This document shows positions 1 to 40,676 of a stretch of 40,676 bases of DNA, in pieces. Origin of the DNA: Gordonia sp. (in: high G+C Gram-positive bacteria) (GTDB lineage: Bacteria > Actinomycetota > Actinomycetes > Mycobacteriales > Mycobacteriaceae); NCBI RefSeq assembly GCF_020438995.1, contig NZ_JAGQTN010000292.1, forward strand, positions 1 through 40,676, read 5' to 3'. The translations under genes and the position numbers were made by a program. The notes under the pieces are model-generated. The model saw only the letters and a list, made by a program, of their open reading frames with translations. It was not told the DNA's origin and ran no database searches. Positions within the stretch are counted from its first letter, which is position 1. Each line of letters starts with the position of its first letter.

Positions 1-175
1 GGCATACCAGGTGGTCGACCAGATCGAGCCGCCGACCGAAGAGGACGAGCAACGAACCGTCGTCGTTTCGCCGACGTATACGGTCAGCCCGACGCCGCGG
101 CCGTCGGTGATCGCCGGTGCATTGGCGGCGGGGGCAGCTGTCGGCGCGGTTGTCGGGGGTCTTGTGCGGCGCTGA
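1..175 (+). CDS. C-terminal end of an unknown protein (5' truncated)
   Basis: An open frame runs in from the window edge (codons from position 2) and stops with TGA at 173-175. The last 57 residues hold an acidic stretch (EPPTEEDEQ) and then an Ala/Gly/Val-rich hydrophobic segment of about 20 residues ending in RR. This looks like a C-terminal membrane segment with a short cytoplasmic tail. The N-terminus lies outside the window, so the family cannot be named. The region from 176 to 277 downstream carries no gene. Confidence 0.55.
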   Translation, partial: AYQVVDQIEPPTEEDEQRTVVVSPTYTVSPTPRPSVIAGALAAGAAVGAVVGGLVRR

Positions 176-194
176 GTCGCCGGAGCTGTGCGAG

Positions 195-203
195 TTGTCC
201 ACA
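195..203 (+). promoter_or_regulatory. isolated DnaA-box-like 9-mer
   Basis: TTGTCCACA is a perfect match to the actinobacterial DnaA box. It stands alone in the short gap before the Uma2-family gene. A single 9-mer can occur by chance, and no dnaA, dnaN or cluster of boxes is nearby, so an origin is not supported. Confidence 0.25.
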
Positions 204-277
204 GCCGGGTAAGTGGTCTCCGAAAATCAGCCGTTGCGGGCCGATACTGGTAGTCGTGACCTGGGAGGAGAATTACC

Positions 278-838
278 ATGACTGCTATGCCGACCGAAGC
301 GTTGGGGTTACCACGAGGACGGGATCTGACGCGCGATGATCTCGATGCGATGCCCGATGACGGGTACCGGTACGAACTCATCGACGGAATACTCATCGTG
401 AGTCCGGCACCCCGGCGCGTGCACCAGCGGGCCGTCGGAAACCTGTACCTCGCTTTGCGGCAGTCTTGCCCGGCGGACCTTGAAGTACTGTTGGCGCCGT
501 TCGACGTCGCGCTCTCCGACGACACCGTGATGCAGCCCGATCTGCTGGTCGCGTCCCGCTCGGCCACCACCGAACGGGACCTGCCGTCGGCGCCGCTGCT
601 GGCCATCGAGGTGCTCTCACCGTCGACGCGCAGTTTCGATCTGCTGCTCAAGAAGGATCGTCTCCGGCGCGCAGGCTGCCCACACTATTGGGTTGTCGAT
701 CCCGGCGAGCCGTCGATACTGGCCTGGGAACTCGCCGACGGCGAATACCGGGAGACGGCGCACGTCATCGGCGACGACACATTCACGGTGGAACAACCGC
801 TCCCGCTGAGCGTGGTGCCGGCCGAACTCGGCAACTGA
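278..838 (+). CDS. Uma2 (DUF820) family endonuclease-like protein
   Basis: The product of 186 residues has the Uma2/DUF820 fold signature. An N-terminal YRYELIDGILIVSPAP segment (about 30-45) is followed by a PD-(D/E)XK-type core with D88 (QPDLLV), E111 (AIEVLSPS) and K125/K126 (LLKKDRL), then HYWVVDP. Uma2 proteins are restriction-endonuclease-like and are multicopy in many actinobacteria and cyanobacteria; their cellular role is mostly unknown. The ATG start is supported by GGGAGGAG seven bases upstream. The gene is monocistronic and converges on the sdh operon, sharing a hairpin at 871-898. Family assignment is firm; target and function are not known. Confidence 0.85.
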   Translation: MTAMPTEALGLPRGRDLTRDDLDAMPDDGYRYELIDGILIVSPAPRRVHQRAVGNLYLALRQSCPADLEVLLAPFDVALSDDTVMQPDLLVASRSATTERDLPSAPLLAIEVLSPSTRSFDLLLKKDRLRRAGCPHYWVVDPGEPSILAWELADGEYRETAHVIGDDTFTVEQPLPLSVVPAELGN

Positions 839-860
839 AAGCATTTCCACGCGGATGCCG

Positions 861-900
861 AAAACAGAACGGCCCGTGGACGTTTCGGTCCGCGGGCCGC
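861..900. terminator. bidirectional hairpin terminator between the Uma2-family gene and sdhB
   Basis: The arms 871-881 and 888-898 pair over 11 bp (one G-U pair on the plus strand) with a GTTTCG loop. On the minus strand the stem is followed by a T-rich run (GTTCTGTTTT), so it best fits a terminator of the sdh operon, and it also lies just after the plus-strand gene. It sits between two convergent stop codons (838 and 923). Confidence 0.7.
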
Positions 901-922
901 ACTGGGGCTGAAGCGATGTGGG

Positions 923-1711
923 TCAGCGCGAGAACATCAGGGCGCGCTTGACCTCGGAGATGGCCTGGGTCACCTGGATACCGCGCGGGCAGGCGTCGGT
1001 GCAGTTGAAAGTGGTACGGCAGCGCCACACGCCGTCGACATCGTTGAGGATGTCCAGCCGCTCGACGGCGGCCTCGTCGCGGCTGTCGAAGATGAACCGG
1101 TGCGCGTTGACGATGGCGGCCGGACCGAAGTAGCTGCCCTCGTTCCAGAAGATCGGGCAACTGGTGGTGCAGCACGCACACAGGATGCACTTGGTGGTGT
1201 CGTCGAAACGTGCGCGGTCGGTCTGGCTCTGGATGCGTTCGTACGTCGGCTCGTTGCCCGAGGTGATCAGGAACGGCTTGATCGCCCGGTACGCGTCGAA
1301 GAACGGCTCCATGTCGACGACGAGATCTTTTTCCACCGGTAGGCCCTTGATGGGTTCGACGGTGATCGTCAGTTCTTTGGACGAGTCCTTGGGCAGGAAG
1401 TCCTTCATCAGCAGTTTGCAGGCCAGCCGGTTGACGCCGTTGACGCGCATCGCGTCCGAACCGCACACGCCGTGTGCACAACTGCGGCGGAAGGTCAGGG
1501 TGCCGTCGAGGTAGCCCTTCACGTAGAGCAGCAGGTTCAGCAACCGGTCGGTCGGCAGCGCCGGGACACGGAAGCTCTCGAAGCCCTGGGCGTCGGGGTT
1601 CTCCGGGTTGAAGCGGTAGATCTTCAGCGTGATCATGGTCGCTTCGGCCGGCACCGGGGGCAGCGGCGGCTCGTCGGAGCGCGCGGCGGGGTTGTCCAGG
1701 ATTGCGGTCAT
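923..1711 (-). CDS. sdhB: succinate dehydrogenase iron-sulfur subunit
   Basis: SdhB carries electrons from the FAD of SdhA to the membrane anchor through three Fe-S clusters. The 262-residue protein shows the [2Fe-2S] loop at C78, C83 and C98 (SCAHGVCGSDAM), where Asp86 stands at the position that is often a third cysteine. The [4Fe-4S]/[3Fe-4S] motifs follow as CILCACCTTSCP and CTDACPRGI in the C-terminal half. A roughly 25-residue Pro-rich N-terminal extension precedes the ferredoxin fold. Its ATG overlaps the sdhA stop by one base (TGATG), which indicates translational coupling. It is the last gene of sdhCDAB and is followed by the hairpin at 871-898. Confidence 0.97.
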   Translation of the reverse strand: MTAILDNPAARSDEPPLPPVPAEATMITLKIYRFNPENPDAQGFESFRVPALPTDRLLNLLLYVKGYLDGTLTFRRSCAHGVCGSDAMRVNGVNRLACKLLMKDFLPKDSSKELTITVEPIKGLPVEKDLVVDMEPFFDAYRAIKPFLITSGNEPTYERIQSQTDRARFDDTTKCILCACCTTSCPIFWNEGSYFGPAAIVNAHRFIFDSRDEAAVERLDILNDVDGVWRCRTTFNCTDACPRGIQVTQAISEVKRALMFSR

Positions 1712-3465
1712 CAGTACTTACGCTCCATCGGCTCGTAGCGAGTCTGAACCACCGGCTTGTAGCCCAACTCGATGTCGGAGGTGAGGTCGGTGCCCTTCTT
1801 GTACGCCATCGTGTGCACCATGTAGTTCACGTCATCGCGCTTCGGGTAGTCCTCGCGGGCGTGACCGCCGCGCGATTCCTTGCGATTGAGCGCACCGACG
1901 ACGGTGACCTCGGCCATTTCCAGGAGGAAGCCGAGCTCGACGGCTTCGAGGAGGTCGGAGTTGAAGCGCTTGCCCTTGTCGTGCACGCGGACATGCTCGT
2001 AGCGCTGTTTGAGCGCACGCACACCCTCGAGTGCTCGGGTGAGGGTCTCCTCGGTACGGAACACCGATGCGTTGTCGTCCATCAGTTGCTGCAGTTCCCT
2101 GCGGATGTCGGCGACACGCTCGTTGCCGTGCTCGGAGAGCACTCCGGCGAGCCACTCGTCGACCATGGCCGTCGGGGCCTCGGGCAGCGGGACGAACTCG
2201 GCGGTGGCGGCGTATTCGGCGGCCGCGATACCGGCACGACGGCCGAAGACGTTGATGTCGAGCAGCGAGTTGGTGCCGAGGCGGTTGGCGCCGTGCACCG
2301 ACACGCAGGCGCATTCGCCCGCGGCGAAGAGTCCGTGGACCACCTCGTCGTTGTTCCGCAGGACCTGGCCGTTGATCTTGGTCGGGATACCGCCCATGAC
2401 GTAGTGGCAGGTCGGGTACACGGGGACGTACTCGGTGACCGGGTCGACGCCGAGGTAGGTGCGCGCGAACTCGGTGATGTCGGGCAGCTTCTCGTTCAGG
2501 ACGTCTTCGCCGAGGTGTGTCACGTCGATGTAGACGTAGTCCTTGTTGGGGCCCGCGCCGCGGCCTTCGAGAACTTCCAGCACCATCGAGCGGGCGACGA
2601 TGTCGCGGGGCGCGAGGTCCTTGATGGTGGGGGCGTAGCGTTCCATGAACCGCTCGCCGTCCACGTTGCGCAGGATGCCGCCCTCACCGCGGACCGCCTC
2701 GGAGATGAGGATGCCCAGGCCGGCCAGACCTGTCGGATGGAACTGGTGGAACTCCATGTCTTCCAGGGGAAGTCCCTTGCGGAAGATGATGCCCATGCCG
2801 TCGCCGGTCAGCGTGTGCGCATTCGACGTGGTCTTGTACATGCGTCCCGAACCGCCGGTGGCGAAGACGATCGACTTGGCGTGGAAGACGTGGATCTCAC
2901 CGGTGGCCAGCTCGTAGGCGACGATGCCGGTGGCGGTCAGTTCGCCGTCCTCGTTCTCCGACAGGCACAGGTCGAGGGCGTAGAACTCGTTGAAGAACTC
3001 GACGTCGTGCTTGACGCAGTTCTGATAAAGCGTCTGCAGGATCATGTGGCCGGTACGGTCGGCGGCGTAACAGGCCCGTCGCACGGGCGCCTTGCCGTGG
3101 TCGCGGGTGTGTCCGCCGAAGCGGCGCTGATCGATGCGGCCCTCGGGGGTGCGGTTGAACGGCAGACCCATCTTCTCCAGGTCGAGCACCGCGTCGATGG
3201 CCTCCTTGGCCATGATCTCGGCGGCGTCCTGGTCGACGATGTAGTCGCCGCCCTTGACGGTGTCGAAGGTGTGCCACTCCCAGTTGTCCTCCTCGACGTT
3301 GGCAAGCGCGGCGCACATGCCGCCCTGCGCCGCGCCGGTGTGGGAGCGGGTGGGGTAGAGCTTGGTGAGCACTGCCGTGCGCGCCCGGGGAGCGGCTTCG
3401 ATGGCCGCACGCATCCCGGCTCCGCCGGCGCCGACGATGAGCACGTCGTAGCGGTGTTCCTGCAT
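1711..3465 (-). CDS. sdhA: succinate dehydrogenase flavoprotein subunit
   Basis: SdhA oxidises succinate to fumarate in the TCA cycle and respiratory chain. The 584-residue protein opens with the FAD-binding GAGGAGMRAA motif. RSHTGAAQGG follows, whose His is the family's covalent flavin attachment site, then QFHPTGLAGLG and the catalytic RDIVARSM arginine region. Its length is typical. The ATG start has AAAGGAGAC upstream. It lies 32 bp after sdhD and overlaps sdhB by one base, all on the minus strand. Long frames opposite this gene are codon-bias shadows. Confidence 0.98.
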   Translation of the reverse strand: MQEHRYDVLIVGAGGAGMRAAIEAAPRARTAVLTKLYPTRSHTGAAQGGMCAALANVEEDNWEWHTFDTVKGGDYIVDQDAAEIMAKEAIDAVLDLEKMGLPFNRTPEGRIDQRRFGGHTRDHGKAPVRRACYAADRTGHMILQTLYQNCVKHDVEFFNEFYALDLCLSENEDGELTATGIVAYELATGEIHVFHAKSIVFATGGSGRMYKTTSNAHTLTGDGMGIIFRKGLPLEDMEFHQFHPTGLAGLGILISEAVRGEGGILRNVDGERFMERYAPTIKDLAPRDIVARSMVLEVLEGRGAGPNKDYVYIDVTHLGEDVLNEKLPDITEFARTYLGVDPVTEYVPVYPTCHYVMGGIPTKINGQVLRNNDEVVHGLFAAGECACVSVHGANRLGTNSLLDINVFGRRAGIAAAEYAATAEFVPLPEAPTAMVDEWLAGVLSEHGNERVADIRRELQQLMDDNASVFRTEETLTRALEGVRALKQRYEHVRVHDKGKRFNSDLLEAVELGFLLEMAEVTVVGALNRKESRGGHAREDYPKRDDVNYMVHTMAYKKGTDLTSDIELGYKPVVQTRYEPMERKY

Positions 3466-3497
3466 AAGTCTTGGTCTCCTTTGTCCGACGCGCAGGG

Positions 3498-3953
3498 TCA
3501 GTCGACGCTGGCGACGTCGAAGGTGAGAAGGGCGTACGTGCCGAGAACCAGCACGAGCAGCATCGACAGGGCCAGCAGGACATTGAGCCAGAAGCGGGTC
3601 GAGTCCTTACGGGTGTAGTCGGCGATCACGGTGCGCACACCGTTACCACCGTGCAGCTGGGCCAGCCACAGCATGGTCAGATCCCAGATCTGCCAGAAGG
3701 GTGAGTCCCACCGCTCGGCGACGTACGAGGCGTCGATGCGGTGCACGCCGTCCTCCCACGCCAGCATGATGAACATGTGACCGAAAGTGAGGATGATCAG
3801 CGCCAGGCCGGAGAAGCGCATGAACATCCATGCGTTCTTCTCGAAGTTGCCGCCCTTGGGCTTGCGCGGGGAGCGCGGGTTGTCGAGGCTGGCCGGCCGG
3901 ACGTGTTCTTTTTCGAGCGTCTTGGCCAGTTTCGGGCTTGCTGAAGTGGTCAT
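3498..3953 (-). CDS. sdhD: succinate dehydrogenase membrane anchor subunit
   Basis: This small integral-membrane subunit, with SdhC, holds the haem/quinone site of complex II. The 151-residue protein has a charged N-terminus of about 45 residues and then three hydrophobic stretches (around MFMRFSGLALIILTFGHMFIML, IWDLTMLWLAQ and VLLALSMLLVLVLG). The HMFIMLAWEDG region carries a plausible haem-ligand His. The start is supported by GGAGCC upstream, and the gap to sdhC is 12 bp. Position in sdhCDAB matches Mycobacterium. Confidence 0.93.
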   Translation of the reverse strand: MTTSASPKLAKTLEKEHVRPASLDNPRSPRKPKGGNFEKNAWMFMRFSGLALIILTFGHMFIMLAWEDGVHRIDASYVAERWDSPFWQIWDLTMLWLAQLHGGNGVRTVIADYTRKDSTRFWLNVLLALSMLLVLVLGTYALLTFDVASVD

Positions 3954-3965
3954 GTCCGTCGGCTC

Positions 3966-4373
3966 CTAGAGCGAGTGCTGGATCAGGATCTGCAGGAGCC
4001 GGACAGTCATCGCGCCGAACAGCACGACGAACAGGCCGAGAATGCCCCACAGCATCTGCCGCTGGTACTTGGGTCCCTTGGCCCAGAAGTCGACCAGGAT
4101 CAACCGCAGGCCGTTGAGCGCGTGGAACAGGACACACGCGACCAGGCCGATCTCCATCAGGCCGATGATCGGGGTCTTGTACGTCTCGATGATCTCCGAA
4201 TACTTGTTCGGGTCGATACGGATGACCGCGGTATCGAGAACGTGGACGAACAGGAAGAAGAAAATAGTGACACCGGTAATACGGTGCAACACCCAGGACC
4301 ACATGCCTGGATCGCCTCGGTAGAGGGAACGCTTACGCACCGGATCTGGTGCTACCTCGGTCGGCGTGCTCAT
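3966..4373 (-). CDS. sdhC: succinate dehydrogenase cytochrome b556 subunit
   Basis: SdhC is the first gene of the operon and the second membrane anchor. The protein (135 residues from the chosen start) has a Pro-rich basic N-terminus, YRGDPGMWSWVLHRITGV (the Ser and Arg/His area used by SdhC for quinone and haem), and three membrane spans. I chose the ATG at 4373 because GGAGG lies 11 bases before it. A GTG at 4394 would be in frame, but the Shine-Dalgarno sequence would then lie inside the coding region. An IdeR/DtxR-like box lies upstream at 4519-4537. Confidence 0.94.
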   Translation of the reverse strand: MSTPTEVAPDPVRKRSLYRGDPGMWSWVLHRITGVTIFFFLFVHVLDTAVIRIDPNKYSEIIETYKTPIIGLMEIGLVACVLFHALNGLRLILVDFWAKGPKYQRQMLWGILGLFVVLFGAMTVRLLQILIQHSL

Positions 4374-4518
4374 CGGAAAGTTGGCCTCCAACACCGTCGA
4401 TGGATTGGCTGGGCCGACTGCTCACGAAGCTGCGGGCGACCCATGCATGAGACTTTAAACCTATGCTGAGGCCATCGTTTAATTACCCGAACACATTTGA
4501 GAGACAAGATAACTCGAA

Positions 4519-4537
4519 TTAGGTTTGCCTTACCAAT
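4519..4537. promoter_or_regulatory. candidate iron box (IdeR/DtxR operator)
   Basis: The 19-mer starting TTAGGTTTGCC and ending TTACCAAT matches the IdeR/DtxR consensus TTAGGTTAGSCTAACCTAA at 15 of 19 positions by eye. It lies in the AT-rich divergent region, 146 bp upstream of sdhC and 61 bp upstream of cdd. Succinate dehydrogenase is an iron-rich enzyme and is under DtxR-linked iron control in corynebacteria, so sdh is the more likely target. The rest of 4374-4597 has no gene. Confidence 0.5.
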
Positions 4538-4597
4538 GTCATCTATGACGTCGGGCTGGTCACATCCGGTCCGCGAAGTGATGTCGAGGAGGTTGTG

Positions 4598-5002
4598 ATG
4601 GTCGGTACTGCCGAGTGGAAGACGTTGCGCGACAACGCAAGGATGATGATCGACAAGGCTTACGCACCGTATTCGAGATACCCGGTGGGTGCTGCCGCGA
4701 TCACCGACGACGGTCGTGTGGTGTTCGGATGCAATGTGGAGAATGTCTCATACGGACTCACGATCTGCGCCGAGGTGACACTGGTGGCTCAGCTGGTGGC
4801 CACCGGCGGTGGGCGGCTGCGGGCCGTCGCGGTCTGTGACGCCGACGGGTCGCCACTGATGCCGTGCGGCCGGTGCCGGCAGGTGCTCCTGGAACACGGC
4901 GGGCCCGATCTGCTGGTCGACCACGCCGACGCCCCGCGCACCCTCGGCGAGTTGCTGCCCGACGCGTTCGGGCCGGCGGACCTGGATCGGATCACCCGGT
5001 GA
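4598..5002 (+). CDS. cdd: cytidine deaminase
   Basis: Cdd converts cytidine and deoxycytidine to uridine and deoxyuridine in pyrimidine salvage. The 134-residue protein has the zinc signature as CAEVTLVAQ (Cys in place of His, as in small tetrameric Cdds, with the catalytic Glu) and PCGRCRQVL. YAPYSRYPVGAA is the usual N-terminal substrate loop. The ATG at 4598 has GAGGAGG five bases upstream; the preceding in-frame GTG is too close to it. It overlaps deoA by GTGA and starts a salvage operon cdd-deoA-add, divergent from sdhCDAB. Confidence 0.96.
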   Translation: MVGTAEWKTLRDNARMMIDKAYAPYSRYPVGAAAITDDGRVVFGCNVENVSYGLTICAEVTLVAQLVATGGGRLRAVAVCDADGSPLMPCGRCRQVLLEHGGPDLLVDHADAPRTLGELLPDAFGPADLDRITR

Positions 5003-6327
5003 CGCCGGTCATCGACGCGGTGTCGGTCATCGCGGACAAACGCGACGGCCGCGAGCTGACCGACGAGCAGATCACCTGGACCATCGACCGGTACACCCGT
5101 GCCGATGGCGTCGCCGACGAGCAGATGTCGGCGCTGTTGATGGCAATCTACCTGCGCGGGATGACCGATCGGGAGATCGTCACCTGGACGCGGTCGATGA
5201 TCGACAGCGGCACGCGGATGGACTTCGGCGGCCTGCGGCGCGCGGGCAGGCCGGTCGCGACCGTCGACAAGCATTCGACGGGTGGGGTGGGCGACAAGAT
5301 CACCCTGCCGCTGGCGCCGCTCGTCGCGTCGTTCGGGGTGGCCGTACCGCAACTGTCCGGGCGCGGCCTCGGGCACACCGGGGGAACCCTCGACAAACTG
5401 GAATCGATCAGCGGCTGGCGGGCGGATCTCACGACGGCGCAGATGCATTCGCAGCTGGAGTCGGTCGGCGCCGTGATCTGCGCGGCGGGTGCCGATCTCG
5501 CGCCGGCCGACCGCAAGATGTACGCGCTGCGTGATGTCACCGGGACCGTCGAATCGATACCGCTGCTCGCCAGTTCGATCATGAGCAAGAAGATCGCCGA
5601 GGGAACCGGTGCGCTCGTACTGGACGTGAAAACCGGTTCCGGCGCGTTCCTTTCGTCGTCCGACGACGCGCGGCGGCTGGCTGAGACGATGGTCTCACTC
5701 GGCACCGCCGCCGGGGTGCGGACCACGGCCCTGCTCACCGACATGTCCACGCCACTGGGCCTGACCGCGGGCAACGCGGTGGAGGTGGCCGAGTCTCTGG
5801 AGGTGCTCGCCGGGGGCGGCCCGGCCGACGTCGTCGAACTCACCCTCGCACTGGCGCGGGAGATGCTGGTCGCCGCCGGGCTGCCCGACGCCGACCCCGC
5901 CGCCCACCTGGCCGACGGCAGGGCGATGGATACCTGGCGGTCGATGATCGCCGCACAGGGCGGCGACCCGGATGCCCCGCTGCCGGTCGCCCCACACGTG
6001 GAGGTGGTGCGGGCAGCGTCGTCGGGTGTGCTGACGAGCCTGGACGCACATGCGGTGGGGGTGGCGGCCTGGCGCCTGGGTGCGGGCCGGGCCGTGCCGG
6101 GCGCCGCGGTACAGGCCGAGGCCGGCGTGGTGCTGCACGCCAAACCCGGCGACGCGGTGGTCGCGGGAACACCCCTGTACAGCCTGCACACCCGGACGCC
6201 CGAGGCTATCGCCGGGGCCGTCGCCGCGCTCGAGGGTGCGGCCGTGATCGGCCCCATGGTGGTCGGTGCGGATCGGGATTCTCGCCCGCTCACCCGGCCG
6301 CTGGTGCTCGATCGCGTTACCGTCTGA
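4999..6327 (+). CDS. deoA: thymidine phosphorylase (pyrimidine-nucleoside phosphorylase)
   Basis: The enzyme cleaves thymidine or uridine with phosphate to the base and (deoxy)ribose-1-phosphate. The 442-residue protein shows the family signature in KHSTGGVGDKITLPLAPLV, then LSGRGLGHTGGTLDKLESI, SIMSKKIAEGTGALVLDVK, and a C-terminal domain with HAKPGDAVVAG. The GTG start at 4999 overlaps the cdd stop as GTGA. A longer upstream reading into cdd is only the shadow of cdd in another frame. Four bases separate it from add. Confidence 0.96.
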   Translation: MTPVIDAVSVIADKRDGRELTDEQITWTIDRYTRADGVADEQMSALLMAIYLRGMTDREIVTWTRSMIDSGTRMDFGGLRRAGRPVATVDKHSTGGVGDKITLPLAPLVASFGVAVPQLSGRGLGHTGGTLDKLESISGWRADLTTAQMHSQLESVGAVICAAGADLAPADRKMYALRDVTGTVESIPLLASSIMSKKIAEGTGALVLDVKTGSGAFLSSSDDARRLAETMVSLGTAAGVRTTALLTDMSTPLGLTAGNAVEVAESLEVLAGGGPADVVELTLALAREMLVAAGLPDADPAAHLADGRAMDTWRSMIAAQGGDPDAPLPVAPHVEVVRAASSGVLTSLDAHAVGVAAWRLGAGRAVPGAAVQAEAGVVLHAKPGDAVVAGTPLYSLHTRTPEAIAGAVAALEGAAVIGPMVVGADRDSRPLTRPLVLDRVTV

Positions 6328-6330
6328 GAG

Positions 6331-7446
6331 ATGACGCCCCGACCACTCGATCCTCAGAATCTCGCCCTCGCCCCCAAAGCGCTTCTGCACGATCACCTCG
6401 ACGGCGGGTTGCGGCCCGCGACGGTCCTGGAGCTGGCCAGCGACTGCGGCTACACCGAACTGCCCGCCGACGACGCGGAGTCGCTGGCGACGTGGTTCCG
6501 GGAGGCCGCCGACAGCGGTTCGCTCGAACGGTATCTGGAGACGTTCGCGCACACGGTGGCGGTCATGCAGACCGCTTCCTCCCTCGAACGGGTCGCGCGC
6601 GAATGCGTCGAAGACCTGGCGGCAGACGGCGTCGTGTACGCGGAGGTCCGGTTCGCACCCGAGCAGCATCTGGAGAGTGGGCTGACCCTCGACGAGGTGG
6701 TGGAGTCGGTGCTGGCCGGCTTCGCCAAGGGCGAGGTGGACGCGGCCGGACAGGGTCGGCCGATCGTCGTGCGTTGCCTGGTCACCGCGATGCGCCACGC
6801 CGCGCGCTCGCGCGAGATCGCCGAACTGGCCGTGCGATTCGCCGGACGCGGCGTCGTCGGCTTCGACATCGCCGGCGCGGAGGCCGGCAATCCGCCGACG
6901 CGGCACCTCGACGCATTCGAGTACATGCGTGCCAATAACGCCCGGTTCACGATCCACGCCGGTGAGGCCTTCGGGCTGCCGTCGATCCACGAGGCGCTGG
7001 CCCACTGCGGGTGCGACCGGCTCGGCCACGGCGTCCGCGTCATCGACGACATCACGCTGCCACCGGGCCTCACCCCGGCGGCGCACTCCTTCGACGGTGC
7101 GGTGCTCGGGGACATTGCGGCGACGGTGCGCGACAAACGGATTCCGCTGGAGTTGTGCCCGAGCTCCAACGTACAGACCGGCGCGGTACCGTCATTGGCC
7201 GAGCATCCGTTCAATATCCTTGCGCGCCTGCGTTTCCGGGTCACCGTCAACACCGACAACCGGCTGATGAGCGACACCAGCATGAGCAACGAGTTCAAGG
7301 TCCTTGTCGACCACTTCGGTTACGGCTGGGCCGATCTGGAGCGCTTCACCGTCAACGCGATGAAGTCGGCGTTCCTGCATTTCGACGAACGTATCCGGAT
7401 CATCGACGAGGTCATCAAACCCGGATACGCCGTCCTCCTCGGCTGA
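6331..7446 (+). CDS. add: adenosine deaminase
   Basis: Add converts adenosine and deoxyadenosine to inosine and deoxyinosine. The 371-residue protein has the metal-binding [10 protein letters not shown] motif (H20, H22), HAGEAFG with the catalytic Glu region, [20 protein letters not shown], and the C-terminal metal Asp in VNTDNRLMS. The ATG lies three bases after the deoA stop, so it is the third gene of the salvage operon. The cdd-deoA-add set next to sdh matches Rv3315c-Rv3313c. It converges on the Rv3311-like gene, with only three bases between the two stop codons. Confidence 0.96.
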
Positions 7447-7449
7447 GAC

Positions 7450-8706
7450 TCAGTTCTTCTTGATGAGCCGGGCCTCGAAGTCGTGCTCGAGAGCCCGCCA
7501 CGCCTCCGACTCGTTGTCGAACGGACCCGAGGGTGCGAGCCGCTTGGGGTCGGGATTGATGGCGTAGTCGACGAACCAACCGAGCGGCGTGGACGAACCC
7601 AGCGCCTCGCTGACAGTATCGTCGTCGCCGAAATCGGCTGCGTCGGTGAAGAGTTCGACGGCGAGGTCGAGCTGGTTGCGGTCGATGCGGCGGGGGCCGT
7701 CGGCGATGTCGGTGGCCAGGCCGGTGAGCACGTACACGTTCTCGTCGATGACGTCGAACTCCAGGGAGCCGTCGGTGGCCTCCACCCGAACACGGTCGAA
7801 GGTGGTCACGTCGAGCAGGTCGTGGTCGTTGCTGTCGGCGAGAAACTTGCTCAGCACCCGCGGTGAGGTGAACACGAAAATCTTGCCGTCGGCGCCGAGG
7901 AACACCGGATCGTCGCCGAGATAGCAGCGCAACGTCAGGTACTCGTCGTTGCCGGTGACGATCCGGATGGGGTCGATGCCGACCTGCGCCCACAGGCTGT
8001 CGTCGTCGTAATCGTCGGCGTCGTCCTCGGCGGCGTCATCGTCGTCGGCGCCGCTTTCAACCCGCTCGAGTTCGTCATCGACCGGTTCGTCCTCGTCCTC
8101 GGCGGAGGCGGCGGCTTCGAGCTCGGCCTCGGCGACCGCGACCGCTCCGGGGTCGACGGGCGGCTTGGTGAGCACGCCGTCGATGGCGTCGACGACGTCG
8201 TCCCAGTGCTTGGCGATGAGCCGGCCGATCCGCACCCACAGGTCGACGCCGTCGCGGCCGACGAAGTTGCGGGTACCGGTGGTGACCGCGCCCAGGATGG
8301 GGTTGCCGTTGAAGAACTTGGTGACGACGTTCAGCTCGCACACCTCACCGAGGATGCGGACGATCTCGAGTGCGTCCTCGAGCTCGGCGATGACCTCGGG
8401 GGTGGGGTCTTCGGCGGCGAGTTCGGGCACGCCGACGAGGTCGTAGGTGTGCCGGTCGTCGGGCAGCAGCTCGTCGGCGGACACCTGCTTGAGGGTTTCC
8501 CAGGTGGGGTGGTCCTCGAGGTCGTTCTCGGCGCCGGACCTGATGAACGCCGCCAGTTCGGCGACGCCGGGCAGCCCGTACAGATCCTCCTCGAGCCCGA
8601 GGAAGGCTTCCCACTCGTCGTCACCCTCGCGCCAGCGTGGCGCCCAGAGGGTGAAGACGTTTCCGTTGGTCAATCCGAGTTCGATGGGGACGATGTCTCC
8701 GGCCAT
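7450..8706 (-). CDS. Rv3311-like conserved acidic protein, function unknown
   Basis: I place this 418-residue protein with mycobacterial Rv3311 by its position beside add-deoA-cdd and its sequence character. It is very acidic. A central low-complexity linker (about residues 200-240, rich in Asp and Glu) separates an N-terminal domain (LGLTNGNVFTLWAPRW) from a C-terminal domain (VTGNDEYLTLRCYLGDDPVFLG). It has no signal peptide or membrane segment. The ATG at 8706 is preferred because a -10-like TAGGCT at 8715-8720 lies eight bases before it, as in leaderless actinobacterial transcripts. No enzymatic motif is visible. Confidence 0.8.
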   Translation of the reverse strand: MAGDIVPIELGLTNGNVFTLWAPRWREGDDEWEAFLGLEEDLYGLPGVAELAAFIRSGAENDLEDHPTWETLKQVSADELLPDDRHTYDLVGVPELAAEDPTPEVIAELEDALEIVRILGEVCELNVVTKFFNGNPILGAVTTGTRNFVGRDGVDLWVRIGRLIAKHWDDVVDAIDGVLTKPPVDPGAVAVAEAELEAAASAEDEDEPVDDELERVESGADDDDAAEDDADDYDDDSLWAQVGIDPIRIVTGNDEYLTLRCYLGDDPVFLGADGKIFVFTSPRVLSKFLADSNDHDLLDVTTFDRVRVEATDGSLEFDVIDENVYVLTGLATDIADGPRRIDRNQLDLAVELFTDAADFGDDDTVSEALGSSTPLGWFVDYAINPDPKRLAPSGPFDNESEAWRALEHDFEARLIKKN

Positions 8707-8769
8707 GAGCAGAAAGCCTAACGCTAGAGGTGGGCAGCGCGTCACCATGGTAGGTCACGACCCGCATTT

Positions 8770-9915
8770 TCAGGTGACACGATAGAAGCCCTCGAAGGTC
8801 TGGCCCGCGTTGGTGGTGCGCAGCGGGGTCACACCGACGGGATCGCCGCCGGTTTCGACGAGCTGGCCGTTGCCGATGTACATGGCGACGTGGCCGGACC
8901 AGACGGCCAGGTCGCCGGGCTGTAGCTCTGCCTGCGAGATCTGCCTGCCGGCGGTGTCCTGGTCCTGTGCGAGGCGGGGCAGTTCGACACCCGCCTGCCG
9001 GTAGGCCCACTGGGTGAAGCCGCTGCAGTCGAATCCGGCCGTGCTGGTTCCGCCCCACACGTACGGGGTGCCCTGCCGGCCGAGTGCGGCGGTGACGGCG
9101 GTCGCGGCCTTCTGGTTGGGTGCGTAGGCGACGGAGCCGTCGGGGAGGGTGATCGGGATGCCCGACCCGGTGGCGCGGGTGTGGGCGGCGGTCGCGATGG
9201 TCGGGGTGTCCTGCGAGGCCGTCGTCGTGGGTGTCCGACGGTTCGTTCCGGTCGTCGGTGTCGTCGGTGTCGTCGTTGTTGCCAGCGTCGTCGGTGTCGT
9301 CGGTGTCGTCGGTGTCGTCGGGGTGTTGGTGGTGACGGGTGTGGTCGTGTTCCGGGCCGGTGTGATCGCGGTCTGGGTGGTTGTGGGTGTGCTGCCCGTC
9401 CGGGTTTCGGCGGATTCGGTGGTTGTGCGGCTGAGCGCCCACAGCCGGGCTGAATCGGATTCCAGTTGCGTGCGCGTCTTTTCGACGATCTGGATGCCGC
9501 GGTTGACGTGATCGATCGCGACGGGCACCAGCAGTGTGAGCCCACCGACCGTCAGGGCGTTGCCGCCGAGCGTCGACGCCGTGCGGCCGAAGGAGTCGAC
9601 AAGTGCGTCGAGTTGCTTTGCGGCGGTGGCGATCTTGCCTGCGGCATCGTCGACGATGGTAACGATGGAGTCGGTGTCGGTGGTGAAAGTCGTTGCGGCG
9701 GTGCTGGTGGCCTTGATCTGAGTGGCCATGTTCCGGGCGCCGTCACCCGACCACGACTTGAGGACGGTCGTCGTCGCGGCAGCCGAGTTCTTCTCCGCTT
9801 CGGCGAGATTCTGTGCGGTGGTGCGCAGCCTCGCGACCGGATTGTCCGCGGGCAGCACGCCGGTGCCGAGGGCATCGACGAGTGTGTGCAGGGGTGCGAT
9901 CAGCAGGTTGATCAT
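8770..9915 (-). CDS. NlpC/P60 peptidoglycan hydrolase with an N-terminal WXG-like helical domain
   Basis: The 381-residue protein has three parts. Residues 1-165 are Ala-rich and helical with a WSG turn at 55-57, like WXG100/LXG-type secretion domains. Residues 170-245 form a Thr/Pro-rich linker built from near-identical ACC/ACG/CCG codons. Residues 265-381 are an NlpC/P60 domain with catalytic Cys297 (FDCSGF) and His342 (SGHVAMY). NlpC/P60 enzymes cut D-Glu-mDAP or related peptide bonds in the wall. There is no Sec signal, so export by a type VII route is likely by family analogy. It overlaps the upstream EspC-like gene by ATGA, so the two are coupled. Confidence 0.85.
   Translation of the reverse strand: MINLLIAPLHTLVDALGTGVLPADNPVARLRTTAQNLAEAEKNSAAATTTVLKSWSGDGARNMATQIKATSTAATTFTTDTDSIVTIVDDAAGKIATAAKQLDALVDSFGRTASTLGGNALTVGGLTLLVPVAIDHVNRGIQIVEKTRTQLESDSARLWALSRTTTESAETRTGSTPTTTQTAITPARNTTTPVTTNTPTTPTTPTTPTTLATTTTPTTPTTGTNRRTPTTTASQDTPTIATAAHTRATGSGIPITLPDGSVAYAPNQKAATAVTAALGRQGTPYVWGGTSTAGFDCSGFTQWAYRQAGVELPRLAQDQDTAGRQISQAELQPGDLAVWSGHVAMYIGNGQLVETGGDPVGVTPLRTTNAGQTFEGFYRVT
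9232..9345. repeat. Thr/Pro codon simple repeat
   Basis: The linker of the NlpC/P60 gene is a short-period repeat (units such as GTCGTCGGT on the plus strand), including three back-to-back copies of GTCGGTGTC. Such tracts change length easily and would vary the linker between the secretion domain and the hydrolase. Confidence 0.6.
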
Positions 9916-10403
9916 CGCAGGGACAGCTCCTTGTCGGCGCCGCCGGCCTTGGTGGTCGTGACGGTCGTCGTCGTTGTCGTTCCAGTGGGGGATGTCGTGG
10001 TGGTCGATGTCGTGGTGGTCGACGGGGATGTCCCGTCGGGAGTGGCCCCGTGTGAGGTGACCTTGTCAGGTGTGGAGCCGTGGGAGGAGGCCTTGTCGCT
10101 GGTCGTCACCGTCTGCGCGGCGCTGTTGTCGGTGGTGACATAGGTGCCGGCCGCAGTCCCCGACTGGCTGCCGATCGTCGCGTGTTTGTCGGCGATCGCG
10201 GTGACCTCCGTCGACTTGGCGTCGAGCACTCCAGTGAGGACGGTGAGGAAGTCGGCGCCGATGATGCCGAACGTGGGCGCGAGTTCGGCCGCAGCCGAGT
10301 CTGTGCTGGTAGCGGAGCTGCGGATCTCGCCGGCGATGGTGCTCTGTTGCTGGGCGAAGCGGCTGATCGCGGCCGGGTCGGCCTGAACCTGGGTGTTCGT
10401 CAT
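9912..10403 (-). CDS. EspC/DUF2580-like type VII secretion-associated protein
   Basis: From the ATG at 10403 the product is 163 residues. The first 95 residues fit the EspC/DUF2580 pattern: a [12 protein letters not shown] start, Ala/Ser-rich amphipathic helices, and no Trp-X-Gly or signal peptide. The C-terminal third is Thr/Ser-rich with long threonine runs and ends in ADKELSLR. An in-frame ATG 36 bases upstream is part of a conserved promoter-like block (10403-10439) and is not a credible start. It is translationally coupled (ATGA) to the NlpC/P60 gene. No ESX core gene is in the window, so secretion would depend on a distant apparatus. Confidence 0.65.
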
Positions 10404-10439
10404 GGGAGTCTGACGCAGCGGAAGCCCGTTTGGTTCCAT
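10403..10439 (-). promoter_or_regulatory. ECF-sigma-type promoter, leaderless (copy 1 of 3)
   Basis: On the minus strand GGAAC (10433-10437) is followed by 17 bases, then CGTCA, then the start codon eight bases after CGTC. This matches the GGAAC-N16-18-CGTCR consensus reported for mycobacterial SigM, and the start codon would fall at the transcription start. The same block, with the same spacing, precedes the two DUF559 genes at 20306 and 24222. Confidence 0.55.
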
Positions 10440-10510
10440 CGAATTTTTGTTCGATGAATAGTTCGTGTTCCCCCACGCGGAGCGGTGTTGTCCGAACTAA
10501 GGTGATGCCC

Positions 10511-11134
10511 ATGGATCTGCAGATCGTCAGTCACCCGCTCGCGGCCGTCCGGCTGACCACCTTGCGTGATAAGCGCACCACCAATGCCGAGTTCCGGCAG
10601 GCGTTGTCGGCGTTGACGAAGATGCTGGTCTACGAGGCGCTGGCGTCGGCACCGGTTGAGGACCTGCCGATCGAGACGCCGGTCACCGCGTGCACGGGCC
10701 GGCGGCTCAGCGCTCCGCCGCTGTTCGTCCCGGTGCTGCGGGCCGGGCTCGGGATGGTCGATCAGGCTCATGCGATGGTGCCCGAGGCCAATCTCGGATT
10801 CATCGGCATCGCCCGCGACGAGTCGACGGCCAAACCGGTCCCGTATCTGGCATCACTGCCCGACGACCTGTCGGACATCCCGGTGTTCGTACTCGACCCG
10901 ATGCTCGCCACCGGCGGCTCGATGCTGCACGCCATCGACCTGCTGGTCGAACGAGGCGCCCAGAACATCACCGCCGTCTGCGTAGTAGCAGCCCCCGAAG
11001 GCGTCACCGCCCTGCAAAACTCCGGCCACCCGTTACGCCTGGTAGTCGCCGCAGTGGACGAAGGCCTCAACGACGCCTACTACATCGTCCCCGGCCTGGG
11101 CGACGCCGGCGACCGCCAATACGGCCCCCGCTGA
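10511..11134 (+). CDS. upp: uracil phosphoribosyltransferase
   Basis: Upp makes UMP from uracil and PRPP. The 207-residue protein has the classic [10 protein letters not shown] start, [14 protein letters not shown], the PRPP loop in [12 protein letters not shown], and the C-terminal [16 protein letters not shown] uracil-binding signature. The ATG at 10511 is preferred over the one at 10505 because AAGG lies eight bases ahead and the N-terminus then matches the Mycobacterium enzyme. Its place near add-deoA-cdd groups the salvage functions. It converges on the TetR gene across a long inverted repeat. Confidence 0.96.
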
Positions 11135-11206
11135 CTTCCCGCGCAACCGTTTCTTTCACCGCTGAGCGGATCCGTTTGGTGCGCAAGGAAAGCGTTGAGC
11201 GGGAAG
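11135..11206. terminator. long inverted repeat between upp and the TetR gene
   Basis: CTTCCCGC (11135-11142) pairs with GCGGGAAG (11199-11206), and the pairing continues inward with CAAC/GTTG. The hairpin starts at the upp stop and ends just before the TetR stop, so it probably ends transcription on both strands. It has no U-tract, as is common in actinobacteria. Confidence 0.5.
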
Positions 11207-11207
11207 G

Positions 11208-11813
11208 CTATTGGTGAAGGAGGCCTTCAGTCAGGATGGTGAGTTGGTGGGCGATGGGGGCGTGGGTGGTGTGGTGGGTTCCGATGTACATGCCTGCTTC
11301 GTTGAGTGCACCCAGGAGTAGCTGGGCGGACAGGAGTGGGTCGACGTCGTCGCGGAGATCGCCGTCGTCGGCGCACCGCCGGAGGATGTCGGCGATCAGG
11401 GTCAGTGATCGGCCGCCGTCGAGGGAGCGCCAGCGTGACCAGCCCAAGGCGGACGGCGCTTCGACGAACACGATCCGGGTGGTGCGATCGTCGGCGGCGA
11501 GGGCGTCGAGGATGACGGGTCCGAGTGCGGTGAGCTGAGCCCGGGCCGGTTCGACGCCGGACAGTCCGGCGACGACGCAGTCGACCAGTTGGCCCTCGAT
11601 GTCGCCGAACACCGCCTCCATGACCTCGGTCATGTTGGCGAAGTGGTGGTAGAGGGCGCCGCGGGTCACGCCCGCAGCCGCGCACAGGCCGGTGGTGGTG
11701 ACCGACGAGAACCCGTCGTCGCAGAACAAGCGGGTCGCGACATCGAGGAGGCGCCGGCGGGTCGCGAGGGCCCGGGTTTGCCGGAGTGTCGGTCCGGGTA
11801 CATCTGGTGGCAC
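11208..11813 (-). CDS. TetR family transcriptional regulator
   Basis: The product (201 residues from GTG 11813) has a TetR DNA-binding domain at about residues 14-60: RRRLLDVATRLFCDDGFSSV, then TTTGLCAAAGVTRGALYHHF. A divergent ligand-binding domain follows (EAPSALGWSRWRSLDGG, LLLGALNEAGMYIG), resembling the C-terminal domain of one common actinobacterial subgroup. The start codon is uncertain; upstream candidates are weak. It diverges from the small reading frame and DUF1272 gene across an imperfect palindrome at 11832-11866, which is probably its operator. Confidence 0.85.
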   Translation of the reverse strand: MPPDVPGPTLRQTRALATRRRLLDVATRLFCDDGFSSVTTTGLCAAAGVTRGALYHHFANMTEVMEAVFGDIEGQLVDCVVAGLSGVEPARAQLTALGPVILDALAADDRTTRIVFVEAPSALGWSRWRSLDGGRSLTLIADILRRCADDGDLRDDVDPLLSAQLLLGALNEAGMYIGTHHTTHAPIAHQLTILTEGLLHQ

Positions 11814-11831
11814 GCCCTCGAATGTACCTTG

Positions 11832-11866
11832 ACATACAAGATGCATGTGACATTCACTATGTATGT
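11832..11866. promoter_or_regulatory. candidate TetR operator in the divergent region
   Basis: ACATAC (11832-11837) and GTATGT (11861-11866) form the outer arms of an imperfect 35-bp inverted repeat, with about 12 of 17 positions paired. TTGACA at 11829-11834 may be part of a plus-strand promoter. The position just upstream of the TetR start fits autoregulation and control of the divergent genes. Confidence 0.4.
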
Positions 11867-11987
11867 GAAAACTTCCGATATCGGTTCACCGTCCGGCGGC
11901 CAGTCCCTCACCTCGTGCGAGGCCGAAATCCGCATTGTCTCGGGGACATTGGTCGCCAAGGCGCTCGGCAACTACAAGGTGGGCTGA
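11859..11987 (+). CDS. small reading frame, 42 residues, coupled to the DUF1272 gene
   Basis: The frame (MYVKTSDIGSPSGG...) ends in TGA overlapping the ATG of the DUF1272 gene (TGATG), which argues for translational coupling. There is no recognisable family, signal peptide or strong ribosome site, and the start lies inside the palindrome of the TetR operator. It could be the tail of a decayed gene. An upstream in-frame ATG at 11841 is also possible. Confidence 0.3.
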   Translation: MYVKTSDIGSPSGGQSLTSCEAEIRIVSGTLVAKALGNYKVG

Positions 11988-12226
11988 TGCTGTCGATGAA
12001 AGCTGCCTGCGAACTATGTTCCGCAGCACTGGAACCGGCCGGAGCAGCGTGGATCTGCTCTTATGAATGCACCTATTGCGACGAGTGCGCGCAACGTGTG
12101 GGCACCTGCCCGAACTGTGCGGGTGAGCTCGTCCCGCGGCCACGCCGCACCACGGGTGCGACCGCCATCGCGACACGTCTGCCGGCTCGGCTGGCCAGGA
12201 ACGTCGGGCGCCTGCTCGGGCGGTAG
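11987..12226 (+). CDS. DUF1272 family zinc-ribbon-like protein
   Basis: This 79-residue protein has the Cys pattern of DUF1272: CELC near the N-terminus, then CSYECTYCDECA and CPNCAGELVPRP. Eight conserved cysteines suggest two structural zinc sites. The basic C-terminal tail after position 55 is longer than in many relatives. The ATG has AAGGTGGG upstream and overlaps the stop of the preceding small frame. The biochemical role of DUF1272 is not known; the TetR neighbour suggests it is regulated. Confidence 0.78.
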   Translation: MLSMKAACELCSAALEPAGAAWICSYECTYCDECAQRVGTCPNCAGELVPRPRRTTGATAIATRLPARLARNVGRLLGR

Positions 12227-12231
12227 TTCGG

Positions 12232-13017
12232 CTACACGGCCACCGCGGACCAGCGGCCGGCCGTCCGGCGCACATCGACGGGGTGGTCGAAGCAGGTGCT
12301 GATGGTCGCGGACGTGAGTGCCTCATCGACGGTGCCTGCGGCGACGGTCTTTCCGTCGCGCAACAGCAGGGCGTGGCTGGTGCTGGCGGGCAGATCCTCC
12401 AGGTGGTGGGTCACCAGAACCGTTGCGAGCGTGGGTACTTCGGCGCGCAGCAAGTCGATGCCGGCGAGCAGCTTCTCGCGGGCGGCCAGGTCGAGGCCGG
12501 TGGCCGGTTCGTCGAGCAGTAGCAGTGGGGGTTGCGGCATCAACGCCCGGGCGATCAGGGTGCGTCCCCGTTCACCTTGACTCATGAACGGCCACAACGA
12601 GTCCCGGCGCTCGGTCATTCCCAGCATCGCCAGCAGCGCATCCGCGTGGGCGTGTTCGGCATCGGTGTAGTTGTGCCGATTGTCGAGTTCGGGGGTGTTG
12701 GTCAGGCCGGTGAGCACCACCTGGTGCGCCGACAACGGAATGTCGATACGCCAGCGCGGATCGACGTGCCCGATGTGGGTGCGCAAGGCGCGCATGTCGA
12801 CCCGGCCGAGCCGGTGGCCGAGCACGTCGACGGTTCCACGGGTGGGGAATCCGCGCGCGCCCAGCATCGTCATCAGCGTCGACTTGCCCGCGCCGTTCGG
12901 GCCGAGCAATGCCCAGTGCTCGCCGGGCAGTACCCGCATGCTGACGTCGTCGAGCAGCAGGCGGCCGCTGCGCACGACGTCGAGGCTGACGGCGTCGAGT
13001 ATCGGTTGACGTGCCAT
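12232..13017 (-). CDS. ABC transporter ATP-binding protein (ModF-like, stand-alone)
   Basis: The 261-residue protein is one nucleotide-binding domain: Walker A GPNGAGKST near residue 40, a signature loop FMSQGERGRTLIARAL (MSQGE in place of LSGGQ), Walker B LLLLDEPATGLD, and the switch His in VTHHLEDLP. No permease or binding-protein gene is adjacent, so this may be a cytoplasmic ABC protein of the ModF/YlmA type and not part of a transporter. It ends a few bases from the DUF1272 gene, convergently, and lies 13 bp downstream of a membrane-anchored gene on the same strand. Confidence 0.88.
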   Translation of the reverse strand: MARQPILDAVSLDVVRSGRLLLDDVSMRVLPGEHWALLGPNGAGKSTLMTMLGARGFPTRGTVDVLGHRLGRVDMRALRTHIGHVDPRWRIDIPLSAHQVVLTGLTNTPELDNRHNYTDAEHAHADALLAMLGMTERRDSLWPFMSQGERGRTLIARALMPQPPLLLLDEPATGLDLAAREKLLAGIDLLRAEVPTLATVLVTHHLEDLPASTSHALLLRDGKTVAAGTVDEALTSATISTCFDHPVDVRRTAGRWSAVAV

Positions 13018-13030
13018 GTTTACGCGACGG

Positions 13031-13756
13031 CTACTTCGACCAGTAGGCGATGGCGGGTTCGTCGGCGATGGTGGTGCCGTCCTGGCGGATCACCAGCCCT
13101 GACGGGGTGACGAAGTACTCGTACGATCCCGATCGTGCGATGAAGTATTTGCCTTCCTGCGTGGGGAAGTCGATGTGCTTGAGGTTTCCGTCGGCAACGC
13201 CCTTGTAGTACAAGCCGCCTGCCTCACCGACCCGGCAGATGATCACCCGAGAGCGGTTGGTGCGCAGGATGGCGATCGCGGGATCGTCCGCGGCATCGCA
13301 GCGCGGTCCGTCGGCGAAACCCTGCCAGTCGGCGCCGGGAACGGTCGGCGACGGGCGATCGGTGACCGTCGTGGTCGTGCCGGGCGGCGGGGTGAGGGTC
13401 ACCGTCTGTGTGCCGACCGGCTGCGTGGACTGGCCGTCCTGCGACGACGTGACGGTGTGGGTGGTGATACTCGTGCCGGGAGTCGCGACGGGATCGTCGT
13501 CGTCGCCGGACGGAATGAGCAGGACCGCGGCCAGGATTCCGCCGACCACCAGCAGGACACCGGCGGCCGCCGCCACCAGTACAACCGGCGACGCCCAGGG
13601 TGACCGTTCCGGCGCCGGATAGCCCCCACCGGAATAGCCGCTCCCGGGAAACCCCTGCTGATAGCCGTCGCTCTGTTGCCCGTAATACGGTGACTGGTCA
13701 CCCTGGAACGCCGGGTATCCGTTGCCGTGCTGATCTGCTGGTCCGCCGGTTGTCAT
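13031..13756 (-). CDS. membrane-anchored protein with Gly/Tyr-rich N-terminus
   Basis: From the ATG at 13756 the product is 241 residues. A Gly/Tyr/Gln-rich cytoplasmic head (YYGQQSDGYQQGFPGSGYSGGGY) covers residues 1-50. One membrane span follows (VVLVAAAAGVLLVVGGILAAVLL), then a Thr/Pro-rich linker, and a C-terminal extracytoplasmic domain of about 95 residues with two cysteines (RCDAADDPAIAILRTNRSRVIICRVGE). This layout recurs in Mycobacteriales membrane proteins of unknown function. It may be co-transcribed with the ABC ATPase gene downstream. Confidence 0.75.
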   Translation of the reverse strand: MTTGGPADQHGNGYPAFQGDQSPYYGQQSDGYQQGFPGSGYSGGGYPAPERSPWASPVVLVAAAAGVLLVVGGILAAVLLIPSGDDDDPVATPGTSITTHTVTSSQDGQSTQPVGTQTVTLTPPPGTTTTVTDRPSPTVPGADWQGFADGPRCDAADDPAIAILRTNRSRVIICRVGEAGGLYYKGVADGNLKHIDFPTQEGKYFIARSGSYEYFVTPSGLVIRQDGTTIADEPAIAYWSK

Positions 13757-13873
13757 GTCCCGATTATGTCTGCCGACCCGCGGACAGGCATCGCCCATGC
13801 CGGTGAACGTGCAACTTCACGTTCGGGCGGGAGTCGCACGGGCACGGCGCGTGCCGGGCGATATTGTCTGTGC

Positions 13874-14569
13874 ATGCCTTTTCTGAACGCCGACGGCGAC
13901 ATCTACGAGCTCTACCTCGGCACCGAGGGGGTCGAACTCGACCCGGACAACCCCGAGAACCGGTTCGGCCTCGAGTGGATCGAGACCGTGACCGGTCTAC
14001 TCGACGAGGCCGCCGCCAACGCGAAGGGCCTGGTGATCACCGCGACCGGCAAGTACTTCACCAACGGCCTGGACACCGACTACGTCGCCGCCAACTACGC
14101 GCAGCTGCCGGCCTACCTCGACGCGGTGCATGCCCTGTACGCCAAGCTGCTGACGCTGCCGGTGCACACCGTCGCGGCGATCAACGGCCACGCCTTCGGT
14201 GCCGGAGCGATGCTCGCGTTGTGCGCCGATGTCAGCGTCATGCGCGACGACCGTGGCTTCTGGTCACTGCCCGAGGCCGCGTTGTCGATGCCGTTCACCC
14301 GGGGCATGGCCGCGCTGGTGCGCACGAGGCTCAGCGACGCCGCCGCCACCGAGGCGATGCTGACCAGCCGCCGCTACGGCGCCCACGATGCGGCCGCGGC
14401 CGGGATCGTCGGCGAGGCCGTGCCCGTCGATCAGTTGCTGGAGCGGGCACGTGCGGTGGCCGCCGAGCGGCAGCACATCGCCGGACCCAACATCGGGGTG
14501 ATCAAGAAGGGGCTGCGTGCACCGCTGCTCGCCGACCTGGCGGTGGTCACGCCGGCGACAGTGTTGTGA
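13874..14569 (+). CDS. enoyl-CoA hydratase/isomerase family protein
   Basis: The 231-residue protein has the crotonase fold: GLVITATGKYFTNGLDTDYV for the first oxyanion-hole strand, and INGHAFGAGAMLALCADVSVM for the CoA-binding helix and second oxyanion hole. It is somewhat shorter than the usual 250-270 residues and lacks the canonical Glu pair of true hydratases, so its reaction is uncertain. It resembles plant and actinobacterial delta3,delta2-enoyl-CoA isomerase-like forms. A -10-like TATTGT lies six bases before the ATG, suggesting a leaderless message. It overlaps the M20 gene by GTGA. Confidence 0.85.
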   Translation: MPFLNADGDIYELYLGTEGVELDPDNPENRFGLEWIETVTGLLDEAAANAKGLVITATGKYFTNGLDTDYVAANYAQLPAYLDAVHALYAKLLTLPVHTVAAINGHAFGAGAMLALCADVSVMRDDRGFWSLPEAALSMPFTRGMAALVRTRLSDAAATEAMLTSRRYGAHDAAAAGIVGEAVPVDQLLERARAVAAERQHIAGPNIGVIKKGLRAPLLADLAVVTPATVL

Positions 14570-15735
14570 CCGGGCCATCCGGCTCGGCGGTGATCGACGG
14601 TTGGCTCGCCGCCAACCGCGAGAAGCTGGTCGCCTGGCGGCGGCAGATCCATGCCCACCCCGAGTTGTCGCGGCAGGAGGTGGTCACCACAGATCTGGTG
14701 ATGGCCGAGCTGTCCGCTCTCGGCCTGAAGCCGCGGCGCCTGCCGCTCGGGACCGGTGCGGTGTGCGATCTGGGGCCCGAGTCCGACACGAGGATCGCGT
14801 TGCGCGCCGACATGGATGCGTTGCCGATCACCGAACACACCGGTCTGCCGTTCAGTTCCACCGTCGACGCCGTCTCCCATGCGTGCGGGCACGATGCGCA
14901 CACGGCGATGCTGCTGGCCACCGGTGCGTTGCTGGCCGGTGTCGACGACCTGCCGGTCGGGGTGCGGCTGATCTTCCAGGCCGCAGAGGAGGTGATGCCG
15001 GGCGGTGCGCTCGACGCGATCGACGCCGGCGTGCTGGCCGGGGTGAGCCGGATCTTCGCCCTGCACTGCGATCCGCGGCTGCCCGTCGGGTCGGTGGGTC
15101 TGCGGGCCGGAGCGCTGACCTCGGCCGCCGACCACGTCGACATCACCTTCCACTCCAAGGGCGGGCACACGTCCCGGCCGCACCTGACCGCCGACCTGAT
15201 CTACGCCATCGGGACCGTCATCACCGGGCTGCCCGGCGTGCTGTCGCGGCGGGTGGATCCGCGGTCGGGGACCGTGATGGCGTGGGGGTCGGTGCATTCG
15301 GGCAGTGCTCCGAACGCCATTCCGCAGGAGGGCCGTCTGCGCGGTACCGTCCGTACCGGGGAGCGTGAGATCTGGGTGGAACTGGAACCGTTGGTGCGCA
15401 GTATCATCGGCGAGCTGGTCGCTCCGCTCGGGGTGCAGTACGACCTCAACTACTTCCGGGGTGTGCCGCCGGTCGTCAACGACGAGGTGGCTATCGCCAC
15501 GTTGTCGACGGCGGTCAGCGCTGTGGGCCCGAATGCCGTTGCCGACACCCCGCAGTCTCCCGGTGGCGAGGACTTTTCCTGGTACCTCGAACACGTGCCC
15601 GGCGCGATGGGCCGTCTCGGGGTGTGGGACGGACTCGGCCCGCAGGTCGACCTGCACAGCCCCAACTTCCGCATCGACGAGCGCGCGCTCGACGTCGGGG
15701 TGCGGGCGCTCGCGGGCGTCGTCCTGGGGGTGTGA
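14566..15735 (+). CDS. M20 family amidohydrolase (AmiA1-like)
   Basis: This is a 389-residue metal-dependent amidohydrolase of the M20D type, which removes acyl or amino-acid groups from amide-linked substrates. Visible motifs are RRQIHAHPELSRQE, ALRADMDALPITEHTG, the metal-binding SHACGHDAHTAMLL, FQAAEEVMPGG with the catalytic Glu pair, and GGEDFSWYL. The GTG start at 14566 overlaps the preceding stop (GTGA). Rv3305c (amiA1) holds the equivalent position in Mycobacterium. It converges on the Rv3304-like gene with only two bases between stop codons. Confidence 0.92.
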   Translation: MTGPSGSAVIDGWLAANREKLVAWRRQIHAHPELSRQEVVTTDLVMAELSALGLKPRRLPLGTGAVCDLGPESDTRIALRADMDALPITEHTGLPFSSTVDAVSHACGHDAHTAMLLATGALLAGVDDLPVGVRLIFQAAEEVMPGGALDAIDAGVLAGVSRIFALHCDPRLPVGSVGLRAGALTSAADHVDITFHSKGGHTSRPHLTADLIYAIGTVITGLPGVLSRRVDPRSGTVMAWGSVHSGSAPNAIPQEGRLRGTVRTGEREIWVELEPLVRSIIGELVAPLGVQYDLNYFRGVPPVVNDEVAIATLSTAVSAVGPNAVADTPQSPGGEDFSWYLEHVPGAMGRLGVWDGLGPQVDLHSPNFRIDERALDVGVRALAGVVLGV

Positions 15736-15737
15736 AC

Positions 15738-16214
15738 CTAGAGTTCGCCGGAACCGGGACCCACGTTGCGTGATTCGCGCAGCCGCAGGTTCTGGACGTA
15801 GTCGGCGGGAGCTCCCGCGATCTCCGCAGCCTCGGCCATCACGCCGAGATACCGCGCCGACGGCAGGCCGCCCTCGAAGGCGTCCATGACGTACAGCCAT
15901 GCCAGGACCGGTCCGTCGGCGGTGTCGATGCGGGCCCGGACCTTGCGGTGGATCCCGAGTTCGGAACCCTCCCAGCGGTCGAGGGTCTCCTCGTCCTCTC
16001 CGGTCACGTCGTAGAGCACGACGAACACCCGCGCGTCCGGATTGTCCCGATCCTCGGCAACCGTCGCGAGGGCACCCTCCCAGCCGATGTCGCCGCCGGC
16101 GAAGGTGAGCCGCCAGCCGTTGAGCCAGCCCGTCCCCGACATGGGCGAATGTGGTGCCCGTTCGGCCATCTGCTCGGGGTGCATATTCGACCCATACGCC
16201 GCGTAAGTCGGCAC
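15738..16214 (-). CDS. gamma-glutamylcyclotransferase-like protein (Rv3304-like)
   Basis: The product is 158 residues from a GTG at 16214 that is preceded by GGAGAGGAC. It begins PTYAAYGSNMHPEQM, the YGSN glycine-rich substrate loop of the AIG2/gamma-glutamylcyclotransferase fold. DVTGEDEETLDRWEGSELGIHRKV follows, where the Glu pair is the likely catalytic region. The family releases 5-oxoproline from gamma-glutamyl peptides, but the substrate here is not known. Synteny with Rv3304 (next to amiA1 and lpdA) supports orthology. Upstream in-frame extensions have no coding character. Confidence 0.85.
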   Translation of the reverse strand: MPTYAAYGSNMHPEQMAERAPHSPMSGTGWLNGWRLTFAGGDIGWEGALATVAEDRDNPDARVFVVLYDVTGEDEETLDRWEGSELGIHRKVRARIDTADGPVLAWLYVMDAFEGGLPSARYLGVMAEAAEIAGAPADYVQNLRLRESRNVGPGSGEL

Positions 16215-16389
16215 GTCGTCCTCTCCGCCCGCGCCCTGACGACACCCAGGGTCCGGCTCCTCGTCCTGCCTCGGACCACGCAACGATGGTCCGCCGACCA
16301 ATCCTAGTGGCCCGTGCCGGATACGTGTCGGATAAGGACTGTGATCCGGGCCGTATGCCCCTGTTCGGTTTGCGGGACGATCTACAGTC

Positions 16390-17157
16390 GTGGCTGTGTC
16401 CCCATCGACGGTGCAGGCTCCCGAACAGACCGCGCAGGCCGTCATGGACGCGCTGTCCCGGATCGCTTCACCCGAACGCGCGGCAAGCAGCGCCCGCTTC
16501 TTCAAGACGGGGCCCGGCGAGTACGGGGAGGGCGACCTGTTCGTCGGCGTCACCGTTCCGGACCAGCGCAAGGTGCTGCGATCGTTCCGGAATCTGCCGC
16601 TCACCGAACTCACGAGGCTGATCGACTCCCCCTTTCACGAACATCGGCTGTGTGCGGTGATCGGTGCGACCGAACGCTTTCGCCGTGGTACCGGCGAGCG
16701 GGAGGCCATCAGCGGCTGGTACCTGGATGCGGCGTATCGAGGACGTATCAACAACTGGGACATCGTCGATACGTCCGCGGGTCCGATCCTCGGCGGATTG
16801 CTGTATGACCGTCCGCGTGGTCTGCTGTTCGAACTCGCGCGTAGCACCGGCGGCGGACCGAATGATCTGTGGCTGCGGCGGATCGCCATCATCGCCACGC
16901 AGGAGTTCATCAATCGGGGCGATGCGTCGACGACTCTTGAACTCGCCCCGATCTACCTCGACTACCCGGATGACCTGTTACAGAAGGCGACCGGCTGGAT
17001 GCTGCGCGAGGTGGGCAAGCGCGTCGATCGTGATCTTCTGATCGGCTTTCTCGACGAGTACGCGGCCCGGATGCCACGCACAATGCTCGGCTATGCCGTC
17101 GAGCACCTGACCGTTGAACGACGCCGGCACTACCGTTCGCTGAAGAAGGAATGTTGA
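16390..17157 (+). CDS. DNA alkylation repair protein (AlkD-like)
   Basis: This all-helical HEAT-like protein of 255 residues fits the AlkC/AlkD glycosylase superfamily. FVGVTVPDQRKVLRSFRNL, HEHRLCAVIGA, NNWDIVDTSAGPILGG and WLRRIAIIATQEFI are typical of the family, including the Trp-Asp pair (WDIVD) used for DNA binding and catalysis. AlkD removes N3- and N7-alkylpurines. The GTG at 16390 is one option. The GTG at 16396, with TACAGT seven bases before it, would give a leaderless message and a protein two residues shorter. It is divergent from the Rv3304-like gene. Confidence 0.9.
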   Translation: MAVSPSTVQAPEQTAQAVMDALSRIASPERAASSARFFKTGPGEYGEGDLFVGVTVPDQRKVLRSFRNLPLTELTRLIDSPFHEHRLCAVIGATERFRRGTGEREAISGWYLDAAYRGRINNWDIVDTSAGPILGGLLYDRPRGLLFELARSTGGGPNDLWLRRIAIIATQEFINRGDASTTLELAPIYLDYPDDLLQKATGWMLREVGKRVDRDLLIGFLDEYAARMPRTMLGYAVEHLTVERRRHYRSLKKEC

Positions 17158-17294
17158 GCGGGCCGTTTCGGTCGCGGACACCCGGTGCCGACCACTAAGT
17201 TGGTACCCGGAGCCCGGCCGACGCTCAGCCCGGCCCGGACCGCGTCTGCGCTGTCCTGGTGAGAAATGCTGTCGGCCAGAACAGGAGTGACGAC

Positions 17295-18698
17295 GTGACC
17301 AATATCGTGATCATCGGTGGGGGACCGGCCGGCTATGAGGCGGCGCTGGCCGCGGCGGCGTACGGCGCCGACATCACCGTGATCGATTCCGACGGCATTG
17401 GTGGCGCCTGTGTGCTGTGGGATTGTGTCCCGTCCAAGACGTTCATCGCCTCGACCGGCATCCGCACCGAGATCCGCCGGGCCGCGGACCTCGGTATCAG
17501 CCTGGAGACCGACCACACGACGGTGGCGCTGTCGCAGATCCATCAGCGGGTGCGTGATCTGGCCTTCGCCCAGTCCGCCGACATCAGGTCTCGGCTGATC
17601 AGCGAGGGTGTCCGGCTGGTGTCGGGGTCGGCGCGGCTCGAACCGACACAGACCGGGGTGCGTTCGCACAACGTCGTCGCGACGCTGGCCGACGGAACAA
17701 CCGAAACCTATTCCGGCGAGGTGATTTTGATTGCGACCGGCGCCTCGCCCAGGATTCTGCCCGACGCTCAGCCCGATGGCGAGCGGATCCTCACCTGGCG
17801 TCAGCTGTACGACCTCGATGAGCTACCCGAGCATCTGATCGTCATCGGCTCGGGTGTGACCGGCGCCGAATTCGTACACGCTTACACGGAATTGGGCGTC
17901 AAGGTGACGCTGGTGTCCAGCCGCGACAGGGTGCTGCCGCATGAGGACGAGGACGCCGCACTGGTCCTCGAAGACGTCCTCGCCGAACGCGGCGTCGACC
18001 TTATCAAGCATGGCCGTGCGGACAAGGTTGTCCACGAAGGTGATTCGGTCACTGTGTATCTGGCCGACGGTCAGCAGGTGGTGGGCTCGCATGTGCTGAT
18101 GACGGTCGGTTCGGTGCCCAACACACAGACGCTCGGGCTGGACGAGGCCGGTGTGGAAACCGATCGCGGTGGCTACATCACGGTCGACCGGGTCTCGCGC
18201 ACGTCGGTGCCGGGCGTGTACGCGGCCGGCGATTGCACCGGGCTCTTCCCGCTCGCGTCGGTGGCCGCCATGCAGGGCCGCATCGCAATGTACCACGCGC
18301 TCGGTGAGGGTGTGAGTCCCATCAAACTGAAAACCGTTGCGTCGGCGATCTTTACGCGTCCGGAGATCGCGAGTGTCGGGGTGTCGCAGAAGGCGATCGA
18401 CGCCGGCGAGTACCCTGCCCGAACCGTGATGCTGCCGCTGGCCACCAACCCGCGCGCCAAGATGAGCGGGCTGCGCCGCGGCTTCGTCAAGATCTTCTGC
18501 CGCCCGGCCACCGGCGTGGTCATCGGCGGAGTCACGGTGGCCCCCAACGCATCCGAGTTGATCCTGCCGATCGCTCTCGCCGTACAGAACAAGCTCACCG
18601 TGAGTGATCTGGCGCAGACGTTCTCGGTGTACCCGTCGCTGTCGGGGTCCATCACCGAGGCCGCCCGGCAGTTGGTCCGCCACGACGACCTGGACTGA
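17295..18698 (+). CDS. lpdA: NAD(P)H quinone reductase of the lipoamide dehydrogenase family
   Basis: The 467-residue flavoprotein has the FAD-binding GGGPAGYEAALAAA, the CX4C redox pair in GGACVLWDCVPSKTF, the NAD(P)H-binding GSGVTGAEFVHAY and the GDCTGLFPLASVA motif. The C-terminal HPTxxE dyad of true lipoamide dehydrogenases is absent; the matching stretch reads YPSLSG. This agrees with Mycobacterium LpdA (Rv3303c), which reduces quinones and not lipoamide. GTG 17295 has AGGAG seven bases upstream. In Mycobacterium glpD2 follows directly; here the accessory island lies between them. Confidence 0.93.
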   Translation: MTNIVIIGGGPAGYEAALAAAAYGADITVIDSDGIGGACVLWDCVPSKTFIASTGIRTEIRRAADLGISLETDHTTVALSQIHQRVRDLAFAQSADIRSRLISEGVRLVSGSARLEPTQTGVRSHNVVATLADGTTETYSGEVILIATGASPRILPDAQPDGERILTWRQLYDLDELPEHLIVIGSGVTGAEFVHAYTELGVKVTLVSSRDRVLPHEDEDAALVLEDVLAERGVDLIKHGRADKVVHEGDSVTVYLADGQQVVGSHVLMTVGSVPNTQTLGLDEAGVETDRGGYITVDRVSRTSVPGVYAAGDCTGLFPLASVAAMQGRIAMYHALGEGVSPIKLKTVASAIFTRPEIASVGVSQKAIDAGEYPARTVMLPLATNPRAKMSGLRRGFVKIFCRPATGVVIGGVTVAPNASELILPIALAVQNKLTVSDLAQTFSVYPSLSGSITEAARQLVRHDDLD

Positions 18699-18719
18699 CC
18701 GGGCCGGTGGCTCCTCACC

Positions 18720-18910
18720 AGGGCGTGTCTCCCATGTCCCTTTGCACGGTCTCGACGGCCCACTGCACGCCTGGCCGCGTTGTCGTCGATCAAACTATCC
18801 CGTCGCTGCGCTCGCCCGGCACGGTAGCGCCGCTACCGCTCTCTCCTCCGCCTTGCCAGCCGCACAGCGGATCCGCCGATACCGCACAGTGGATATGGGA
18901 GACACGCCCT
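18720..18910. mobile_element. MITE-like element with perfect 16-bp terminal inverted repeats
   Basis: AGGGCGTGTCTCCCAT (18720-18735) is exactly inverted at 18895-18910, and pairing extends over TCC/GGA past one mismatch. The 159-bp interior has no credible gene. The size and the lack of a transposase suggest a non-autonomous element. No clear target-site duplication is visible. It sits at the left edge of the accessory island. Confidence 0.6.
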
Positions 18911-18916
18911 AGACTT

Positions 18917-18951
18917 ACAATTCCGCACCCTACTTCACGGTGTGGAATTGT
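18917..18951. promoter_or_regulatory. 13-bp-arm palindrome upstream of the gene at 18969
   Basis: ACAATTCCGCACC and GGTGTGGAATTGT form near-perfect arms (one mismatch) around a nine-base loop. It lies just before the ribosome site and could be an operator or a leader hairpin controlling the next gene. Confidence 0.45.
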
Positions 18952-18968
18952 CAGTTCGGGGAGGAACT

Positions 18969-19397
18969 GTGAGCAGAATCGATCATCTCGGTAGCCGGAT
19001 GACCGGGCTCGTCGACGAGCTGGACAAGGGTGACGTGGCGGCCTGCACCAACCTGCTGATCGTGGCGGTCGTCGACGGCACCGGCGTCGACGATCTTGCC
19101 GAGGTGCGGGACACGCTGGCGCAGTGGCGAACTCACGGTGCACTGCCCACGGGCCTGCGCATCGAACTCGACGCCGCCCGCATCCGCGCCGAGTTCACCG
19201 CCCACACCTGCCGCCAGAACGACGACCCCGCGGGTCAGCTCGCTGCGTTCTGCCGGGCCCGCGCCCTCGACTGCCTCCTGCGCGCCACCATCCCGGGACT
19301 GTCCCGGGAAGCGTTCACCGAGGTCGTCTACGAGGCCGCCGCGGCGATCGGCCGCGAGGCGGTGAGCGCAGCGTTGTCGGAGTATGTTCCCGCCTGA
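18969..19397 (+). CDS. conserved helical protein of unknown function
   Basis: The product is a 142-residue soluble protein with no signal peptide or membrane span. It is mostly helical by composition (DHLGSRMTGLVDELDKGDVAACTNLLI, then several Ala/Arg/Glu-rich helices). Two cysteines (HTCRQND, AFCRARALDCLL) are not arranged as a metal site. The GTG start is backed by GGGGAGGAACT five bases before it. I do not recognise a family. It lies downstream of the MITE-like element and the palindrome at 18917-18951, and converges on a DUF559 gene. Confidence 0.6.
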   Translation: MSRIDHLGSRMTGLVDELDKGDVAACTNLLIVAVVDGTGVDDLAEVRDTLAQWRTHGALPTGLRIELDAARIRAEFTAHTCRQNDDPAGQLAAFCRARALDCLLRATIPGLSREAFTEVVYEAAAAIGREAVSAALSEYVPA

Positions 19398-19400
19398 CTG

Positions 19401-19433
19401 TGCGGTTGATCCCGGAAACCGGGACAGATCGCA
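19401..19433. repeat. REP-like hairpin, copy 1
   Basis: TGCGGTTGATCCCGG, an AAA loop and CCGGGACAGATCGCA form an imperfect hairpin with a perfect TCCCGG/CCGGGA core. It lies just after the stop of the DUF559 gene. Related hairpins occur at 20356-20388, 23866-23900 and 24272-24304. Confidence 0.6.
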
Positions 19434-19436
19434 TGT

Positions 19437-20306
19437 TCAGGCGGCTGACAGTCGTCGACGTGTGGAGAGGACGGCATCGACCGTCTCGTCGGGGCGTTCG
19501 AGCAGATCGGCCCAGGTGAAGTTGAGGACCGTCCAGCCTGACGTGACCAGTGCGTTGCGTCGTCGCCGGTCGTGCTGGAACGCCTGGATGTCACGGTGCC
19601 AGCCGAAGCCGTCGATCTCGACGGCCAGCTTGATATCAGGAAACGCGAAGTCGACGAGGTAGCCGTCGACCGGATAGTTGGCGATCCATCCACGCACGCG
19701 TGCTTTGCGGAACAGTCTGATGACGACTCGCTCGGCTTCGGATCGGGCGCCCGAGCGAAGGAGCGTGAGTAGCCGGGAGATCGTCGCGATCCCCCGGCGG
19801 CCCGGGTATCTGTGGTGTGCGGCGTCGAGGCTAGAGAGAGTGACGAAGCCTTGGAGCAGCGCGGAGTCGATGACCGAGACTCCGAGCATGAGGGCGGCAT
19901 CGAGGACGGTGACATCGCGTGCGGTCACCGACAGACCGTCGACGACGGTGACATCGCACGGGTCGAGACGTCGATGACGCACCACTGCCGTCGGTGACGC
20001 CCTCCCGAACCTGCCGCACGTATCGGAGAACACCAGATGCTTACGCGGAACGTCATCGACGATGCCCAGCCACCATGCGGCCGCATGGCCGCCGAGTACG
20101 GCGTCGTCGCTGATGGACAGCGCGGCGATCCGCGCTTGTGCCCGGTCCGACCTGTGGTGTCCCGCGACGAGATACACCCCTTGGGTGACGGCGACCCACG
20201 CTCCCGACGACAGTCGTCGGCCGATAGCCGATGTGCTGAGGAACCCCCGCGCCTGCCGAGCACTGAGAACCCCGTCGTGCCTGATGATGAACTCGTTCAG
20301 ATCCAT
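19437..20306 (-). CDS. DUF559 (Vsr-like nuclease) protein with AbiEi-type N-terminal domain
   Basis: The 289-residue protein starts with a winged-helix segment of the AbiEi antitoxin type (MDLNEFIIRHDGVLSARQAR, LSTSAIGRRLSSGAW, GVYLVAGHH). It ends with a DUF559 domain related to Vsr endonucleases: D219 (GYLVDFAFPD), E230 and D232 (LAVEIDGFGWHRD), DRRRRNALVTSGWTVLNFTW. Such fusions are multicopy in actinobacteria and of unproven role. The ATG at 20306 lies eight bases after CGTC of an ECF-type promoter. The reading frame upstream of it is the promoter itself. An internally deleted copy sits at 23904-24222. Confidence 0.85.
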   Translation of the reverse strand: MDLNEFIIRHDGVLSARQARGFLSTSAIGRRLSSGAWVAVTQGVYLVAGHHRSDRAQARIAALSISDDAVLGGHAAAWWLGIVDDVPRKHLVFSDTCGRFGRASPTAVVRHRRLDPCDVTVVDGLSVTARDVTVLDAALMLGVSVIDSALLQGFVTLSSLDAAHHRYPGRRGIATISRLLTLLRSGARSEAERVVIRLFRKARVRGWIANYPVDGYLVDFAFPDIKLAVEIDGFGWHRDIQAFQHDRRRRNALVTSGWTVLNFTWADLLERPDETVDAVLSTRRRLSAA

Positions 20307-20342
20307 GGGAGTCTGACGCAGCGGACAACCGTTTGGTTCCAT
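20306..20342 (-). promoter_or_regulatory. ECF-sigma-type promoter, leaderless (copy 2 of 3)
   Basis: GGAAC (20336-20340) and CGTC (20315-20318) are 17 bases apart, with the start codon eight bases further on. The block is nearly identical to that before the EspC-like gene at 10403, although the two proteins are unrelated. Confidence 0.55.
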
Positions 20343-20355
20343 ATTCGGCTGAGTG

Positions 20356-20388
20356 TGCGGTTGATCCCGGAAACCGGGATCGAGCGCA
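20356..20388. repeat. REP-like hairpin, copy 2
   Basis: TGCGGTTGATCCCGG, AAA and CCGGGATCGAGCGCA pair at 13 of 15 positions, the best hairpin of the four copies. It lies after the stop of the DUF499 gene and upstream of the DUF559 promoter, so it may also end the DUF499 transcript. Confidence 0.65.
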
Positions 20389-20422
20389 TAGTCGATGGTG
20401 TGTCTGGGCGACGTTGTGGACG

Positions 20423-23400
20423 TCAGCCGATGTCGAAGCCGGAATCGTCGAAGCCCAGGGTGTTGCCGTTCTCGCGGACCGTTCGTTGGCAGGCCTCGTC
20501 GAAGCCCGACGGTGCGGTGGCGCTGATCTCGATACGGACCTCGACCGAGGAGCCCGGTGTGGCCGCGAGGTGGTGCAGGATCTCCTGCTGGACGGTGGAG
20601 AAGTCCTTGGCCGGGAAATCGGGGTTCAGGGTCATCGCGCCCCAGTAGCGGGTCACCACCGGTTTCGGCTGGGTCGGGTCCGCCGGTTTGCGTGTGTTCT
20701 TGATGGGGCCGGGTACGTCGACGGGGTCGTCACCGGGGCCGTAGCGGGCGGCTTCGCGTTCGCGTTGTGCCTGTGCCAGATCGGGTTTGACGATGAGGGT
20801 GGAGTCGGTGAGTTGTGGGGTCGCGGCGTCGGTGGGCAGGTGCAGGTCGATGTACTCCTGCTCGGTGTCGTCCCAGCCGTAGGCGAAGGCGAAGCCGTTG
20901 ACGCTCCAGGAGGTGTCGTTGTACACCGAGAGCAGCCCGTCGGTCAGGGCGGTCTTGTCGCGCAGCCGTGTGAGATACGGGTAGGTGGCGTACAGGTTGT
21001 ACAGGTCACCGACGCTCACATGCCCCGATGCCCATACCGGCGCGATGGGACCGGACAGGTCCATCCCGATGAGCGTCGACGACCGGGTGGTGGCGAGCTG
21101 ACTGTTGTCGGAGATCTTGGTGCCGGTGCGGGCGACGAGGTCGTCGGTGGTGCCGCCGGTGTTGAGGGTGTCGAGTGTGTAGGTGGGCGCGTCGGGCGCC
21201 TGTGTGGGCAGGATCGCCCAGATGTATGTCTCCAGGAGGCGATCGGCGACGACGGTGTCGTGGCGCTGCATCCGGGTCAGGGCCTGTCTGGTCTGCTGGC
21301 CACCGAGGCCGAGGGTGTCGGCGTTCTGGTGAACGTAGCGCCACGCGAGGAACTCACGGACTGCTTCGTCGAGCTCGCGGGCGCGCTTGTCGTCGGCGGC
21401 GAGCACGATGAGACTGTTGCGGTAGCCCCGGTTGGCCGCACCCCGGTGTTCGAGGAGGTCCTTGGCCCACCCCAGCGCCGTCGACGACGTGGAACGTGCG
21501 GTGTGGGTGACCTTGAGCGGGGCGATCACCAGACGTGTCGCGGCCTCGTCGGGGACGTCGGACGTTCCGTCGGGGCAGACATGAACTCCCACGAAACTCC
21601 TGTCCCGTGACTTCTGGCGTGCGGCCTGCAACCGTTCGGCGACCTCGGCCCACACGTCGGCGTCGGGGAGGTTGGCGGCGTGGTCGCGGGCGGCACGGGT
21701 CGTATTTGCCTGCGTGTCATACCAATAGCGGCCGGCATCGGTGTACAGGTAGGTGGCGCGGTTGGCGAGGTGATCGAGCGCGGAATGGAAGTTGCCCGGA
21801 ACGTCGCCGGGAATGGCGGTGCCCAGAAAGATTCGCGGCTTGTCGACGCCCTTGTGTGCGGTGTGCAGGGTGGGGGTGGCGCCCATGAAGACGGACCGGG
21901 CAAGGCGCTGGGTGGTGCGGCGTTTGCCGTACAGTTCGCTTTCCTTGTCGATGGCGAACGGGGTGGATTCCTCGCCCGCCACATCCTGGGTGAGCACCGA
22001 CCGGAAATTGTCCTCCAGATACTGGGTGATCTCGGTGGTCACCGAATCCCGGTCCAGCGGAACCGAACCCGGCATGATCAGCGGCCCGGCGTCCTCACTA
22101 CGCCACAGGGTGCCGACGATGCGGTTCATCATCCGCAGCACGCCGCGGGTCCGCTGGAAACGGTGCAGCGTCGACCAATCCTCGTACAGCCGGTCGAACA
22201 GTTCGGGATGGATCGGATACGACGCCTTGATGCGGTCGATGTAGGCGGGTTCGAGTGCCTCGCTGGGGAATTCGGTGCTGTGCCGACGATAGTAGTCGAC
22301 GAGGCTCTTGGCGATCGAACTGATCTTGGCCAGCGTCGCGCCGTCGGGCGCGGCAAAGATGCGGCGCCGCACGATCTCGAAACTCTCCTGCGGGTTGGCG
22401 GGCAGCCAGTGGTCGGCGGTGCGGCCGACGATCGACTTGAGCCGGTTGAGCGCTTCACGGCCGTACTCGCCGCCGACCTCTTCGTCGTTGACATCGTCGC
22501 CGGATGTGCTGCTGTCCGGCCGGTTGTCGTACGACGCGGGGATGGAGATGACCACCTGAATTCCCTTGGTGGCCTTGGCCGCTTCGGTGAGTGTCTGAGC
22601 AAAGGTGAACTGGGTGTCGAAGTCGCCGGCGGGCAGCCCGCTCGAGTTCACCAATTGCCGTGCGTACGCCACCCATTCGTCGATGAGGATCACGGCGGGG
22701 GAATACAGGGCGAACAGTTCCCGCAGGGACGCACCGGGATTGGTGGAGGCGCGGTCGGCGTCGGCGACGATCTCGTACGCCTCCTGGCCACCGAGCTGCC
22801 ACGCCAATTCTCCCCAGATGGTGCGGATTCCGGGCCGCCCATCGGTGGTGTCGGTCTTGGCGGGCTCCATCTGATTGCCGACGAGCGCGACCCGGCGCAC
22901 CCCGTTGGGCAGCGCATCGAGCGGCTTGGCCAGATTGGCGACGTCGTCGGGGTATTCGATGCTGCCCAGCCCCGATGCGAGATGCCACAGCGCGAGCATC
23001 GAATGTGTCTTGCCGCCACCGAAATTGGTTTGCAGGTTGACCACGGGTGAGGCGTTCATGTCGCCGGCCAGGCGCCGCACATTGCGGTCGATGAGGTCGC
23101 GCAGGCCGTGCGTCAGATATGTGCGCTCGAAGAACTGCACGGGATCGGAGTACTCGCCGGCCTCCTTGCCCTGGGCGACGGTGTACAGGTCGGCGGCGAA
23201 CTCGGCGGCATTGAAGTTGTCGCTCGCGACATCGGGGTGCGGGCTGAGGATCTCGCGCCACGGCGGCAGATTGTCGGCGGCCACCGACGCGAGGTCGAGT
23301 TGGCGGGCCGCCTTGGTGTCCTCACGGTCGGCGGCGACCCGACGCAAGTCGACGCGCAGCTTGCGGACCTGCTCGGCCTCGGCGGGCGCGTTGATCGCCT

Positions 23401-23782
23401 TGAGTAGTCGTTCGGCGGTGTCGAGGATGCGCTGTGCGTCGTCGTTGTCGAAACTTTCCATGTGCGCCTGGCGGTTTCGTGCATCCCGTAGCTCGGAGGC
23501 GTAACTCTCCTGGACCCGCGACAGCATCCCATTGAGCGGATACCAGCCCTTGCGAACGGTTCCGGTCACGTTCTCGGTGATCATCCGCAGCCCGTTGGCC
23601 GGGTCGTCGGCGGTATACGTCTTGGTGGGTGCCGCCCCCTTGCCCTGGTCCTTGATCCGCAGGAGGTCGAGCCAGGTGCCATTCGGCACCTCCGGGTCGA
23701 TCGCCGCGGTGAGGAACCGGTTGAGTGCAGGTCCGAGCAGTTCCATCGCCTTGCCGATACGGTCCCGGTTGCTCAGTGCCAT
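20423..23782 (-). CDS. DUF499 AAA+ ATPase with N-terminal Swt1-type HEPN domain (BrxC/PglY-like)
   Basis: From the ATG at 23782 (GAGG upstream) the protein has 1119 residues. Residues about 8-125 match the Swt1-like HEPN domain placed at the start of DUF499 proteins, with the RX4H motif R102-NRQA-H107. A P-loop follows (NFGGGKTHS, 253-261) with Walker B AVILIDEW near 363-370, then DUF499 to about residue 900 and a variable C-terminus. DUF499/PglY-type ATPases are core parts of phage-defence systems such as BREX. An operator-like palindrome lies 22 bp before the start. Two DUF559 copies flank the gene as direct repeats. The defence role is inferred from family and context. Confidence 0.88.
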   Translation of the reverse strand: MALSNRDRIGKAMELLGPALNRFLTAAIDPEVPNGTWLDLLRIKDQGKGAAPTKTYTADDPANGLRMITENVTGTVRKGWYPLNGMLSRVQESYASELRDARNRQAHMESFDNDDAQRILDTAERLLKAINAPAEAEQVRKLRVDLRRVAADREDTKAARQLDLASVAADNLPPWREILSPHPDVASDNFNAAEFAADLYTVAQGKEAGEYSDPVQFFERTYLTHGLRDLIDRNVRRLAGDMNASPVVNLQTNFGGGKTHSMLALWHLASGLGSIEYPDDVANLAKPLDALPNGVRRVALVGNQMEPAKTDTTDGRPGIRTIWGELAWQLGGQEAYEIVADADRASTNPGASLRELFALYSPAVILIDEWVAYARQLVNSSGLPAGDFDTQFTFAQTLTEAAKATKGIQVVISIPASYDNRPDSSTSGDDVNDEEVGGEYGREALNRLKSIVGRTADHWLPANPQESFEIVRRRIFAAPDGATLAKISSIAKSLVDYYRRHSTEFPSEALEPAYIDRIKASYPIHPELFDRLYEDWSTLHRFQRTRGVLRMMNRIVGTLWRSEDAGPLIMPGSVPLDRDSVTTEITQYLEDNFRSVLTQDVAGEESTPFAIDKESELYGKRRTTQRLARSVFMGATPTLHTAHKGVDKPRIFLGTAIPGDVPGNFHSALDHLANRATYLYTDAGRYWYDTQANTTRAARDHAANLPDADVWAEVAERLQAARQKSRDRSFVGVHVCPDGTSDVPDEAATRLVIAPLKVTHTARSTSSTALGWAKDLLEHRGAANRGYRNSLIVLAADDKRARELDEAVREFLAWRYVHQNADTLGLGGQQTRQALTRMQRHDTVVADRLLETYIWAILPTQAPDAPTYTLDTLNTGGTTDDLVARTGTKISDNSQLATTRSSTLIGMDLSGPIAPVWASGHVSVGDLYNLYATYPYLTRLRDKTALTDGLLSVYNDTSWSVNGFAFAYGWDDTEQEYIDLHLPTDAATPQLTDSTLIVKPDLAQAQREREAARYGPGDDPVDVPGPIKNTRKPADPTQPKPVVTRYWGAMTLNPDFPAKDFSTVQQEILHHLAATPGSSVEVRIEISATAPSGFDEACQRTVRENGNTLGFDDSGFDIG

Positions 23783-23803
23783 AACTCGCCTCACGTTCGT
23801 GTA

Positions 23804-23817
23804 CACAACATGTTGTG
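23804..23817. promoter_or_regulatory. island operator O1: perfect palindrome CACAAC-AT-GTTGTG
   Basis: This 14-bp perfect palindrome ends 21 bp before the DUF499 start codon. The same half-sites recur before the DUF1156 methylase and helicase genes. It is the probable binding site of the XRE regulator encoded at 34990. Confidence 0.6.
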
Positions 23818-23865
23818 AGTCCTGACTGTATCCCGCGCCACCGACATGTGGGGTCGCCGGGTGAG

Positions 23866-23900
23866 TGTGCAGGTAGTCTCGGTTTCCGGGTCTGATCGCA
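23866..23900. repeat. REP-like hairpin, copy 3
   Basis: This is a degenerate copy of the hairpin. On the minus strand it follows the stop codon of the DUF559 relic as TGCGATCAGACCCGG, AAA, CCGAGAC. Confidence 0.5.
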
Positions 23901-23903
23901 CAG

Positions 23904-24222
23904 TCAGGCGGCCGCGAGCTGGTGGCGGACGGTGACGATTTTGCGGAGTGTGTCGCCGGGGCGCGCGAGATGTCGGTGCGCCGAGCCACCAGACTGCGGC
24001 CGCTCCGCCGAGCACTGCGTGATCCCCGACGGACAGTGCGGCGATCCGGGCCTGTGCCCGCGCCGACCGGTGCCGCCCGGCCACGAGGTAGACCCCCGGT
24101 GTGACCGCTGTCCACTTGCCCGACGACAGCCGCCGCCCGATCGCCGACGTACTCAGGTGCAACCGCGCTTGCCGCGCGCTCAGTACCCCGTCGTGCCTGA
24201 TGATGAACTCGTTCAGATCCAT
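23904..24222 (-). pseudogene. internally deleted DUF559/AbiEi-type gene
   Basis: The first 81 codons (MDLNEFIIRHDGVLSARQAR to VWWLG) closely match the intact gene at 19437-20306. After about position 23979 the frame is lost. In another frame the last 22 residues (HLARPGDTLRKIVTVRHQ, then LAAA and stop) match the C-terminus of the intact protein (LLERPDETVDAVLSTRRR, then LSAA). About 190 internal codons, including the nuclease core, are missing. The length (319 bases) is not a multiple of three. The promoter block and hairpin copies are still present, so the relic may still make a short winged-helix peptide. Confidence 0.8.
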
Positions 24223-24258
24223 GGGGATCAGACGCACCGGCGAGGCGTTCGGTTCCAT
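24222..24258 (-). promoter_or_regulatory. ECF-sigma-type promoter, leaderless (copy 3 of 3)
   Basis: GGAAC (24252-24256) and CGTC (24231-24234) are again 17 bases apart and the start codon is eight bases further on. The spacer has diverged from the other two copies, but the two elements and both distances are kept. Confidence 0.5.
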
Positions 24259-24271
24259 TTTCGTCTGAGGT

Positions 24272-24304
24272 TGCTGGTGATCCCGGTTTCCGGGACTGAT
24301 CGCA
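24272..24304. repeat. REP-like hairpin, copy 4
   Basis: TCCCGG, TTT, CCGGGA forms the core, with arms resembling copies 1-3. The adjoining CGCCTGACTGTGCGATCAG (minus strand) is the same as the 3' end and hairpin of the relic, so it may be the tail of a further lost DUF559 gene. Confidence 0.55.
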
Positions 24305-24318
24305 CAGTCAGGCGAGCA

Positions 24319-24370
24319 TTGACATGCGATTGTGAGGGTGTATGTGGCATCTCTTGGTTAATCGTGGCAT
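24319..24370 (+). promoter_or_regulatory. promoter and GTGGCAT direct repeats of the VapBC-like pair
   Basis: TTGACA (24319-24324) and TATGTG (24341-24346) are 16 bases apart. GTGGCAT occurs at 24344-24350 and again at 24364-24370, a 20-bp spacing that could serve as the antitoxin's binding site. Confidence 0.45.
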
Positions 24371-24379
24371 TATTCTCTC

Positions 24380-24628
24380 ATGAGTGTCACGGTGACTTTG
24401 GGGAAGCAAGGGCGGCTCGTGGTCCCGGCTGAGCTGCGCACGGAACTTGGCCTCGGAGAGGGGGACGTCCTGCACGTTCAGCGCATCGGTAGGCGGATAG
24501 TCCTGGAACGGCCGGTGGACGCACTGCGCGAGCTGCGCGGAATTATGACTCCGGCGACGCGCGGCAAGTCGCTGGTTGAGGAACTGCTCGCTGACCGCAT
24601 CGCGGAGGCGGAAGCCGACAAACGGTGA
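24380..24628 (+). CDS. AbrB/MazE-fold antitoxin (VapB-like)
   Basis: This 82-residue protein has a swapped-hairpin AbrB N-terminus (VTLGKQGRLVVPAELRTELGLGEGDVLHVQ) for DNA binding. A helical C-terminal tail (SLVEELLADRIAEAEADKR) is the part that would wrap a PIN toxin. It overlaps the toxin start. Antitoxins of this class repress their own operon as toxin complexes. It lies on the plus strand, opposite to the surrounding defence genes. Confidence 0.88.
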   Translation: MSVTVTLGKQGRLVVPAELRTELGLGEGDVLHVQRIGRRIVLERPVDALRELRGIMTPATRGKSLVEELLADRIAEAEADKR

Positions 24629-25005
24629 TGATCCTGGATGCGTCGGCCGTACTGGCGTTTCTCAATGACGAACCCGGCGCTGACACGGTTGCCGACGCCA
24701 TACCGGGCGCGCTGATATCGGCGGCAAATCTCGCCGAGGTGCTCGGGAAGGTCGGTGATTGGGGAGGCGACATCGTCGGCATAGAGGAACGACTGCGGGC
24801 CGCCGGCCTACAGGTTGCCCCGGTGCAGGCCGACGACGCGGTGGTAGTAGCGGCACTCCGTCAGCTCGACGGCGGCACAGCGCTGTCGCTGGGTGACCGG
24901 TGCTGTCTTACCCTCGGTCTGCGGCACCGCCCGGCAACAGTGCTCACCTCCGACCGCGCCTGGGCGGAGCTGGACCTACCTATCGACATCGCACTGATCC
25001 GATGA
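24628..25005 (+). CDS. PIN-domain toxin (VapC-like ribonuclease)
   Basis: The 125-residue protein has the PIN acidic sites: D4 (MILDASAVLAFL), a Glu in NLAEVL, a Asp in SLGDRCCLTLG and D104-type in VLTSDRAW. VapC toxins cut tRNA or rRNA and stop growth until neutralised. It overlaps the antitoxin by one base (TGATG); an in-frame GTG at 24625 is an alternative start. Toxin-antitoxin pairs are common fillers of defence islands. Confidence 0.9.
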   Translation: MILDASAVLAFLNDEPGADTVADAIPGALISAANLAEVLGKVGDWGGDIVGIEERLRAAGLQVAPVQADDAVVVAALRQLDGGTALSLGDRCCLTLGLRHRPATVLTSDRAWAELDLPIDIALIR

Positions 25006-25045
25006 GTTGTCTCGTGGGGCAACTCAGACCGTACGAGGGTGAGTC

Positions 25046-25597
25046 ATGTTGACTGCGTGGGGCGACGAGAGCGGATCGTGACCTGATCGCGACGGCGGCG
25101 CGTACTTGATGGGTGCGGCGCTCTGTGATGACACCGATGTGAGTGCTGTCCGCGCCACCATGGCTGCCCTCCGGGCTACCGAGCCGAAAGTGCATTGGCA
25201 CGGTAGCAGCGAGCTTCGTCGGCGCGACCTCATCGATGCCGTTGCGGCGCTGCCGATCGTGGGTCTCGCAGTTGTGCATGTCGAAGTCGGCGCGATGGAT
25301 CGGCGCCAGCGCCGTAAGTGTTTGGAGCACTTGCTTCCTCAGCTTGCGGATCTGCCGTGTTCGACCGTCACCCTCGAATCACGAAGCAAACAGGATGCGA
25401 GTGATCTGGATCTGTTGCAGAAACTGCGTGCCCGGCGGGTGATCGCCCCGACGTTGCAAATCAAGCATATTGTGGGTCGGCTGGAGCCAGTGCTGTGGGC
25501 GGCGGACATCATCTGTGGTGCGGTTGTCGCCGATCGCTGTGGAACGGCCGACTACCTCAAGACTTTGGGCCAGGTTGTGGAAGTCCAGGTCATCTGA
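25046..25597 (+). pseudogene. DUF3800-like gene interrupted by an in-frame TGA
   Basis: The frame starts at ATG 25046 (GAGGGTGAG upstream) and reads MLTAWGDESGS, then TGA at 25079-25081, then PDRDGGAYLMGAALCDD and on to 25597. The DESG N-terminus, HWHGSSELRRRDLI, ESRSKQDASDLDLL and LEPVLWAADIICGAVVADR are the marks of actinobacterial DUF3800 proteins with an RNase H-like fold. The stop removes the first conserved acid (Asp in GDESG) from any product made by restart at ATG 25109. The rest is intact in frame, so the mutation is recent or a sequencing error. A structured segment follows at 25613-25719. Confidence 0.7.
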
Positions 25598-25612
25598 CGG
25601 CAGATAGACCGC

Positions 25613-25719
25613 GAGCCACGGGCCTCGTCATCCGGCGAGTAATCCCGTGGCTCACTTCCACACCTACCGCGATAGGCGGGCTACACCAGGCACGCTACCG
25701 CATCACGCGGGCGACGTGC
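25613..25719 (+). ncRNA. structured RNA-like segment downstream of the DUF3800-like gene
   Basis: Three hairpins stand in a row. GAGCCACGGG (25613-25622) pairs with CCCGTGGCTC (25644-25653) and encloses CTCG/CGAG. CCTA pairs with TAGG around 25663-25676. GCACG (25690-25694) pairs with CGTGC (25715-25719) and encloses CCGC/GCGG. No reading frame explains the segment. Several classes of conserved DUF3800-associated RNA motifs have been reported near such genes, so this may be one. The last hairpin could also be the terminator of the methylase gene on the minus strand. Confidence 0.5.
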
Positions 25720-25720
25720 G

Positions 25721-28489
25721 TCAGTCGGTGAGGGTGGGTTGCCAGGAGGAGGTGGGGGCCTGGCGGGCGATGTCGTTCCAGGCGGCACCCAGGTTGTTGA
25801 AGTCGACGGCCAGTTTCGTCTTCTTCTTGTCCTCGGCCAGCTTGAACAGCAGGTGGGCCAATTCCTTGCACAGATCCCAGTCGACGCCGCGGGGCACCCG
25901 GCCCAGCAACGACGCCGCGGCCGGGACACCGTCGGAGGCCAGCACGCGGGTGACGTGCATCACCACCTCCCACTGGCTGATCGACTCGTCGGTGGCCGGA
26001 TCGTAGTCGGCCGGCATATCCGACGGCGCGATCAGCGCCACCTTGCCGCCGCCCTTGGTCAGGATGCCCGCCCGTTCCAGGCCGTCCAGGGACACCCCGC
26101 GTGCGTTCGCGATCGACTCCGCATCGCCGAACTTTCCTGTGTCAAAACCGTTCTGCCGGAACCACGTCAACGCGAACCGCGTCTCCCGGTCGAAGTCGTT
26201 CTCCAGCTCCGTCAGCACCTCGTCGAGGATCGCATTGATCCGCTGCAGGGCCGTGCGGACCGTCATTGTCGAACCGTCGTCCTCCAGGACCGCGCTGTAG
26301 CGGGAGAACACCGCCATGCCCGGGCCGATCGCGGCTTGTGGCAGATCCACCGGGGCGATCGAACCCTGTTGCAGTTCTCGCAGTTTCGACGGGAGTTCCG
26401 ATTTGAGGGCGGCGAGGAAGCCGCGGCGGTCCGTGCGCGGGGCCGATTCGGGGCGGGGGCGGCAGGCCAGGACAATGGAGGACGCGAGGGCGTTGGTTCC
26501 CCTGGCCACCATGCGGTTGGATGCCTCACTGCGCATTGGCCACGTCGCAGTGATGGACCATCCTGAATGGATCATGCCTTCGAGTAGTGTCTCCCATCCG
26601 GTCGATGAATCACCCTCGACGGCTGAGTCTTGCTGCTTGAACGCGTAGTAGACTGTCATCGGAAATTCTGATGGAGCACTCTCGCGAGCGGTCCGAAAGA
26701 CATCTCGAAACCCTGACTCGAAGTAATCTTGTGCCGCACCGACACCATTGTGGCGGTATGGGTTCGCCACGAGCTCTTGTGATTTAGGTACGAGCAGTGT
26801 TCCGAGAATTGATGGATGAACAGGTCGGAGAATCTGCTTGAGCCATACATAGAAGTAGTCGGACAAGTCTGAATAGCCAATGTTGTCATAGTATGGAGGA
26901 TCTGTTGAAATGACAGCTTGACTAGCGACCGCGGCGCGCGCATCGAGTTGTTGTACCAGTCCAACCGCGGACGCGCGTTGCCCAGCGAGAACTGCTGCCG
27001 TCCATAAGAATGAGTTCGAGAATGATCCAGTATTGTCGGCGAGTGGATCAACTTCGGAATGGTCCCAGACCATCGGTAATGCCTGACGTGCGAATGTTGA
27101 GCTTGTCGACTCGCGTGTGACGTACCAGTTGGTGAGCGTTGAGTTCCGATCCGTCATTTTGCTGACAGCCAGCCCCAAGTACGTTGCGACCGCATCTGCG
27201 TAGGCTTCGGCTCCGACGCCGCCGTTGTCGAGGCGGTCGCCGGTGGGCAGGCCGGCGGCGAGGGCGTCGTGGAGGACTTTGTCGCGGGCCTCACCGGCGA
27301 GGTCGCTGAAGGTGGTGAGGGCGGTGAGCTGGCGTGGGGTGAAGAGGGAGGCGAAGGTAGTGAATCCGTACGCCGGAGGTGAAAACCACCGAGGGTTCGT
27401 GGCGACGTCACCGGACGGTGCGTCAGCAGGATTGGCAACATTGGCAGCTTCGACGTGCTCGGCTGTCGGCGGTAGATAAACGCGGCGGCGATTTCCTTCG
27501 GCAACGATGGCCATGAGCTGCGCGCCGATGTGGCCGTTGATTCCCTCGCTGCGCAAGTAGTTGAGGTCGCACGCCGCCCCACACCGCACACACGTCGCCC
27601 CCGTCCGCCCGACGGTTCCGTCGGTTTCCTTGGTGGGCGCGGCTTTCAGGTCGTGACCGATCTCGAAGCGGACGGTCTTGCCGTCGATGACGGGTACGAC
27701 GTACGCCTCTTTGCCCTTCTTCTTTCCGAGCCACCACGATCGGACGAGGGGCATGGCGATGCCGCAGGCGGGGTTGGGGCAGGTGACGGTGCGCGCCCAA
27801 ATCCAGGCGATGACGGTCGCCTTGGTGCCGTCGGGGAGGGTTGCTTTGGGATACAGGTGCCCGATGCGCTTTTCGGCTTCGTCGCGCATCCACTGGCCGT
27901 AGCGGCGGACGTCTTCGGCGAGTCCGGTTGCCCGGGGCCAGGTCTGAATCGATTCCTCAGCGGCGCCGGGGAAGACCGGGCGTTGGCCCGCGAACTTGGG
28001 CGGGATCTCGATGAGCGCTTTATTGATCAGTACCGCAACAGGATTCAGGTCCGAGGCGTGTGCTTCGAGACCGAGTCGTTGCGCCTCAAGGGGAATGGTG
28101 CCGCCGCCGGCGAACGGGTCGAGGATCGGCGGTGGGTTGCCGTCGGTCGATTCGAGGATCTTCTCGTGCGCTTCCCGCAGCAGCGCCCCGTCGTTGGAGT
28201 TCTCCCACACGACGAGCCGTTCGATCAGGGCGTGCAGCTTCTTGCGGGCGAGGGTCTGGTCCTCCTCGCTCGGGTACAGGTCGGGCCGCGACGACGGATC
28301 GTCGACAAGTTGCGCAAACAGCACCGCCCGGGCGGCGGCGAGGGGGCGTCGCGCCCACCACAGGTGCAGCGTCGACGGATGCCCGTGCCGGATCGACTTC
28401 TCCCGCGCAGACTCGGCGTTGATGGTCTCCAACGGCAGACTGACCTCGATCAGCTTTCTCGTACCAACATGTTGTGCACCGCTCGGCAT
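25721..28489 (-). CDS. DUF1156 adenine-type DNA methylase with zinc ribbon (PglXI-like)
   Basis: From the ATG at 28489 (GAGAGGG upstream) the protein has 922 residues. DUF1156 is at the N-terminus (LIEVSLPLETINAESAREKS, HPSTLHLWWARRPLAAARAV). Motif I DPFAGGG (124-130), zinc-ribbon cysteines at 237-243 and 300-307, and motif IV DPPYYDNIGYSDL (530) follow. These residues bind S-adenosylmethionine and the flipped base, so it should methylate adenine or N4 of cytosine. BREX type 3 uses a methylase of this kind. Roughly 26,580-27,150, which holds DPPY, is clearly poorer in G+C than the rest of the gene. The divergent toxin-like gene shares its upstream operator region. Confidence 0.9.
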   Translation of the reverse strand: MPSGAQHVGTRKLIEVSLPLETINAESAREKSIRHGHPSTLHLWWARRPLAAARAVLFAQLVDDPSSRPDLYPSEEDQTLARKKLHALIERLVVWENSNDGALLREAHEKILESTDGNPPPILDPFAGGGTIPLEAQRLGLEAHASDLNPVAVLINKALIEIPPKFAGQRPVFPGAAEESIQTWPRATGLAEDVRRYGQWMRDEAEKRIGHLYPKATLPDGTKATVIAWIWARTVTCPNPACGIAMPLVRSWWLGKKKGKEAYVVPVIDGKTVRFEIGHDLKAAPTKETDGTVGRTGATCVRCGAACDLNYLRSEGINGHIGAQLMAIVAEGNRRRVYLPPTAEHVEAANVANPADAPSGDVATNPRWFSPPAYGFTTFASLFTPRQLTALTTFSDLAGEARDKVLHDALAAGLPTGDRLDNGGVGAEAYADAVATYLGLAVSKMTDRNSTLTNWYVTRESTSSTFARQALPMVWDHSEVDPLADNTGSFSNSFLWTAAVLAGQRASAVGLVQQLDARAAVASQAVISTDPPYYDNIGYSDLSDYFYVWLKQILRPVHPSILGTLLVPKSQELVANPYRHNGVGAAQDYFESGFRDVFRTARESAPSEFPMTVYYAFKQQDSAVEGDSSTGWETLLEGMIHSGWSITATWPMRSEASNRMVARGTNALASSIVLACRPRPESAPRTDRRGFLAALKSELPSKLRELQQGSIAPVDLPQAAIGPGMAVFSRYSAVLEDDGSTMTVRTALQRINAILDEVLTELENDFDRETRFALTWFRQNGFDTGKFGDAESIANARGVSLDGLERAGILTKGGGKVALIAPSDMPADYDPATDESISQWEVVMHVTRVLASDGVPAAASLLGRVPRGVDWDLCKELAHLLFKLAEDKKKTKLAVDFNNLGAAWNDIARQAPTSSWQPTLTD
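28463..28476. promoter_or_regulatory. operator-like site inside the methylase gene
   Basis: ACCAAC-AT-GTTGTG at 28463-28476 lies in codons 5-9 of the methylase gene. One half-site is exact and the other differs at the first two bases from CACAAC. It may be a second contact point for the island regulator. Confidence 0.35.
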
Positions 28490-28530
28490 GGCAGCCCTCT
28501 CGCTTGAGACCAGAACGTTGCAGACTATTG

Positions 28531-28552
28531 CACAACAAGTTGTGTGCACAAC
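28531..28552. promoter_or_regulatory. island operator O2: three half-sites before the methylase gene
   Basis: CACAAC (28531-28536), GTTGTG (28539-28544) and CACAAC (28547-28552) follow each other with two-base gaps. The first two form the same CACAAC-N2-GTTGTG site as O1. It lies 41 bp before the methylase start and 66 bp before the divergent toxin-like gene. Confidence 0.6.
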
Positions 28553-28618
28553 TCACCGGTTGGATGTCGTAGGTGGCCGGTAGTGTCAGCGCGCCGGATA
28601 TGTAGTGGAGGGGGATTC

Positions 28619-29143
28619 GTGCGGGGAGAGTCTGGTCGATCGCTCGACTCAGGTGAGCGCGGGCTGGAACGACTGCTGGATGCCGCGATGCGCCGCCGTA
28701 TTCGGGATGACTCGGTCACCCTCGCCGACGTGCTGACCTTGGCCCGTCAGGTACATGACTATCGGGACGGGAACTCGCGACCTGCGCATCTCGACGATCG
28801 GGTCGGAGTGCTTGATGACAATGAGCGGGTTATCGCTGAGCTGCTTGTGTCCGAGGGTCGAAATGTCACTCATGTAGTTCGGCGCAAGTCAGGGGAACCG
28901 ACCCCGGACCTGGTGGTAGACGGCGAATTCGCTGAGGTCAAGACCAGTATTGGCGCCGGCGTCGAGGGGTTTCGTCGTAGGCTCCACGGGGCGCAAGCTT
29001 CGCGTGTGTTTGTCAATGCACGCAGGTCGCTGATCGATCCTGACGCGATGGACGACCTGGTATCCGGCCTGATCGGTGATGCGTGCCTAACGTATGCTCG
29101 GGTCATTGGCGAGGGCTACGACACAACGTACGGAGAGTGGTGA
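28619..29143 (+). CDS. PD-(D/E)XK nuclease toxin-like protein (CdiA C-terminal domain type)
   Basis: The 174-residue protein has an N-terminal helical region (about 1-70) and a C-terminal domain with TPDLVVDGEFAEVKTS, giving D97, E106 and K108 of a PD-(D/E)XK site. The following RRRLHGAQASRVFVNARRSL resembles the tRNA-nuclease C-terminal domain of CdiA-type toxins. No secretion signal is present, so it would act inside the cell. GTG 28619 is backed by GGAGGGGG four bases before it. It is divergent from the methylase gene and four bases from a small acidic partner gene. Confidence 0.6.
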   Translation: MRGESGRSLDSGERGLERLLDAAMRRRIRDDSVTLADVLTLARQVHDYRDGNSRPAHLDDRVGVLDDNERVIAELLVSEGRNVTHVVRRKSGEPTPDLVVDGEFAEVKTSIGAGVEGFRRRLHGAQASRVFVNARRSLIDPDAMDDLVSGLIGDACLTYARVIGEGYDTTYGEW

Positions 29144-29146
29144 TCG

Positions 29147-29494
29147 ATGATGTCTGACGGCAGTCGTTACGACCTGCTGTACGTCGGTGTGGTCGGCGAC
29201 GGCGAGCTGGTTGCCTTGATGGAGAAGGCGTTTGGGGTCGGCGGCACTTGGCGTGAGTTCCGGAATTCCCGCGGCTACTACTGCGACAGCGTCGGCTTCT
29301 GGATCACGATCGGCGGTGAGGCGGGCGAACACCCGCACGTGACCGTCGATGCCCCTACCGTCGGTGAGCAACAGCAGCGGGCGCTCGATGTGTTCGACCG
29401 GCTCGCCGCCGCCGATGCGTCCGTCGCACTGACCTTGGTTGCCGAAGACGACAGCGTTGTCCGGCGCAGACCGGCCGGCACACGAGTCGCATAG
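29147..29494 (+). CDS. small acidic protein, possible immunity or antitoxin partner
   Basis: The 115-residue product (YDLLYVGVVGDGELVALMEKAF, then YYCDSVGFWITIGGEAGEHPHV) is a soluble alpha/beta protein with no known motif. It starts three bases after the nuclease-like gene and is probably made from the same message, with ATG at 29147 or 29150. By position it would neutralise the upstream toxin-like protein, but nothing in the sequence proves this. Confidence 0.6.
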   Translation: MMSDGSRYDLLYVGVVGDGELVALMEKAFGVGGTWREFRNSRGYYCDSVGFWITIGGEAGEHPHVTVDAPTVGEQQQRALDVFDRLAAADASVALTLVAEDDSVVRRRPAGTRVA

Positions 29495-29516
29495 CACGGC
29501 GAAGTCCGTGGGCGCC

Positions 29517-29741
29517 TCAAACAAGCAGCCTCCCAGCGCTGTAGGTGTCGGCGAGGTGCTGGACGAACGCCGCTTCTCGTTCGTCCATCGGTCCGACGAA
29601 TCGCCAGTTGCGTTCATAGAGGCGCAACGCTTCCGGTTCGCTGACCTCGGTGTCGTCTCGGAGTTGCCAGGAGATCGTCCGGAGCTGGGGATAGTCGCCG
29701 ACGCGAACGACCGGCTCCGGCCGCGCGCTGGGCTTACGCAT
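29517..29741 (-). CDS. small conserved hypothetical protein
   Basis: The product is 74 residues from an ATG at 29741 with AGGAGG five bases upstream. It has a basic N-terminus and then VVRVGDYPQLRTISW, EALRLYERNWRFV and a helical C-terminal segment. This resembles short actinobacterial proteins of unknown function that I recall only by pattern. It converges on the small partner gene at 29494. Nothing indicates an enzyme or DNA-binding domain. Confidence 0.6.
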   Translation of the reverse strand: MRKPSARPEPVVRVGDYPQLRTISWQLRDDTEVSEPEALRLYERNWRFVGPMDEREAAFVQHLADTYSAGRLLV

Positions 29742-29847
29742 CCCATCCTCCTGTCGCGTGATCGTTGACACTACGCCTTCTCACGGTACGCCGTGCGGTG
29801 GATATCAGAGAGTGTGACGGCGGCGGTCAACTACTCGACGTATGTCA

Positions 29848-29904
29848 CCGGACCCTTCGTGACGCGTCCGGCTCGCAAGCTCACCGGCCGCTCCTCAGGG
29901 ATCA
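29848..29904. repeat. dispersed repeat, copy 1
   Basis: CCGGACCCTTCGTGAC (29848-29863) and CTCAGGGATCA (ending at 29904) flank a variable middle. The same ends recur at 35419-35468. The rest of 29742-30023 contains no gene I can support. Confidence 0.4.
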
Positions 29905-30023
29905 GATGTCGCGTCCTGGCTCGCCGAATACGGTGCCGCAGATGCCGATGAAGAAGGCCGCCACTGCGCCAGTACGAACTCGAGGGACGGGACAGCTGGG
30001 TTGGTAGGAATGGTCGTGGGCCA

Positions 30024-31271
30024 TCAGGCCGTCCAGATGGTGTCCAGCGGAACTGCTGCGATCCGGTCGCCGACCGGGATGCCTGTTCCGCCGGTGTGGA
30101 GGACGAGGCCGGTGACGAATCTCTTGCCGAGTTTGTCGCGCAGCTGACCCAGCCACTTTGCGTCGTGACCGCTCAGTCGTGAGCTCGACTTGACTTCGAT
30201 TCCTGCTACGCGGCCGTCCGGGGTTTCGAGGATCACGTCGACTTCACCCGCGGCGCGGTCGCGGAAGTGGCTCATCCGGAAAGTTTCCTCGGCCCACGCC
30301 TGTTGGCGGCGTATCTCCGCGGTGACGAACCCCTCCAACAGATGGCCTGCGACCTCGCCGTACTTGTCCGGTCCGGCTCCTGCCGCCGAAAGGTTGAGGA
30401 GTCGGGCCGCGAGACCGGTATCGAGGAGGGATGCTTTGGGGCGGGACACGGCTCGTTTGGTGAGGTTCGTCGACCAGGCAGGTATCCGTTGGATCAGATA
30501 CATCGTCTCGAGCAGATCGAGCATGCGGTTCAGGGACGTCGTCGGAATCTCGGATTCCTTCGACACGTCGGAGAGATTGAGTTCTTCGCTGTTGCGAGCG
30601 GCGAGCACACCAAGGAGTCGGGGCAGTTCATCGATACGTTGCAGGCTGCTGATCTCGCGGGCGTCGCGTTTCACGATGCTGTTCAGGTAGTTGTCCATCC
30701 AGGCTGCCCGGCGGCGTCCCGGCGGACGGGACAGCGCTTCTGGATAACCACCCGACACGGCTCGTTCCAAGTAGTCAGAACGCGTCAGAGTGCTTGTGTG
30801 ACCGGTGAATCGTTCGCCCGCGAATAGCCGATCAACGAACGTCTCGCGATGTCCTGCGAGCTCACCCTGGCTGAACCCGTGCAACTCGATGCTCTCGACC
30901 CGGCCTGCGAGGCTGTCTTTCGCTGCGGGCAGTCTCAGCAGATCGGCCGAGCCGGTGACGAGGAAGCGACCGGGTCGTTGATCGCGGTCCACCACGTACT
31001 TCAACGCCGACACCATCTCGGGTGCGAGCTGAATCTCGTCTATCGCGAGGAGGGGCTCGTCGTGCTGCAGGAAACCTATCGGATCGGCCCGTGCCAGGTT
31101 CAGTGTGGTCTCGTCATCGAAGGTGACCAGGCGACCGCCGCGTGCCGCGACGATTTCCTGCACGAGAGTGGTCTTGCCGACTTGTCGCGATCCTTGGAGT
31201 GCGACGATCCTCGTGTCATCCAGCGCTTCGTAGATGCGCGGCGTCACGTGTCGGTCGATATGCCCGTTCAC
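30024..31271 (-). CDS. AAA_14 ATPase with DUF4143 domain
   Basis: The 415-residue protein has an N-terminal P-loop (LQGSRQVGKTTLVQEI, residues about 26-40), Walker B LLAIDEIQLAPE, and VTGSADLLRLPA (sensor-1 region). A winged-helix DUF4143 half follows, with a late nuclease-like VDVILETPDGRVAGIEVKSS (D, E, K arrangement). These ATPases are very common in mobile gene pools and their role is unknown. A TACTTT box six bases before the GTG start suggests a leaderless message. Five 22-bp repeats lie upstream. Confidence 0.88.
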   Translation of the reverse strand: MNGHIDRHVTPRIYEALDDTRIVALQGSRQVGKTTLVQEIVAARGGRLVTFDDETTLNLARADPIGFLQHDEPLLAIDEIQLAPEMVSALKYVVDRDQRPGRFLVTGSADLLRLPAAKDSLAGRVESIELHGFSQGELAGHRETFVDRLFAGERFTGHTSTLTRSDYLERAVSGGYPEALSRPPGRRRAAWMDNYLNSIVKRDAREISSLQRIDELPRLLGVLAARNSEELNLSDVSKESEIPTTSLNRMLDLLETMYLIQRIPAWSTNLTKRAVSRPKASLLDTGLAARLLNLSAAGAGPDKYGEVAGHLLEGFVTAEIRRQQAWAEETFRMSHFRDRAAGEVDVILETPDGRVAGIEVKSSSRLSGHDAKWLGQLRDKLGKRFVTGLVLHTGGTGIPVGDRIAAVPLDTIWTA

Positions 31272-31315
31272 CTGGCTAAAGTAGCATCATGGCGGCTGTG
31301 GTGCGGCGCTGAGGT

Positions 31316-31415
31316 GGTGGATTCGCACCATTTCTGTGGTGGATTCGCAGTATTGAAGTGGTGGATTCGCACCATTTTGCTGGTGGATACGCAGTATCTG
31401 GATGATGGATTCGTA
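31316..31415. repeat. five direct repeats with 22-bp period (iteron-like)
   Basis: GGTGGATTCGCA starts at 31316, 31338 and 31360. Variants GGTGGATACGCA and GATGGATTCGTA start at 31382 and 31404. The period is exactly 22 bp, near two helix turns. The array lies between the ATPase promoter and the helicase stop and begins about 33 bp upstream of the -10-like box at 31278-31283. Confidence 0.75.
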
Positions 31416-31447
31416 CAGCGTCGGCGAGCGGAGCCGGCCAGTTGTGA

Positions 31448-34400
31448 TCAGTGTGGGGGCTTGCCCTTGGCCCAGGATTTGCGCCAGTCGAGTTCGATGC
31501 CGGAGACGTCGGTACCGCCGATGTCGAAGCCGCTGAAATGGTCGGTGAGGTAGCGGATGTCGTCGTGGTCGGGGCCGGCATCGCTGACCGAGACCAGGGC
31601 GAGGCGATGGCGGGTGCCGGTGTTGCGGCCGTGCAGGATCTCGTTGTAGGTGACGAAGAAGGTATCGGCGCCCTCGATACGGCCCTTCACCTCGATGAAC
31701 ACCGTCGGGCCGCGGACGCCGTCGGCGTCGGGGAGGGGAACCGAGCGGATGTCGTAGCCCTTGTTGTTGTGGGGCATCTCCTCCGGCTCGCGGCCGAGGG
31801 CGCGCTCAGCGGCCAGTACGGCGGCGACCGCGCGGGCGTCGGTGATCGTTGTGTCCTTGGCGTGCTTGGCCACCGCGCCACCGATCAGGCCGGCGGGGAT
31901 CACCAACATCACGGCGCTCAGCGTCGGTGGGCGAGCGGTGAGTGCGGCGTCCTTGGTGAGGTCGGCCATGCGGGCTTCGTGGCGGGCCTGCAGGTCGCGG
32001 GCCTGGTTCTGCAGCCGGTCGGGACTGTGCCGCAACCGTTTTCCGGCCTTGCCGGCCGCGATAGCCTCACGCAGGCGCGCGGCTTCACCGTCGAGGTAGT
32101 TGATCTGGGACACCAGCCGGGACTTCACCGCGGACCTGGTCTTCTCGATAGTTGGCAACAGTCGTTCCCGGACTTCGCGGAGGTGCTCGGGCTGTGCGAC
32201 GCCCGCGGCCCAGGTCATCGCCGCGACGTGTGCGTTGGCGGACACCTGCGTGCGGGCCTGGTCGGCGAGCGACCCGGCGCTGTCGGGGAGGGTCGTGAGA
32301 TCCAGGTGCGGCGCCGAACCGGCATCGGCGAGCACCGGTTCGTCGTCGGCGCCGGCAGTCACCGAGACAAACGCGAAGCGCTTGCTGACGGTGATGCCGT
32401 GGCCGTCGACGATCTCGCCGGTCATCGCGACGATCACCGAGGGCACCGTCCCCGGATCGGTCGGATCGAACAGCACCGCACCGTCACTCAACGCCTGCTG
32501 GCCGCGCTCGATGGTGACGTCGAGCAGGGTGTCCAGCAGCGGATGGCCGGGGGCGAGCAACTCGGCACGTTTGGATCCCGACACCGCGGCGGGCTCGAAT
32601 GTGACCCGCTCGTACGAGGTGACCACCGGGCGGCCCGCATGCTCGCGACGAACCGGCCGATGGCGAAGTGCCCCTGGCACATTCGAGATCTGATAGCGAG
32701 CCTTCTCGCGGGGCTTCACCCGCCCGCCCAACGCGCCGAACGCGTCGACGAAGAACTTCTCGATGTAGTGCGGCTGTAGCCTGCGTGCCGTCGCATCGTC
32801 CATCGCTCGGCGCAGCCGGTCCAGTTCGAGCGGTCCCAGCGTTTCCCTGGCCAGGGCGCGTCCCTCCACGAGTTCGGTGCAGCCGTCGGCCACCTGGGCG
32901 TCGACGACCCGCTCGATCTCCGCGATCCGGGCCGGGTCGTCGCCGTACCGGATCGCGTCCATCAGCAGTGTGCGCAACGGGGTTTCGCTGAACGCATCAC
33001 CGAGGACGTCGAACAGTCTGCCGCCGTAGGCCTTTCGTTGCCGCTCCATCTTGATCAGCAGTCGCTGATACACCTGTCCCTCGCGGGTCTGGTCGGCCAC
33101 CAGATTCCATAACCGGCACACCTTCTCCTGCCCGATCCGGTGAATCCGGCCGAACCGCTGCTCGAGCCGGTTCGGATTCCACGGCAGGTCGTAGTTGATC
33201 ATCAGGTGCGCGGCCTGCAGATTCAGGCCCTCACCGGCGGCGTCGGTGGCGATCAGCACCTGCCGGTGCGGCTCCTGGGTGAACTGTTCGCGGACGGCCA
33301 CCCGGTCGGTGCGGCGGGTGCCGCCGTGGATGGTGAGCACGGCGTCGTCGGAGCCGATGACATTGCGCACCTGTCGGGTCAGATAGTCGAGGGTGTCGCG
33401 GTGCTCGGAGAAGATGATCAGCTTGCGGGGATTTCCGTCGTCGTCGCGCAACAGTGAACGGTCGATGAGCAGTGACCGCAGCTCCGCCCACTTGCGGTCG
33501 TTGCCGCTGTCGCGGACATGCGTCGCCAATTCCACCAGGTTGTCGAGGATCGCGATCTCGGCGTCGAGTTCGGCGACCGTACGGGCGGCGGTGGCCGCGT
33601 CCACCACCTCTTCCTCGACGCGTTCGTATTCCTCGGCGCTGAACTCGTCGGGATCGTCGAAATCCTCCGGCTGGGGAACCCTGCCCGGATCGTCGGCGGC
33701 GGTGTACCGGCCCGCGGCCATATCGGCACGTTTGGTGGCCAAGCGGTCTCGGCGTCGTTGCAGACTCCGCAGAATGGCGTGGGTACTTGATGCCAGGCGT
33801 CGTTGCAGGACGGTCAGCGCGAACCCTACTGTTCGTCGTTGCGGCGAATCACCCTGTGAATCAACCCGATTCATCTCGTTGCGGACGTAGCCGGTCACCG
33901 CCTCGTACAGCTCGAGTTCGGCCTGGGACAGTTCGTACGGGACGGTCTCGGCGATCCGTTCGGGGAACAAAGGCTTACCGTCGAAGGTCAGCAGTTCCTC
34001 CTTCACCATCCGGCGCATGAGGCCGGTGGTGTCGGTGGATGTGGTCTCGCCGCGTGCCTCGCCCTCGAATCGGTCCGGGTCGAGCAAGGCCAGGAACGCC
34101 TGGAAACTCGTCTCGATACCCGAATGCGGGGTCGCCGTCATCAGCAGCAGATGCCGGCTGATCGAACCCAGCAGCTCGCCGAGCTCATAGCGGGAGGTCT
34201 TACGTAGCTCGCCGCCCCACCAGTTGGCCGACATGCGATGCGCCTCGTCGACCACGACGAGATCCCATTCGCTGCGGCTGAGAATCTCCTTCAGCTCGTC
34301 GTCGCGGGCGAGCTGGTCCATCCTGGCGATCAGCAGCGGATGGGCGGGGAACGGATCACCTCCCAGACTCGCGTTGATCAGCTCGCGGGTCAGGATGGTG

Positions 34401-34927
34401 GCCGATATCCCGAACTTGGAGTCCAACTCGTCCTGCCACTGCTCCACCAGACCGCCCGGTGCGACGATCAGCATTCGCGTCAGGTCGCCGCGCAGCATCA
34501 GTTCCTTGGCGTAGAGTCCGGCCATGACCGTCTTACCGGCGCCGGGGTCGTCGGCGAGCAGGAAGCGCAGCGGCGTGCGGGGGAGCAGTTCGCCATAGAC
34601 GGCCCGGATCTGGTGCGGCAGCGGCGAGATGTCGCTGGTGCCGACGGCCAGCATCGGATCGTGCAGTCCGGCCATCCGGATGCGCAGGGCCTCGGTGGCG
34701 AGTTTGAACTCGCGGGGGTCGGCGGTGAATGTCCAGGTTGTGGCGTCGTCGGAGACGATCTCGATACCGTCGAGGTCGCCTGCGAAGAACATTTCCTCGC
34801 TGATCGTCCCGTCGGTGCGGCGCAGGATCACCGTAGACGCGTCGGGGCCGAGCGGTTCCACCGCGACGACGGTGACGGGTTCGGGCCAGCGGCCCCGCAG
34901 CCGGATCTGCGGCTTGAGGTCGGCCAT
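31448..34927 (-). CDS. SNF2/DEAD-type helicase with C-terminal DUF3883 domain (BrxHII-like)
   Basis: The 1159-residue protein has an N-terminal RNA/DNA-binding region, Walker A DDPGAGKTVMAG (about 127), VVVDEAHRM (DEAH, about 227), LLMTATPHSG, and the C-terminal helicase lobe with LIIFSEHRDTLDYL and VLIATDAAGEGLNLQ, RFGRIHRIGQ. The last 110 residues have a DUF3883-like GYDI...IEVKGR (about 1056-1083). The ATG at 34927 is preferred; ATG 34948 lies inside operator O3 and is less likely. It is the third gene of the defence set, divergent from the XRE regulator. BREX type 3 and DISARM both use SNF2-type helicases. Confidence 0.88.
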   Translation of the reverse strand: MADLKPQIRLRGRWPEPVTVVAVEPLGPDASTVILRRTDGTISEEMFFAGDLDGIEIVSDDATTWTFTADPREFKLATEALRIRMAGLHDPMLAVGTSDISPLPHQIRAVYGELLPRTPLRFLLADDPGAGKTVMAGLYAKELMLRGDLTRMLIVAPGGLVEQWQDELDSKFGISATILTRELINASLGGDPFPAHPLLIARMDQLARDDELKEILSRSEWDLVVVDEAHRMSANWWGGELRKTSRYELGELLGSISRHLLLMTATPHSGIETSFQAFLALLDPDRFEGEARGETTSTDTTGLMRRMVKEELLTFDGKPLFPERIAETVPYELSQAELELYEAVTGYVRNEMNRVDSQGDSPQRRTVGFALTVLQRRLASSTHAILRSLQRRRDRLATKRADMAAGRYTAADDPGRVPQPEDFDDPDEFSAEEYERVEEEVVDAATAARTVAELDAEIAILDNLVELATHVRDSGNDRKWAELRSLLIDRSLLRDDDGNPRKLIIFSEHRDTLDYLTRQVRNVIGSDDAVLTIHGGTRRTDRVAVREQFTQEPHRQVLIATDAAGEGLNLQAAHLMINYDLPWNPNRLEQRFGRIHRIGQEKVCRLWNLVADQTREGQVYQRLLIKMERQRKAYGGRLFDVLGDAFSETPLRTLLMDAIRYGDDPARIAEIERVVDAQVADGCTELVEGRALARETLGPLELDRLRRAMDDATARRLQPHYIEKFFVDAFGALGGRVKPREKARYQISNVPGALRHRPVRREHAGRPVVTSYERVTFEPAAVSGSKRAELLAPGHPLLDTLLDVTIERGQQALSDGAVLFDPTDPGTVPSVIVAMTGEIVDGHGITVSKRFAFVSVTAGADDEPVLADAGSAPHLDLTTLPDSAGSLADQARTQVSANAHVAAMTWAAGVAQPEHLREVRERLLPTIEKTRSAVKSRLVSQINYLDGEAARLREAIAAGKAGKRLRHSPDRLQNQARDLQARHEARMADLTKDAALTARPPTLSAVMLVIPAGLIGGAVAKHAKDTTITDARAVAAVLAAERALGREPEEMPHNNKGYDIRSVPLPDADGVRGPTVFIEVKGRIEGADTFFVTYNEILHGRNTGTRHRLALVSVSDAGPDHDDIRYLTDHFSGFDIGGTDVSGIELDWRKSWAKGKPPH

Positions 34928-34940
34928 CGTCAGTGGTGCA

Positions 34941-34970
34941 CACATCATGATGTGCTGACAATACGTTGTG
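34941..34970. promoter_or_regulatory. island operators O3 and O4 between helicase and XRE genes
   Basis: O3 is a perfect palindrome, CACATC-AT-GATGTG, at 34941-34954. O4, GACAAT-AC-GTTGTG, is at 34957-34970. The centres are 16 bp apart. Both are variants of the CACAAC-N2-GTTGTG site at O1 and O2. They occupy the divergent promoter region. Confidence 0.55.
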
Positions 34971-34989
34971 TGTCCGACAAATTGGTTGG

Positions 34990-35358
34990 GTGCCTGCCCG
35001 AGAACGTGGATCCCTCGACTGGGGGACCTACGGAGATTCCGTCGCGCGCCGGCTCTCATTCATCCGGGGCCACCGGGGACTGTCCCAGGAAGAAGTGGCC
35101 AATCGGTCGGGGATGCACCGCAACCAGGTGTCCAACCTCGAACGCAATCATTCCAACCGTGATCCGTACATCGCGGACCCGCAGTTATCGACGATCTATC
35201 GGCTCGCGCTCGCTCTCTCCGTGCCGCCCGCGTGGTTGCTGCCCGATGTCGACCGGCCCGTGCAGCGGCGGTCGCCGGAGCAGGCGTCGAACAAGGCCGT
35301 GTCGGTGGTCGAGGCGGAGTTGGAGCGGTTGTTGTCGGAGCAGGAAGCCGAACGCTGA
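34990..35358 (+). CDS. XRE family helix-turn-helix regulator
   Basis: The product (122 residues from GTG 34990) has a Cro/CI-type DNA-binding domain at residues 19-84: RRLSFIRGHRGLSQEEVANRSGMHRNQVSNLER, then a long loop and PQLSTIYRLALALSVPPAWLLP. A helical tail follows with VSVVEAELERLLSEQE. A TTG at 34966 could start a longer form, but it lies in O4. Its position next to O3 and O4, and the same operator at all three transcription units of the island, make it the likely repressor or timer of the defence genes. Confidence 0.82.
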   Translation: MPARERGSLDWGTYGDSVARRLSFIRGHRGLSQEEVANRSGMHRNQVSNLERNHSNRDPYIADPQLSTIYRLALALSVPPAWLLPDVDRPVQRRSPEQASNKAVSVVEAELERLLSEQEAER

Positions 35359-35418
35359 CTGGTGTATCGGGGTGTGGTACTCGGGTTTTGAGGTGGTTGC
35401 GTCAGGTGTGGATGGTCG

Positions 35419-35468
35419 CCGGACCCTTCGTGACCCTCGCTCGTTCCTCGCTTCGGCCTCAGGGATCA
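35419..35468. repeat. dispersed repeat, copy 2
   Basis: This copy has the same end sequences as 29848-29904 (CCGGACCCTTCGTGAC and CTCAGGGATCA) with a different middle. It lies after the XRE gene, at the right edge of the island. Confidence 0.4.
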
Positions 35469-35670
35469 AGAAGGTTGGTTGCTTCGGGTTTGGTTGTTGA
35501 GAAGGTGGTTGCTTCGGGTTTGGTTGTTGAGAAGGTGGTTGCTTCGGGTTTGGTTGTTGAGAAGGTGGTTGCTTCGGGTTTGGTTGTCGAGAAGGTGGTT
35601 GCTTCGGGTTCGGGGGTTGAGAAGGTGGTTGCTTCGGGTTCGGGGGTTGAGGAGGTCGGTTGCTTTGGGA
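35464..35670. repeat. 30-bp minisatellite at the 3' side of glpK
   Basis: GCTTCGGGTT recurs at 35481, 35511, 35541, 35571, 35601 and 35631, exactly 30 bp apart, with partial units at both ends. The unit is Thr/Glu/Ala-coding in one minus-strand frame, but no gene start or other support exists. There are no unique spacers, so it is not a CRISPR array. Confidence 0.8.
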
Positions 35671-35679
35671 TCAAGGTAG

Positions 35680-37191
<1,512 letters not shown>

Positions 37192-37208
37192 GCCGCACAG
37201 TTTTACAC

Positions 37209-37556
37209 GCCCCGTCGGACATCGGGTCCGTTTGGGCTCGGCGGCTGCCGGACCGCGGTGTTGTACGTCTTGCCGGGTGTCGGGTGCGTTTGGGCTCGGC
37301 GGCGGGCGGAGCGCAGTGTTGTACGTCTTGCCGGGTGTCGGGTGCGTTTGGGGTTGGTGGCGGGCGGAGCGCGGTGTTGTACGTCTTGCCGGGTGTCGGG
37401 TGTGTTTGGGGTTGGTGGCTGCTGGAGCGCGGTGTTGTACGTCTTGCCGGGTGTCGGGTGTGTTTGGGGTTGGTGGCTGCTGGAGCGCGGTGTTGTACGT
37501 CTTGCCGGGTGTCGGGTGCGTTTGGGGTCGCGGCTACCGGGGCCGCGGTGTCCCGT
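37209..37556. repeat. 58-bp minisatellite in the glpK-glpD divergent region
   Basis: GTCTTGCCGGGTGTCGGG starts at 37267, 37325, 37383, 37441 and 37499, all 58 bp apart. A degenerate copy starts at 37209. It fills most of the region between the two genes. There are no non-repeated spacers. Confidence 0.85.
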
Positions 37557-37580
37557 GCTGTGGCGGGTGCCGGGTTCGAT

Positions 37581-37595
37581 TAGGCTCGGCAATCA
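37581..37595 (+). promoter_or_regulatory. leaderless -10 element of glpD
   Basis: TAGGCT at 37581-37586 lies eight bases before the glpD ATG, with no ribosome-binding site between them. This fits a leaderless glpD message starting at or near the ATG. Confidence 0.45.
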
Positions 37596-39337
37596 TGAGT
37601 GACGAGTTCAATCCGGACCGCCCCGCCGATATGGGACCGCTGTACCGCGACGAGGCGTGGCGCCGGTTGGGGTCCGAGCAGTTCGACATCGTCGTGGTCG
37701 GTGGTGGTGTGGTGGGTGTGGGTGCCGCACTCGACGCCGCCACCCGTGGGCTGCGGGTGGCGTTGGTGGAGGCCCGCGACATCGCCTCCGGAACGTCGAG
37801 CCGGTCGTCGAAAATGTTCCACGGGGGATTGCGATACCTGGAACAGCTCGAATTCGGTTTGGTCCGTGAGGCTTTACGGGAACGTGAACTGTCGCTGAGC
37901 ACGCTTGCACCACATCTGGTCAAGCCACTGCCATTCCTGTTCCCGCTCACCGGCCGGGTGTGGGAACGTCCCTACATCGGCGCCGGAATCTTCCTGTACG
38001 ACCGGATGGGTGGCTCCAAATCCGTTCCGGGACAAAAGCATGTCACCCGATCTGGGGCGCTGCGGGTGGCGCCCGCGCTCAAACGCAGCTCCCTGATCGG
38101 CGGAATCCGCTATTACGACACCGTCGTCGACGACGCCCGGCACAGCCTCACCGTCGCCCGCACGGCCGCCCACTACGGTGCGGTCGTCCGCACGTCGACG
38201 CAGGTGGTCGGGTTCCTCAAAGAATCCGACCGGGTGCTCGGGGTGCGGGTGCGTGACACCGACACCGGCGAGACCGCCGAGGTGCGCGGGCACTGTGTGA
38301 TCAACGCGGCCGGCGTGTGGACCGACGAGGTGCAGGCGCTCAGCAAACAGCGCGGTCACTTCAAGGTCCGTGCCTCCAAGGGCGTGCACATCGTGGTGCC
38401 CCGCGACCGCATCGTCAGCGAGACGGCGATCATCCTGCGCACCGTCAACTCGGTGCTGTTCGTGATCCCGTGGGAGACGCACTGGATCATCGGCACCACC
38501 GACACCGACTGGAACCTCGACCTCGCGCACCCGGCCGCCACCCGCGCCGACATCGACTACATCCTCGAACGCGTCAACGAGGTGCTGGTCACCCAGCTCA
38601 CCCATGACGACATCGAAGGCGTGTATGCCGGTCTGCGGCCGCTGCTGGCCGGTGAGGACGACGACACCTCGACACTGTCCCGCGAACACGCCGTCGCGGT
38701 GGTCACCCCCGGGCTGGTGTCGATCGCCGGCGGCAAGTACACCACCTATCGGGTGATGGCGGCCGACGCCGTCGACGCCTGCAACGACTACATCCCCACG
38801 CGGGTGGCCCACTCCATCACCGAGCGAGTGCCGCTGCTCGGTGCCGACGGCTACTTCGCCCTGGTCAACCAGTGCGAACATCTCGGCCAGCGATTCAACC
38901 TGCACCCGTACCGGATCCGCCGGCTGCTCAACCGTTACGGCTCCCTCATCGACGATGTGCTCCAGTACGCCGACGACGATCCGTCGCTGCTCGAACCGCT
39001 CGCAGTGGCCCCGCAGTACCTGCGCGTGGAAGTCGTGTACGCCGTGCGCAACGAGGCGGCACTGCATCTGGAGGACGTGCTGGCCAGGCGCACCCGGATC
39101 TCCATCGAATACGCGCACCGCGGTGTGGACTGCGCGCAGGAGGTGGCGGATCTGATGGCGCCGGCGCTGGGCTGGTCGGCCGAGGACATCGCCTACGAGG
39201 TGGACACTTACCGCGCCCGGGTGGAAGCCGAGATCGCCTCCCAGCGCGAACCCGACGACGCGTCGGCCGACGCCCTGCGTGCCTCGGCACCGGAGTCGCG
39301 GGGCCAGATTCTCGAGCCGGTGCCGGTCCCGGAGTAG
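37595..39337 (+). CDS. glpD: aerobic glycerol-3-phosphate dehydrogenase
   Basis: GlpD oxidises glycerol-3-phosphate to dihydroxyacetone phosphate and passes electrons to the quinone pool. The 580-residue FAD enzyme has DIVVVGGGVVGVGAALDAATRGL, the ASGTSSRSSKMFHGGLRYLEQ flavin motif, IINAAGVWTDEV-like INAAGVWTDEVQ, HWIIGTTDTDW and SIAGGKYTTYRVMA. The start ATG 37595 is set by the onset of family similarity; a reading frame through the upstream minisatellite is not part of the gene. Rv3302c (glpD2) holds this place in Mycobacterium. Confidence 0.96.
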   Translation: MSDEFNPDRPADMGPLYRDEAWRRLGSEQFDIVVVGGGVVGVGAALDAATRGLRVALVEARDIASGTSSRSSKMFHGGLRYLEQLEFGLVREALRERELSLSTLAPHLVKPLPFLFPLTGRVWERPYIGAGIFLYDRMGGSKSVPGQKHVTRSGALRVAPALKRSSLIGGIRYYDTVVDDARHSLTVARTAAHYGAVVRTSTQVVGFLKESDRVLGVRVRDTDTGETAEVRGHCVINAAGVWTDEVQALSKQRGHFKVRASKGVHIVVPRDRIVSETAIILRTVNSVLFVIPWETHWIIGTTDTDWNLDLAHPAATRADIDYILERVNEVLVTQLTHDDIEGVYAGLRPLLAGEDDDTSTLSREHAVAVVTPGLVSIAGGKYTTYRVMAADAVDACNDYIPTRVAHSITERVPLLGADGYFALVNQCEHLGQRFNLHPYRIRRLLNRYGSLIDDVLQYADDDPSLLEPLAVAPQYLRVEVVYAVRNEAALHLEDVLARRTRISIEYAHRGVDCAQEVADLMAPALGWSAEDIAYEVDTYRARVEAEIASQREPDDASADALRASAPESRGQILEPVPVPE

Positions 39338-39356
39338 GGGGGACGAAAGTCCCTTT
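39337..39356. promoter_or_regulatory. candidate DosR (DevR) box
   Basis: GGGACGAAAGTCCC (39340-39353) matches the core GGGACTWWAGTCCC of the DosR box at 13 of 14 positions. It lies just after the glpD stop, about 180 bp before the PNPOx-like gene. PNPOx-fold proteins are known members of the DosR regulon in Mycobacterium. Confidence 0.45.
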
Positions 39357-39531
39357 GAGCTGCGAAGACCCTCCGCCGTAGGGGTCGTCGGGGATACGAT
39401 TGACGGCGTGAGTTGGTCCGGCCTACCGGCCGGGTCGGCCGTTATCGTCGCTCACGGCCACGGGCGTCCGGAGACGTTCCCCGGTGTCCGCTCTCATCGA
39501 TGACGAGTGGCACGACCAAGGAGGCGCAGCG

Positions 39532-39954
39532 ATGACAGGCGAACCGATCACAGTGCTCAGCGACCAGGAATCCTGGGAGCTGCTGCAGTCGCAGGCCCTC
39601 GGCCGGATCGGGCTGAGCGTCGGCGGCGAACCCGACATCTTCCCGCTCAACTACGTCGTCGACGGCGAACGCGTCGTGTTCCGGACCGGTGAGGGCACCA
39701 AGCTCGCCGAACTGGCCATCAACGGCAACGTGGCCTTCGAGGTCGACAACTACGACGACGCCGGTGGGTGGAGTGTCATCGCGAAGGGAACGGCCGAGCG
39801 GCTGGAGTCGATGCGAGAGATCGACGCGGCAGACGAACTGCCGCTCAAACCGTGGGTGGCGACCATCAAGTACAACTACGTCGCGATCAACGTCTCCAGT
39901 ATCAGCGGTCGGCGGTTCGTGTTCGGGCCCGAACCCGAGCGCTACCCGGTCTGA
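39532..39954 (+). CDS. pyridoxamine 5'-phosphate oxidase-fold (flavin-binding) protein
   Basis: The 140-residue protein has the split-barrel PNPOx fold: LLQSQALGRIGLSVGGEPDIFPLNYVVDGERVVFRT, then AFEVDNYDDAGGWSVIAKGTAERL. Such proteins bind FMN, F420 or haem in actinobacteria. The ATG at 39532 is supported by AAGGAGG seven bases upstream, and the earlier in-frame ATG (39484) lacks a site. The 39357-39531 stretch holds only short frames. It converges on and overlaps the glycosylase gene by 13 bp. Hypoxic control is suggested by the DosR-like box. Confidence 0.85.
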   Translation: MTGEPITVLSDQESWELLQSQALGRIGLSVGGEPDIFPLNYVVDGERVVFRTGEGTKLAELAINGNVAFEVDNYDDAGGWSVIAKGTAERLESMREIDAADELPLKPWVATIKYNYVAINVSSISGRRFVFGPEPERYPV

Positions 39955-40676
39955 GAGATGGGCTGGCAGGTCGGGCAGAAGTAGATCGACCGGACCTGGT
40001 CCGGCGGGCCGAGCATCGTGCGCACGATCGGTGTTCGGCACCGTCGGCATGGTTTGCGGTCGCGGCCATACACCCAGAGGCGTGCGTTCGTGGACGTGTT
40101 GCCGGTGGTGACGCGGACCGTGCGGTCCTTGTTGGCCCACAACAGTCTTCGGCTCAGATCGACCATCGGCGCCACCTGTACATCGGCTACCGGGGTGGCG
40201 GGATGGACGCCGCGCAGGAAGCAGATCTCGCTGCGATACTCGTTGCCCACGCCGGTCATCAGTCGCTGATCGAGCAGGGCCTCGCCGATCGGGGTGTCCG
40301 GATGGGCGGTGATCCGGTCGGTCGCCTCCACCGGATCCCAGTCGTCGCCGAGGAGATCCGGTCCGAGATAGGCGAGCGTCGCATCGGGATCGGTGAGTAG
40401 CTCGACGATGCCCAGTTCGAATCCGACGGCCTCATATGTGCTGGTGCGCAGGATGATTCGCGCCTTGTGTGCGGGCTTGCGCCAGCGGGTGCCGACCCGG
40501 TGAATGTGCCACTCGCCCTCCATCTTCAGGTGCGTGTGGATGCTGACGGCCGGTTGCGTTGCGGTGGCGGCGATGTCGATGAGCAGGTGTTTTCCGCGTG
40601 ATCGGACCGCGGCGATCGTGCGTCCGGACAGGTCTTTGGTTGCGAGCGCGGGCACACGGAACTGGCTGTAGCGCAA
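39942..40676 (-). CDS. nei: Fpg/Nei family DNA glycosylase (N-terminus outside the window)
   Basis: This bifunctional glycosylase/AP lyase removes oxidised bases. The window holds the last 244 residues. Visible are FRVPALATKDLSGRTI, RGKHLLIDIA, HLKMEGEWHIH, LMTGVGNEYRSEICF (the helix-two-turn-helix) and a C-terminal zinc finger CRRC...CPTC. The catalytic N-terminal Pro-Glu lies upstream of the window edge, so the first codons shown are internal. Position near glpD fits Mycobacterium Rv3297 (nei). The stop lies within the PNPOx gene. Confidence 0.86.
   Translation of the reverse strand: MRYSQFRVPALATKDLSGRTIAAVRSRGKHLLIDIAATATQPAVSIHTHLKMEGEWHIHRVGTRWRKPAHKARIILRTSTYEAVGFELGIVELLTDPDATLAYLGPDLLGDDWDPVEATDRITAHPDTPIGEALLDQRLMTGVGNEYRSEICFLRGVHPATPVADVQVAPMVDLSRRLLWANKDRTVRVTTGNTSTNARLWVYGRDRKPCRRCRTPIVRTMLGPPDQVRSIYFCPTCQPISQTG

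Follow-up and report, generated by a model that had tools for sequence, protein, structure and literature searches.

In the accessible sections of the literature on related systems, C.Esp1396I has operators OL and OR at its own promoter and a third operator at the methylase gene (PMC4041747), BrxR binds at two places in its island (PMC9122601), and the RptR site is conserved along with RptR itself (PMC12255303). The methylase M.SsoII is described there as regulating its own system. A HEPN-DUF499 fusion has been noted in DUF499-centred systems (PMC12839542), and the same fusion is present in the HmaC protein of the locus described here. Within the accessible parts of the open-licence PMC literature, no transcription regulator or operator, and no control layer based on a shared operator, was found described for Hma or DUF499-centred systems.

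The window, meaning the whole stretch of DNA analysed, is 40,676 nucleotides of a Gordonia sp. draft genome (contig NZ_JAGQTN010000292.1). We assign a probability of about 0.75 to the reading that a small XRE-family regulator in this window holds hmaA, hmaB, hmaC, and its own gene as one regulon through a shared predicted operator.

Hma genes and candidate operators

The hmaC gene (20423..23782, minus strand) encodes a DUF499 ATPase with a Swt1-like HEPN domain (Pfam DUF499 1.2e-28, HEPN_Swt1 4.4e-25; PADLOC HmaC 801 bits). The hmaB gene (25721..28489, minus strand), with its start set at the ATG at 28489, encodes a DUF1156 DNA methylase (Pfam DUF1156 7.9e-30; PADLOC HmaB 1100 bits). The hmaA gene (31448..34927, minus strand), with its start set at the ATG at 34927, encodes a SNF2/DEAD-type helicase with a NOV_C domain, as assigned by Pfam and the PADLOC HmaA model (1279 bits). 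HmaA, HmaB, and HmaC are encoded together, and by these matches the three genes are an Hma defence system, which is DUF499-centred and BREX-related. The XRE-family regulator (34990..35358, plus strand) is 122 amino acids long from a GTG start and matches Pfam HTH_3 at 3.9e-10. Its divergent neighbour is hmaA, and the next gene on its own side is glpK, on the opposite strand.

An earlier, sequence-only reading had placed a perfect 14-bp palindrome before the DUF499 gene, and its position and letters are correct: CACAACATGTTGTG occupies positions 23804..23817. This predicted operator lies just downstream of a putative hmaC -10 box, TACAGT (23825..23830, minus strand). Sixteen islands have an hmaC operator, and in 14 of these a TANNNT sequence is found 1–15 nucleotides upstream of it. 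The same reading had listed a second copy with a third half-site before the methylase gene, and both are present. The predicted operator CACAACAAGTTGTG (28531..28544) is in the hmaB promoter and adjoins a putative -10 box, TAGTCT (28522..28527, minus strand). Among the 25 islands with an hmaB operator, 13 have a TANNNT sequence 0–4 nucleotides past it. The half-site CACAAC (28547..28552) follows CACAACAAGTTGTG after a TG. It is probably incidental, since it is missing from the closest relative island (L104), whose XRE is 92% identical. A fifth site beyond those first listed, ACCAACATGTTGTG (28463..28476), lies within the start of hmaB; this intragenic dyad has at most two mismatches, spans the first hmaB codons, and is conserved in relatives.

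The two variants reported between the helicase and XRE genes were confirmed as a tandem pair. Site 1 (distal) is CACATCATGATGTG (34941..34954) and site 2 (proximal) is GACAATACGTTGTG (34957..34970), with centres at -42.5 and -26.5, respectively, if the XRE mRNA starts at the GTG. Each has two mismatches. A possible hmaA -10 box, TATTGT (34958..34963, minus strand), falls within site 2. Comparison of upstream sequences gives CAAATT (34978..34983, plus strand) as the putative -10 box of the XRE gene, from which transcription would begin at about the GTG, making the message leaderless.

Perfect copies of CACAAC-N2-GTTGTG occur only twice in the 4.8-Mb draft genome, both in the window: one before the gene for the DUF499 ATPase, the other before that for the DUF1156 methylase. 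Base composition predicts 0.0012 for the window and 0.15 for the 4.8 Mb, against 2 and 2 observed. With up to one mismatch allowed there are eight sites in the genome, two of them in the window; the other six look like background because the reversed control pattern has 19, and two of the six (L003 and L004) are within predicted coding frames. With up to two mismatches the window contains exactly five sites, all in Hma/XRE promoter regions. Shuffled sequences average 1.44 such sites and 2 of 100 shuffles reach five, so the two-mismatch sites persuade only through where they lie and their conservation. Any excess is gone at three mismatches (19 against 14.8).

The XRE protein and the distribution of its motif

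Relatives of XRE were assigned by sequence profiles and an AlphaFold2 model (mean pLDDT 92.5; helices at residues 33–40 and 44–51). C.BclI (2.2e-10) and C.AhdI (3.1e-10) are the best two profile matches of 51 PDB sequences, and the chains of C.Esp1396I are lower in the same set. Like the promoters of C.BclI and C.AhdI, that of XRE has a tandem pair of dyads. PADLOC Control_protein matches are weak, with a best value of 1.8e-5. The Pfam scan returned HTH-type families only and no WYL domain. By these matches, XRE is a small HTH protein of the Cro/C1 type with known C proteins among its relatives.

Of 69 distinct upstream regions of XRE genes, 39 contain the tandem operator, whether or not Hma genes are close by. 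The remaining 30 have no tandem composite and include all 13 from Corynebacterium. Mean mismatches to the consensus are 1.0 for hmaB, 1.9 for XRE site 1, and 3.8 for site 2, a comparison that favours hmaB, whose value comes from the best site of a region, whereas the positions of the XRE sites are fixed. The tandem dyads are conserved; the proximal one is the worse match on average, although in the window the two have equal numbers of mismatches.

A total of 61 Hma islands were scanned and classed as XRE-adjacent, XRE elsewhere, or no XRE in the genome; G077 was left out, as its stretch held no Hma start. An operator is present at one or more Hma promoters in all 21 testable XRE-adjacent islands, or in 21 of 22 when the distant G390 is included, which was set apart by hand (XRE about 33–41% identical, site CCCAAC-N2-GTTGGG). 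The same is true of 8 of 11 islands with XRE elsewhere, up to 0.87 Mb away, a class that leaves out G572, of which the first 2000 bases are identical in the G156 island and whose contig is cut there. Only 1 of 15 islands in XRE-less genomes has such an operator (Fisher 3e-8 for any XRE and 8e-4 for unlinked XRE against the XRE-less islands). Shared ancestry accounts for part of this contrast, since most of the islands lacking XRE come from an Hma group that is more distant (HmaC 41–49% identical), and the only closer ones are G108 and G135 (HmaC 54 and 52%). At up to two mismatches, the intragenic hmaB dyad is found in XRE-adjacent islands (15 of 19) and in unlinked ones (3 of 8), and it is absent from all 15 XRE-less islands and from 12 other islands. 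For gaps longer than 300 bp, the count of hmaC operators is 10 of 11. Unlinked XRE and Hma are on one contig in G192, G575, and G558. In 59 Gordonia genomes, XRE and HmaB occur together in 19, and one occurs alone in 9 and 5. Two genomes deviate: G190 has operator-like sites, yet no XRE was found in it, and in G264, which has XRE, no site comes within one mismatch. Comparison of upstream regions across homologous islands, contexts, and unlinked loci thus has the motif following XRE.

The letters of the Hma-promoter sites loosely follow those of the XRE sites in the same genome (Spearman 0.49, p 0.015, n = 24). Restricted to hmaB and hmaC sites, the value is 0.33 (p 0.14, n = 21), and G182 and G578 run counter to the correlation. 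When residue 46 of the XRE recognition helix (RNQ or RNA) was set against the base at position 10 of site 2, the ratio of A/T to C/G was 21:5 where the residue is Q and 1:7 where it is A (Fisher 0.001); including one unrelated helix per class makes these 22:5 and 2:7. Several of the A types are closely related, and so this specificity code is a lead only.

XRE has no match in 50,697 phage records and none in viral contigs, and its plasmid matches are confined to two records (Tsukamurella and Variovorax). In the XRE tree of 41 sequences, which has long branches, Hma adjacency is clustered, with at least four changes on well-supported branches. It does not settle the order of the adjacent and unlinked arrangements.

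Seven further sites outside the XRE and Hma loci were inspected, in L119, L120, L159, L161–L163, and the L164/L165 pair. Those in L120, L163, L164, and L165 are inside or at predicted coding frames, and those in L159, L161, and L162 precede genes that by eye resemble secreted or metabolic proteins. A wider regulon was considered and rejected. A NERD-domain gene in G182 (L119) is the only possible extra target among them.

Readings of the regulon

In the proposed regulon, XRE, probably as a dimer, would bind CACA[A/T/C]C-N2-G[T/A/G]TGTG. Single dyads near the hmaB -10 box and at the hmaC start region would let it block RNA polymerase, as would the dyad inside hmaB and the tandem pair in the divergent hmaA/XRE promoter. 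The XRE gene would be autoregulated through its two dyads, which are in a 16-bp register. We infer both the repression and the order of site occupancy. Operator positions beside -10-like boxes point mainly to repression, as is the case for repressor sites, and judged from sequence it is most likely that XRE represses hmaA, hmaB, and hmaC and regulates itself. The sequence-only reading had already proposed one regulon read by XRE with feedback on its own level. That proposal is well supported by the motif's tracking of XRE and by the C-protein-like profile, while binding of the sites by XRE is still something we infer.

XRE may be a plain repressor of the regulon whose hold is released when phage infect, either through a ligand or because XRE is lost, and defence would then be turned on in the infected cells; this version of repression is plausible but somewhat short of even odds. 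Similar lifting has been proposed for RptR, BrxR, and CapH. The operator positions overlap promoters, and, in the accessible sections of the reports on RptR (PMC12255303) and BrxR (PMC9122601), such repressors are known in defence islands. Against it, XRE showed no sign of a ligand pocket or sensor domain, and no partner protease turned up; its Pfam matches are HTH families only.

It is conceivable, though less likely than not, that XRE is an autoregulated host regulator that governs the mobile Hma island in trans, the island in other lineages having its own adjoining XRE copy. Chromosomal XRE genes without Hma are present in many Gordonia, and the island would have the operators at each promoter and inside hmaB. 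The Pfam scan of three such Hma-less loci places them near greA, Vut_1, DUF4307, and PIG-L genes. Such an island would be controlled only in hosts that own XRE.

A timer of the C-protein kind, which the sequence-only reading invoked through a delay of the harmful activity, is more doubtful. When scarce, XRE at site 1 (-42.5) would recruit RNA polymerase, and when abundant it would shut its own gene from site 2; the methylase and ATPase genes would be repressed as it builds up, giving ordered activities after island entry. A site at -42 is an activating position, as for lambda CI at PRM, and from geometry alone activation of the XRE gene from the distal site is possible. The likeness to C.BclI and C.AhdI and the rise in mean mismatches from hmaB through site 1 to site 2 agree with a timer, as do tandem dyads at the own promoter with single dyads at the methylase gene, the arrangement given for Esp1396I in the accessible sections of PMC4041747. 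However, the transcription start used for this geometry is only a predicted one, sites 1 and 2 of the window have two mismatches each, and the hmaB mean is biased towards the best site in its region. XRE is also divergent from the helicase gene and shares no operon with a nuclease gene, and the hmaA, hmaB, and hmaC sites look repressive only.

It is improbable that the motif is read by a host regulator, or by HmaB as an autoregulator, with XRE as a bystander. Binding of XRE to the motif is a prediction, and M.SsoII, as partially described, is a precedent for regulation by a methylase; yet the motif precedes XRE genes where no HmaB was found (for example L068 in G074, L111 in G573, and the proximal site of L105 in G550), and of 15 genomes lacking XRE, 14 do not have it at their Hma promoters. 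An origin in coding constraint or chance repetition has next to no probability. The two-mismatch sites taken alone are just mildly unusual (2 of 100 shuffles), but the perfect sites are rare genome-wide and the sites are conserved in several genera, a footprint that contradicts chance. The intragenic palindrome is kept while its residues vary (QHVG, QHVV, QYVV, QRVV, QQVG), and none of the 27 HmaB starts from genomes that are XRE-less or unclassified contains it.

Comparison with known systems

If the proposed regulon is correct, controller-type proteins are not confined to small type II restriction-modification (RM) systems, and one runs a large BREX-like system. Such control would span several promoters, even from a distant locus. 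XRE and its operator offer a handle for testing how Hma-type systems stay silent and what switches them on.

The locus resembles type II RM C proteins, and above all C.Esp1396I as far as it is described in the accessible text, in having a small HTH_3 regulator with tandem sites at its own promoter and a site at the methylase promoter. It differs in that XRE is 122 amino acids long with an extra C-terminal helix in the predicted model. XRE is divergent from the helicase gene, with no endonuclease operon; it is not upstream of and driving an endonuclease gene, and it is unlinked to Hma in the three genomes named above. Its sites span a BREX-like three-gene system with three or four promoters, and XRE is often unlinked. 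The locus also resembles BrxR/CapW of BREX and CBASS and RptR of type I RM, as partially described, in pairing a dedicated regulator with sites, palindromic or built as inverted repeats, at the promoters of defence genes. BrxR and CapW are WYL repressors, whereas XRE has no WYL domain. In the accessible description, RptR binds a palindrome of 6 bp that is repeated three times at a single promoter, whereas here one type of 14-bp dyad is found at several promoters over 11 kb.

Operator sites and genes in the window

The window is one entire contig of a draft genome. Its three large genes, all on the minus strand, belong to the DUF499-centred, BREX-related defence system Hma and are hmaA (helicase, 31448..34927), hmaB (methylase, 25721..28489), and hmaC (ATPase, 20423..23782), with PADLOC scores of 1279, 1100, and 801 bits, respectively. 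Pfam domains are Helicase_C and NOV_C in HmaA, DUF1156 in HmaB, and DUF499 and HEPN_Swt1 in HmaC. The small regulator gene XRE (34990..35358, plus strand) is divergent from hmaA and most plausibly starts at the GTG at 34990, giving 122 aa. In its AlphaFold2 model (mean pLDDT 92.5), helices 33-40 and 44-51 would form the HTH. Between hmaB and hmaA (30024-31271) lies an AAA_14/DUF4143 ATPase gene (PADLOC PDC-S01, 524 bits) with no relative at 1e-5 among the compared Hma or XRE loci.

The sequence-only reading had placed the operator CACAAC-N2-GTTGTG at all three defence promoters, and all of its sites are present: before hmaC (23804-23817), before hmaB (28531-28544, with the third half-site at 28547-28552), and as a tandem pair of variants upstream of XRE, composed of site 1 (distal, 34941-34954) and site 2 (proximal, 34957-34970). 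A further site, absent from that reading, lies inside hmaB (28463-28476). Perfect matches number two in the 4.8-Mb draft genome, against 0.15 expected from base composition, and both are in the window (hmaC and hmaB). Window matches with up to two mismatches number five and are exactly the Hma/XRE promoter-region sites. Shuffled sequence gives 1.44 on average, and 2 of 100 shuffles reach five; this excess is only mild, so the weaker sites require comparative support.

Distribution of the operator among Hma islands and XRE genes

In 61 Hma islands, every start of hmaA, hmaB, or hmaC within the fetched DNA was scanned over positions -160 to +70, using CACANC-N2-GNTGTG with at most one mismatch. 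With XRE in the same stretch, at least one operator is present in 21 of 22 islands, the remaining one (G077) having no Hma start in the stretch. With XRE elsewhere in the genome, the count is 9/12, or 8/11 after leaving out genome G572, whose contig begins inside a stretch also present in the G156 island. Of these 11, three lack an operator: the G264 island and, in G565 and G220, a second and more distantly related Hma copy. Operators are present in 1 of 15 islands from XRE-less genomes (G190) and in 1 of 12 unclassed islands (G350), a set in which G390, with a distant XRE and a differing operator, was placed by hand. Counted per promoter with G572 included, the four classes give 40/52, 17/33, 2/42, and 1/31; the reversed-sequence control gives approximately 0.012 matches per scanned window. 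Fisher tests against the XRE-less class (1/15) give 3e-8 for any XRE (29/32) and 8e-4 for XRE elsewhere (8/11). A profile recheck for XRE in the 15 XRE-less genomes found no match at 1e-6 in 12 and weak matches (3e-7 to 9e-7) in G294, G557, and G560. Across 59 Gordonia genomes, XRE is present in 28, HmaB in 24, and both in 19 (including G572; p 7e-5).

Ancestry is the main confound of this contrast, because the XRE-less islands mostly have an HmaC only 41-49% identical to that of the window. The closer exceptions, G108 and G135 (54 and 52%), have no operator. The Hma contig of G572, a Gordonia metagenome-assembled genome (L218), shares its first 2000 bases identically with the island of another genus (G156, L234), reflecting either recent transfer or mis-binning.

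Comparison of upstream regions, which the sequence-only reading had suggested, bears out the sites: they recur in the same places around XRE relatives in other genomes, namely as the tandem pair (16-bp register) upstream of XRE, at hmaB, at hmaC, and at the hmaB coding start. The pair is also kept at XRE genes without Hma in the fetched stretch (for example L065, L068, L107, L111, and L116). Of 69 different sequences upstream of XRE genes, 39 fit a 30-base composite with 16 fixed bases at two mismatches or fewer. All 13 Corynebacterium rows are among the 30 that do not; in that group, L145 and L147 retain a degenerate site 1, then GGCAGACA. The Hma-less pairs and the composite counts together indicate that the motif accompanies XRE rather than Hma as such, within Gordonia and near relatives.

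Several islands differ in layout. Gordonia asplenii (G553) has two XRE copies in one island (L106:4530-4990 and 9681-10064), one divergent from hmaB and the other from hmaA, and both copies have operators of their own. The island nearest that of the window (G565, L104:10384-11090; XRE 92% identical) has lost the middle of hmaB and retains its operators; the second Hma of this genome (L222) has none. In an island remnant (G276, L071:9107-10296), XRE is broken and hmaA is reduced to its first part, with the tandem operators retained. In another family, G390 (L076:2353-2680 and 8444) has the same layout with one operator letter altered: CCCAAC-N2-GTTGGG lies upstream of hmaA in the XRE/hmaA divergent pair, a one-mismatch copy precedes hmaB, and none was seen upstream of hmaC.

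In XRE genomes, HmaB mostly starts with an [AT]-[QH]-x-[VI] tract, the codons of which spell the palindrome. The tract is found in 17/19 XRE-adjacent, 5/8 unlinked, 0/15 XRE-less, and 0/12 unclassed islands, and the intragenic dyad (at most two mismatches) in 15/19, 3/8, 0/15, and 0/12, excluding G572 and the second Hma copies of G565 and G220. The DNA is conserved while the encoded residues differ between islands, which argues for selection on this site as DNA, subject to the same ancestry confound.

Possible control in trans and promoter arrangement

In G192, G575, and G558, a single contig carries both XRE and the Hma island, approximately 854, 872, and 778 kb apart, respectively. G192 and G575 have operators at hmaA, hmaB, and hmaC, with a perfect site at G575 hmaC. 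G558 has one at hmaB; upstream of hmaA, and beyond one mismatch, lies CACACTACTGTGTG, similar to the XRE site CACACAGATGTGTG of that genome. At positions 5/10, the letter agrees only loosely between Hma sites and the XRE sites of the same genome (Spearman 0.49, p 0.015, 24 genomes); G182 and G578 contradict this trend, which is not significant when restricted to hmaB and hmaC sites (0.33, p 0.14, n 21). In G182 (Gordonia liuliyuniae), CACAACATGATGTG lies approximately 30 bp upstream of a 454-aa NERD-domain gene (L119:7737-7750), on a different contig from XRE; this gene is a possible extra target in trans.

A TANNNT box lies 0-4 nucleotides after the operator at hmaB in 13/25 islands (background 0.034) and at most 15 nucleotides before it at hmaC in 14/16 (background 0.089); these islands include relatives and are not independent, so the p-values from them overstate the significance. 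If XRE transcription starts at the GTG, as we infer, the dyad centres are at -42.5 (distal) and -26.5 (proximal). Operators in part track transcription-unit borders: an hmaC more than 300 bp from hmaB has its own operator in 10/11 islands, compared with 6/12 at 67-214 bp and 0/2 at 8-9 bp. The placement is repressor-like. A dyad centred near -42 is also able to activate, as with lambda CI at PRM.

The sequence-only reading had made the Hma genes one XRE regulon with a controller-type timer. The conserved, XRE-linked operator set is real, and comparison supports the single regulon well. Repression of the Hma genes with XRE autoregulation is most likely. The timer is possible, if unproven.

Comparison with known regulators

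Searched against the PDB, the XRE profile has C.BclI and C.AhdI as the top two of 51 matching sequences. RptR (PMC12255303) and BrxR (PMC9122601) are described, in the portions of these papers available, as other defence-island regulators. No such regulator for Hma is named in the available portions of the PADLOC paper or of the DUF499 section of PMC12839542, and none was found by a search of open-licence PMC papers on Hma/DUF499 systems. Unlike canonical C genes, XRE has no endonuclease operon, encodes a longer protein, and is often unlinked. According to the available portion of PMC4041747, C/R in C.Esp1396I is run by two operators, a distal one of high affinity and a proximal one of low affinity, and the methylase gene is repressed too. 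Mean mismatches to the consensus here follow a comparable order at hmaB (1.0, n 19), XRE site 1 (1.9, n 21), and XRE site 2 (3.8, n 21). However, the means are 1.9 at hmaC (n 16) and 1.8 at hmaA (n 17), the hmaB value is a best-of-region, and the two XRE sites of the window have two mismatches each.
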